A stretch of 37,084 nt of DNA from Spirochaetaceae bacterium (lineage in GTDB: Bacteria > Spirochaetota > Spirochaetia > DSM-27196 > SLAA01): the NCBI GenBank assembly GCA_007695055.1, contig REEM01000092.1, forward strand, positions 1 to 37,084. Direction: 5' to 3'. This document shows positions 1 to 37,084 of this stretch, piece after piece. The notes beneath the pieces were generated by a model. That model did not search any database, was not told where the DNA came from, and worked only from the letters and a program-made list of their open reading frames with translations. Both the position numbers and the translations under genes were made by a program. Within the stretch, counting starts at the first letter, position 1; each line of letters opens with the position of its first letter.

Positions 1-1
1 C

Positions 2-280
2 CTTCCGGCAACATTGCGGTATCGCGAGGGGCCAGAGACAGAAACAGCCCTCGTGCTTGGTATATCGACCCTCAGCTCCGAAGGCCTTAAACCGGAGATT
101 GAGGCTCTTGCAGTTGAAGATAGGTGGTTGAGGTCACGTAGGAGCGATTCCGGGGCTTGGGGTTTTACGGTGTCGAGACCTATACAGCTCACCCTGACAT
201 GGTTGTGGGAAAATAATGACCCGGTGCAGGACACAAGGGATGAGCCGTGTGGACTGCATCAACACCAAGGACGTCTCTAA
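2..280 (+). CDS. 3' end of an unidentified protein (5' end outside window)
   Basis: An open frame runs from the left edge to a TAA at 278-280. The ORF track starts it at a TTG at 14, but the frame stays open to the edge, so a longer gene entering from the left is likelier. The translation has G-rich first codon positions and ordinary composition (motif DSGAWGFTVS), which suggests real coding sequence. I recognise no family. It converges on the GGDEF gene, and the two stop codons overlap by two bases. It could be a chance ORF; the support is codon pattern only. Confidence 0.35.
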   Translation, partial: LPATLRYREGPETETALVLGISTLSSEGLKPEIEALAVEDRWLRSRRSDSGAWGFTVSRPIQLTLTWLWENNDPVQDTRDEPCGLHQHQGRL

Positions 281-2145
281 GCTCCAGCCTCACAGTGTGC
301 AAGCACTACTTGGTTCCGTCCAGCCTCTTTCGCACGATACAGTGCCGCATCGGCTGCCTCGGCAATAGACAAGGCGTCGGAGCAGACTGGGAATCCGGCA
401 ATGCCGCAACTAAAGGTGACACTGAACTCCTCTTCTCCGGCTCTGTGGCGAATATGCGAGAAGCTCTCACGAATGTCATCAAGGAGGCGTTTAGCCTGAG
501 TGGTGCCTACATCAAACAGAATAACCGCAAACTCCTCACCACCGTAGCGACCAATTACGTCGGTCTTTCGCAGCCGTTGTTGCAGAAGACGGGCAAGGCT
601 TTTGAGAACCCGGTCACCGCTATAATGCCCGTAAATATCGTTCACCCGTTTAAAGCGGTCAAGATCAATCATAGCAAAGGACATTTCCCGACCTATTCTA
701 TTTGCACGCTGCATCTCCAGACTCAGGCTTCCTTTCAGATTGGAGTGATTCAAAAGGCCGGTCAGGGAGTCGCGTTCCATGAAGTAACGCATGCTGCGAG
801 TTCGCTCAGCACGCAGCGACACCGCCTTGATCAGGTGTTCCGGCTTCACCGGTTTAACCAGAAAGTCGTCGGCGCCGGATCCAATTGCCAGTAGCTGTTT
901 CTCGCGGTCGTTCTCTGCCGAGGTGAACACAATGGGAACTGCAACAAAGGAGTCCTGTTGACGAATGATTCGTGTGAGTTCAATCCCGTCGCAACCCGGC
1001 ATGTAAAGATCCATGAGGATAAGCTCAGGTCGTGACTCTATCATTACCGACACAACCTGTGCGGGATCGGAAACCACCGATGTGATCATGCCTGCTTGCT
1101 GCAAAATAAGCGCGGTGTGAGACACCTGCTCCTGGTCGTCGTCGATTATGAGAACGTGATACGGCTCGTTGGTTCCGGCTCCCCGTAGCCCGTCTACACG
1201 ATCAATAACCACCGAGATATCAACAGGTGGGGAAAAGAAGGCTGTCCCACCCGCGCGCACAGCCCGTAGGCGAGCGGCAAAGTCGTCACGATCCGAAATA
1301 AAGACCACCACGCACCCAAAACCAGGCCGACATGTGAGCTGCTGGAGCCGTTCCTCGAGACCTGGCATTTTGTCGAGTAGAGCAAAATCACACAGAATGA
1401 TCTTGTCCTTGATCTCGGGGCCTAAGCCTACGGTTACGGCGGAGAAGTCCAGCTCCTGAACTGAGCCAATTTTGTGAACCGGCATCCTGAAGAAACCGAG
1501 CTGAGCCTCGAGATCAGGAATAAGCGCTGGGTCGTCATCCAGCTGATACACCACAAAGCTGTCTGCGTCCTTCCCATTTGGCTCGCTTTCGGGGCCAACT
1601 GGGAGCAGGGTTCCGGTATCGTCATAGTCGTGCTCATCTTCCAGATCCTGGGTAGCGGCGCCGCTTGTTTCCTGGGGAGCATGATCTCTCTTGGAAGCTG
1701 TGTGTTCTTCGGAGTTCTGGCTGAGTTGCGGCTCCACACCTTCATCATGATCTCCCGGTTCGCGAACATAGGAGCGTACTGCCGCAAGGAGCGCTGTGTG
1801 GGCCGCGTCGAAACTCGGCCGAACAGCCTGGGTCAAGTCTGCAGTGGCTGGGCCTTGTGGGCTGTCGATGAAGGGTTCAAGCAGTTCTTCAAAGTAGCGT
1901 GCCGCTGCCGAAAGCTCGGCAAAGCCAAAGGTAGCACCAGTACCAGCAAGTTTGTGGAGTTCATTACGCAGGAGTGCGAGCAAGGTCTTGGTTTCTCCGG
2001 CTGCATCCGGTCGGTCACTGCTAAACCCCGCAAAAATTGCACTATAGGTATCATAGATGAGTGCAAGTTTTTCAGGGAGCTGATCCGCAAACTTTGCACT
2101 CAGGGCTTCTAAGCGCGCTCGCATTCGATCGGAGTACTGTGCCAT
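277..2145 (-). CDS. Hpt-REC(degenerate)-REC-GGDEF response regulator / diguanylate cyclase
   Basis: This predicted cytoplasmic diguanylate cyclase (2 GTP to c-di-GMP) is built as a phosphorelay protein. An N-terminal Hpt-like helical domain (about residues 10-120) has the candidate phospho-His in ELHKLAGTGATFGF. An acidic, low-complexity linker (about 150-195) follows. Next is a degenerate receiver-like domain (about 200-320) without a clean Asp pocket, then a canonical REC (about 330-445) with IIDDD, MDLYMPGCDG and the conserved Lys in FLVKP. The C-terminal GGDEF domain has RDSLTGLLNH and an intact active loop, RYGGEEF. I place the start at ATG 2145 (MAQYSDRM), which opens the Hpt domain. 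The track's 2211 start adds 22 residues of unlikely leader. It is transcribed away from the DtxR gene. No sensor kinase is adjacent, so its input is unknown. Confidence 0.85.
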   Translation of the reverse strand: MAQYSDRMRARLEALSAKFADQLPEKLALIYDTYSAIFAGFSSDRPDAAGETKTLLALLRNELHKLAGTGATFGFAELSAAARYFEELLEPFIDSPQGPATADLTQAVRPSFDAAHTALLAAVRSYVREPGDHDEGVEPQLSQNSEEHTASKRDHAPQETSGAATQDLEDEHDYDDTGTLLPVGPESEPNGKDADSFVVYQLDDDPALIPDLEAQLGFFRMPVHKIGSVQELDFSAVTVGLGPEIKDKIILCDFALLDKMPGLEERLQQLTCRPGFGCVVVFISDRDDFAARLRAVRAGGTAFFSPPVDISVVIDRVDGLRGAGTNEPYHVLIIDDDQEQVSHTALILQQAGMITSVVSDPAQVVSVMIESRPELILMDLYMPGCDGIELTRIIRQQDSFVAVPIVFTSAENDREKQLLAIGSGADDFLVKPVKPEHLIKAVSLRAERTRSMRYFMERDSLTGLLNHSNLKGSLSLEMQRANRIGREMSFAMIDLDRFKRVNDIYGHYSGDRVLKSLARLLQQRLRKTDVIGRYGGEEFAVILFDVGTTQAKRLLDDIRESFSHIRHRAGEEEFSVTFSCGIAGFPVCSDALSIAEAADAALYRAKEAGRNQVVLAHCEAGA

Positions 2146-2264
2146 TCGCGGAGGGTCTCCCTTGGGGGTAGTTTCTAATACCACTCGCGTAACAATAACC
2201 TGAAACCTCAATTTGAATCAACTAAACTTGCACAAGAGCGGGATATCGGTTAACATTTACGCAC

Positions 2265-2750
2265 ATGGTGAGTGAAATAAATCTAAGTACCAGTTTAGAA
2301 AACTACCTCGAAGCAATTCTCGTCCTGGAGCGTCGCAACCGAGTTGCACGTGTTAAGGATATTGCTGAGCATCTGAGCGTTCAAATGCCTTCAGTTACCG
2401 GAGCTGTGAAGAACCTGCGCGAAAAAGGGCTCATTAACTATGAGAAGAACTCCTTTATTAGCCTTACCCCCGAGGGAATGCAAATAGCACGGGCAATTGA
2501 ACGCCGCCACTCGGTGTTACAGTGCTTCTTGGAGAACGTCCTGCTCGTTGATACGGAACAGGCGACAGATATTGCCTGCAAAATGGAGCATGCGCTTGAC
2601 ACCGAGACCGCCGAGAAGCTCTGTAACAGTATAAAGTACTTCACCAACGAGATTCTCACGCGGCAAGATCTTTCCAAGGAGCAGTGGCAGGAAATTCTGA
2701 CCTCTCGTCGAACACCCTGCACAATTTGTCATTCATGGCCCACATCGTAA
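2265..2750 (+). CDS. DtxR/MntR-family metal-dependent transcriptional regulator
   Basis: This 161-residue protein has a winged helix-turn-helix at the N-terminus (about 8-65: NYLEAILVLE, then VKDIAEHLSVQMPSVTGAVKNL). A metal-binding/dimerisation region follows, with the typical RRHSVLQCFLENVL and MEHALDTETAEKL segments. This is the layout of short MntR-like members that lack the SH3-like C-terminal domain. Such proteins bind Mn2+ or Fe2+ and repress metal uptake or activate efflux genes; the target here is not visible. The 3' end overlaps the pyrK start by 16 bp, so the last residues (CTICHSWPTS) are read in another frame inside pyrK. That overlap suggests co-transcription with pyrKD, an unusual pairing. 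No strong Shine-Dalgarno precedes ATG 2265, and GTG 2268 is an alternative. Confidence 0.85.
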   Translation: MVSEINLSTSLENYLEAILVLERRNRVARVKDIAEHLSVQMPSVTGAVKNLREKGLINYEKNSFISLTPEGMQIARAIERRHSVLQCFLENVLLVDTEQATDIACKMEHALDTETAEKLCNSIKYFTNEILTRQDLSKEQWQEILTSRRTPCTICHSWPTS

Positions 2751-3511
2751 CCAGCGTTCTTGAGAATCGTCCTGTCGCCCAAGACTACTATGAGCTCAGG
2801 ATGGCTTGGCCGTCATGGGCTCCAGCACCCCAGCCAGGTCAATTTCTGACGCTGCGGACGGTAGATGGGCCGGTACCGTTGCTCCGGCGTCCCTTTGCAT
2901 TCTCGGGTTTTGACCGTGCTGACAGCGCGGCGAGTATCATTTACCAGCGGCGAGGCCATGCAACGACGCTCATGACCGCGAAGAGACCCTTTGATCCCTT
3001 TGATATTCTCGCGCCCCTCGGCAACGGCTTTCCCGACCCGAAATCTGGACGCAGACCCATACTCATTGCCGGGGGAATTGGCATGGGACCTATGCTATTC
3101 CTAGCCGAACGACTCGCACAGACACCCTACCCCGGAATTCTCATTATTGGCGCTCGCTCCGCGCAGTATCTGCCACGGGTTGTGCTCTCGCGTTCTGTAC
3201 AGACAATACTCTGCACAGACGACGGATCGGCAGGACGCAAGGGCACAGCGGTGGACATTGCGCGTGAAGAGATTCGCCAGGAAGGCTGTGCACCGGAACT
3301 CTACCTGTGCGGTCCCCACGGAATGCTCGCGGCAGGACATGCTCTTGCCGAGGAGCTTGATGCACCGTCATGGGTTGCCATGGAGCAAACCATGGGATGC
3401 GCCGTCGGCGCCTGTATGGGTTGTGTCGTTCGAGTTCATGGCGGAGAGGAGTATGCGCGAGTGTGCATGGAAGGCCCTGTGTTCGACTCCAGGACAATCA
3501 TATGGACCTGA
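2735..3511 (+). CDS. pyrK: Dihydroorotate dehydrogenase B (NAD+), electron transfer subunit
   Basis: PyrK passes electrons from the PyrD FMN site through FAD and a [2Fe-2S] cluster to NAD+ in pyrimidine biosynthesis. The protein has a ferredoxin-reductase-type FAD-binding barrel (RRPFAFSGF), a nucleotide-binding domain with GGIGMGPMLFLAERL, and C-terminal cysteines in GCAVGACMGCVV plus a later ARVCMEGP, which fit a four-Cys [2Fe-2S] site. ATG 2735 (MAHIVTSVLENRP) is chosen over the track start at 2684 because it matches the family N-terminus. The end overlaps pyrD by 10 bp, so the two subunits are translationally linked. Length (258 aa) is normal. Confidence 0.93.
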   Translation: MAHIVTSVLENRPVAQDYYELRMAWPSWAPAPQPGQFLTLRTVDGPVPLLRRPFAFSGFDRADSAASIIYQRRGHATTLMTAKRPFDPFDILAPLGNGFPDPKSGRRPILIAGGIGMGPMLFLAERLAQTPYPGILIIGARSAQYLPRVVLSRSVQTILCTDDGSAGRKGTAVDIAREEIRQEGCAPELYLCGPHGMLAAGHALAEELDAPSWVAMEQTMGCAVGACMGCVVRVHGGEEYARVCMEGPVFDSRTIIWT

Positions 3512-4407
3512 GTGTTCGCATTGGCTCGGGCACCTTACCAAATCCGGTAGGAGTTGCATCCGGCACATTCGGATACGGAAGCGAGTACGAGAAACTTATT
3601 GACCTCAGCATTATTGGGGCACTGTACACCAAGGCTGTGACTCCAGAGCCGCGCCCCGGAAACGCAACTCCACGCATTATTGAAACAGCAGCCGGGATGC
3701 TCAACTCTATTGGCTTAGCGAATAACGGTCTTGCAGGGTTTAAAACAGCAAAGATACCTTACCTTCGCACGCTCCCCTGCCCAGCAGTGGTGAATGTCGC
3801 AGGTTCCAAGGGTGATGACTACGCAAAGGTTATTGAGGAGCTCGCTGGTGAGGACTGCATTTGGGGTTGGGAGGTAAATCTCTCATGTCCCAACGTCAAA
3901 ACAGGCGGACTGGCACTTGGAACTGATCCGACCGAGGTTGAGCAACTCACCTCCCGCCTACGCAAACTCAGTTCAAAGCCGCTCATTATTAAGCTCACAC
4001 CAAACGTCACCGACATCACCGCCATTGCACGTGCAGCCGAGTCCGGGGGCGCAGATGCGGTATCCTGCATTAATACTCTTGTGGGAATGGTTATCGACAC
4101 GAAAGCACTGCGGCCGGTTCTGCCAGGCAAGACCGGTGGTCTTTCTGGCCCGGCTATTCTTCCGGTTGGGCTCGCCGCAGTATACCGGGTAGCTCGCGCC
4201 GTCACTATTCCGGTTGTGGGGCTTGGCGGAATAACCGAGGCCGACCACGCAATTCAGTACCTGCTCGCTGGGGCGCATGCTATTCAAATTGGAACCGCCA
4301 ACTTCATTGACCCGACAGTGCACCAGAAAGTCCTTGACGGTATTCAGGCCTTTGCGGTGCTGCACAACTTGCAGTCCATCCCGGATTTCCATCAGTTCAT
4401 TGAGTAG
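3502..4407 (+). CDS. pyrD: Dihydroorotate dehydrogenase B (class 1B), catalytic subunit
   Basis: This FMN-dependent TIM-barrel enzyme oxidises dihydroorotate to orotate. Class 1B is indicated by pyrK immediately upstream and by the sequence itself: an N-terminal GTLPNPVGVASGTFGYG, the NLSCPNVKTGG motif, LIIKLTPNVTD, and the C-terminal phosphate/FMN-binding stretch VVGLGGITEADHAIQYLLAG. The start is ATG 3502 (MDLSVRIG). The 44 extra N-terminal residues in the track are the pyrK sequence read in another frame. Length is 301 aa, normal for the class. The stop is TAG, which matters for interpreting the amber codon in eutH. It converges with queG, with only 19 bp between the stops. Confidence 0.95.
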   Translation: MDLSVRIGSGTLPNPVGVASGTFGYGSEYEKLIDLSIIGALYTKAVTPEPRPGNATPRIIETAAGMLNSIGLANNGLAGFKTAKIPYLRTLPCPAVVNVAGSKGDDYAKVIEELAGEDCIWGWEVNLSCPNVKTGGLALGTDPTEVEQLTSRLRKLSSKPLIIKLTPNVTDITAIARAAESGGADAVSCINTLVGMVIDTKALRPVLPGKTGGLSGPAILPVGLAAVYRVARAVTIPVVGLGGITEADHAIQYLLAGAHAIQIGTANFIDPTVHQKVLDGIQAFAVLHNLQSIPDFHQFIE

Positions 4408-4426
4408 TCAGTCTCACGTTAGGTGT

Positions 4427-5518
4427 TTATGCATCCTGGATGAGACGCTCCCGTGCATGCGCTGCTGCTTGGGCTACCAGCTCATCCTCATCTGAACTCA
4501 GCCTCAGTAAATCATCAAGCAGCTCTTGCGCACCAAGGTTAGCCGCGGCTACACAGGCGTTGCGCAGCATGCCACGACGACCTGATCGCATGAGCGGTGA
4601 GCCGCCGAAGCGGGCAGTCATTTCCTCATGTGTTTTGATCCTGAGAATCTCGCTGAGCGAAATTGCGTCACCTGCAATGGACATAAGGAGATCAGGTTCG
4701 GTAGTAGGACGACGCACAGCATTCAGCGGGCACACTTCCTGACAAAGGTCGCACCCGAAAACCATGTCACCTAATGCCTCTTGCAGATCCACTGGAATGA
4801 GTCCCTTGTGCTCAATTGTCAGATATGAGATGCAGCTTCGTGCATCCATTCTATAGGGTGCGCTCAAGGCCCCAGTTGGACATACATTGATACACGCTCG
4901 ACAGCCCCGCGGACATCCCTGACCGGCCGGAACTGTCACAAAGTCCGGAAACTGGTGGGTACTCAGCACCTCACCCAAAAAGAAATAGCTGCCGTAGAGA
5001 GGAGAAATGGACAAGGTATTGCGCCCGGTAACACAGGCACCAGTGGCGGCGGCAAAACTGCGCTCGGCCAAGGGCCCTGAGTCGGTGAACCTGCGGAATG
5101 AGTCCTCGGGATAGGTCTGCTGTAGCTGTTGGAGTATGTGGAGCAGCTTTTTGCCAAAGGTTTTATGGTAGTCCCGGCCGCGGGCGTAGCGTGCTATGCG
5201 ACCGGATGCTGGCGCGGCGTCGAGCTTCCTGCCGCTGCCCGCGTCAACGGCGTCCTCACGATAGTAGTTGAGACCAAACATGAGCACCGATCGACAGTTA
5301 GGCAACAAGGTTTCGGCCCGGTACTTGAGTGGCGCAAACTTGGCAAGGTAGTTCATGTCACCGTGATTCCCCGAGGCAATGAACTCTTGATACTCGCCCT
5401 CAAGCCTGGCCAACTCTTCCGGGGCGTCAGGCTGTGGGCCACACACACCTAAAAGCGTCACACCTAACTCTTCAGCGTCGGCTACAACCCGTTTGAGCTC
5501 TGGAGGCACATGGTTCAT
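4427..5518 (-). CDS. queG: Epoxyqueuosine reductase
   Basis: QueG performs the last step of queuosine tRNA modification, reducing epoxyqueuosine to queuosine with cobalamin and two [4Fe-4S] clusters. The ferredoxin-like cysteines are visible in CPRGCRACINVCPTGAL and GCDLCQEVCPLN, with the family signature SYLTIEHKG between them. C-terminal helical HEAT-like repeats are present (SSDEDELVAQAAAHARERL). At 363 aa the length fits. The ATG overlaps the nth stop by 4 bp (ATGA), giving tight coupling. It is another cobalamin-dependent enzyme in a window that also carries the B12-dependent EutBC. Confidence 0.93.
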   Translation of the reverse strand: MNHVPPELKRVVADAEELGVTLLGVCGPQPDAPEELARLEGEYQEFIASGNHGDMNYLAKFAPLKYRAETLLPNCRSVLMFGLNYYREDAVDAGSGRKLDAAPASGRIARYARGRDYHKTFGKKLLHILQQLQQTYPEDSFRRFTDSGPLAERSFAAATGACVTGRNTLSISPLYGSYFFLGEVLSTHQFPDFVTVPAGQGCPRGCRACINVCPTGALSAPYRMDARSCISYLTIEHKGLIPVDLQEALGDMVFGCDLCQEVCPLNAVRRPTTEPDLLMSIAGDAISLSEILRIKTHEEMTARFGGSPLMRSGRRGMLRNACVAAANLGAQELLDDLLRLSSDEDELVAQAAAHARERLIQDA

Positions 5519-6156
5519 GGGAGTAACCCCTGCTCCTTAGCAGCATGCTCGCAGAGATCCAAAAGCACACAGCTACAGCAGCGCGGTGCGCGAGAGAGAC
5601 ACACGACTCGGCCGTGTTTGTTCACCAACATCGATAGCGGAGACTGAAGATCTTCAGGAATTACACTGAGCAGTTCCCGCTCCAGAGCATCCGCATTCGT
5701 AGCCTGACCAAAACCCAGGCGGCGCATAACTCGGCCAAAATGTGTATCCACGATAATTGCTGGCAGGCCGAAAACATGGCTGCGAATAACGTTGGCCGAC
5801 TTCCGCCCCACCCCGGGCAAGGTGGTAAGTGCTGACATCGACTGAGGCACCTGACCGTGAAACTCCTTCACGAGTACTGCGGCCGCACCCTGAATATGCG
5901 CGGCCTTGCTGCGATAAAACCCGGTGCTCTTGATAATATCTTCAACCTCGGAGCGTGCAGCTGCGGCAAGGGCGGCCGCGTCCGGAAAGCGGGCAAAGAG
6001 CACCGGCGTAACCTTGTTTACCTGCAGGTCGGTGGTCTGAGCCGAGAGAATCACTCCAATGAGCAACTCAAAAGGTGAGTTGTAGTCAAGAAAGGAAATG
6101 ATACTCCCGTACTCGGCAACGAGTCTGCGATGTATTTCTTGCAGCTTCCGGTGCAA
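5515..6156 (-). CDS. nth: Endonuclease III, DNA glycosylase/AP lyase
   Basis: This base-excision repair enzyme removes oxidised pyrimidines and cleaves AP sites. The helix-hairpin-helix with the catalytic Lys is TLPGVGRKSANV, the catalytic Asp is in IIVDTHFGRVMRRLG, and the C-terminal [4Fe-4S] ligands show exact Cx6Cx2Cx5C spacing (CLSRAPRCCSCVLLDLC). I choose the TTG at 6156, which gives 213 aa, close to the E. coli length. It has a GAGGA about 10 bp upstream and starts just after the chemoreceptor stop codon. The track start at 6243 would add 29 residues overlapping the chemoreceptor gene. The 3' end overlaps queG by 4 bp. Confidence 0.93.
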   Translation of the reverse strand: MHRKLQEIHRRLVAEYGSIISFLDYNSPFELLIGVILSAQTTDLQVNKVTPVLFARFPDAAALAAAARSEVEDIIKSTGFYRSKAAHIQGAAAVLVKEFHGQVPQSMSALTTLPGVGRKSANVIRSHVFGLPAIIVDTHFGRVMRRLGFGQATNADALERELLSVIPEDLQSPLSMLVNKHGRVVCLSRAPRCCSCVLLDLCEHAAKEQGLLP

Positions 6157-6160
6157 GGAA

Positions 6161-7483
6161 TTAGCTTCCTCGGATCCGCTGTACAACTTGTTGAATTCCT
6201 TCTTGTAGCCGTTTGACCTTCTCAGACAGGCCGTCGGCGACACCGTCTATACGGCGCACAGCCTCGGACGACTGTTCGGCCGCCTGACGAACATCACCCA
6301 CAGCTTCGTTCGCCTCACGCGCCGCCTCTGCTGTTGTCTGGCAGTTACTTGTTATGTCCTGACTCGCACTTGCCTGCTGTTCGACCGCCCCCGCAACCTC
6401 GGAGTTGATCACGTTCAAGTGCTCAATTGTGCTGAGTATCCGGTTAATGGCCTCCACCGCACCGCTACTTTGGTGTTGCAGGGCCTTAATTTGCGCAGAG
6501 ATCCGGTCTGTTGCCTCTCCTGTCTGCCGTGCCAAGGACTTAACCTCGTTGGCAACAACCGCAAATCCTTGTCCAGCCTCACCGGCATGGGCAGCCTCTA
6601 TTGCCGCATTGAGTGCCAACAGATTTGTCTGTTCGGCTATTTCGGTTATGAGCTCGGCTATGCTGCTGATCTCCCGCGAGGCCTGTCCAAGCTCGGCCAT
6701 CTTGTCTGATGCAGCGCGTGCAGACTCCACCGCGTTCTCGGAGGTGCCAGCCGCATCTCGCATCTGCTTGCGAATATGTTCAATGCTGGCTGAAAGTTCC
6801 TCACTTCCAGAGGCAATAGTCTCTACTCCTGACTCTGCCTGCTGCGTTGAACGTGCCGCAATTCCTACTCGTTCAAAGGTGAACTTACCCGCTTCCTCTA
6901 CCTGTTCAACCACGGCCGAAAGCTGACTACCAGCCACTTGCAGATCTTCTACCAGAGCGGCCACGCCCTGCTCAAGCTCAGCAGCATGCCGCCCGGCGAC
7001 ATCACGCTCCTTTTCGCGCATTTCCTCGGCCATGTCATCCTGCTCGCAGCGGGCGCGTTCAGCGCGGATCATGGCTACAACATACAGCCGGGCAAGTTTA
7101 GCCAGTGGGCGAACCTCCTTGACGGGGCCGGTTACACCACACGTGGCAACACGATTGTTTTCAATATCAATAGCGACACTCACGCCTTCTTTCATGAACT
7201 TAGAACGCCTTGCCTCACGCGCAGTCACCGCAATTTCGTCAAGTTCACCGGCCATGATCTTAGCCCCGCCGCCATGGATTGTCCCCACTCGTTCACGAAC
7301 TACCGCGGCAACTATCTCGCCACGCTCGGCACAAAAGATCATCTGGTAGCCAAACTCTCCATGAAACTCATCACAGAGATCCTGCAGAAACTGCACCTGT
7401 ATACCACTTTCGGTGCAGCCGTTCACTACACCACTTTGCGGCTTCTCTTCATTTTTTACCTGACTCGTTTGTGCTGTCGACAT
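6161..7483 (-). CDS. Soluble methyl-accepting chemotaxis protein with a diacid-recognition-like sensor
   Basis: This is a 440-residue chemoreceptor with no membrane segment. The C-terminal half is a classic signalling coiled coil with the kinase-contact tip [31 protein letters not shown], split here as [15 protein letters not shown] and [12 protein letters not shown], flanked by long heptad-patterned helices. The N-terminal domain (about 25-145; [29 protein letters not shown]) resembles the putative sugar-diacid recognition domain of CdaR-type regulators; this assignment is by eye. It would be a cytosolic receptor for an internal metabolite. It is the first gene of a unit with nth and queG. 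A good minus-strand promoter lies about 215 bp upstream, and a GGGAG precedes the ATG. Confidence 0.85.
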
Positions 7484-7696
7484 ATAGCGACTCTCCCTTC
7501 AGTTCTTCATTGTGCAGCTTGAGCTTTGCTAAGCCCTGCGGATTCGCTACACAACTCATCTGTGACTGTCTTGCACATTTTTACTTTCGCAGACAATGCA
7601 GCTGGTGTCGAGCCACTTAATGCGGACCATCAATTATAGCGTTACAAATGTCTCTTCTGCGCCACAGATTTGGAGCGCTTGTAAATCTTACACACC

Positions 7697-7724
7697 ATTG
7701 TACCGTGTGTTTACAGTCCGTCAA
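7697..7724 (-). promoter_or_regulatory. Candidate sigma70-type promoter for the chemoreceptor-nth-queG unit
   Basis: On the minus strand, TTGACG and TACAAT are separated by 16 bp. The start point would lie near 7690, leaving a leader of about 200 nt before the ATG at 7483. The rest of 7484-7696 contains no gene that I can support. Confidence 0.5.
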
Positions 7725-7792
7725 CACAAACCGTGGAAAAAGGTGCCGTAAATCGTGCCGGTGACCCTTCCATTTCATAATCCCACATGCAG

Positions 7793-7821
7793 TTGACCGA
7801 CATGAGCGTGGTCGTTATACT
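7793..7821 (+). promoter_or_regulatory. Promoter of tRNA-Pro
   Basis: TTGACC and TATACT are separated by exactly 17 bp, close to the sigma70 consensus and about 50 bp upstream of the tRNA-Pro 5' end. It probably also serves tRNA-Arg downstream. Confidence 0.75.
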
Positions 7822-7872
7822 ACCGTCTCAATGAAGATGTGAAGTATCTCATCAGGAGATGTCCATCAACAG

Positions 7873-7945
7873 CGGGATGTAGCCTAGGGGCTAAGGCGCC
7901 TGCTTTGGGAGCAGGAGATCGGAGGTTCGAATCCTCTCATCCCGA
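7873..7945 (+). tRNA. tRNA-Pro (anticodon TGG)
   Basis: The full cloverleaf can be drawn by eye. The acceptor stem CGGGATG pairs with CATCCCG, the anticodon stem CCTGC/GCAGG closes the loop TTTGGGA (anticodon TGG), and the T-arm is GGAGG-TTCGAAT-CCTCT. The discriminator base is A, as expected for tRNA-Pro. CCA is not encoded. Length is 73 nt. Confidence 0.93.
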
Positions 7946-8019
7946 TCGAGCATGAACCGGGCTTGGGGCCGCGTGTCACAACCCGGTGCCGACTCGAAAA
8001 GGCGGCTTTTAGGCCGTCG

Positions 8020-8043
8020 ATCCTGCAGCACCGTCTGCAGGAT
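8020..8043 (+). other. Perfect hairpin between the two tRNA genes
   Basis: ATCCTGCAG and CTGCAGGAT form a perfect 9-bp stem with a 6-nt loop, ending 4 bp before tRNA-Arg. There is no T-tract, so it is more likely a processing or spacing element in a tRNA-Pro/tRNA-Arg transcript than a terminator. Confidence 0.5.
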
Positions 8044-8047
8044 TCCA

Positions 8048-8121
8048 GCGCTCATAGCTCAGCCGGATAGAGCAACGGCCTTCTAAGCCGTAGGTCGGAG
8101 GTTCGAGTCCTCCTGGGCGCG
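8048..8121 (+). tRNA. tRNA-Arg (anticodon TCT)
   Basis: The acceptor stem GCGCTCA pairs with TGGGCGC (one G-T wobble). The anticodon stem ACGGC/GCCGT closes loop CTTCTAA, anticodon TCT (reads AGA/AGG). The T-arm is GGAGG-TTCGAGT-CCTCC and the discriminator is G. CCA is not encoded. The last 18 bp are duplicated twice more downstream as part of a 158-bp tandem repeat. Confidence 0.93.
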
Positions 8122-8456
8122 GTTAAACCGAACGCGTCTAGTAAGCAGGATGACTCGATCCGAGGCGGCGGCGCGAATACTTGGAGCGCACACCGGCAGG
8201 ATGCCGGGGTAGCCGCAGAGGCGGCTTTTCGGGCACACACACGAGGTGTGGGGCCGAAAAGCGAGTCCTCCTGGGCGCGAAGCAGTCCCTCGCGTCTAGC
8301 TAGCAGGATGACTCGATCCGAGGCGGCGGCGCGAATACTTGGAGCGCACACCGGCAGGATGCCGGGGTAGCCGCAGAGGCGGCTTTTCGGGCACACACAC
8401 GAGGTGTGGGGCCGAAAAGCGAGTCCTCCTGGGCGCGAAGCAGTCCCTCGCGTCTA
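8104..8456 (+). repeat. 158-bp tandem repeat that begins inside tRNA-Arg
   Basis: Two full units (8104-8261 and 8262-8419) and a 37-bp partial third (8420-8456) share the same period. Each begins with CGAGTCCTCCTGGGCGCG, which in unit 1 is the 3' end of tRNA-Arg. Units 1 and 2 are near-identical apart from an 11-bp block just after the tRNA end and two bases nearby. Each full unit contains two hairpins: AGCCGC-AGAG-GCGGCT followed by TTT, and a longer one with GCTTTTCGG/CCGAAAAGC arms. The antisense ORFs in the track here are artefacts of the repeat. Confidence 0.9.
8211..8229 (+). terminator. Short terminator-like hairpin after the tRNAs (repeated at 8369-8387)
   Basis: The stem AGCCGC/GCGGCT with a 4-nt loop is followed directly by TTT. 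It lies about 90 bp after tRNA-Arg, and the tandem repeat supplies a second copy 158 bp later. The stem is short and the T-tract is weak. Confidence 0.4.
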
Positions 8457-8545
8457 TTTCCTCTCATAACTTCATTCAGCAGGTGCAGCACCACTCAGTT
8501 ACCAACATATATGTAGGCTATTCCCCTCACTAACACCCCATAGCC

Positions 8546-8574
8546 TTGTAGTTATAAATATTCTTCCGTAAGAT
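8546..8574 (+). promoter_or_regulatory. Candidate promoter of the ABC importer operon
   Basis: TTGTAG and TAAGAT are separated by 17 bp in an AT-rich patch about 25 bp before the start codon at 8600. A strong AAAGGAGG ribosome site sits between. I see nothing else in 8457-8545. Confidence 0.5.
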
Positions 8575-8599
8575 AGGTGAATTCCAAAGGAGGCTACGT

Positions 8600-9628
8600 G
8601 TGAATTACAATAGGTTGCGGATTACCGCATTGGTTTTGTCATTGCTACTTTTCATGGTCACTTTCCTTCCGGCCCAACAGTATGCTGAGCCGCTGTCACC
8701 GCCCGAGCGGGTAGTCGTTGGCTACGTGCCCATTATGAAGTTTGCGACCATGTACGTTGCTAATTCTCGAGGCATTTTTGAGAAGTACGGCCTTGATGTC
8801 GAGGTACAGAGCGTGCGCTCCGGTACCGAGATCATTGCCTTTTTGACCCAAGGCAGGGTCGATGTCGGAGGTATCGCGATAGTGGCCTCTACCTGGAACG
8901 CCTGGGCGCGTGGTATGGATATCAGCGTTATTGCACCAGGTGCACTTGAACCAATGGAAGGCAGTCCAACCAAGATGGTTGTGCGCACAGACCTCTATGA
9001 CTCGGGTCAGATACGGAGCGTTGCCGACCTGAGGGGACGGCGGGTAGCCATGGCTGGTGGCCCCGGAAGTGGTGGTGAGTACCTTGCGGCCAAAGCCCTT
9101 GAGCGTGGTAACCTAAGCATCCGTGACGTGCAGGCCCTGAATATCGGCAATCCCGACATCCCGGCCGCCTTTGCCGCCCGCTCCTTGGATGCAGCAATCC
9201 TCGGCTCCCCTTTCGCAGAACAAGTTCTCTCGGCTGGCACTGCGGTGGTGCTTGAGGAAGACCTCACCCCAGGGGTCATGACAGTGGCCTTTGTCGGTTC
9301 GGGAAACTTCGTGAATCAACGCCCAGAGGTCGCTCGACGCTTTGTCCTTGCGTTGATGGAAGCGGCTCAGCTTATGCAGGGAGACGAGTATCTCTCCGAC
9401 GCCAACCTGCGCGCCTATCTGCGCCATATTAACACCACCGAGGACGCGCTTCGCACCGGTGCACCGGTGATTTACGACCCAGATCAGGAGATCTCCCTCG
9501 ACGGTTTGCGCGATGTCGAACAGGTACACAGACGCAATGGCCGCACCGAGTATAGCCAGCCCTTTGACCCAGCTCAGGTAACAGACTTATCCTTTGTGCG
9601 GTGGGCTCGTTCCGCCATGGGCCGCTGA
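8600..9628 (+). CDS. ABC transporter substrate-binding protein, nitrate/sulfonate/taurine type
   Basis: This periplasmic binding protein has a Sec signal peptide (about residues 1-26, hydrophobic core ALVLSLLLFMVTFLP). The NMT1/SsuA-type fold is indicated by VVVGYVPIMKFATMYVANSRGIFEKYGL near the N-terminus (motif GIFEKYGLDVE) and by LRGRRVAMAGGPGSGGEYL later. Family members bind small organic acids, sulfonates, nitrate or pyrimidine precursors; the ligand cannot be told here. The start is GTG 8600 behind AAAGGAGG. It is the first gene of a three-gene operon with its ATPase and permease. There is no lipobox Cys, so it is probably freely periplasmic. Confidence 0.85.
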   Translation: MNYNRLRITALVLSLLLFMVTFLPAQQYAEPLSPPERVVVGYVPIMKFATMYVANSRGIFEKYGLDVEVQSVRSGTEIIAFLTQGRVDVGGIAIVASTWNAWARGMDISVIAPGALEPMEGSPTKMVVRTDLYDSGQIRSVADLRGRRVAMAGGPGSGGEYLAAKALERGNLSIRDVQALNIGNPDIPAAFAARSLDAAILGSPFAEQVLSAGTAVVLEEDLTPGVMTVAFVGSGNFVNQRPEVARRFVLALMEAAQLMQGDEYLSDANLRAYLRHINTTEDALRTGAPVIYDPDQEISLDGLRDVEQVHRRNGRTEYSQPFDPAQVTDLSFVRWARSAMGR

Positions 9629-9635
9629 CAGATAC

Positions 9636-10472
9636 ATGAGCACCGATACAGTAGACAGTCCACACAACGGAGCTGCGTCGCCAAACGGCGCAGCTCCAAA
9701 AATTCGCGCGGTGGCGGTTGGTAAAACCTTTCCGAGCTCTCACGGGCCGGTAGAAGCTCTGCACAACTTCTCACTTGATATCTATGAGGGAGAGTTTCTG
9801 TCCTTGGTCGGACCCTCGGGGTGCGGCAAGTCAACCTTTCTCCGAATCCTGGCGGGTCTCGCAGAGGAAAGTTCAGGCCAGATTTCCATACACCGTGAAG
9901 CGAAGCCCAGCCGTCCGCTTAGCAGCATGGTCTTTCAGGAGTACGCAGTCTTTCCGTGGAAAACCGTTGCAGAGAACGTTGCGTTTGGACTCCATATGCG
10001 AGGTGTCTCGCGCAGCGAACGTAGCGCCATTGCAGCTGACTGGATTGACCGCGTAGGACTGCGAAAGTTTGCCCGCCATTACCCGCATCAACTTTCTGGG
10101 GGAATGCGCCAACGCGTGGGCATAGCTCGAGCACTGGCCAACGATCCGGAAATACTCCTTATGGATGAACCACTTGGCGCACTGGATGCCCAGACTCGCA
10201 CGGTACTCCAGGAACAGCTATTGGAGTTGTGGCAGGAAGGCCGCAAAACCGTGTTGTACGTCACTCACAGCATTGAGGAAGCAGTGCTGCTGGGAGATAG
10301 GGTCGTCCTTATGACCGCACACCCGGGCACAAACAAGGCCGAGTTTGATATTCCTCTGGATAGACCACGCAGTCTCAAGACCACTGCAGAGCCTGAGTTT
10401 GCACGGCTGAGCTACGCCATTTGGGAGTCTCTGCGCGATGAGGTGCAGCGTAGCATTGAGGAGGCCGAGTAG
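9636..10472 (+). CDS. ABC transporter ATP-binding protein (SsuB/TauB type)
   Basis: This importer ATPase has Walker A GPSGCGKSTFL, signature LSGGMRQRVGIARAL, Walker B ILLMDEPLGALD and switch His in YVTHSIEEAV. The Q-loop context VFQEYAVFPWKTVAENVAFG is typical of the nitrate/sulfonate/taurine subfamily. I use ATG 9636, 7 bp after the binding-protein stop; the track's 9594 start would overlap that gene. The 278 residues include a short N-terminal tail (TVDSPHNGAASPNGAAP). It overlaps the permease start by 1 bp. Confidence 0.9.
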   Translation: MSTDTVDSPHNGAASPNGAAPKIRAVAVGKTFPSSHGPVEALHNFSLDIYEGEFLSLVGPSGCGKSTFLRILAGLAEESSGQISIHREAKPSRPLSSMVFQEYAVFPWKTVAENVAFGLHMRGVSRSERSAIAADWIDRVGLRKFARHYPHQLSGGMRQRVGIARALANDPEILLMDEPLGALDAQTRTVLQEQLLELWQEGRKTVLYVTHSIEEAVLLGDRVVLMTAHPGTNKAEFDIPLDRPRSLKTTAEPEFARLSYAIWESLRDEVQRSIEEAE

Positions 10473-11545
10473 TGAGCAGAACACAAAATGAAGATCGACA
10501 CACAGCACACAAGGCACGCCTCTTTCGCTCTCTACTCGTGTTTGCGGGACTCAACCTGGTAGTGACACTCCTTGGCTTGTGGCCCGCGTTGTGGTGGGCC
10601 ATGGCGCTGGGCAACTTTGTACTTCTGGTAATCATGGCCGAGGCCGCCGCACCACTGGTTCCTGGAACTCGCACACACCTCTACGAGCAGACACTGGCGG
10701 TCGGTTTCCCCGTCCTCCTGCTACTTGGTTGGGAGTTGTTGGTAGCCGGTGGAATACTCAGCCCTGACTGGTTCCCGCCACCAACGCGGATAGCGAGGGC
10801 GCTATGGGAGCTTTCAACCGAGCAAAACCCCTTCACCGATACATCGCTCTTTGGTAGGCCCTGGCTGCTGCCCGAACGAGTTGCCGCCGACGGCGCGGCC
10901 GGAGCTGCTGCCCTTGCGGCCGAGAGCCACCTGTTTGCAACACTCATGCGCGTCTTTCTGGGTTTCCTCATTGGGACTATTCCCGGCTTGGTGCTGGGCG
11001 TAGCTATGGGACTGAGCAGAACAATTCGCACCATGATTGACGCCACCCTATCCGCGTTCTACGTGCTACCAAAAATTGCAATCTTCCCTATCATGATGCT
11101 GGTGTTCCCCAACCCCTTTGGTGAGGGCCCCAAGATTGCGGTAGTGGCTATCTCGGCCTTCTTTCTGGTCACAATCAACACCATGGTCGGCGTTCGCGAT
11201 ATTGAGCCGGTGCTCTTAGAAGCGGGCCGCAACTACGGCGCGCGCGGCTTACGCATGTTTCGTCATGTGGTGCTTCCGGCCGCGCTTCCGGTAATATTTG
11301 GAGGGCTACGACTCGCCCTTGGTACCGCGCTTATTGTGATTATTGCCATTGAGTTTGTGCGTTCACAAACTGGGGTTGGTTTTCTCACCTTCTATTACTG
11401 GGAAATTCTGGCGCCAGAGAAGATGTACGCTGGCCTCGTTGTGGTCATGATGCTGGGGGTAGGGCTCACCGCAGGACTCACGGCCCTGGAGAGGCTCGTC
11501 ATGCCGTGGCGACGTGATGTTAAGCAGAAGAAGGGCAAGAGATAG
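10472..11545 (+). CDS. ABC transporter permease (SsuC/TauC type) with N-terminal extension
   Basis: This inner-membrane permease of the binding-protein-dependent superfamily carries the EAA-like loop EAGRNYGARGLRMFRHVVLPAALP. At 357 aa it is longer than the usual 250-280. The extra N-terminal part (about 1-90) holds two or three additional hydrophobic segments before the canonical domain. The start is GTG 10472, whose G is the last base of the ATPase stop codon. The substrate is shared with the binding protein upstream and unknown. Confidence 0.87.
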   Translation: MSRTQNEDRHTAHKARLFRSLLVFAGLNLVVTLLGLWPALWWAMALGNFVLLVIMAEAAAPLVPGTRTHLYEQTLAVGFPVLLLLGWELLVAGGILSPDWFPPPTRIARALWELSTEQNPFTDTSLFGRPWLLPERVAADGAAGAAALAAESHLFATLMRVFLGFLIGTIPGLVLGVAMGLSRTIRTMIDATLSAFYVLPKIAIFPIMMLVFPNPFGEGPKIAVVAISAFFLVTINTMVGVRDIEPVLLEAGRNYGARGLRMFRHVVLPAALPVIFGGLRLALGTALIVIIAIEFVRSQTGVGFLTFYYWEILAPEKMYAGLVVVMMLGVGLTAGLTALERLVMPWRRDVKQKKGKR

Positions 11546-11707
11546 AACACAACGAGTACAAGTGACGCCTGCAGCTACATAGGCCCATGCACTGTTGTTT
11601 TTTGTGATAGCAAAAAACTGTTATAGCATACTCATTTTTGTTGACTCCGTGTCCTATCGGGTGGACGATAGCCTATCTATCCCAACCCGTTTATGAAGGA
11701 GCAGCAC

Positions 11708-12829
11708 GTGGACATCAATGAAATAATTGTGTTTGTGATGATGTGTTTCATGGTTCTGGGAGCCGTGGACCGCATCCTTGGTAACAAATGGGGACTTGGT
11801 GAGTAGTTTGAGAACGGCTTCAACGCCCTCGGCCCACTCGCCTTGGCTATGGTCGGCGTTGTGTCACTCGCTCCGGTACTGGCGTGGATCCTGCAACCGG
11901 TGATTGTTCCGCTCTACACCGCTGTCGGGGCGGATCCGGCTATGTTTGCCACTACCTTGCTGGCAAATGACATGGGCGGTTACCCGCTTGCTATGGCCTT
12001 AGCCATAGACCCGGAGGCCGGTCTCTACGCCGGTATCATTCTGGGAGCCATGATGGGGCCAACCATCGTTTTCTCGATCCCGGTTGCGTTGGGAATAATT
12101 GAGGCCAAAGACCGGAAGTGGCTGGCCATGGGTATGTTGGCCGGTTTCATTACCATTCCTCTTGGTACGGTTGTCGGCGGTCTGGTTGCCGGTTGGAACA
12201 TTGTCTTTCTTATTCAGAACATGATCCCGGTCGCAATTGTTGCAGTGCTCATAGCGGTAGGTCTCTGGCGCATTCCGGAGAAAATGGTTAACGGTTTTCA
12301 GATCTTTGGCAAGGGCGTCATGATCATGATTACCATTGGTCTGGCCGCAGCGGTCTGGGAAGAGCTCACCGGCATCGTCGTCATTCCGGGTATGGCTCCC
12401 GTCTGGGACGGTATTGAGATTGTTGGTGCCATTGGTATTGTACTCTTAGGTGCGTTTCCTATGGTTAAGGTCGTCGTCCGCCTGGCTGAAAAGCCGCTTA
12501 AGAAAGCCGGTCGGCTTCTTGGTATGGGCGATGTAGCCGCAGCAGGTATGGTCGCCACCCTTGCCAACAATATTCCCATGTTTGCCATGATGAAAGACAT
12601 GGACAACCGCGGTAAGGTTCTCAACGCGGCCTTTGCGGTCAGTGCTGCCTTTACTTTTGGCGACCACCTTGGATTCACCGCCGGGGTTGAGCCGCAACTC
12701 ATTTTTCCCATGGTCGTTGGAAAGTTGGTAGGTGGTGCGAGTGCGGTCATGGTGGCTATGCTCATAGCACCCAAGGCCGACGCCATGCAAGTGCTACACG
12801 CCGAGCCGCCCGAAGTTCCGGTCATTTAG
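11708..12829 (+). pseudogene. eutH: Ethanolamine permease EutH, interrupted by an in-frame TAG at 11804-11806
   Basis: EutH is a multi-pass membrane protein that admits ethanolamine. From GTG 11708, behind AAGGAG, the frame reads VDINEIIVFVMMCFMVLGAVDRIL (first part VDINEIIVFVMMCF), which matches the EutH N-terminus. It meets TAG at codon 33 and then continues in the same frame with FENGFNALGPLALAMVG to 12829. EutH proteins usually have Gln here (GQFEEGF-like), so one CAG-to-TAG transition explains the stop. The rest is intact: MGGYPLAMALA, MMGPTIVFSIPVALGIIE, ATLANNIPMFAMM, GDHLGFTAG. Read through, it is 373 residues, near family length. The track ORF (11843 start) would lack the first membrane helix. 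The options are a fresh nonsense mutation, a sequencing error or amber readthrough. I see no convincing promoter in 11546-11707. Confidence 0.88.
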
Positions 12830-12861
12830 AAGGCCCCGCCGTCTGAGCGGAATAGAGCAGG

Positions 12862-12888
12862 CGGTGGGGAGTCCCCCCACCGTCTTCT
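12862..12888 (+). terminator. GC-rich hairpin terminator candidate after eutH
   Basis: A perfect 8-bp stem, CGGTGGGG/CCCCACCG, with a 5-nt loop lies about 30 bp after the eutH stop. The tail (TCTTCTC) is pyrimidine-rich but not a T-run. Confidence 0.5.
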
Positions 12889-12928
12889 CACACTCTCCCC
12901 CTTCCTTCGAGAATTCCTCTTCGCCGCG

Positions 12929-12958
12929 TTGCCCTGGTATGCTATCATATCTTAGAAT
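12929..12958 (+). promoter_or_regulatory. Candidate promoter of the crotonase-family gene
   Basis: TTGCCC and TAGAAT are separated by 18 bp about 35 bp before the GTG start at 12993. A TGGAGG ribosome site follows. Confidence 0.5.
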
Positions 12959-12992
12959 CTGAGCAGTCTTTGCTGACCCCTGGAGGCACACG

Positions 12993-13775
12993 GTGAATGT
13001 GGAGAATAGCCCGCCAGTACTTCACGAACTTGAGAACGGAACCGCAACCTTGACCCTAAATCGTCCCGAGAAACGCAATGCTCTCAGTCTTGAACTCATG
13101 CGTGCCTTTCTTGCGGAACTCAAGGTGATCCGCGACTCCACCGCGACACAGGTCGTAGTCGTTCGCGGGGCGGGCACCGTGTTTTCTTCTGGACATGACT
13201 TGAAGGAGCTGCATTCACACCGCAACAAGGAGTATCTCAAGGCAGTCTTTAGCACCTGCTCCGAGATGATGAGTGCAATAGTGTCGCTGCCCCAACCGGT
13301 GATCGCAGCGGTACACGGTGTAGCTTCGGCTGCGGGTTGCCAGCTAGTAGCCTCGTGCGACCTGGCCATAGCCACTGCGGAGGCTCGCTTTGCGGTGCCT
13401 GGCGTCAATATTGGCCTGTTCTGCTCTACACCCATGGTAGCGCTCAGCCGTGCGGTGTCTCGCAAGCATGCTATGGAGATGCTCCTCACCGGCGAACTGT
13501 ACAGTGCCGTGCATGCTGAACGCATAGGCCTGGTCAACCGTGTCGTCGCGGCATCTGAACTAGATAGAGAGGTTCACGACTTGTGCGCAAAAATTACCGC
13601 AAAGTCCAGGCGCACCATTGCAACCGGAAAGGCTGCATTCTATCGGCAACTGGAGATGGGCTACGACGAGGCCTACGATTGCACCGGCCAGATCATGGTA
13701 GAAAACATGCTCGGCCCGGAAGCCGAGGAAGGAATTGGCGCCTTCCTGGAAAAGCGCCCCCCGGTGTGGCCCTGA
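12993..13775 (+). CDS. Enoyl-CoA hydratase/isomerase (crotonase) family protein
   Basis: This 260-residue crotonase-fold protein probably acts on a CoA thioester. Oxyanion-hole segments are recognisable in FSSGHDLKEL and in VHGVASAAGCQLVASCDLA. FSSGHDLKEL is typical of the ECHDC3-like branch. In the second catalytic region (FAVPGVNIGLFCST) I do not see the usual catalytic Glu, so classic hydratase activity is doubtful; by-eye alignment only. The start is GTG 12993 behind TGGAGG. It stands alone between eutH and the convergent ABC permease gene. Confidence 0.85.
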   Translation: MNVENSPPVLHELENGTATLTLNRPEKRNALSLELMRAFLAELKVIRDSTATQVVVVRGAGTVFSSGHDLKELHSHRNKEYLKAVFSTCSEMMSAIVSLPQPVIAAVHGVASAAGCQLVASCDLAIATAEARFAVPGVNIGLFCSTPMVALSRAVSRKHAMEMLLTGELYSAVHAERIGLVNRVVAASELDREVHDLCAKITAKSRRTIATGKAAFYRQLEMGYDEAYDCTGQIMVENMLGPEAEEGIGAFLEKRPPVWP

Positions 13776-13776
13776 C

Positions 13777-13798
13777 AGACCAAGTTATCCCTTGGTCT
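13777..13798. terminator. Possible bidirectional terminator between convergent genes
   Basis: AGACCAA and TTGGTCT form a 7-bp stem spanning the 9-bp gap between the convergent stops at 13775 and 13785. It lacks a long T-tract. Confidence 0.35.
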
Positions 13799-14834
13799 TC
13801 GATAGCCCAAATGTAAATGCCAACGCCGCAACCAGCACTACGCCCTTCACGAAGTCCTGCACGTAATATGGCATGTTCATCATGGAAAGGCCGTTCAGTA
13901 GCATACTAATGAAGATAGCCCCGACAATGGTGCCAAAGGGATTCGGACGTCGAACACCCAGTACCGCAAAGCCGATCAAGGCAGACCCAATTGCATCCAA
14001 TAGCAGTGTGCCGCCGGAGCTAACATCTCCCCGTCCCACCCGCGCAGCCAAGACAATTCCGCCTAATGCGGCTATGGTGCCGGATAGTATGTAAGCCATC
14101 ATGCGATAAGTGTTAACCTTCGCCCCGACAAGGCGAGCGGCCTGCGAGTTGCTTCCAATCGCGTAAAAAACTCGTCCCCAACGGGTCAAGGAGAGAATTA
14201 CAAACACCAGGATCGCCACAATGAGCATAATGGCAACCGCAGTCGGTACAATCCCAAAAAGACGCCCCTGACCCAGAAACAAGAAGTAGTCCCTAAAACG
14301 GCCGGGGGCTACTACGCCACCAGCCAGCACCGCACCACGTCCTATCGAGCGACCACCGGAAGGAATGAGTTGAACACCTTGAACCAGGAACATCATTCCC
14401 AAGGTCGCAAGGAGATCTGGAATTTTAACGCGTACAATCAGAAAGCCGTTGATAGCGCCTATACCGGCCCCCAACATGAGGCATACAAGAATCGCCACAG
14501 TACCACTCGCGTCCAGAACAACCATGACGTAGGCCGAGATCATGACCGACAACGCGGCAACGGATCCAATGCTGAGATCAAGTCCGTCAATGACCAAAGG
14601 AAAAGTAACTCCCAGAGCTAGGATTCCATAGACTGTAGCTCCAAGCAAGATCGAAAAGAGATTGGCTGGACGCCAGAAGACTGGGTTCCACCATCCAAAA
14701 AACAAGAACAGGGTCGCCATAACAATGAGAAAGCCATAGCGAATTGCAAAGCGCTTAAAGCGCTCAGAATTTGGCCGCCTCCGAGCCTGATCTACACTAC
14801 CGGTCGGTACTTCCGGAACCGTACTCGAACTCAT
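13785..14834 (-). CDS. ABC sugar transporter permease, ribose (RbsC) type
   Basis: This inner-membrane permease of the ribose/xylose/AI-2 family has 349 residues and about 8-10 hydrophobic segments. Family features include FPLVIDGLDLSIGSVAALS and GALIGFAVLGVRRPNPFGT-like text (here SALIGFAVLGVRRPNPFGT). It is the last gene of the mtnK-mtnA cluster. The ATG overlaps the ATPase stop by 4 bp. From the neighbours, the likely cargo is a 5-deoxy or 5-methylthio pentose or related nucleoside rather than ribose. That is inference from context only. Confidence 0.88.
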   Translation of the reverse strand: MSSSTVPEVPTGSVDQARRRPNSERFKRFAIRYGFLIVMATLFLFFGWWNPVFWRPANLFSILLGATVYGILALGVTFPLVIDGLDLSIGSVAALSVMISAYVMVVLDASGTVAILVCLMLGAGIGAINGFLIVRVKIPDLLATLGMMFLVQGVQLIPSGGRSIGRGAVLAGGVVAPGRFRDYFLFLGQGRLFGIVPTAVAIMLIVAILVFVILSLTRWGRVFYAIGSNSQAARLVGAKVNTYRMMAYILSGTIAALGGIVLAARVGRGDVSSGGTLLLDAIGSALIGFAVLGVRRPNPFGTIVGAIFISMLLNGLSMMNMPYYVQDFVKGVVLVAALAFTFGLSKTKG

Positions 14835-16393
14835 ACTGCCGACTCCTCTCTTTCTTGTATTTCTTTCTCCTGCGCAACAAGCTGCAACAGTTTATCCCGA
14901 TCAATGTCTTCATACTCCTGCTCGCCTATGATCGCACCGTTGTTCATCACGACGATCCGGTCGGCGACCTCAATCAGTTCATCAAGATCGGTGGCAATGA
15001 TGATTGCAGATTTATCGCCAATGCTTGTTCGCAGGTACTCGCCAATATCATGGCGGGAACGGATATCAACTCCCTGAAAGGGTTCATCAAGAATTACAAG
15101 GTTATACTTCTCAAGAAGCCAACGAGCCACCACAACTTTCTGTTGATTCCCGCCGGAAAGACTGTCCATCTCGGCCTCTGGCCCCTCGCACTTAATGCCC
15201 ATGGCGCCAATCATTTCCCGACATCGCTTGATCTCGGAGTTCACATCCATTATTCCAAGGCGATCAAAGACTCGGAGGAAAGGCAAGGTCATGTTCTGAC
15301 GTATGTTGAACAGCGGGACTACCGCGTTCTCAGCGCGATCCTCCGGCACATAAAAAATTCCGGCCCGAATAGCCTCGCTCATGTTTCGAGGGTGGATCAC
15401 CTTGCCTGCCATTCGGATTTCTCCCGACATCGCCTGAGTAATACCAAAGAGCACCTGTGCCAGTTCGGTCTTCCCTGCCCCTATCAGACCGGTGAGTCCA
15501 AGTATCTCGCCCTTTCGCACCTTAAGATTCACAGGCGGGGCGCCCTCAGCAACCACGACATCCCGCAGCTCCACCTGAGTATTCGTGTCGTCTATACCTC
15601 TTTCTCGATCCGCCAAAAAGCTGTGCTTTGGGATTTCTCCAACCATGGCGGTAACCATGTCCTTGACCTGGAATGGCCGTTGGAGAGTCTTTGCCAGCTT
15701 GCCATCTCGGATAACTATAACTCTATCAGCGATTCGTCCGATCTCATGCAGTCGGTGAGAGACGTACAGGATAGAGACACCAAGTTGCTTGAGGCGATCA
15801 AGCATTGCAAAGAGCCGCTCGGATTCTTTATCGGACAAGGAGGAGGTTGGCTCGTCCAAGATAAGCAGGCGTGGCTTAATTGCCAGCGCGCGTGCTATTG
15901 CTATCATCTGACGTTCGGACTGCGGGAGTTGATCCACAGGGGTATCCAGATCAATCTCTAAGCCCATGGTTGCTGCCACCTCCCTGGCTTCAATCCTCAG
16001 CGCCTCTTTTTTGTAGAACAAAGGCAGTCCAGGATTAAGCAACTTTGCCAGGGTCAGGTTCTCGTAAACGGTCATTGAAGGTACCACACCCTCGTTAATG
16101 ATCTGATGTACGGTGGCAATTCCGTTGTCGTAGGCCGCCTTTGGGGTATGGAACTGAACCTCCTTTCCTTCTACCAGAATCTGTCCTTCATACTCGGCGT
16201 GATAGCCGCAAATGATCTTGATCAGGGTCGATTTACCGGCGCCATTTGCGCCGACCATCGCAAGCAACTCGCCGGGCTTGAACTCTACCGAGACACCGTC
16301 AAGAGCCCGTGTTACCCCAAAACTCTTCCCTATATCACGTACTTCAAAGAGAATCTTTGCGTCCGACACATCTTGCTCCTTCACTGCCGTCAT
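14831..16393 (-). CDS. ABC sugar transporter ATP-binding protein, two ABC domains (RbsA type)
   Basis: Two fused ATPase domains energise the ribose-type importer. Domain 1 has Walker [13 protein letters not shown], a divergent signature [15 protein letters not shown] and Walker [13 protein letters not shown]. Domain 2 has a degenerate Walker [13 protein letters not shown], signature [15 protein letters not shown] and Walker [13 protein letters not shown]. This asymmetry is normal for the RbsA/XylG family. Length is 520 aa. It overlaps mtnA upstream and the permease downstream by 4 bp each (ATGA), so mtnA and the transporter are tightly coupled. Confidence 0.92.
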
Positions 16394-17442
16394 TCACCAA
16401 AGATCTTGTGAAGATTCTCTTGATAAGGCGCTCGAATAAGCCCTCTGTCGGTGATGATTCCAGCCACCAGCTCGTGTGGAGTCACGTCAAAGGCGGGGTT
16501 CCGAACCTTAATGCCCTCGGGAGCGGTCCTTCGCTGTCCGAAATGCGTTACCTCATCCTCACCTCGCTCCTCAATAAAGATCTCCTTTCCGGTTGGAGTA
16601 GAGAGGTCTACAGTAGACGCCGGGCAAGCAACATACACCGGAATCTTGAAGTACGCGGCCAGAACCGCCACACCCAGTGTTCCAATTTTGTTAGCGACAT
16701 CGCCGTTAGCGGCAACGCGATCGGTACCAACAATGACCATATCTATCAAGCCTTGTTGCATCACAAAGGCTGCCATGTTGTCCGTGATCGTGGTCACATC
16801 GACCCCGGCGTGCAAGAGTTCCCAGGCGGTAAGCCGTGAACCCTGCAGCAAAGGACGGCTTTCATCTGAGTACACGCGGAAGGAAACGCCACGTTCTTGA
16901 GCAAGGTACATTGGCGCGGTTGCAGTCCCGTACTCGGATGTTGCCAGTCGGCCCGCATTACAGTGAGTCAGAAGACCCATGCCATCCTTAATCAGCTCAA
17001 CCCCGTGTTCACCGATCTTCCTGCACAGCTCGATGTCCTCTGCGTGGATCTCCTCCGCAGTCTTGGTCAGGCACTCGAGGAGCTCGGCGCCGCTCTGGCC
17101 ACCTGAGGTCTCAACACTTTTCACCGTACGTTTGAGTGCCCAACTCAAGTTCACCGCAGTCGGCCGGGAGCTGTCCAGATACGCGGCTTTCTCCTGCAGT
17201 TCCGCGAGAAAAGCCTCGCGATTCAGGTGGCTTTTGTCTTGCATCGCCACCACAAGTCCGTAGGCTCCTGCAACGCCAATCGCCGGAGCTCCGCGAACCT
17301 TCAACTGCTTAATTGAGTCCCAGACCTGCTCAACGCTCATCTGCTCCTCCACCTTCACTGCAATTGGCAGCAGAGTTTGGTCAAGCAGGTAGAGTTTTCC
17401 ATCCTTCCATGTGATGCTTTTCACTTGCTTATGATCTAGCAT
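16390..17442 (-). CDS. mtnA: 5-methylthioribose-1-phosphate isomerase (possible 5-deoxyribose-1-phosphate isomerase)
   Basis: MtnA converts the aldose 1-phosphate to the ketose 5-methylthioribulose-1-phosphate, and can act on the 5-deoxy analogue. The eIF2B-related fold is seen in [16 protein letters not shown], the active-site Cys in [17 protein letters not shown] and the catalytic Asp in [19 protein letters not shown]. Length is 350 aa, as expected. It lies between the ribose-type binding protein and ATPase, and in the same strand run as mtnK and a class II aldolase. None of the usual methionine-salvage genes (mtnB, C, D) is nearby, which favours the DHAP shunt over methionine salvage. Confidence 0.93.
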
Positions 17443-17557
17443 TGTAGTTCTCCCTCTATTTGGACGGGGACAAGCTTCTTCGTTTGCGCATAGCGTTGGT
17501 TAAGCTGCCGTCAATGCTACCGTGCCCCGAGCGGTCGCGGTGCACGTCTCTTGGAAT

Positions 17558-17591
17558 CCGGGCGTCTCCCCCAAACGGGGGCAACACCCGG
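17558..17591 (-). promoter_or_regulatory. Strong intercistronic stem-loop after the sugar-binding-protein gene
   Basis: On the minus strand an inner CCCCC-GTTT-GGGGG stem is extended by outer arms CCGGG/CCCGG. It lies in the 182-bp gap between the binding-protein stop and the mtnA start and has no T-run. Such hairpins often stabilise an upstream mRNA segment so that the binding protein is made in excess. That role is inferred. Confidence 0.6.
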
Positions 17592-17624
17592 ACGGTTACG
17601 TAGAATGTGTCTCAATAGCGACGC

Positions 17625-18695
17625 TTAGCGAGGCATCCAGGGCGAACGAGCAGCGTTTGAGGTTGCAAACTCCGGAAATGCATCCATGAGTTCTTCCATG
17701 TTCTGAACACCGGCCTCGACCAGCATCTCGGAAGTGAAGATCATTGGTTCAACCAGAATGTCTTGCGGAACGTTCTCGCCGACCATTAACTGAGCAAGAG
17801 CTCGTACTGAGGCGGCCCCCATCTCGGACGGGTTAACTGCCGAGGTCATTACCCACGGACTATTGGGCTGCGTCATGATTTCTATGTCCTGCGTCGAGAT
17901 ATCAATGCTGTAAACCTTCACGTTGTCACGCCCAATCTCTTCAAGAGCAAGTACAATACCCTTAGCAAACTCATCATAGGGAGCAAGGTAGGCCCGAATA
18001 TTGGGGTTGGCTCGCAGCACCGCGGTTGCCTGCGCCGCGTTTTGCGTAGAGATTGGTGAATCAAGGGTACCGGTCTGCGCTACAATTCGCACCCCAGACT
18101 CCCGCGCAACAACTTCCTGAATTGGGCCATCGCGCTTATCAAGCGGAAGAATTCCAGCAACACGGACATAGGCCATATCTACCTGTCCGTTGAAGTCGCT
18201 CACAATGGCTTCAATTGCATTGCGCCCATGTTGGGGGTCGTTCTGCGCGATCTGTGGAATGCGAGGGTTCTCAAGGTCTACGTCAAAGGCAACAACCGGA
18301 ATACCTGCGTCAAGTGCCTCTTGCGCAGGCCCGACCATAGTCTCGGTGAGGCCATGCTGAATAACAATACCGTCGACACCCAGGTTGATAGCCTGGCTCA
18401 CAGCGTTCGCCTGCGACTGCGCATCGGTATGCCGCCCAAGCACGGTAACGCGCATCCCGAGCAGTGCGGCCTGCTGCTCAACACCGGCGCGGTACATCTG
18501 CATGAACTCCCCTTCCTGCAAATAGCTCAGGTGAGCAATATGCAGTTGCCGGCCTGTGCTACCATCGAAAGGTGCCGGTGCACCAGGGATATCGGTCACT
18601 GGCCCTCTGCGGGCTTCAGCGCCGCCCCCAGCAAACAGGGTACCCGCCCCAACGAACATCAAAAGAATAAGAAAGAATCCTACTGAACGTCGCAT
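17625..18695 (-). CDS. Periplasmic sugar-binding protein, ribose (RbsB) type
   Basis: This type I periplasmic binding protein belongs to the ribose-type importer. The signal peptide covers about residues 1-25 (FFLILLMFVGAGTLFAGGG). The mature part shows family text such as QANAVSQAINLGVDGIVIQHG and PVVAFDVDLENPRI. There is no lipobox Cys in the leader. The start is ATG 18695 after GGGAGG; the track's start six bases upstream is a GTG. It has its own strong promoter and a leader with two hairpins. Ligand unknown; the operon points to 5-deoxyribose, methylthioribose or a nucleoside. Confidence 0.87.
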   Translation of the reverse strand: MRRSVGFFLILLMFVGAGTLFAGGGAEARRGPVTDIPGAPAPFDGSTGRQLHIAHLSYLQEGEFMQMYRAGVEQQAALLGMRVTVLGRHTDAQSQANAVSQAINLGVDGIVIQHGLTETMVGPAQEALDAGIPVVAFDVDLENPRIPQIAQNDPQHGRNAIEAIVSDFNGQVDMAYVRVAGILPLDKRDGPIQEVVARESGVRIVAQTGTLDSPISTQNAAQATAVLRANPNIRAYLAPYDEFAKGIVLALEEIGRDNVKVYSIDISTQDIEIMTQPNSPWVMTSAVNPSEMGAASVRALAQLMVGENVPQDILVEPMIFTSEMLVEAGVQNMEELMDAFPEFATSNAARSPWMPR

Positions 18696-18741
18696 CGCCA
18701 CCTCCCTTGTCGAATCACGATCTCAGCCGTGATTCTCGCTT

Positions 18742-18751
18742 GTGGTTTATA
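18742..18751 (+). promoter_or_regulatory. Copy of the GTGGTTT(T)AT motif downstream of the binding-protein promoter
   Basis: GTGGTTTATA lies between the 18791-18819 promoter and the gene start, in a leader that also holds hairpins AACCGGC/GCCGGTT (18752-18779) and GAATCACG/CGTGATTC (18712-18735). It resembles the motif beside the mtnK promoter. It is a candidate DeoR-family site. Confidence 0.35.
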
Positions 18752-18790
18752 AACCGGCTCTTGTTGTTTTGTGCCGGTTCACTTAGAAAA

Positions 18791-18819
18791 ATTGTAGACC
18801 TGCATCAGCTTCCTGTCAA
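18791..18819 (-). promoter_or_regulatory. Strong promoter of the ribose-type binding protein, mtnA and transporter genes
   Basis: On the minus strand TTGACA and TACAAT are separated by exactly 17 bp. The start point would be near 18784, giving a leader of about 90 nt with two hairpins. Motif copies lie on both sides (18742-18751 and 18857-18866). Confidence 0.75.
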
Positions 18820-18856
18820 ACTTTATCTTCAATTCTATGTGTTAATGCCTGTTTGT

Positions 18857-18866
18857 GTGGTTTTAC
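18857..18866 (+). promoter_or_regulatory. Copy of the GTGGTTTTA motif upstream of the binding-protein promoter
   Basis: GTGGTTTTAC lies about 40 bp upstream of the -35 box and overlaps the end of the preceding gene. It shares GTGGTTTTA with the sites around the mtnK promoter. Confidence 0.35.
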
Positions 18867-20029
18867 CCAGTGGCGGCGAGCTCCTGCTCAACTGCTTCCC
18901 GAGCTGTGATTAAGGCCTCGCTAGCGGTGCATTCACCTCGAAACGCTCTGCTTAACTCGGCGTACAAGGGGGTTATCAAGCTGCCGAGCTTGGGCAAATG
19001 TGGCAGACGCCGTGCTCTTTCCAGCAACTGCTCCTGAGCGGTAAACCACGGACAGCGTTTGCGCAGGGCGGCATCGCGGTAGGTAGATTTCCGAACGGGA
19101 CTGCCAGCATACACCCCTATGTGGCAGTCGACCTCTCGAGAACCGAGATACGCCAGCAGTTCCACAGCATCGTGTTTGTTGGAGGAAGCCGAAAGAACCC
19201 CAAATGACCAGGTAACGTTCCAGGGATACTGCGGGGTTTCGTAAACAAAGTACTCATTGTTCGCGTGCTCTTCGCTAACAATCACCCCGGCTTGCCCTCC
19301 CCAGCTCAGCCCAAATGCGGCCTCACCATTGCGCAAGGCAGCGGCAACTTGCTCGTTTCCATAAGGTGCATGCTTCTTAGAAAGAAAAGCTGTGAGTCGC
19401 AGGTAGTACTCCAGCGCCTCGTGACCTGCGTCCTCGGCAAAGAGCGGTTCGCCGCTCGGCCCAAAACACTCACCACCAAATGAGTACAGGTACGGCAGCC
19501 AATCAAGGAATATCTCACTCGGGGCCACCTTCATGACGACAGGTGCGAGATGTGGGAGCTCAGTTTTGCTCAACCGCTGGGCAAGATCCACATACCGCCG
19601 AGGATCTTGAAGTTCAGCTCTACTCAACAGCTCAGAAGTGGCGCTGTCCGCGTAGACGATATGCCCATCGGTGAAGGACGGCACCAACCAGCTGCTGCCC
19701 TTATACCGCATCTCGGAAGCAATAGCCGGGTGTATATCCTTGGCGTCGAATTCTTCTGTATTGAGCGCCCCATAGTCGTCAAGGGGCTCCAGGTATCCAG
19801 CATTCACAAACTGCGCCAACCATAGGTGCCCGGCAATCATCACAATATCGTAGGCGGGCTTGCGTTCGGCGGCAACCGCAAACAAACGGTCACCGTACTG
19901 TTCCCACGGCAGAACTTCAAACTCCACTGAGATCCCGGACCGCTGCTGAAACGACTCAATAATACCAAGCTGCGGATCGACATAGCCATACACGGCCGGA
20001 TCTCCAACCGCTAGAACCTTAACCGGCAT
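18863..20029 (-). CDS. Family 1 extracellular-solute-binding-like protein with no signal peptide
   Basis: This 388-residue protein has the family 1 binding-protein fold: GIIESFQQRSGISVEFEVLPWEQYGDRL near the N-terminus (motif SGISVEFEVLPWEQYGDRL), YDIVMIAGHLWLAQFVNAGYL, and an aromatic-rich C-terminal lobe (YPWNVTWSFGVLS). The start is ATG 20029 (MPVKVLAVGDPAVYG), supported by GAAGGAG 8 bp upstream. This begins directly in the first beta strand, leaving no leader. The longer track ORF adds 35 residues from the deoR frame that are also not a clear signal peptide. It overlaps the DeoR-family stop by 11 bp. It may be a cytoplasmic ligand-sensing protein, or a binding protein with a lost leader. 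Function not recognised. Confidence 0.75.
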   Translation of the reverse strand: MPVKVLAVGDPAVYGYVDPQLGIIESFQQRSGISVEFEVLPWEQYGDRLFAVAAERKPAYDIVMIAGHLWLAQFVNAGYLEPLDDYGALNTEEFDAKDIHPAIASEMRYKGSSWLVPSFTDGHIVYADSATSELLSRAELQDPRRYVDLAQRLSKTELPHLAPVVMKVAPSEIFLDWLPYLYSFGGECFGPSGEPLFAEDAGHEALEYYLRLTAFLSKKHAPYGNEQVAAALRNGEAAFGLSWGGQAGVIVSEEHANNEYFVYETPQYPWNVTWSFGVLSASSNKHDAVELLAYLGSREVDCHIGVYAGSPVRKSTYRDAALRKRCPWFTAQEQLLERARRLPHLPKLGSLITPLYAELSRAFRGECTASEALITAREAVEQELAATG

Positions 20030-20855
20030 CTTGAATCTCCTTCTCAGCCCTGGACACATCTGCAGCGCCAACGGAACTCGCGTCCCCACACGACTTGCCG
20101 CAACGAAAGCCAAGGTCATGCGCCTCAAGAGCAACTCTCCATTCCTCGGAGAGCTCGCAGTCGGTTATCATGAGATCAAAGTCCGACAGGTCAGCAATGT
20201 GGACAAAGGATGTGACGTCGAACTTTGTAGCGTCGGCCACCAAGATAGAGCTTTCGGCCTGGTGCATCATTTGCTTCCTGACCTCGGCCTCTCTTTCGTT
20301 TGCGTCGGTTACACCATGGGTGCGGTGCACACCGTCACAACAGATGAAGGCCTTGTCGGCAAAGTAGGTTGAAACAGCTTCTTCGGCCGCCTTTCCGACC
20401 GTGGTGAGGGAGCTTGGCCTCAGGGTGCCTCCGGTACAGATCACCTTCACACTACCTGCTGCGGCGAGAGCCTCGGCAACCTTGAGCGCGTTGGTAATAA
20501 CAATAAGGTTCTTTTTCTCGCACAAATGTTCTGCAATATGAATTGCGGTGGTACTTGCATCTAGAAAAACCGTATCGCCGTTGCGCACGCACTCCGCCGC
20601 AAGCGCCCCAATCATGTGTTTAGCCTCGACCTGCACATGACTGCGCAAAGCGACCGGAACTTCGCGGTGCATTCCGGCGTTTATGAATGCTCCCCCGTAG
20701 GTCTTAGACAGTAGGCCGTTACTTTCCATCTTGGTAAGGTCACGCCGAATCGTCTCTTCGCTCACTGCGAAACGCCGAGAGAGATCCGAGACGGTAACGC
20801 TCCCCGACTCCCGCAACAATTCTATAATGCTTTGCCTACGCTCTACCGCTAACAC
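20019..20855 (-). CDS. DeoR-family transcriptional regulator
   Basis: This 278-residue repressor-type protein has an N-terminal DeoR helix-turn-helix (SVTVSDLSRRFAVSEETIRRDL, core FAVSEETIRRDL, then LLSKTYGGA). The C-terminal sugar-phosphate-sensing domain (ISOCOT-like fold) shows NGDTVFLDASTTAIHIA and FICCDGVHRTHGVTD. Such regulators respond to a phosphorylated sugar, here plausibly 5-deoxyribose-1-phosphate, methylthioribose-1-phosphate or the ketose form. It lies directly after mtnK. Likely targets are the GTGGTTTTAT motifs by the mtnK and binding-protein promoters. The effector and sites are inferred. Confidence 0.9.
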   Translation of the reverse strand: MLAVERRQSIIELLRESGSVTVSDLSRRFAVSEETIRRDLTKMESNGLLSKTYGGAFINAGMHREVPVALRSHVQVEAKHMIGALAAECVRNGDTVFLDASTTAIHIAEHLCEKKNLIVITNALKVAEALAAAGSVKVICTGGTLRPSSLTTVGKAAEEAVSTYFADKAFICCDGVHRTHGVTDANEREAEVRKQMMHQAESSILVADATKFDVTSFVHIADLSDFDLMITDCELSEEWRVALEAHDLGFRCGKSCGDASSVGAADVSRAEKEIQDAG

Positions 20856-20910
20856 AGAACATCTCCTTATCTAGCCGTACGGAAATATTCAGACGACCGT
20901 CAATCTACAC

Positions 20911-22119
20911 CTATTGCGTCACTGCAAACTTAAGCACTGTCTCTACCGCTTCATCAATGTTTTGATACTCTTCCCTACGCATGATAAACTCGCGCGCGGT
21001 ATCAAGCACCGATATCTGTGCCCGAGCACGAACCTCAGCATCTGGAATGGAACGAATATCCTCCACCTGAGCTAGCCCAACAATTCGGCGTGTCATTTTG
21101 CAACCAGCATAGCCAATCGAGTCAGCGAGCAGGCGTTTCATATAGTCTTCAAGGTACTCGGGATTCATCTCAAGCGGTGTCTTCACGTGCTCATGCCACA
21201 GCGAACGAAACTGCTCCTCAAAAACGTACCAGATCTCCCGGAAACTTCGGAGAAGGTACTCCCGGAAAACTTCACGTTCGTGTTTGTCCTTCTTATGCCA
21301 CAGCTGGGAGGCATGGTTTAGCACTAGATTCCCTATAATCGCGCCGACGTCAAAACCCATTGGGCCAAAGAAGCCAAACTCCGGATCAAAGGCCTTGGTC
21401 GACTCAGCTGTGACAAAAACGCTCCCGGTGTGAAGATCTCCGTGAATAAGGGCCTGCCCCTGCGTCATGAACTTCTCTTTGAGTTTTGCAACCTCTCGCT
21501 TGAGTGCTGCATCTTTCCAGTTCTCCTCTGCCCGCTCTCGAATCTCTGGATCAATCTTGTTGTTGGCCGCGTCAAAATACGGGTTGGAAAACACCAGATC
21601 CTCGGTGATTTTGCAGAGATCAGGATTAACGAAGCTCTTCTGTACCACCTTCTTCTTGAGAGGATCCATCCCAAGGTCGGAGGTGAAGAACAGGGAGCGC
21701 GCGAGAAACTCGCCAATGTGCTCGGCAAGCTTTGGGTATACCGTTCCCGCAATAAGGCCTTTACGAAGCACAATGTGGTCCGAAAGATCCTCCATTATAA
21801 TTGCGTACATCTCGCGGTCATAGCTGAAGATTTTTGGGGCCAGTCCCGGGCAGTTGCGGTCATGCAGCACTAGCATTTCGCTCTCAATGCGCGCACGGTC
21901 AAGCGGAGCCACAATGCTGTCGTCAATACGGGCGTGAGGCAAGGACTGCTTAATTATGACACTCGCGCCTGAGCCCTTGGTTTCGCTAACGCGAAAGACC
22001 ATGTTCAGATTCCCGTCGCCTATTTCTTTACACTCGAGCTGCGAATCGGCCGAGAAAACCTTCGTCTTGGCACGTGCAAACTCCAGTGCCGTCTTCTCAT
22101 TCAGGGTTGCATACTCCAT
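20911..22119 (-). CDS. mtnK: 5-methylthioribose kinase (possible 5-deoxyribose kinase)
   Basis: MtnK phosphorylates C1 of 5-methylthioribose using ATP and is an aminoglycoside-kinase-fold enzyme. The family signature is clear: GDGNLNMVFRVSE, VIIKQSLPHAR, the catalytic loop LIHGDLHTGSVFV and metal ligands in FDPEFGFFGPMGFDVGA. The start is ATG 22119 (MEYATLNEKTALEFA) with AGGAGG 7 bp upstream; the track's 17 extra residues are leader. At 402 aa it is a normal size. It begins a unit with the DeoR gene and transport genes, behind its own promoter. No MTA/5'-deoxyadenosine nucleosidase is seen, so the free sugar may be imported by the linked ABC system. Confidence 0.93.
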   Translation of the reverse strand: MEYATLNEKTALEFARAKTKVFSADSQLECKEIGDGNLNMVFRVSETKGSGASVIIKQSLPHARIDDSIVAPLDRARIESEMLVLHDRNCPGLAPKIFSYDREMYAIIMEDLSDHIVLRKGLIAGTVYPKLAEHIGEFLARSLFFTSDLGMDPLKKKVVQKSFVNPDLCKITEDLVFSNPYFDAANNKIDPEIRERAEENWKDAALKREVAKLKEKFMTQGQALIHGDLHTGSVFVTAESTKAFDPEFGFFGPMGFDVGAIIGNLVLNHASQLWHKKDKHEREVFREYLLRSFREIWYVFEEQFRSLWHEHVKTPLEMNPEYLEDYMKRLLADSIGYAGCKMTRRIVGLAQVEDIRSIPDAEVRARAQISVLDTAREFIMRREEYQNIDEAVETVLKFAVTQ

Positions 22120-22145
22120 ACCAGCACCTCCTGTTGAATCTCTGA

Positions 22146-22162
22146 TCACTACGAAGTAGTGA
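22146..22162 (-). other. Hairpin in the mtnK leader
   Basis: TCACTAC and GTAGTGA form a perfect 7-bp stem with a 3-nt loop, 27 bp before the mtnK ATG. The stem is too short to call as a terminator. Confidence 0.35.
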
Positions 22163-22232
22163 GTGGACACGACCTGCTCATGTTGTTCACGGTTGTACCG
22201 TCATACAAACGCTCAGAACCGCACGGAATCGT

Positions 22233-22257
22233 ACATAAAACCACCCCATAACCACCC
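22233..22257 (-). promoter_or_regulatory. Candidate DeoR operator, promoter-proximal (two direct copies)
   Basis: On the minus strand GGTGGTTATG and GGTGGTTTTATGT lie in direct repeat just after the predicted mtnK start point. Its 12-bp core ACATAAAACCAC (22233-22244, plus strand) is an exact inverted repeat of GTGGTTTTATGT at 22325-22336, on the far side of the promoter. Confidence 0.6.
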
Positions 22258-22265
22258 ACTCGTTT

Positions 22266-22294
22266 AGATTATCATGGCAAATTTCGGCAGTCAA
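22266..22294 (-). promoter_or_regulatory. mtnK: mtnK promoter
   Basis: On the minus strand TTGACT and TAATCT are separated by exactly 17 bp. The predicted start is near 22259, giving a leader of about 140 nt. It is bracketed by inverted copies of the GTGGTTTTATGT motif. Confidence 0.75.
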
Positions 22295-22313
22295 ACATTA
22301 TTGTTGCATTTGT

Positions 22314-22344
22314 GTCGTTTTATCGTGGTTTTATGTGGTTTCCG
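22314..22344 (+). promoter_or_regulatory. Candidate DeoR operator, promoter-distal (tandem copies)
   Basis: GTCGTTTTATC, GTGGTTTTATG and a partial TGGTTTCC follow one another with an 11-bp period, about one helical turn. They lie just beyond the aldolase stop codon and about 20 bp upstream of the mtnK -35 box. Confidence 0.6.
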
Positions 22345-22352
22345 TAGCGGCG

Positions 22353-23159
22353 TTATGAGCCCCGTACCCGGCGCACAATCTCAGCCACCAGTGCTTCGAA
22401 TTCGGATGTGCCCGGACTGAAGTCTCTGCTTACCGAGCGTTCGTTATTCATCTCACACTGTGGATTGGCCGCACCGGACGCAGAGCCAGACGGCCTGTAG
22501 CTACAAGCCTGGGCCTGAGTCTTGATTCCGTAGAACTCTCGCAGGCCCTGCAGGCGGTGAATGTCTTCGGAGGAGAACGGTTTGGCACCCCCAAGCGAAT
22601 GAGCGTAGATCAAGATCTCGGCGTTGTGCTCAAGCTTTTCCAGCTTCTTGAAGGCATCGGAGAGGGTCGCGCCCACCGTGACGCTCCCGTGGCGTGCCAA
22701 CATCACCGCATCACTGCGGGCAATGAGATCGCTCATTGAGTTCGGCAGGTCCTCGGTGCTTGGGGTTGCGTACGGTGCCACTGGCACATCGCCTAAGGTG
22801 AGCACCACCTCCGGCAGAATGCAGGTATCTAGACGCACCTCGGCAATGGTAAAGGCAATGGCTTTGGGAGGATGGGCGTGGATCACGGCCTTCACGTCCT
22901 CGCGTCGTTGGTAAGCCTCAAGATGAACCTTATACTCGGTGGAAGGACGCCTTGAATCGCCAATGGGGTTGCCTTGAAAATCAATGACGATGGGTGCCTC
23001 GACCGTCATGTCCTCTTTGCGTAAGCCGGATGGAGTAATGAGAACACGATCCTCGCTAAGCCGAATAGAGAGATTCCCGTCGGTTGCACACACAAGACCT
23101 TGCGCATGAACCTTGTGGCTATAGTAGACAATCTGCTTGCGTGCTTCAATTTCGTTCAT
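22353..23159 (-). CDS. Class II (zinc) aldolase with a C-terminal BMC-targeting-like helix; predicted 5-deoxyribulose/methylthioribulose-1-phosphate aldolase
   Basis: This fuculose-phosphate-aldolase-family protein has zinc ligands HAHP and LARHGSVTVG, substrate motifs TDGNLSIRL and TPSGLRKEDM, and a catalytic Glu in RPSTEYKVHLEAY. The aldolase core ends near residue 212. A polar linker (SYRPSGSASGAANPQ) and a terminal amphipathic helix (FEALVAEIVRRVRGS) follow. That layout is typical of microcompartment cargo, and the helix resembles those of EutC and EutE here. It is the last gene of the BMC operon, 11 bp after a eutN-type gene and about 230 bp before mtnK. With MtnK and MtnA it would cleave the ketose 1-phosphate to DHAP plus acetaldehyde or methylthioacetaldehyde. 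A fuculose/rhamnulose-phosphate aldolase role cannot be excluded from sequence alone. Confidence 0.85.
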   Translation of the reverse strand: MNEIEARKQIVYYSHKVHAQGLVCATDGNLSIRLSEDRVLITPSGLRKEDMTVEAPIVIDFQGNPIGDSRRPSTEYKVHLEAYQRREDVKAVIHAHPPKAIAFTIAEVRLDTCILPEVVLTLGDVPVAPYATPSTEDLPNSMSDLIARSDAVMLARHGSVTVGATLSDAFKKLEKLEHNAEILIYAHSLGGAKPFSSEDIHRLQGLREFYGIKTQAQACSYRPSGSASGAANPQCEMNNERSVSRDFSPGTSEFEALVAEIVRRVRGS

Positions 23160-23170
23160 CTTTCACTCCG

Positions 23171-23470
23171 TCACGTAGCTATGCTGTTGTCATTCATCTT
23201 AGAGTTGAGCTCAACCGAGTCGATAATCCCAATAATCAACTCCTGCAGAGGCGGGTTTTTCACACCTAGTACCGCGGCTGCCGAGTTTCCTTCCTTTAAG
23301 ACAAGCACGTACTCACCAATACCAGCCTGCACGGTGTCCACTGCCAGGAGTTCAACCCCTGTAGGCGTGAGATCCGGCAAACAGACCTCAACAACCATAA
23401 GAGTACGCCCCTCATAGACCGGATGCTTTACGGTTGCGGTTACCGTTGCTCGAACGAGCCCTATCTTCAT
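23171..23470 (-). CDS. BMC-P vertex protein, EutN/CcmL family (divergent)
   Basis: This 99-residue pentameric vertex protein has the EutN/CcmL fold: LVRATVTATVKHPVYEGRTLMVVE, then LLAVDTVQAGIGEYVLVLKEG and IIGIIDSVEL. It is the most divergent of four EutN-type proteins here and lacks the usual GSSAR turn (GNSAA instead). The start overlaps the preceding BMC-P gene by 4 bp. It directly precedes the aldolase, so the two are probably co-translated. Confidence 0.88.
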   Translation of the reverse strand: MKIGLVRATVTATVKHPVYEGRTLMVVEVCLPDLTPTGVELLAVDTVQAGIGEYVLVLKEGNSAAAVLGVKNPPLQELIIGIIDSVELNSKMNDNSIAT

Positions 23471-23805
23471 TGTGCAGCCCCTTCGGGCTGAACCACGCCG
23501 TCGGGCTGTGAGACACGATCGGGCGCAACGCGGTCAGGAATATCTCCATCCAGAAACTCTACAATACCCACAATTGTGGCATCCACCGGCACAAAGTTCC
23601 TGGGCAAGGCCAATGCGGCCTCTCTTCCGTCCACCATGTACACACGCTCGCCAACTCCGGCTTGGGTTCCGTCACAAGCGACAATTGCTTTGCCGGAAGG
23701 AGATCCGTCGGAGAAGATCGGTTGCACCCAGAGCAACTTGACACCCTCAAGGCCTTCATATTTCACAGTTGAAACCAGCGAGCCAATCACTCTTCCAAGA
23801 AACAC
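23467..23805 (-). CDS. BMC-P vertex protein, EutN/CcmL family, with C-terminal tail
   Basis: This EutN/CcmL-type protein of 112 residues has FLGRVIGSLVSTVKYEGLEGVKLL (core GRVIGSLVSTVK), AIVACDGTQAGVGERVYMVDG and ATIVGIVEFL. After the vertex fold comes an unusual 20-residue Pro/Gln/Val-rich tail with repeated DRV/QPxG text. The start is GTG 23805, 9 bp after the previous stop. It overlaps the next BMC-P gene by 4 bp. Confidence 0.88.
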   Translation of the reverse strand: MFLGRVIGSLVSTVKYEGLEGVKLLWVQPIFSDGSPSGKAIVACDGTQAGVGERVYMVDGREAALALPRNFVPVDATIVGIVEFLDGDIPDRVAPDRVSQPDGVVQPEGAAQ

Positions 23806-23814
23806 AGGACTCCC

Positions 23815-24102
23815 CTACTTTCGGAAGACGGTCTCGTCGCCGATGGTGAACGAGTCGACAATTGCCATAATGACGGCATCTACCGGACGTTCCTTGGTTA
23901 TAGTGGTTTGACGAGCAGAGGAGCCCGCTGCGTACAACACAACCTCCCCCTCTCCAGCACCGACGGCGTCAACCGCAACGACGAAATCACCAAGGGGCTT
24001 CATGCGCTCGCTCAAACGCTCAAGGATGAGAAGCTTAGCCCCGGTAAGCGAGGCTTCTTTCTGAGTGGCCACCACGGTTCCAGCAACACGCGCGAGATTC
24101 AT
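23815..24102 (-). CDS. eutN: BMC-P vertex protein, EutN type
   Basis: This canonical EutN-like vertex pentamer subunit has 95 aa: NLARVAGTVVATQKEASLTGAKLL (core GTVVATQKEASLTGAKLL), FVVAVDAVGAGEGEVVLYAAGSSARQT and AIVDSF. It is the first gene of the distal part of the operon, preceded by a 105-bp gap with a strong promoter. It closely resembles the EutN encoded at the far end of the operon (34282-34572). Confidence 0.93.
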   Translation of the reverse strand: MNLARVAGTVVATQKEASLTGAKLLILERLSERMKPLGDFVVAVDAVGAGEGEVVLYAAGSSARQTTITKERPVDAVIMAIVDSFTIGDETVFRK

Positions 24103-24123
24103 CTTGGCACTCTCCGTATCTGG

Positions 24124-24152
24124 ATTCTAGATGAGCATAGTGATATCGTCAA
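24124..24152 (-). promoter_or_regulatory. Internal promoter for the distal BMC-P/aldolase genes
   Basis: On the minus strand TTGACG and TAGAAT are separated by exactly 17 bp, about 22 bp before the eutN ATG. It would let three vertex-protein genes and the aldolase be expressed apart from the main eut transcript. Confidence 0.7.
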
Positions 24153-24207
24153 CAAAATTCCACAGAATCCCACATCGATCTATAGGTAGCATTGACCTAA
24201 CACCAGT

Positions 24208-24534
24208 CTATACCTGGTGGCGATCAAGTACCTTGCTGATAACGGCTTCCAGATTGGCTGGCTTGCTCCCTAAATGGGTGACCACAACACGCGTCACAAT
24301 CTCTGCCAGTTCAGCTTTGTTGCTCGCCGCAGCTTGATTTCCTGACGCACCAGAGGGCACATTGGGCGGGCTTGGACTACTCTCACCGTCCAGGACTAAG
24401 CGCAGGCCCCGCTCGCGGGCGCGCTCACGCCCTACATCGGTGACGACGGTATCGCAATCTACTCGCATCTCGCTCTGTCCCTGTTCAAGGAGTTCGTCTA
24501 CATCACGTGCGGTGATAAATCGTTTCTTTCCCAT
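24208..24534 (-). CDS. Small BMC-operon protein: EutQ-N-like module plus amphipathic helices
   Basis: This 108-residue protein is not recognised as a named family. Its N-terminal half (FITARDVDELLEQGQ, then VVTDVGRERARERGLRL) parallels the first 50 residues of the EutQ-EutT protein of this operon (LYTEAEVRKLASQG, then LITPLAQDTARELGMRI). A Pro/Ser/Ala linker follows, then helices ELAEIVTRVVVTHLG and LEAVISKVLDRH, which look like BMC-targeting peptides. The start is ATG 24534 behind GGGAGG; the track's 24555 start has no ribosome site. Possible roles are a cargo-recruiting adaptor or a scaffold between core and shell. Both are guesses from architecture. Confidence 0.8.
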   Translation of the reverse strand: MGKKRFITARDVDELLEQGQSEMRVDCDTVVTDVGRERARERGLRLVLDGESSPSPPNVPSGASGNQAAASNKAELAEIVTRVVVTHLGSKPANLEAVISKVLDRHQV

Positions 24535-24560
24535 GGTTTCCTCCCGGCTCTTCACCGACT

Positions 24561-25184
24561 CTACTTGGTGCCGTCGACTGCGTTGATCGCTGTCACTGCC
24601 GCATCACGTGCGGCAAGAATGTCGGCCTCGGTTCCGGCCATCCATAGTCTGCCGAATACGCCAACGCCGGTAATATGCATAAGGTTCACGTCTGCAGCCT
24701 TTTCGGCCTCGTTGGCGGCAAGGTTAATGTAGGCCGCTGGCTCACACTCAAGTACCAACATAGACTGCCCCGGCACCAACATCATTCCTCTGTTAAAGCG
24801 ATTCAGCAACTGAGACTGATAGGGACTCACGTTGGTAATAATCTGCATGGACGCAATTGACGGTTTCTTGCGCGCGGAGATATCGACTCCCAGTTCACGG
24901 AGCACGACATCGCCAGCCTCAATTACGTCCTCCTGCGACATTGAGTGCAGCTCGAACATTCCGTATTGACGTTCTACAATCTGGGCTCCGGGTCGGGCAC
25001 TGGTGGCTTTGACGGCAGCATCTACAACTCGAAAGACCCAGTTACCCGGAGCCATTTCAACATAGAGACTTGCCATACCCTCAATTGGGAGGTCGCCCTG
25101 GGTAATGCTCCCGACAAAGGCGGCGTACTGAGGCTGCATTCTATCCAGATAGCAGTAAGCGCGTAGTTGAAAGTCGTCGGTCAT
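24561..25184 (-). CDS. Tandem-domain microcompartment shell protein (BMC-T type)
   Basis: This 207-residue protein appears to hold two BMC-fold repeats. The first (about 35-105) has GMASLYVEMAPGNWVFRVVDAA and a helix with AGDVVL. The second (about 130-205) has GMMLVPGQSMLVLECEPAAY, then AANEAEKAADVNLMHITGVGVFGRLWMAG and AARDAAVTAIN. This matches a trimer-forming tandem shell protein distinct from EutL. It lies between eutJ and the small EutQ-N-like gene with 11-26 bp gaps. The subfamily assignment is by eye. Confidence 0.75.
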   Translation of the reverse strand: MTDDFQLRAYCYLDRMQPQYAAFVGSITQGDLPIEGMASLYVEMAPGNWVFRVVDAAVKATSARPGAQIVERQYGMFELHSMSQEDVIEAGDVVLRELGVDISARKKPSIASMQIITNVSPYQSQLLNRFNRGMMLVPGQSMLVLECEPAAYINLAANEAEKAADVNLMHITGVGVFGRLWMAGTEADILAARDAAVTAINAVDGTK

Positions 25185-25195
25185 AGTTATCTCCC

Positions 25196-26083
25196 CTATC
25201 TCCCTAGTGCGCCTACACCGGCGCGAACATCATTCATTGCTATTCCTATTGGCGTCACAAAAAGAGGATTTCCCGGCACTATGGTAGGAACCCCAGTAAC
25301 CGCCTCCACTACCTCCGCGATACCGGCAAAACTACTCGTACCGCCGACAAGGTACACACAATCAACTTCAAAGGACTTCAGATGGGCAGCAATAATTGTC
25401 CCCATCTTTTCCATCACTGGCCGCACTACCGGAAGCAACTCACGGTGACGTGCAGGGTCGGTCTTCATGGCCTCAGCCTCTTCAAAGGAAACCTTGTGTG
25501 CACCCGCCAAGACAAGACTCAGGTGCGTTCCTCCAGTCGGCTCATCGCCGGTGTACACCACTTTGCCATTTTGAATAACGGCTATCCCGGTTGTCCCGCC
25601 ACCTATGTCTACAACAGCGGCGTTCTCTACCTGCAAGAGGCTGTCAGCTGCACTTGGCTCGTCTATGAGCACGCTACACTCAAGGCCAGCCGACTCAATC
25701 ACATAGCGAACAGCCTTTACCTCACCTGGTGACACCCCGGGTGGGAAGGAACCGGCTGCGGACTCAAGTTCCACTCCAAGGCGGCGCTCCACGTTGAGCT
25801 TAATCTTCTTGACAAGGTCAACCGCGCCCACAAAGTCCACAACAACCCCGTCACGCACTACCTGCGCAAACCGGTACTCACCGGCGCATGGCATGCCTTC
25901 TTCGTCGACCACTACAACAACGGTGTAGGCGGTTCCAAGGTCAACTCCAACACGGAGAACCCCTGCTGGTTTACCGAGCTGAGTCTCGGCCGCGTCAGGG
26001 GGTTGTGCGCCCCCATTAACTCGGTCGCCACGAACTATGACCCGGTCGGCGGTCTGGAGTATTGCGTCAAGCCGTGCGTTCAT
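25196..26083 (-). CDS. eutJ: EutJ, Hsp70-like ethanolamine-utilisation chaperone
   Basis: EutJ is an actin/Hsp70-fold ATPase of eut operons, thought to help cargo folding or assembly. Motifs include the phosphate-1 loop GVDLGTAYTVVVVVDEEG, phosphate-2 AAVVDIGGGTTGIAVI and an adenosine-binding VYLVGGTSSFAGI. At 295 aa it is slightly longer than E. coli EutJ. The ATG has GGAGG 6 bp upstream and overlaps the EutQ-EutT stop by 4 bp. Confidence 0.92.
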   Translation of the reverse strand: MNARLDAILQTADRVIVRGDRVNGGAQPPDAAETQLGKPAGVLRVGVDLGTAYTVVVVVDEEGMPCAGEYRFAQVVRDGVVVDFVGAVDLVKKIKLNVERRLGVELESAAGSFPPGVSPGEVKAVRYVIESAGLECSVLIDEPSAADSLLQVENAAVVDIGGGTTGIAVIQNGKVVYTGDEPTGGTHLSLVLAGAHKVSFEEAEAMKTDPARHRELLPVVRPVMEKMGTIIAAHLKSFEVDCVYLVGGTSSFAGIAEVVEAVTGVPTIVPGNPLFVTPIGIAMNDVRAGVGALGR

Positions 26084-27339
26084 GAACGGCCTCCACGCTT
26101 GAGATCATCACGCGCCAGTAATAACTCAACCAAATAGACTGCACTGCTCAGCCGATTGAGCCCGGCGACAATCTCGGTGCCAATCTCCGCGTCAAGCGCC
26201 GTCACCTCTACCTCGCGTACTTGCGCACGCAGGTAGTTCAGCTCAAGCAGAAGAGCATGGTCATTCGCGTCCGGGGCAATATGCCCAATTCCCAGCATCT
26301 CTACCGGTTTGTGGGTAGCCTCGCGAAGCTGCGCCTCGTCCATTCCAGCAATCTGCAATGGAGCAGGAACACGGGCATGGTACTCTGCACTCATGAGCTC
26401 GCGGCAGTAGGCCGCCACGGTTGCAATTCTGTCGGCGGTGGCCTGGAAGCCACACACGCTGGCCAGCGCAGCACAACGCAGCGCGACTGCGTTTAAGGTA
26501 TCAAGACGCCCACGCAGGCGAATGCGCGGTGCGTTCTTTGGGGCAAAGGTCTCGGCATCGAGCTGGGTCATGTGTTCGGGCTTGCGGTCGGGAACCTGCC
26601 CACAGGTAATGCAGTGCGGCCGCGGGCCGTCCATCTTTACCGGAAACTCCGCCGCCCGGTCCCAGTTCACCGGTTTCGACGGTGTGGCAGTCGCGGTCGG
26701 TGCGCCCTGGGAGATCTGGGCGCCCTGAGCACTCGGCGCAGCGGGCTCGCCTTCGCCTGAGGAAGCCCAGTTTGCGGGGTAGGTTACGTAAAAGAACTTA
26801 GCCCAGTTGGGAGTCCCAAAGGTAATTGAGGAACCCTTGGGAATGAAGAGCACATCTCCCGGTCGTCCAATAACCGGCCCGTCCTTGGTGCCAATGTGGA
26901 GTTCTCCCTCAAGCACGTACTGTACCTCGTCGTAGTTCAGGGTCCAAGGAAAACTGCCCTGCCGCAGACTAAGAAAGCCTGCCGCAACCGGAGAGTTATC
27001 GTCGGAGGTCACCACATCTACGCCACGTACATCCATTTCCGGTCGGCCAATGTCAAACTCAAAGGGAGGCATGGATAGTCCACGCGTGTCAATGCAACGA
27101 ATCAAGTCCCGTGCAACCAGCCTCCCTGGCGCCTGCGCAGCGCTACCCGGACTCGGTGCGTCCACCGCCGTAGCTGGCGGAGCCGCAGCTACGCGCTCAA
27201 TACGCATACCCAGCTCGCGCGCGGTATCCTGCGCGAGTGGCGTAATGAGATCATCAGGGCGCAGGTGGAGAACACCTACACCCTGGCTAGCGAGTTTGCG
27301 CACCTCAGCTTCGGTGTACAGGTTCTTACTTGGTTGCAT
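26080..27339 (-). CDS. EutQ-EutT fusion: cupin acetate-kinase-like domain plus corrinoid adenosyltransferase
   Basis: Two normally separate eut proteins are joined. Residues 1-190 are EutQ-like: an N-terminal module (LYTEAEVRKLASQG, LITPLAQDTARELG), DLIRCIDTRGLSMPPFEFDIG, and a cupin (about 120-188) with YDEVQYVLEGELHIG and GRPGDVLFIPKGSSI. EutQ has reported acetate kinase activity. Residues 191-225 are a Pro/Ala/Ser/Thr/Gln linker. Residues 226-419 are EutT-like, with HCITCGQVPDRKPEHMTQLD (metal-binding Cys region), IRLRGRLDTLNA and a helical adenosyltransferase body. EutT makes adenosylcobalamin for EutBC. The frame is continuous with no internal stop. The ribosome site is weak; it lies 9 bp after the BMC-H stop. 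Confidence 0.88.
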   Translation of the reverse strand: MQPSKNLYTEAEVRKLASQGVGVLHLRPDDLITPLAQDTARELGMRIERVAAAPPATAVDAPSPGSAAQAPGRLVARDLIRCIDTRGLSMPPFEFDIGRPEMDVRGVDVVTSDDNSPVAAGFLSLRQGSFPWTLNYDEVQYVLEGELHIGTKDGPVIGRPGDVLFIPKGSSITFGTPNWAKFFYVTYPANWASSGEGEPAAPSAQGAQISQGAPTATATPSKPVNWDRAAEFPVKMDGPRPHCITCGQVPDRKPEHMTQLDAETFAPKNAPRIRLRGRLDTLNAVALRCAALASVCGFQATADRIATVAAYCRELMSAEYHARVPAPLQIAGMDEAQLREATHKPVEMLGIGHIAPDANDHALLLELNYLRAQVREVEVTALDAEIGTEIVAGLNRLSSAVYLVELLLARDDLKRGGRS

Positions 27340-27348
27340 ACTACTTCA

Positions 27349-27810
27349 TCACTTCGGGAGTATTGCCTCTACATCACCATGGGGCCGTGGAATAACGTGG
27401 ACACTGACCAGGTCGCCAACGCGTTGTGCTGCGGCAGCACCGGCATCGGTAGCGGCCTTCACCGCACCAACATCACCACGTACCATAACAGTAACGAAGC
27501 CACCACCAATCTGCTCTTTGCCGATCAGTTTCACGTTAGCTGCCTTGACCATTGCGTCTGCAGCTTCAATTGCGCCTACCAGTCCCTTGGTTTCGACCAT
27601 ACCCAATGCAATTAATTGAACATCCGCCATCGTTGTCTCCTTTGCAGTGCCCTGCTTCTTACCGGTAGGCGAAGCGCCGTCCGGGGTTTGTTTCTTTTTG
27701 GACGCGCCGCTTTTGGGCTCGTCACTTGTTGTCGCCTGTGGTTCTTGCGCCCCCTGCGGCGCTCCCTGTGGTTCCTGGGGATCCTGTGGATCTTGTGGTT
27801 CGTCAGCCAT
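27349..27810 (-). CDS. BMC-H shell protein (EutM-like) with a 60-residue acidic/proline-rich N-terminal extension
   Basis: Residues 61-153 are a standard hexameric shell protein: [41 protein letters not shown] and [15 protein letters not shown]. They are almost identical to the BMC-H at 33925-34221. The first 60 residues are a disordered-looking tail: Asp/Pro/Gln repeats ([12 protein letters not shown]) followed by a Lys/Gly/Thr-rich basic part. ATG 27810 has GAGGAGAG upstream, overlapping the eutE stop. ATG 27630, which starts the plain BMC-H domain, has its own AAAGGAG 6 bp upstream, so two products of 153 and 93 aa are likely. The tail could face the lumen or cytosol and recruit partners. 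Confidence 0.92.
27628..27643 (-). promoter_or_regulatory. Internal ribosome binding site and start for the short BMC-H form
   Basis: AAAGGAG, 6 bp spacing and ATG lie inside the extended BMC-H gene, in frame. The site is as strong as the one before the upstream start, so dual initiation is plausible. Confidence 0.65.
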
Positions 27811-27822
27811 GACTTACTCTCC

Positions 27823-29370
27823 TCACGCCTTGAGCTCCTTCAGCACCTCACGAACAATCTGAGCGATATTTTCTGCTGAGTAGCCTGTTCCTGCCCCGTT
27901 CGAGCCAGTCACGTTCGAGGCAGACAGGCTTGAAGCAGACACCGGACCCGCTGTGTTGGACGATTGTGCTACCACACCCTGGGCAAGGCTATAGGCCTCT
28001 GGGGGCGGTGCCCCTGTCTCGTAGGCCAGCCGCTTGATATTGAGCAGATGCTGAACACTAATATTATCACTGACAATAGACCCGCCGATTCCGCCGGGGG
28101 CTAGAGTCATTGAGGGCATGAGTCCAGTCGTAGACCCCACCGCGCCCATAGAAGCCCAGGTATTCACAATAATGCGAAAGGCTGGCTTTTCTATGCCAAA
28201 GGCCAGAATCACTTCCTCGTCGCGGGCATGGATCACCAGTGAGTGCCCGTCACCACCGAACTTTAGCAGCTCAATACAACGCTCACAACCGGCATGCCAG
28301 TCCTTCTCCACGTAGAAGCCTAAGACCGTGGTGAGTTTCTCACGGCTTAAGGGGTAGTCCTTTCCAACACCCTTCAGATCTGCCACCAACACACGAGCCC
28401 AACCTGGAACGCTAATTCCTGCCAGCTCAGCGAGTGCTTGTGGCGTCTTACCTACGCTGCGCGGATTGATGGCCCCAGAGGGATCAAACAAACAGCGCGC
28501 AACGGCCTGCTGCTGATCGGGATCCAGCCAGTAGGCTCCGTTCTTTTTCATTTCAGCCCGGAGCTGCTCGGCTATGGGCGCATCTGCTACCACCGCCTGC
28601 TCGGTTGCACAAATGACCGAACAGTCAAAAGCCTTGCTATTGACGATGTCGGAAGCTGCTTTAGCTACATCTGCGCTCCGGTCTACATAGACCGGCACGT
28701 TGCCCGGCCCCACCCCAATTGCAGGTTTGCCTACGCTGTGTGCAGCACGAACCATGGGAGTTCCACCAGTCGCCAGAATGAGTGACACCGCGTAGTGCCG
28801 CATGAGTTCCTGCGTACCCTCCAGGCTGAGGTTCTCTATGCAACTCACCAGACCCTTGGGCATGCCCGCCTTCTCGCCCGCTTCGGCCATGATGCGCACT
28901 GTTTCCAGGCAGCATTTTCGAGCCGAGGGATGGGGTGCAATGATGGCGGCGTTGCGAGCCTTGACAGCAATGAGCACCTTGTACATTACGGTCGATGTCG
29001 GGTTTGTTGATGGCACCAAACAGGCCACCACACCCACCGGCCAGCCAATTTCAACAATCTTCTTTTCTTCATCGCGGCGAAGCACACCAACCGTGGGTGT
29101 GTCCTTGATTGAGTCCCACACGCCCTGGCTTCCGAGCTTGTTCTTGAGCGCCTTGTGGGCGGGTACCCCGTAACCGGTCTCTTCATGAGCCATTTGTCCA
29201 AGACGCTCGGAGTTCCGGTAGGCGGCTTCGGCCATGGCAGCACAAATACGGTCTACCTGCTCCTGAGATGTATGGAAAAAGGCCCTTTGAGCCTCGCGTG
29301 CCTCAACCGCAAGTCGCCGCGACTCCTGCACCGAAACCAAGTCGCGGTCATACCCGGTGTATTCCTGCAT
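27823..29370 (-). CDS. eutE: Acetaldehyde dehydrogenase (CoA-acylating) with a C-terminal targeting helix
   Basis: EutE oxidises acetaldehyde to acetyl-CoA with NAD+ inside the microcompartment. Family motifs include GVVACLVPSTNPTSTVMYK, ILATGGTPMVRAAHSVGKPAIGVGPGNVP (core ATGGTPMVRAAHS) and the catalytic Cys in FDCSVICATEQAVV. I use ATG 29370 (MQEYTGYDRDL), which has AGGAG 7 bp upstream; the track's 29397 start lacks a site. The N-terminus starts directly in the catalytic domain. The usual BMC-targeting helix is at the C-terminus, after a Ser/Asn/Gly/Ala linker: ENIAQIVREVLKELKA. Length is 515 aa, about 45 more than E. coli EutE because of that tail. I see no alcohol dehydrogenase or phosphotransacetylase gene beside it. 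Confidence 0.94.
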   Translation of the reverse strand: MQEYTGYDRDLVSVQESRRLAVEAREAQRAFFHTSQEQVDRICAAMAEAAYRNSERLGQMAHEETGYGVPAHKALKNKLGSQGVWDSIKDTPTVGVLRRDEEKKIVEIGWPVGVVACLVPSTNPTSTVMYKVLIAVKARNAAIIAPHPSARKCCLETVRIMAEAGEKAGMPKGLVSCIENLSLEGTQELMRHYAVSLILATGGTPMVRAAHSVGKPAIGVGPGNVPVYVDRSADVAKAASDIVNSKAFDCSVICATEQAVVADAPIAEQLRAEMKKNGAYWLDPDQQQAVARCLFDPSGAINPRSVGKTPQALAELAGISVPGWARVLVADLKGVGKDYPLSREKLTTVLGFYVEKDWHAGCERCIELLKFGGDGHSLVIHARDEEVILAFGIEKPAFRIIVNTWASMGAVGSTTGLMPSMTLAPGGIGGSIVSDNISVQHLLNIKRLAYETGAPPPEAYSLAQGVVAQSSNTAGPVSASSLSASNVTGSNGAGTGYSAENIAQIVREVLKELKA

Positions 29371-29412
29371 GTCTCTCTCCTTCGCTTGTGTACCCATGGG
29401 AGCTCAGACCGC

Positions 29413-30069
29413 TTAGTACTTAAGCGGGTTCGAAGCAACCTCAAGCACGGCGTCGGCGAAGGCCTGGCAGGCCGCCTTGCATGCGCTCTGACTACCAGAA
29501 AGCAAAGCGCCGCCAAAGTTGGTTTCTGACGGGGGTTTGAACCATACACGCATTGTCACTTCAGCCGCCTTGAGTGCCGCATCTATTCCGTAGGTAGCCT
29601 CAATAGGCTGCGAAATGAGGTATGAGAGTGATGTACCTTCAGGCACACCGGCCATGTTGCTCAGGAATGCTCCCGAACGGGAAACGGTGTGCGCAAAGTA
29701 CGCCGAGCCGTCATCATCCGAGGCGGAGTAGAACCAGGCTTCGCCCTCACAGTACTGTATAGCTGCATTGAGCCCGGATCGAACCTCGGCAGGATCGGGG
29801 CCAGCGAGAATGCCAATTACCTCGCCGGAGAGTTTGCCGGACGCATGCCCGGAACCGGCGTAGAAGCTCTGCCCGTACACCACCTGCACCTCGGCCATCT
29901 TTGTGGCTTCGTCCATGGCTACGTAGAGCGGGTCGTCCATGTTGCAGGTAATGAGTGCAATGCTGCGCTGGTTGGGCTTGAGTTCAAGCTCCTTGGCATA
30001 GTCCGGATGCACATTCGGAATAATACGTGCCGAGAGAATTGTCGGCTTTAATGGATCATGAATTGCCAT
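29413..30069 (-). CDS. eutL: EutL, tandem-domain trimeric shell protein
   Basis: EutL forms pseudo-hexameric trimers with a gated pore. Over 218 residues, the text LSARIIPNVHPDYAKELELK, ALITCNMDDPLYVAMDEATKMAEVQVVY (core ITCNMDDPLYVAMDEATK), SFYAGSGHASGKLSGEVIGILAG and GAFLSNMAGVPEG matches the family along its length. It lies 14 bp after eutC with a GAAGGAG site. The length equals the typical EutL. Confidence 0.94.
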   Translation of the reverse strand: MAIHDPLKPTILSARIIPNVHPDYAKELELKPNQRSIALITCNMDDPLYVAMDEATKMAEVQVVYGQSFYAGSGHASGKLSGEVIGILAGPDPAEVRSGLNAAIQYCEGEAWFYSASDDDGSAYFAHTVSRSGAFLSNMAGVPEGTSLSYLISQPIEATYGIDAALKAAEVTMRVWFKPPSETNFGGALLSGSQSACKAACQAFADAVLEVASNPLKY

Positions 30070-30083
30070 TGTTCCACTCCTTC

Positions 30084-31025
30084 TTACGCGTTCTCGCCTG
30101 AGATTTTCAGGCGGAGCTGGACGCCACTGGCCTGATACTTCAGATACTTCTTCACCTGCTCAACAATGAATGCACCGGCCTCAAGCGGGTTGGTACCTCC
30201 ATTGCGGGTAATCATACAAAAGGCATCGCGGTCGCCGTCGGTTTTACCCTTTGTCGGCTTATAGCCCATGTAGGCGCTCATTGCATCGGCAACACCCAGT
30301 CCCGGGCGTTCGCCAATGAGCATGACTACAACATCGGCCCCGACTATATCGTTCACCGAGTTCATAATTCCCACCCGCGCATACTTCACAAAGAAGGGCG
30401 TGCCGCTACTAATGCCCGCAGATTTCAGACCCTGCTCAATGACCGGGAGAATCTCGTCCACATTGTTGCGAATAGCGGCGGCACTCAGTCCGTCACCAAC
30501 CACAATTTGAACCTGAGGATTCTTGGTGCATTTTTCAGCGACAAGCTTTGCACCCTCATCCGAGAGGAGCCGCCCAAGGTCAGGGCGAATAAGAAACTCC
30601 TGCTTGTCCGAGACACGGCTTTGTACCGTAAACAGCCCAGCCTTTTCTACGACCTCGGGTTCCACCTCACTGTGTATTGCGTCCTGCGTCACACCGTGGT
30701 CGGCCTGAAACAGAAGAAGCGAACTTGTGGTGGGGCGTGAGCCCGCGCGGCCAACCGCAATACGTGCTCCGGTCGAGGCCTTGAGATTTCGCAGCCCGTC
30801 CATATCCATGGGATTCTTCACCCCTACCTGTGCACGAGCTTCCTTGGTGGTGGGGTCTGGAAGATCCAGCACCAATCCGCCAACGGCCGCGCCGCTGGGC
30901 GCAGTCGCTGAGCTGGCCCCGGATGCACCGTTTGAACCCGATCCGGCTGCAGCGGAGGCTCCACTGCCCAGTTCCTTGAGGACCGCTTGTACGATTGCCT
31001 CAATCTGGTCTTTAGTGTTGTCCAT
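30084..31025 (-). CDS. eutC: Ethanolamine ammonia-lyase, small subunit
   Basis: EutC is the light subunit of the adenosylcobalamin-dependent lyase that converts ethanolamine to acetaldehyde and ammonia. The core shows ARIAVGRAGSRPTTSSLLLFQADHG (core VGRAGSRPTTSSLLLFQADH), VQIVVGDGLSAAAI, VMLIGERPGLGVADAMSAY and DAFCMITRNGGTNPLEAG. The N-terminus carries a BMC-targeting helix (QIEAIVQAVLKEL) and a long Gly/Ser/Ala linker. I prefer ATG 31025, because AAGGAGG abuts the ATG at 31031 but is 6 bp from this one. It lies 11 bp after eutB. Confidence 0.95.
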   Translation of the reverse strand: MDNTKDQIEAIVQAVLKELGSGASAAAGSGSNGASGASSATAPSGAAVGGLVLDLPDPTTKEARAQVGVKNPMDMDGLRNLKASTGARIAVGRAGSRPTTSSLLLFQADHGVTQDAIHSEVEPEVVEKAGLFTVQSRVSDKQEFLIRPDLGRLLSDEGAKLVAEKCTKNPQVQIVVGDGLSAAAIRNNVDEILPVIEQGLKSAGISSGTPFFVKYARVGIMNSVNDIVGADVVVMLIGERPGLGVADAMSAYMGYKPTKGKTDGDRDAFCMITRNGGTNPLEAGAFIVEQVKKYLKYQASGVQLRLKISGENA

Positions 31026-31036
31026 ATCCATCCTCC

Positions 31037-32404
31037 TTAGCGCTGCAGAAAGAACGAGGCGTCACCGGCCTTCGCCGTAAGCACACCGTTTTCTATGAGT
31101 CCGTGTTTTTCCATCCAGCACTCAAACTCAGGCAGCGGCCTCAGTCCCATGAGATTCCGGAGGCTCATTGCGTCGTTATAGCTGGTACACTGATAACTGA
31201 GCATTGGGTCGTCGCCCAAGGGCACACCCATGAAGTAGTTACAGCCCGCAGCCGACAGCAGTACCGCAAGGTTCTCAATGTCGTTCTGAGTCGCAAGCGC
31301 ATGGTTGGTGTAGCAGGCGTCAACACCCATTGAAACCCCGGTGAGTTTCCCCATGAAATGGTCTTCCAGTCCGGCGCGAGTGATCTGCACCGAGTCAAGC
31401 AGGTACTCAGGACCGATGAAGCCAACCACGGTGTTCACCTGAAAGGGCTCATAGCGCTTGGCAAAACCATACTTGCGCGCCTCAAGTGTGACCTGGTCGG
31501 CTCCATGATGTGCATCTGCAGAGAGATCCGCCCCCTGGCCGGTTTCAAAATACATGTAGTTTGGCCCCGGAGTCACGCAATACTTCTTTGCCATGTCATA
31601 GGCCTCGTCGAGCATGTTGACATTGACACCAAAACTCTCGTTGGCTGTTTCGGTACCGGCAATGCTCTGGAAAATAAGCCCGGCCGGAGCGCCACGCTTG
31701 ACCGCATCCATTTGGGTCGTTACATGCGCCAAGAGACAGTTCTGCGTAGGAATTTCCCAGCGCTCAATGACCTCCCAGGTCATTTCCAGCAACCGGGTCA
31801 CACTCGCGAGTGAGTCGTCTACCGGGTTAATGCCAATAACGCTGTCACCGGAACCAAGGCTGAGGCCCTCATAGGTCTCGGCCCGGATACCCTCAACCGA
31901 GTCGGTTGGGTGGTTCGGCTGATTGCGCGAGGCCAAGGTACCAGGCAGCCCAATGGTGTTGTTGCAGTGAGCGACAATGCGAATCTTACTGGCGCCGAGC
32001 ATGAGATCCATGTTGGACATGAGTTTTGCAACCGCAGCCACCATCTCTGAAGTAAGTCCACGCGAGATGCGGCGAATCATGGAGCCGTCGGTTGTGTCAG
32101 CAAGAATCCACTCGCGGAGCTGCCCAACGGTCCAGTTCTTGATCTCTTCATAGATGGGAAGATTCACCGCGTCCTGAATGACACGGGTTATCTCGTCCTC
32201 CTCATACGGCACTACCGGATTCTCCCGGAGCGCCCACAGCGGCAGTTCGGCCAGCACAAACTTAGCCGCCATACGCTCAGAGGCAGTCTCGGCGGCAATT
32301 CCGGCCAGTTGGTCTCCTGACTTCAGCTCGTTTGCTTTAGCCAGCAGCTCCTTAATACTCCGGAATTGGTAAGTTTCACCAAACAGCTTGGTTTTCAGGG
32401 TCAT
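31037..32404 (-). CDS. eutB: Ethanolamine ammonia-lyase, large subunit
   Basis: EutB is the catalytic TIM-barrel subunit. At 455 aa it is the family length. Conserved text includes VVPYEEDEITRVIQDA, LASRNQPNHPTDS, SGDSVIGINPVDDS, QSIAGTETANESFGVN, FETGQGADLSADAHHG and MGVDACYTNHA. With EutC it produces acetaldehyde, and inactivation of its cofactor releases 5'-deoxyadenosine. That may explain the nearby 5-deoxyribose-type genes. The ATG has TAAGGAG upstream, 57 bp after eutA. Confidence 0.97.
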   Translation of the reverse strand: MTLKTKLFGETYQFRSIKELLAKANELKSGDQLAGIAAETASERMAAKFVLAELPLWALRENPVVPYEEDEITRVIQDAVNLPIYEEIKNWTVGQLREWILADTTDGSMIRRISRGLTSEMVAAVAKLMSNMDLMLGASKIRIVAHCNNTIGLPGTLASRNQPNHPTDSVEGIRAETYEGLSLGSGDSVIGINPVDDSLASVTRLLEMTWEVIERWEIPTQNCLLAHVTTQMDAVKRGAPAGLIFQSIAGTETANESFGVNVNMLDEAYDMAKKYCVTPGPNYMYFETGQGADLSADAHHGADQVTLEARKYGFAKRYEPFQVNTVVGFIGPEYLLDSVQITRAGLEDHFMGKLTGVSMGVDACYTNHALATQNDIENLAVLLSAAGCNYFMGVPLGDDPMLSYQCTSYNDAMSLRNLMGLRPLPEFECWMEKHGLIENGVLTAKAGDASFFLQR

Positions 32405-32461
32405 AAGCTCAACTCCTTAGCCGCCCCATTTTGGGACATGTCCCGCAACGTTCACAGGGCG

Positions 32462-33913
32462 TCAGCGATAAAACACCAGCGTCTTAATAGAGAGTGGCAC
32501 TACACGACCGGCAAGTATTGGCTCGCCAATATCAATGAAGTCCCCTTCTCCCAGTCCCACCTGATCTATACTCACAACGCCAAGATCCGGAGCCACGGCC
32601 TTAACCGTTTGTCCAAGACTCTGGGCATAGTCCTGTTCCAGAATGAGCACCAAAGGCGCTCCCGGCCTGAGCGTTTGCGCCGCAAACTCCGACAATGCGT
32701 TTGCGGTCGTCGAGAGCATGGCGTAACTCATGTCCTCCGGCAGATCCAAGGCCAGGGCAAAGCCAATCTCACGGGTATGCGCGTCCCACCGTGTTATGGC
32801 GAGGTTAAGCATTTCCAACACCCGCGTGTGATCAGAGAAGTCCTGTTCACCAAGTCGGGGCTGAATCACGGCCAGGTTCCGAAGTGGCAGAATACTGCCG
32901 TCGGTCCAGATCGTGCTCCCGCTTAGGGTTATGGTCTGACTTGCGGCACCAAGCACCGTGGCCCTGAGCGTTTCATCCGGTGGGAGGATCTTGAGCTCAC
33001 GTAGCCGCGGGTTGCGCCGCAAGGACTGTGCAAAGAGCGGGCCGACATCGTTATGCACCGCAATTTCGGCCAGTCCTTCAATTTCTATTGGCCGGTAGTA
33101 GTAGTGCGCCACCCCGCCGGAGAAGAACACCACTGTTGAGTCCTCTGCCCCAATGAGTGGCGGACTTAGCTGCAACTTCTCACCCAGACTGCTGAGCCGC
33201 CCCTGCGCCAGATCCGCAGTAAGTTCGGCCATGCAGTCGCAGAACTCCCGCAGGGCAGATATTTCAGGCTTGAGCCCCACCTCTATGGGCAGACTCAGGT
33301 GCTCAACAATCATGCGACCTGGTCCAGCCACATGACGCACGGTACCGCTTGTCTGTTCAAGGACAATCTGACGCCCGCCCACCGCAAGGCCGGAAGACGA
33401 AAGGTGCCTCCCCATCCGGAAGATCGCCGCGTTCGCGGTTCCTCCCCCAATGTCGATATTGGTCACCTGCGCGTAGTTCTTGGCAGAGTACGCAGCAGCG
33501 CCTGAGCCGCGCCCGGCAATCTGCGCCTCAACGTTTGGACCGGCAACCGTAACCACAAAGTCGCCAGCGTAGCCCGAAAGGGCGTCCAGCATGATGTCGG
33601 CGTTCTTGGTGCGAGCAATCTCTCCGGTAATGATTACCGCCCCGGTCTCCACCTCTTTTGGGTTGATTCCGGCGTTTGCGTACTCACGTTCGACAATTGC
33701 TACCAAGGCATCGGCGTCGATTTCGTCCGGTGAAAGCAGAGGTGTAAAACTAATGCCACTTTCATAGAGCACCGAGCGCGCCGACACCTCAATCCGGGGA
33801 ATCTGCCCGCCGCTTGCCGCGTTTCGCAACTGCAAACGGGAGAAAACTACCTGAGTTGTAGTGGTGCCGACATCAATTCCGACGCTCAGCAGCTCACGGC
33901 CGTCACTGGACAT
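32462..33913 (-). CDS. eutA: Ethanolamine ammonia-lyase reactivating factor
   Basis: EutA is an ATP-dependent chaperone-like protein that exchanges damaged cobalamin in EutBC. The actin-fold motifs are visible: SVGIDVGTTTTQVVFSRL (core GIDVGTTTTQVVFS), VITGEIARTKNAD, VTNIDIGGGTANAAIF and VVFFSGGVAHYY. At 483 aa it is close to the E. coli protein. The start at ATG 33913 has only a weak ribosome site and lies 11 bp after the BMC-H gene, which suggests coupling. Confidence 0.94.
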   Translation of the reverse strand: MSSDGRELLSVGIDVGTTTTQVVFSRLQLRNAASGGQIPRIEVSARSVLYESGISFTPLLSPDEIDADALVAIVEREYANAGINPKEVETGAVIITGEIARTKNADIMLDALSGYAGDFVVTVAGPNVEAQIAGRGSGAAAYSAKNYAQVTNIDIGGGTANAAIFRMGRHLSSSGLAVGGRQIVLEQTSGTVRHVAGPGRMIVEHLSLPIEVGLKPEISALREFCDCMAELTADLAQGRLSSLGEKLQLSPPLIGAEDSTVVFFSGGVAHYYYRPIEIEGLAEIAVHNDVGPLFAQSLRRNPRLRELKILPPDETLRATVLGAASQTITLSGSTIWTDGSILPLRNLAVIQPRLGEQDFSDHTRVLEMLNLAITRWDAHTREIGFALALDLPEDMSYAMLSTTANALSEFAAQTLRPGAPLVLILEQDYAQSLGQTVKAVAPDLGVVSIDQVGLGEGDFIDIGEPILAGRVVPLSIKTLVFYR

Positions 33914-33924
33914 GTATCACTCGG

Positions 33925-34221
33925 TCAGGCTTTTCCGCCGCCGGTGCTCGGAAGGATCTGCTCAACATCGCCGTGGGGCCGTGGAATCACATGCACGCTG
34001 ACCAACTCACCAACACGCTGTGCTGCCGCCGCACCGGCATCTGTAGCTGCCTTTACCGCACCAACATCGCCCCTGACCATAACGGTAACCAAACCGCCGC
34101 CAATGTACTCCTTGCCAATCAGCTGCACATTTGCAGCCTTAACCATAGCATCTGCCGCCTCAATAGCTCCGACAAGGCCCTTGGTCTCAATCATTCCGAG
34201 TGCGGTTAACTGCATTGCCAT
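33925..34221 (-). CDS. eutM: BMC-H shell protein, EutM type
   Basis: This 98-residue protein is the main hexameric shell tile: [23 protein letters not shown] (core [17 protein letters not shown]), [22 protein letters not shown] and [15 protein letters not shown]. It is nearly identical to the BMC-H domain at 27349-27630, implying a recent duplication. The pore-loop Gly-rich segment (IGGG) is conserved. GGAGGGAG precedes the ATG. Confidence 0.95.
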
Positions 34222-34281
34222 AACTCCCTCCGATAGTGTGTGTCGTTTCTTGGCGCCATTCCGACGCCTCTCCGTGTGTTC

Positions 34282-34572
34282 TTATTCCTTGCGAAATGTA
34301 GTCTTGTGATTCAATTCTAATGAGTCCAGAATTCCAACGATAGCGGCATCTACGGCCGCATCCACAGTGGCCTCGGTGTGCCGGGCCGAGCTACCCTCTG
34401 CCACAAAAACCAGCTCACCCTCACCCGCCCCGACGGTGTCGACCGCTATAAAGGGTTCGCCATAGAGTTCGTTCTCGGGAGTGGCTTTCTGCACCACCAG
34501 AAGTTTGCGGCCTACGAGCTTGCCTTCCTTAACGGTTGAGACCGCACTACCAACAACCCTTGCAATGATCAT
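34282..34572 (-). CDS. eutN: BMC-P vertex protein, EutN type (first gene of the eut operon)
   Basis: This 96-residue pentamer vertex protein reads IIARVVGSAVSTVKEGKLVGRKLLVV (core VVGSAVSTVKEGKLVGRKLL), FIAVDTVGAGEGELVFVAEGSSARHT and AAIVGILDSLEL. AAGGAG lies 5 bp before the ATG. It heads the long minus-strand operon, behind a leader of about 245 nt and a TATAAT-type promoter. It is closest by eye to the 23815-24102 paralogue (both end in TxFRK). Confidence 0.94.
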   Translation of the reverse strand: MIIARVVGSAVSTVKEGKLVGRKLLVVQKATPENELYGEPFIAVDTVGAGEGELVFVAEGSSARHTEATVDAAVDAAIVGILDSLELNHKTTFRKE

Positions 34573-34824
34573 ACCGGCTCCTTCGGCCGCGGCACGGCCA
34601 ATGAGCAGTGCACTGCGTTATCACCCCACCTGTTGCGGCGGGCATGAACGAGCAACGCACCACATGTCTCAACAATAAACCCGGGCAATGGAATCCGCAA
34701 CCAAAACTTGTCATATGTTCCGTGACATTGAACGCCTGCTTGTTGCAACCTTCGCCAGACACAACAGTTCAAAATCCTGGGGCTGCCCCAACCGCGGCGC
34801 ATTGAGATCTGCGACAAACTGCAA

Positions 34825-34873
34825 ATTATAACCGGCTGTAGGCAAAATGATATCACTTTGCTATCGTTTTGCC
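34825..34873 (-). promoter_or_regulatory. Candidate eut/BMC operon promoter with an overlapping palindromic operator
   Basis: On the minus strand a perfect TATAAT lies at 34830-34825. The -35 position (ATATCA) is poor and falls inside an imperfect palindrome, GGCAAAATGATA (34841-34852) versus TATCGTTTTGCC (34862-34873), matching 11 of 12. A weak -35 overlapped by an operator suits an activated or tightly controlled promoter. The leader to eutN (34573-34818) contains a TGGGG-CAG-CCCCA hairpin but no cobalamin riboswitch signature that I can recognise and no gene. Confidence 0.45.
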
Positions 34874-34994
34874 CCTATACGCGGCCCGCGCGAGACTATA
34901 CCTACCCCGGTAGCGACCGGTCGAGCGCAGGTGGATTGCCAGACGGCCAAACAAGCGGTAATGTCGACACGGAGATGAAGGAGATAGAGGCGAG

Positions 34995-35243
34995 ATGAAC
35001 CCACCAAAGATTGTGATTATGACGGTGAAAGGAAGTGAGACCGCAATAACCGAGTACACCGGGGACGACTCCCGTGAGGCGGTATTGGCGTTTGTGGAAG
35101 AGGAGCGGAAGGCGGGCTTTGCTACTGCCTACCGGTATACCGGGTCGGCCGACAGCACGGGAATGCCTATGTACCGCGAGATGGGCGGCCCGGACTCCCG
35201 CCCAATCCCAACCGAGGCGGTTACCTTAGCAGACAGCGAGTGA
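34995..35243 (+). CDS. Small protein of unknown function (82 aa)
   Basis: This short soluble protein, KIVIMTVKGSETAITEYTGD near the N-terminus (core IVIMTVKGSETAITEYTG), has no membrane segment and no family that I recognise. GAAGGAG lies about 10-12 bp before the ATG, supporting it as a real gene. It is divergent from the eut operon and shares the upstream region with the palindrome at 34841-34873, so it might be co-regulated. It ends just before the 17-bp repeat array. Confidence 0.6.
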   Translation: MNPPKIVIMTVKGSETAITEYTGDDSREAVLAFVEEERKAGFATAYRYTGSADSTGMPMYREMGGPDSRPIPTEAVTLADSE

Positions 35244-35271
35244 CCGGAGCTAGGCTGCGCGGCCCGCTTCA

Positions 35272-35337
35272 CCGGGGAGCAAGCGGAGCCGGGGAGCAAG
35301 CGGAGCCGGGGAGCAAGCGGAGCCGGGGAGCAAGCGG
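35272..35337. repeat. 17-bp tandem repeat, almost four copies
   Basis: The unit CCGGGGAGCAAGCGGAG is repeated exactly at 35272, 35289 and 35306, with a fourth copy of 15 bp at 35323. It fills most of the 98-bp gap between two convergent genes and stops 4 bp before the outer-membrane-like gene's stop codon. Confidence 0.95.
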
Positions 35338-35341
35338 CGGG

Positions 35342-36589
35342 CTACCAGCCCACCGCCAGGTACATGCCTGCCCCAAGCCCGCGCATAGTGAAGGCACCAA
35401 GGGGCTCGGGTGCTGCTGAGCGGAACTGCAGTCCCAGCTCAAAGGCGCGGAAAGGTGCACGAATTCCCAGCACGGTCTCGTACAGGAAGTCGCGGTGACC
35501 GACACCAATGGACAGTATATTGAGCGGGAAGAAGTTGCCCTCTACCGCAACTCCGGCGTTGAGACGAGGATAGGCTCCAAAGATCATTTGGCCGCTTGGC
35601 ACGACATCTACAAAGGGAACGGTAAAGCGGTAGAAACCGCCGACCGCAATAGGCAGGTAGATGTCGGGCCGGTCGCCGCTCTCGAGCGTGCGCGTGTCAA
35701 TATCGCCATCGTCCTCTGTCGTGGTAAAGGGGTCATCGTCGTCAAGCAATGGATCCAGAATGCCTTTGGTCTCAAAGGTACCGCTGAGCCCTTCATTCTC
35801 TATGGCGTAGCCCGGGCGGGCAGGAAGAATGGGGATGCCGGTTATAGATGCCCCGTAGCGTGGTATACCGCGTTCATCTGGGCGAATCATGCCGAGGTCA
35901 ATGTGAACGCCAACCCCAACCAGGCCATCCTCACCAAGCGATGTGTAGATATCGCCCTCTACCGCATAACTTCCACGAATGGTGCCGTCGGCGTTGGTTT
36001 CAAAACTGAAGCTGGTCTTGGTGTTGCTGTCAGTCCAGATGAGGGGCACAAAGGCGCCAACCTTTACCCCAAAAATGAACTGCCGCCACTGGTATGAGCC
36101 GTAGATGCCGGTTTTGTTGAAGGACCTCTGAACCATCTCGGCCGAACCGCTGTATCGTTCACCAAGTACGTTCCCCTGGGCAAACAGCTCCACCAGGTCT
36201 TTGTCCACCGTGAAACGAGACAGGTTATCTGTGGTGGAGTACAGACCAAAGCCAACACCAAAGCGCCGCAGATGGAAGACCGCGTGCCCCTCACCCCGTG
36301 AGGTAAATGCAGCCCGGCCACCACGGTCAGGTGTGGAGTCGGCTATATCGTCCAGATCAATGACCAGGGTCTCGGAGAGAATGTCAGAAACACTGAAGTA
36401 GCTGTTTCCGAATGCGAACTCACCACCGCCACCGAGTTCAAACACCTGTCGGGGGCCAGCCGAAAGCAGAGCTGGATTTGTGTCGTGATTGAAGCTCCGA
36501 ATGCCGTTGTTTGCAGACAGCACAGCCGGGCTGAGACATACGACCAAAACGATACCTGCAAAGAAGAGAGGTCTTGTTAGGTTTTTCAT
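35342..36589 (-). CDS. Predicted outer-membrane beta-barrel protein of unknown function
   Basis: This 415-residue protein has a signal peptide (about 1-25: LFFAGIVLVVCLSPAVLSA). The mature part is rich in alternating aromatic/hydrophobic and Gly residues, typical of barrel strands: FGVGFGLYSTTDNLS, FIFGVKVGAFVPLIW, GVAVEGNFFPLNILSIGVGH, FELGLQFRS. It ends in an aromatic residue (AVGW). An acidic loop (DPLLDDDDPFTTTEDDGD) lies near residue 275. The style resembles spirochaete barrel proteins. It begins 2 bp after the stop of the upstream acidic protein, so the two are probably co-translated. Confidence 0.75.
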   Translation of the reverse strand: MKNLTRPLFFAGIVLVVCLSPAVLSANNGIRSFNHDTNPALLSAGPRQVFELGGGGEFAFGNSYFSVSDILSETLVIDLDDIADSTPDRGGRAAFTSRGEGHAVFHLRRFGVGFGLYSTTDNLSRFTVDKDLVELFAQGNVLGERYSGSAEMVQRSFNKTGIYGSYQWRQFIFGVKVGAFVPLIWTDSNTKTSFSFETNADGTIRGSYAVEGDIYTSLGEDGLVGVGVHIDLGMIRPDERGIPRYGASITGIPILPARPGYAIENEGLSGTFETKGILDPLLDDDDPFTTTEDDGDIDTRTLESGDRPDIYLPIAVGGFYRFTVPFVDVVPSGQMIFGAYPRLNAGVAVEGNFFPLNILSIGVGHRDFLYETVLGIRAPFRAFELGLQFRSAAPEPLGAFTMRGLGAGMYLAVGW

Positions 36590-36591
36590 GG

Positions 36592-37084
36592 CTAGTCGTC
36601 CTCCCGGTCAAAGGTGAAGGTGTAGTCCATGCGCGCCTGCGCCCGAATGTATCCACTGAGTATTTTCAGCTCTCCACCGTCGTTGAGTTGGAACTCCGGA
36701 GGCAAAAGGAACTCAAGCTTTGAGTAGAAAGGGTTGGAGTCTATCATCTTGTTGAAGCCGGTTGGAGTTATATCCGCAATGAAGGTGAAAGGGCCCTCCT
36801 GGGGCGGGGTCGGGGTCCGTAGTATCTCTACACCCTCCCCGGCCGCCGATCCCACCGCGCTGATCAAACGGACAATGGGGGTAAGACCAACGGTGTTGTT
36901 AATCTCCATGACTATCTCAGCATTACTCCCGCGCAGACTGTCTATGAAGTCGTTCAGGTCTTTGTCCGGATCATCTGGGTCACGTCCAAAGATATCGTCG
37001 TCGAAAACGAAGTCCTCGTCGTCTTCGTCGTCGCCAAGAAGGAGAGCAACGTCAGCGTTGGGGTCGGACAGCTCGAAGGCGAAC
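36592..37084 (-). CDS. Acidic protein of unknown function, 5' end outside window
   Basis: The reading frame is open to the right edge, so the track start at 36909 is not the real start. Only the C-terminal 163 residues or so are present. A strongly acidic stretch (DDEDDEDFVFDDD) precedes a region that looks beta-rich (FTFIADITPTGFNKM, KLEFLLPPEFQLND, IRAQARMDYTFTFD). It directly precedes the outer-membrane-like gene. A surface or periplasmic role is plausible from that pairing only. Confidence 0.65.
   Translation of the reverse strand, partial: FAFELSDPNADVALLLGDDEDDEDFVFDDDIFGRDPDDPDKDLNDFIDSLRGSNAEIVMEINNTVGLTPIVRLISAVGSAAGEGVEILRTPTPPQEGPFTFIADITPTGFNKMIDSNPFYSKLEFLLPPEFQLNDGGELKILSGYIRAQARMDYTFTFDREDD

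Follow-up and report, generated by a model that had tools for sequence, protein, structure and literature searches.

The window analysed here, a stretch of 37,084 nucleotides from a Spirochaetaceae bacterium, encodes a class II aldolase whose C-terminal tail is, to judge from its sequence and from those of its relatives, very probably an encapsulation peptide. Within the clade of this aldolase the tail is strictly linked to neighbouring shell genes of bacterial microcompartments (BMCs), and the aldolase sits in a syntenic module together with a kinase and an isomerase. The tail probably draws the enzyme into the lumen of the microcompartment, where the aldolase would end a 5-deoxyribose/methylthioribose route and share its acetaldehyde with EutE.

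A helical tail beyond the aldolase core

The Aldolase_II domain (PF00596) covers residues 9-183 of the protein (4e-46), and the metal and catalytic residues of the class II fold, one Glu and three His, are conserved (E75, H94, H96 and H157). The best phmmer match in the PDB is 6btd (90.7 bits, compared with 84.9 bits for 4c24), the structure of the 5-deoxyribulose-1-phosphate aldolase DrdA from Bacillus thuringiensis; Foldseek places 4c24 first, and the fold matches 6btd/6btg and FucA alike. Alignments to the closest solved relatives stop at around residue 211, and the roughly 56 residues that lie beyond the core comprise a polar linker that leads to a terminal helix, EFEALVAEIVRRVRGS (residues 214-268 and the stop codon correspond to 22353-22520). 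Such a linker and helix had been proposed in an initial annotation of this DNA, and AlphaFold2, run on an alignment of 35 sequences, predicts both: the core is modelled with confidence, residues 228-250 are disordered (pLDDT <50), and residues 252-267 form a separate C-terminal helix (pLDDT 82-89). Packing of the tail on the core would have counted against the annotation. The model shows the helix as separate but, as it comes without inter-domain error, stops short of strictly excluding that the helix docks there. The length of the linker, which varies from 24 to 85 residues across the seven tailed aldolases of the clade, argues against a fixed docking site.

BMC encapsulation peptides are amphipathic helices of 15-20 residues that sit at one end of a protein and are attached through a flexible linker of low conservation, a description that the predicted helix and linker fit. 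The likeness of the C-terminus to such peptides was scored with a profile of 15 columns, for which the only training data were the N-terminal encapsulation peptides that aldehyde dehydrogenases of other loci carry, against a background of 1,300 C-termini taken from the fetched loci. The aldolase scores 14.0 and ranks 19th; the C-termini ahead of it come from 15 other aldolases, from two EutE proteins and from a single unrelated protein. Of the roughly 1,200 unrelated C-termini, only that one thus scores higher. The peptides at the N-terminus of EutC and the C-terminus of EutE, with which the initial annotation had compared the tail, are both present as it quoted them, and score 30.7 and 26.2, respectively. 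The apolar face of the aldolase helix reads LV..IV..V, and its hydrophobic moment is 0.52, a value that is reached by 15% of shuffles; the moment was rejected as a test because it cannot tell the tail apart from shuffled versions of the same sequence. The C-terminus of an unrelated methyl-accepting chemotaxis-like protein in the window (6161-7483, minus strand) scores 13.0, a chance likeness to the aldolase tail. It is important to point out that, with an ordinary moment and an unrelated C-terminus scoring so close, the helix sequence alone does not constitute proof.

Features of the aldolase and of the locus that surrounds it (positions in the window)
Feature	Position	Strand	Basis or remark
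Class II aldolase ORF, 268 residues	22353-23159	-	window protein
Aldolase core, DrdA/FucA-like	22524..23159	-	PF00596; best PDB sequence match 6btd
Probable encapsulation-peptide helix EFEALVAEIVRRVRGS, residues 253-268	22356..22403	-	profile score, AF2 helix, conserved LVxEI..RV
Polar, predicted disordered linker, about residues 213-252	22404..22523	-	low pLDDT; poor conservation
Three BMC-P (EutN-type) pentamer genes, directly upstream of the aldolase	23171..24102	-	PF03319 for 23171-23470
MtnK-type sugar kinase, no encapsulation peptide	20911..22170	-	TIGR01767, 496 bits, cutoff 275
DeoR-family regulator, conserved in the module	20019..20855	-	
Extracellular solute-binding protein	18863..20134	-	PF01547; conserved in L023, L040
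Sugar (RbsB-like) binding protein	17625..18701	-	76-87% identical in L023, L025, L040, L130, L131
MtnA-type 1-phosphate isomerase, no encapsulation peptide	16390..17442	-	TIGR00512, 444 bits, cutoff 279
Sugar (ribose-type) ABC transporter ATPase and permease of the module	13785..16393	-	
EutE-type CoA-acylating acetaldehyde dehydrogenase, C-terminal encapsulation peptide ENIAQIVREVLKELKA	27823..29397	-	TIGR02518, 587 bits, cutoff 620
EutC (N-terminal encapsulation peptide MDMDNTKDQIEAIVQAVLKELG) and EutB	30084..32404	-	
Remaining EUT shell/accessory genes	24561..34572	-	BMC-T (CcmP/HO-type), EutJ, EutQ-EutT fusion, EutM x2, EutL, EutA, EutN

Tails and shell genes among relatives

The clade of the window aldolase comprises 13 Spirochaetota sequences (support 100/100), seven of which lie beside shell genes (the window, L023, L025, L040, L130, L131 and L133) and six of which do not (L024, L026, L041, L043, L042 and L044). 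All seven members of the former group carry the tail, compared with none of the latter; the Fisher P of 6e-4 is descriptive and overstates independence, since the 13 sequences are related. The tails of the BMC-linked enzymes are 41-102 residues long and end in LVxEI(V/T)xRV; across the seven proteins, identity is 73% in the core, 25% in the linker and 55% in the helix, with six invariant positions in the latter. L024, L026, L041 and L043 end 10-13 residues past the core, and in L042 and L044 the aldolase runs directly into MtnA. The encapsulation-like character that the initial annotation had ascribed to the tail is upheld by profile rank and neighbourhood together, and its expectation that close homologues outside BMC loci lack such a tail was confirmed in all six.

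One member of the second group is L041, whose tailless aldolase is 76% identical to that of the window, groups with the tailed L130 (support 100/84) and is nested in the tailed clade. No BMC-domain gene (PF00936) was detected in its genome, a MAG of about 80% completeness, and in this lineage the tail and the shell genes were probably lost together. Tagged and untagged orthologues at this level of identity make a natural pair for studying the effect of a C-terminal encapsulation peptide on the same enzyme. Both kinds occur together in one genome, G334, whose tailed aldolase adjoins three BMC-P genes and whose tailless aldolase lies on a short contig that carries no shell genes. In G293 a EUT BMC is present and the aldolase is untagged, so that the tag is linked to a shell-gene neighbourhood and not simply to the possession of a compartment.

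The helix could instead serve as an oligomerisation or metabolon contact, for instance to MtnA or MtnK, rather than as a tag for shell or core, but we consider this highly improbable. Aldolase-MtnA fusions occur in two relatives without nearby shell genes (L042:1777-3525 and L044:3000-4745) and are an alternative way of coupling isomerase and aldolase; they imply that association with MtnA is selectable, and encapsulation peptides, too, self-associate (PMC12339742). Against such a contact, L024, L026, L041 and L043 have neither shell genes nor a tail despite a nearby MtnA, and the tail matches a profile of BMC cargo. We retain the encapsulation peptide as the preferred reading of the tail.

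Across all of the roughly 100 aldolases sampled, a tail that passes the profile is found in 53 of 57 aldolases beside shell genes and in 19 of 45 others. Many of these 19 have BMC genes elsewhere or lie on short contigs; among the 11 whose genomes were searched, eight belong to genomes with BMC-domain genes at another place and three to genomes in which no BMC-domain gene was detected. For the tagged aldolases L027, L049 and L080 no shell gene was detected in their MAGs, and in more distant clades L053, L057, L077 and L084 are untagged despite a BMC locus.

The locus and its putative route to acetaldehyde

The aldolase start lies 11 bases past the stop of a BMC-P gene, and a BMC-P triplet in the same order occupies the upstream side of the aldolase in L023, L025, L130, L131 and L133. 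A single locus in the window holds EutA, EutB, EutC, EutE and EutL together with shell genes, the combination by which a EUT BMC is recognised. The gene at 24561 had been considered as a PduL phosphotransacylase, a candidate that was rejected: it encodes a CcmP/HO-type BMC-T shell protein (24561-25184, minus strand) that sits within the EUT locus, and PF06130 (PduL) was absent on a search of the window's genome. CcmP-type BMC-T proteins within EUT loci have been reported for EUT3 only; the EutE of the window comes nearest to the TIGR02518 type. Several further features were noted in the block, all on the minus strand. The 115-residue protein at 24208-24555 begins like EutQ-N, contains the helix AELAEIVTRVVVTHL (profile score 7.1) and is possibly a small scaffold or cargo; in both G334 and G293 a homologue closes the EUT locus. 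A EutQ cupin and a EutT-like adenosyltransferase share a single ORF (26080-27339), for which the matches in G334 fall at two different places and may represent separate genes. The EutM at 27349-27810 has a polar N-terminal extension of about 60 residues, which is unusual in a hexamer shell protein, and a second EutB, 58% identical to that of the window, is encoded elsewhere in the same genome (G000:C26:4560-5924).

Radical SAM enzymes generate a toxic by-product that gives rise to 5-deoxyribose, and free acetaldehyde is released in the known route for disposal of this sugar. More broadly, both 5-deoxyribose and 5-methylthioribose arise as by-products of reactions that involve radical SAM and AdoCbl, and ethanolamine ammonia-lyase sheds 5'-deoxyadenosine. 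The aldolase of the window clusters with an MtnK-like kinase, an MtnA-like isomerase and a sugar ABC transporter; its membership of a kinase-isomerase-aldolase module of the 5-deoxyribose type was missing from the initial annotation. A kinase, an MtnA-like isomerase and a class II aldolase convert 5-deoxyribose to dihydroxyacetone phosphate (DHAP) and acetaldehyde (PMC6079011), and the E. coli kinase-isomerase-aldolase set also converts methylthioribose (PMC10986504). By sequence, the window set resembles this 5-deoxyribose/methylthioribose 'DHAP shunt', merged with a EUT BMC locus. The window's own genome encodes an MTA/SAH nucleosidase that scores over the cutoff. Methionine salvage via MtnB was rejected, as the sole match in the genome is the aldolase itself, below the cutoff, and neither a glycyl radical diol dehydratase nor a lactaldehyde reductase is among the named genes between 13.8 and 34.6 kb.

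In the mechanism that we propose, the pentose would be imported by the transporter or freed inside the cell by a nucleosidase, then phosphorylated by MtnK and isomerised by MtnA. Both enzymes are placed in the cytosol because neither has a tag; they were rejected as tagged cargo, with termini that score at most 4.3 in the window proteins and at most 0.1 in their relatives. The resulting 1-phosphoketose would cross the shell of the microcompartment encoded alongside. The C-terminal peptide and its flexible linker would have drawn the aldolase, whose solved relatives are tetrameric, into the lumen, with the helix recruiting it to the cargo core or the inner shell as known peptides do (PMC12339742). 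There the aldolase would cleave the phosphoketose to DHAP, which leaves, and acetaldehyde, and EutE would turn acetaldehyde from this source and from ethanolamine (via EutBC) into acetyl-CoA.

Two other substrates merit consideration. The tail may be an encapsulation peptide and the substrate a 1-phosphate of the fucose/rhamnose type, with lactaldehyde as product, as has been proposed for PVM and GRM5 compartments, whose class II aldolases are assigned to fuculose and rhamnulose phosphate (PMC4207490, PMC8217296); similar tails are indeed found on many BMC-locus aldolases of the wider family. This assignment is improbable for the window, however: homologues of MtnK and MtnA are encoded in the operon, neither a fucose kinase nor a fucose isomerase was identified, DrdA rather than FucA gives the best sequence match in the PDB, and the dehydrogenase that partners the aldolase belongs to the acetaldehyde (EutE) type. 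Alternatively, the compartment could mainly serve sulphur salvage, by converting methylthioribose to methylthioacetaldehyde, rather than the breakdown of 5-deoxyribose. Either sugar can serve as a substrate for MtnK and DrdK (PMC6079011, PMC10986504), but partners such as an acetaldehyde dehydrogenase and EutBC favour acetaldehyde, which makes a principal role in sulphur salvage rather unlikely.

The module is found both with and without ethanolamine genes. Four genomes carry dedicated loci (L025, L130, L131 and L133, from the genomes G305, G402, G423 and G429) in which a tagged aldolase and MtnA accompany shell genes and an acylating aldehyde dehydrogenase; three of the four loci also include MtnK, and EutB was not found in these genomes. 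The N-terminal peptide of the aldehyde dehydrogenase resembles the aldolase tail in L131 and L133 (in L133, LDQLVDKVVERLAEE compared with IDELVDEIVARVKQR of the aldolase). A pair of CoA-transferase subunits lies beside the dedicated locus of L131 (16506-18049), where it perhaps replaces a phosphotransacylase. In the window the aldolase module adjoins a EUT block that stands alone in G334 and G293. In G334 the EUT locus, which contains every PF00936 match, is on one contig, and the BMC-P triplet with the tagged aldolase module is on another, apart from the hexamer genes. In the distant lineage of G361 a tagged aldolase occurs with MtnK and MtnA, and eutA and eutB are on another contig.

These architectures raise the prospect, which we regard as evenly poised, of an uncatalogued BMC type for 5-deoxyribose and 5-methylthioribose in Spirochaetota, a DRD metabolosome, that in the window organism is merged with the ethanolamine compartment and fed by two sources of acetaldehyde. 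If so, the merged organelle could recycle the 5'-deoxyadenosine of ethanolamine ammonia-lyase. Enclosing a tagged aldolase in a metabolosome would keep its acetaldehyde contained and tie the salvage of 5-deoxy sugars to the use of ethanolamine.

Comparison with known microcompartments and pathways

A search for literature that links a microcompartment to 5-deoxyribose, methylthioribose or an MtnK-MtnA-aldolase route returned none, subscription journals and supplements aside, and a methylthioribose kinase beside a pdu cluster was judged unrelated to BMC function (PMC7593272). The DrdK-DrdI-DrdA enzymes are likewise a kinase-isomerase-aldolase trio accompanied by sugar transporters, and DrdA is the best solved sequence match, but the known enzymes have no described tag or compartment (PMC6079011, PMC10986504). 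GRM5 and PVM compartments encapsulate a class II aldolase that yields DHAP and an aldehyde (PMC6325248, PMC4207490); they differ in their lactaldehyde route and, in GRM5, a glycyl radical enzyme, whereas the window has a 5-deoxyribose-type kinase and isomerase together with EutE. For the SPU BMC, acetaldehyde has been proposed to arise from the cleavage of a deoxypentose phosphate, and some of these loci have EUT satellite modules; SPU loci, however, use a DeoC-type pfam01791 aldolase and RpiB, with 2-deoxyribose-5-phosphate yielding glyceraldehyde-3-phosphate (PMC8217296). The window shares the EutA/B/C/E/J/L/M/N/Q/T set with EUT2 and EUT3, and a CcmP-kind BMC-T with EUT3, and adds to these a second, putatively aldolase-based source of acetaldehyde.

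The closest precedent is the ACI type of Acidobacteria (Sutter 2021), for which a C-terminal encapsulation peptide on a class II aldolase (pfam00596) has already been reported and which, like the window, combines the tagged aldolase with a BMC-P gene triplet; MtnK, MtnA and EUT genes are undescribed there, and no substrate is assigned to the ACI aldolase (PMC8217296). Since tagged class II aldolases are known from this type, the window system is a variant on a known theme. What the present analysis suggests as new is the tie between an MtnK-MtnA-aldolase route and a microcompartment.
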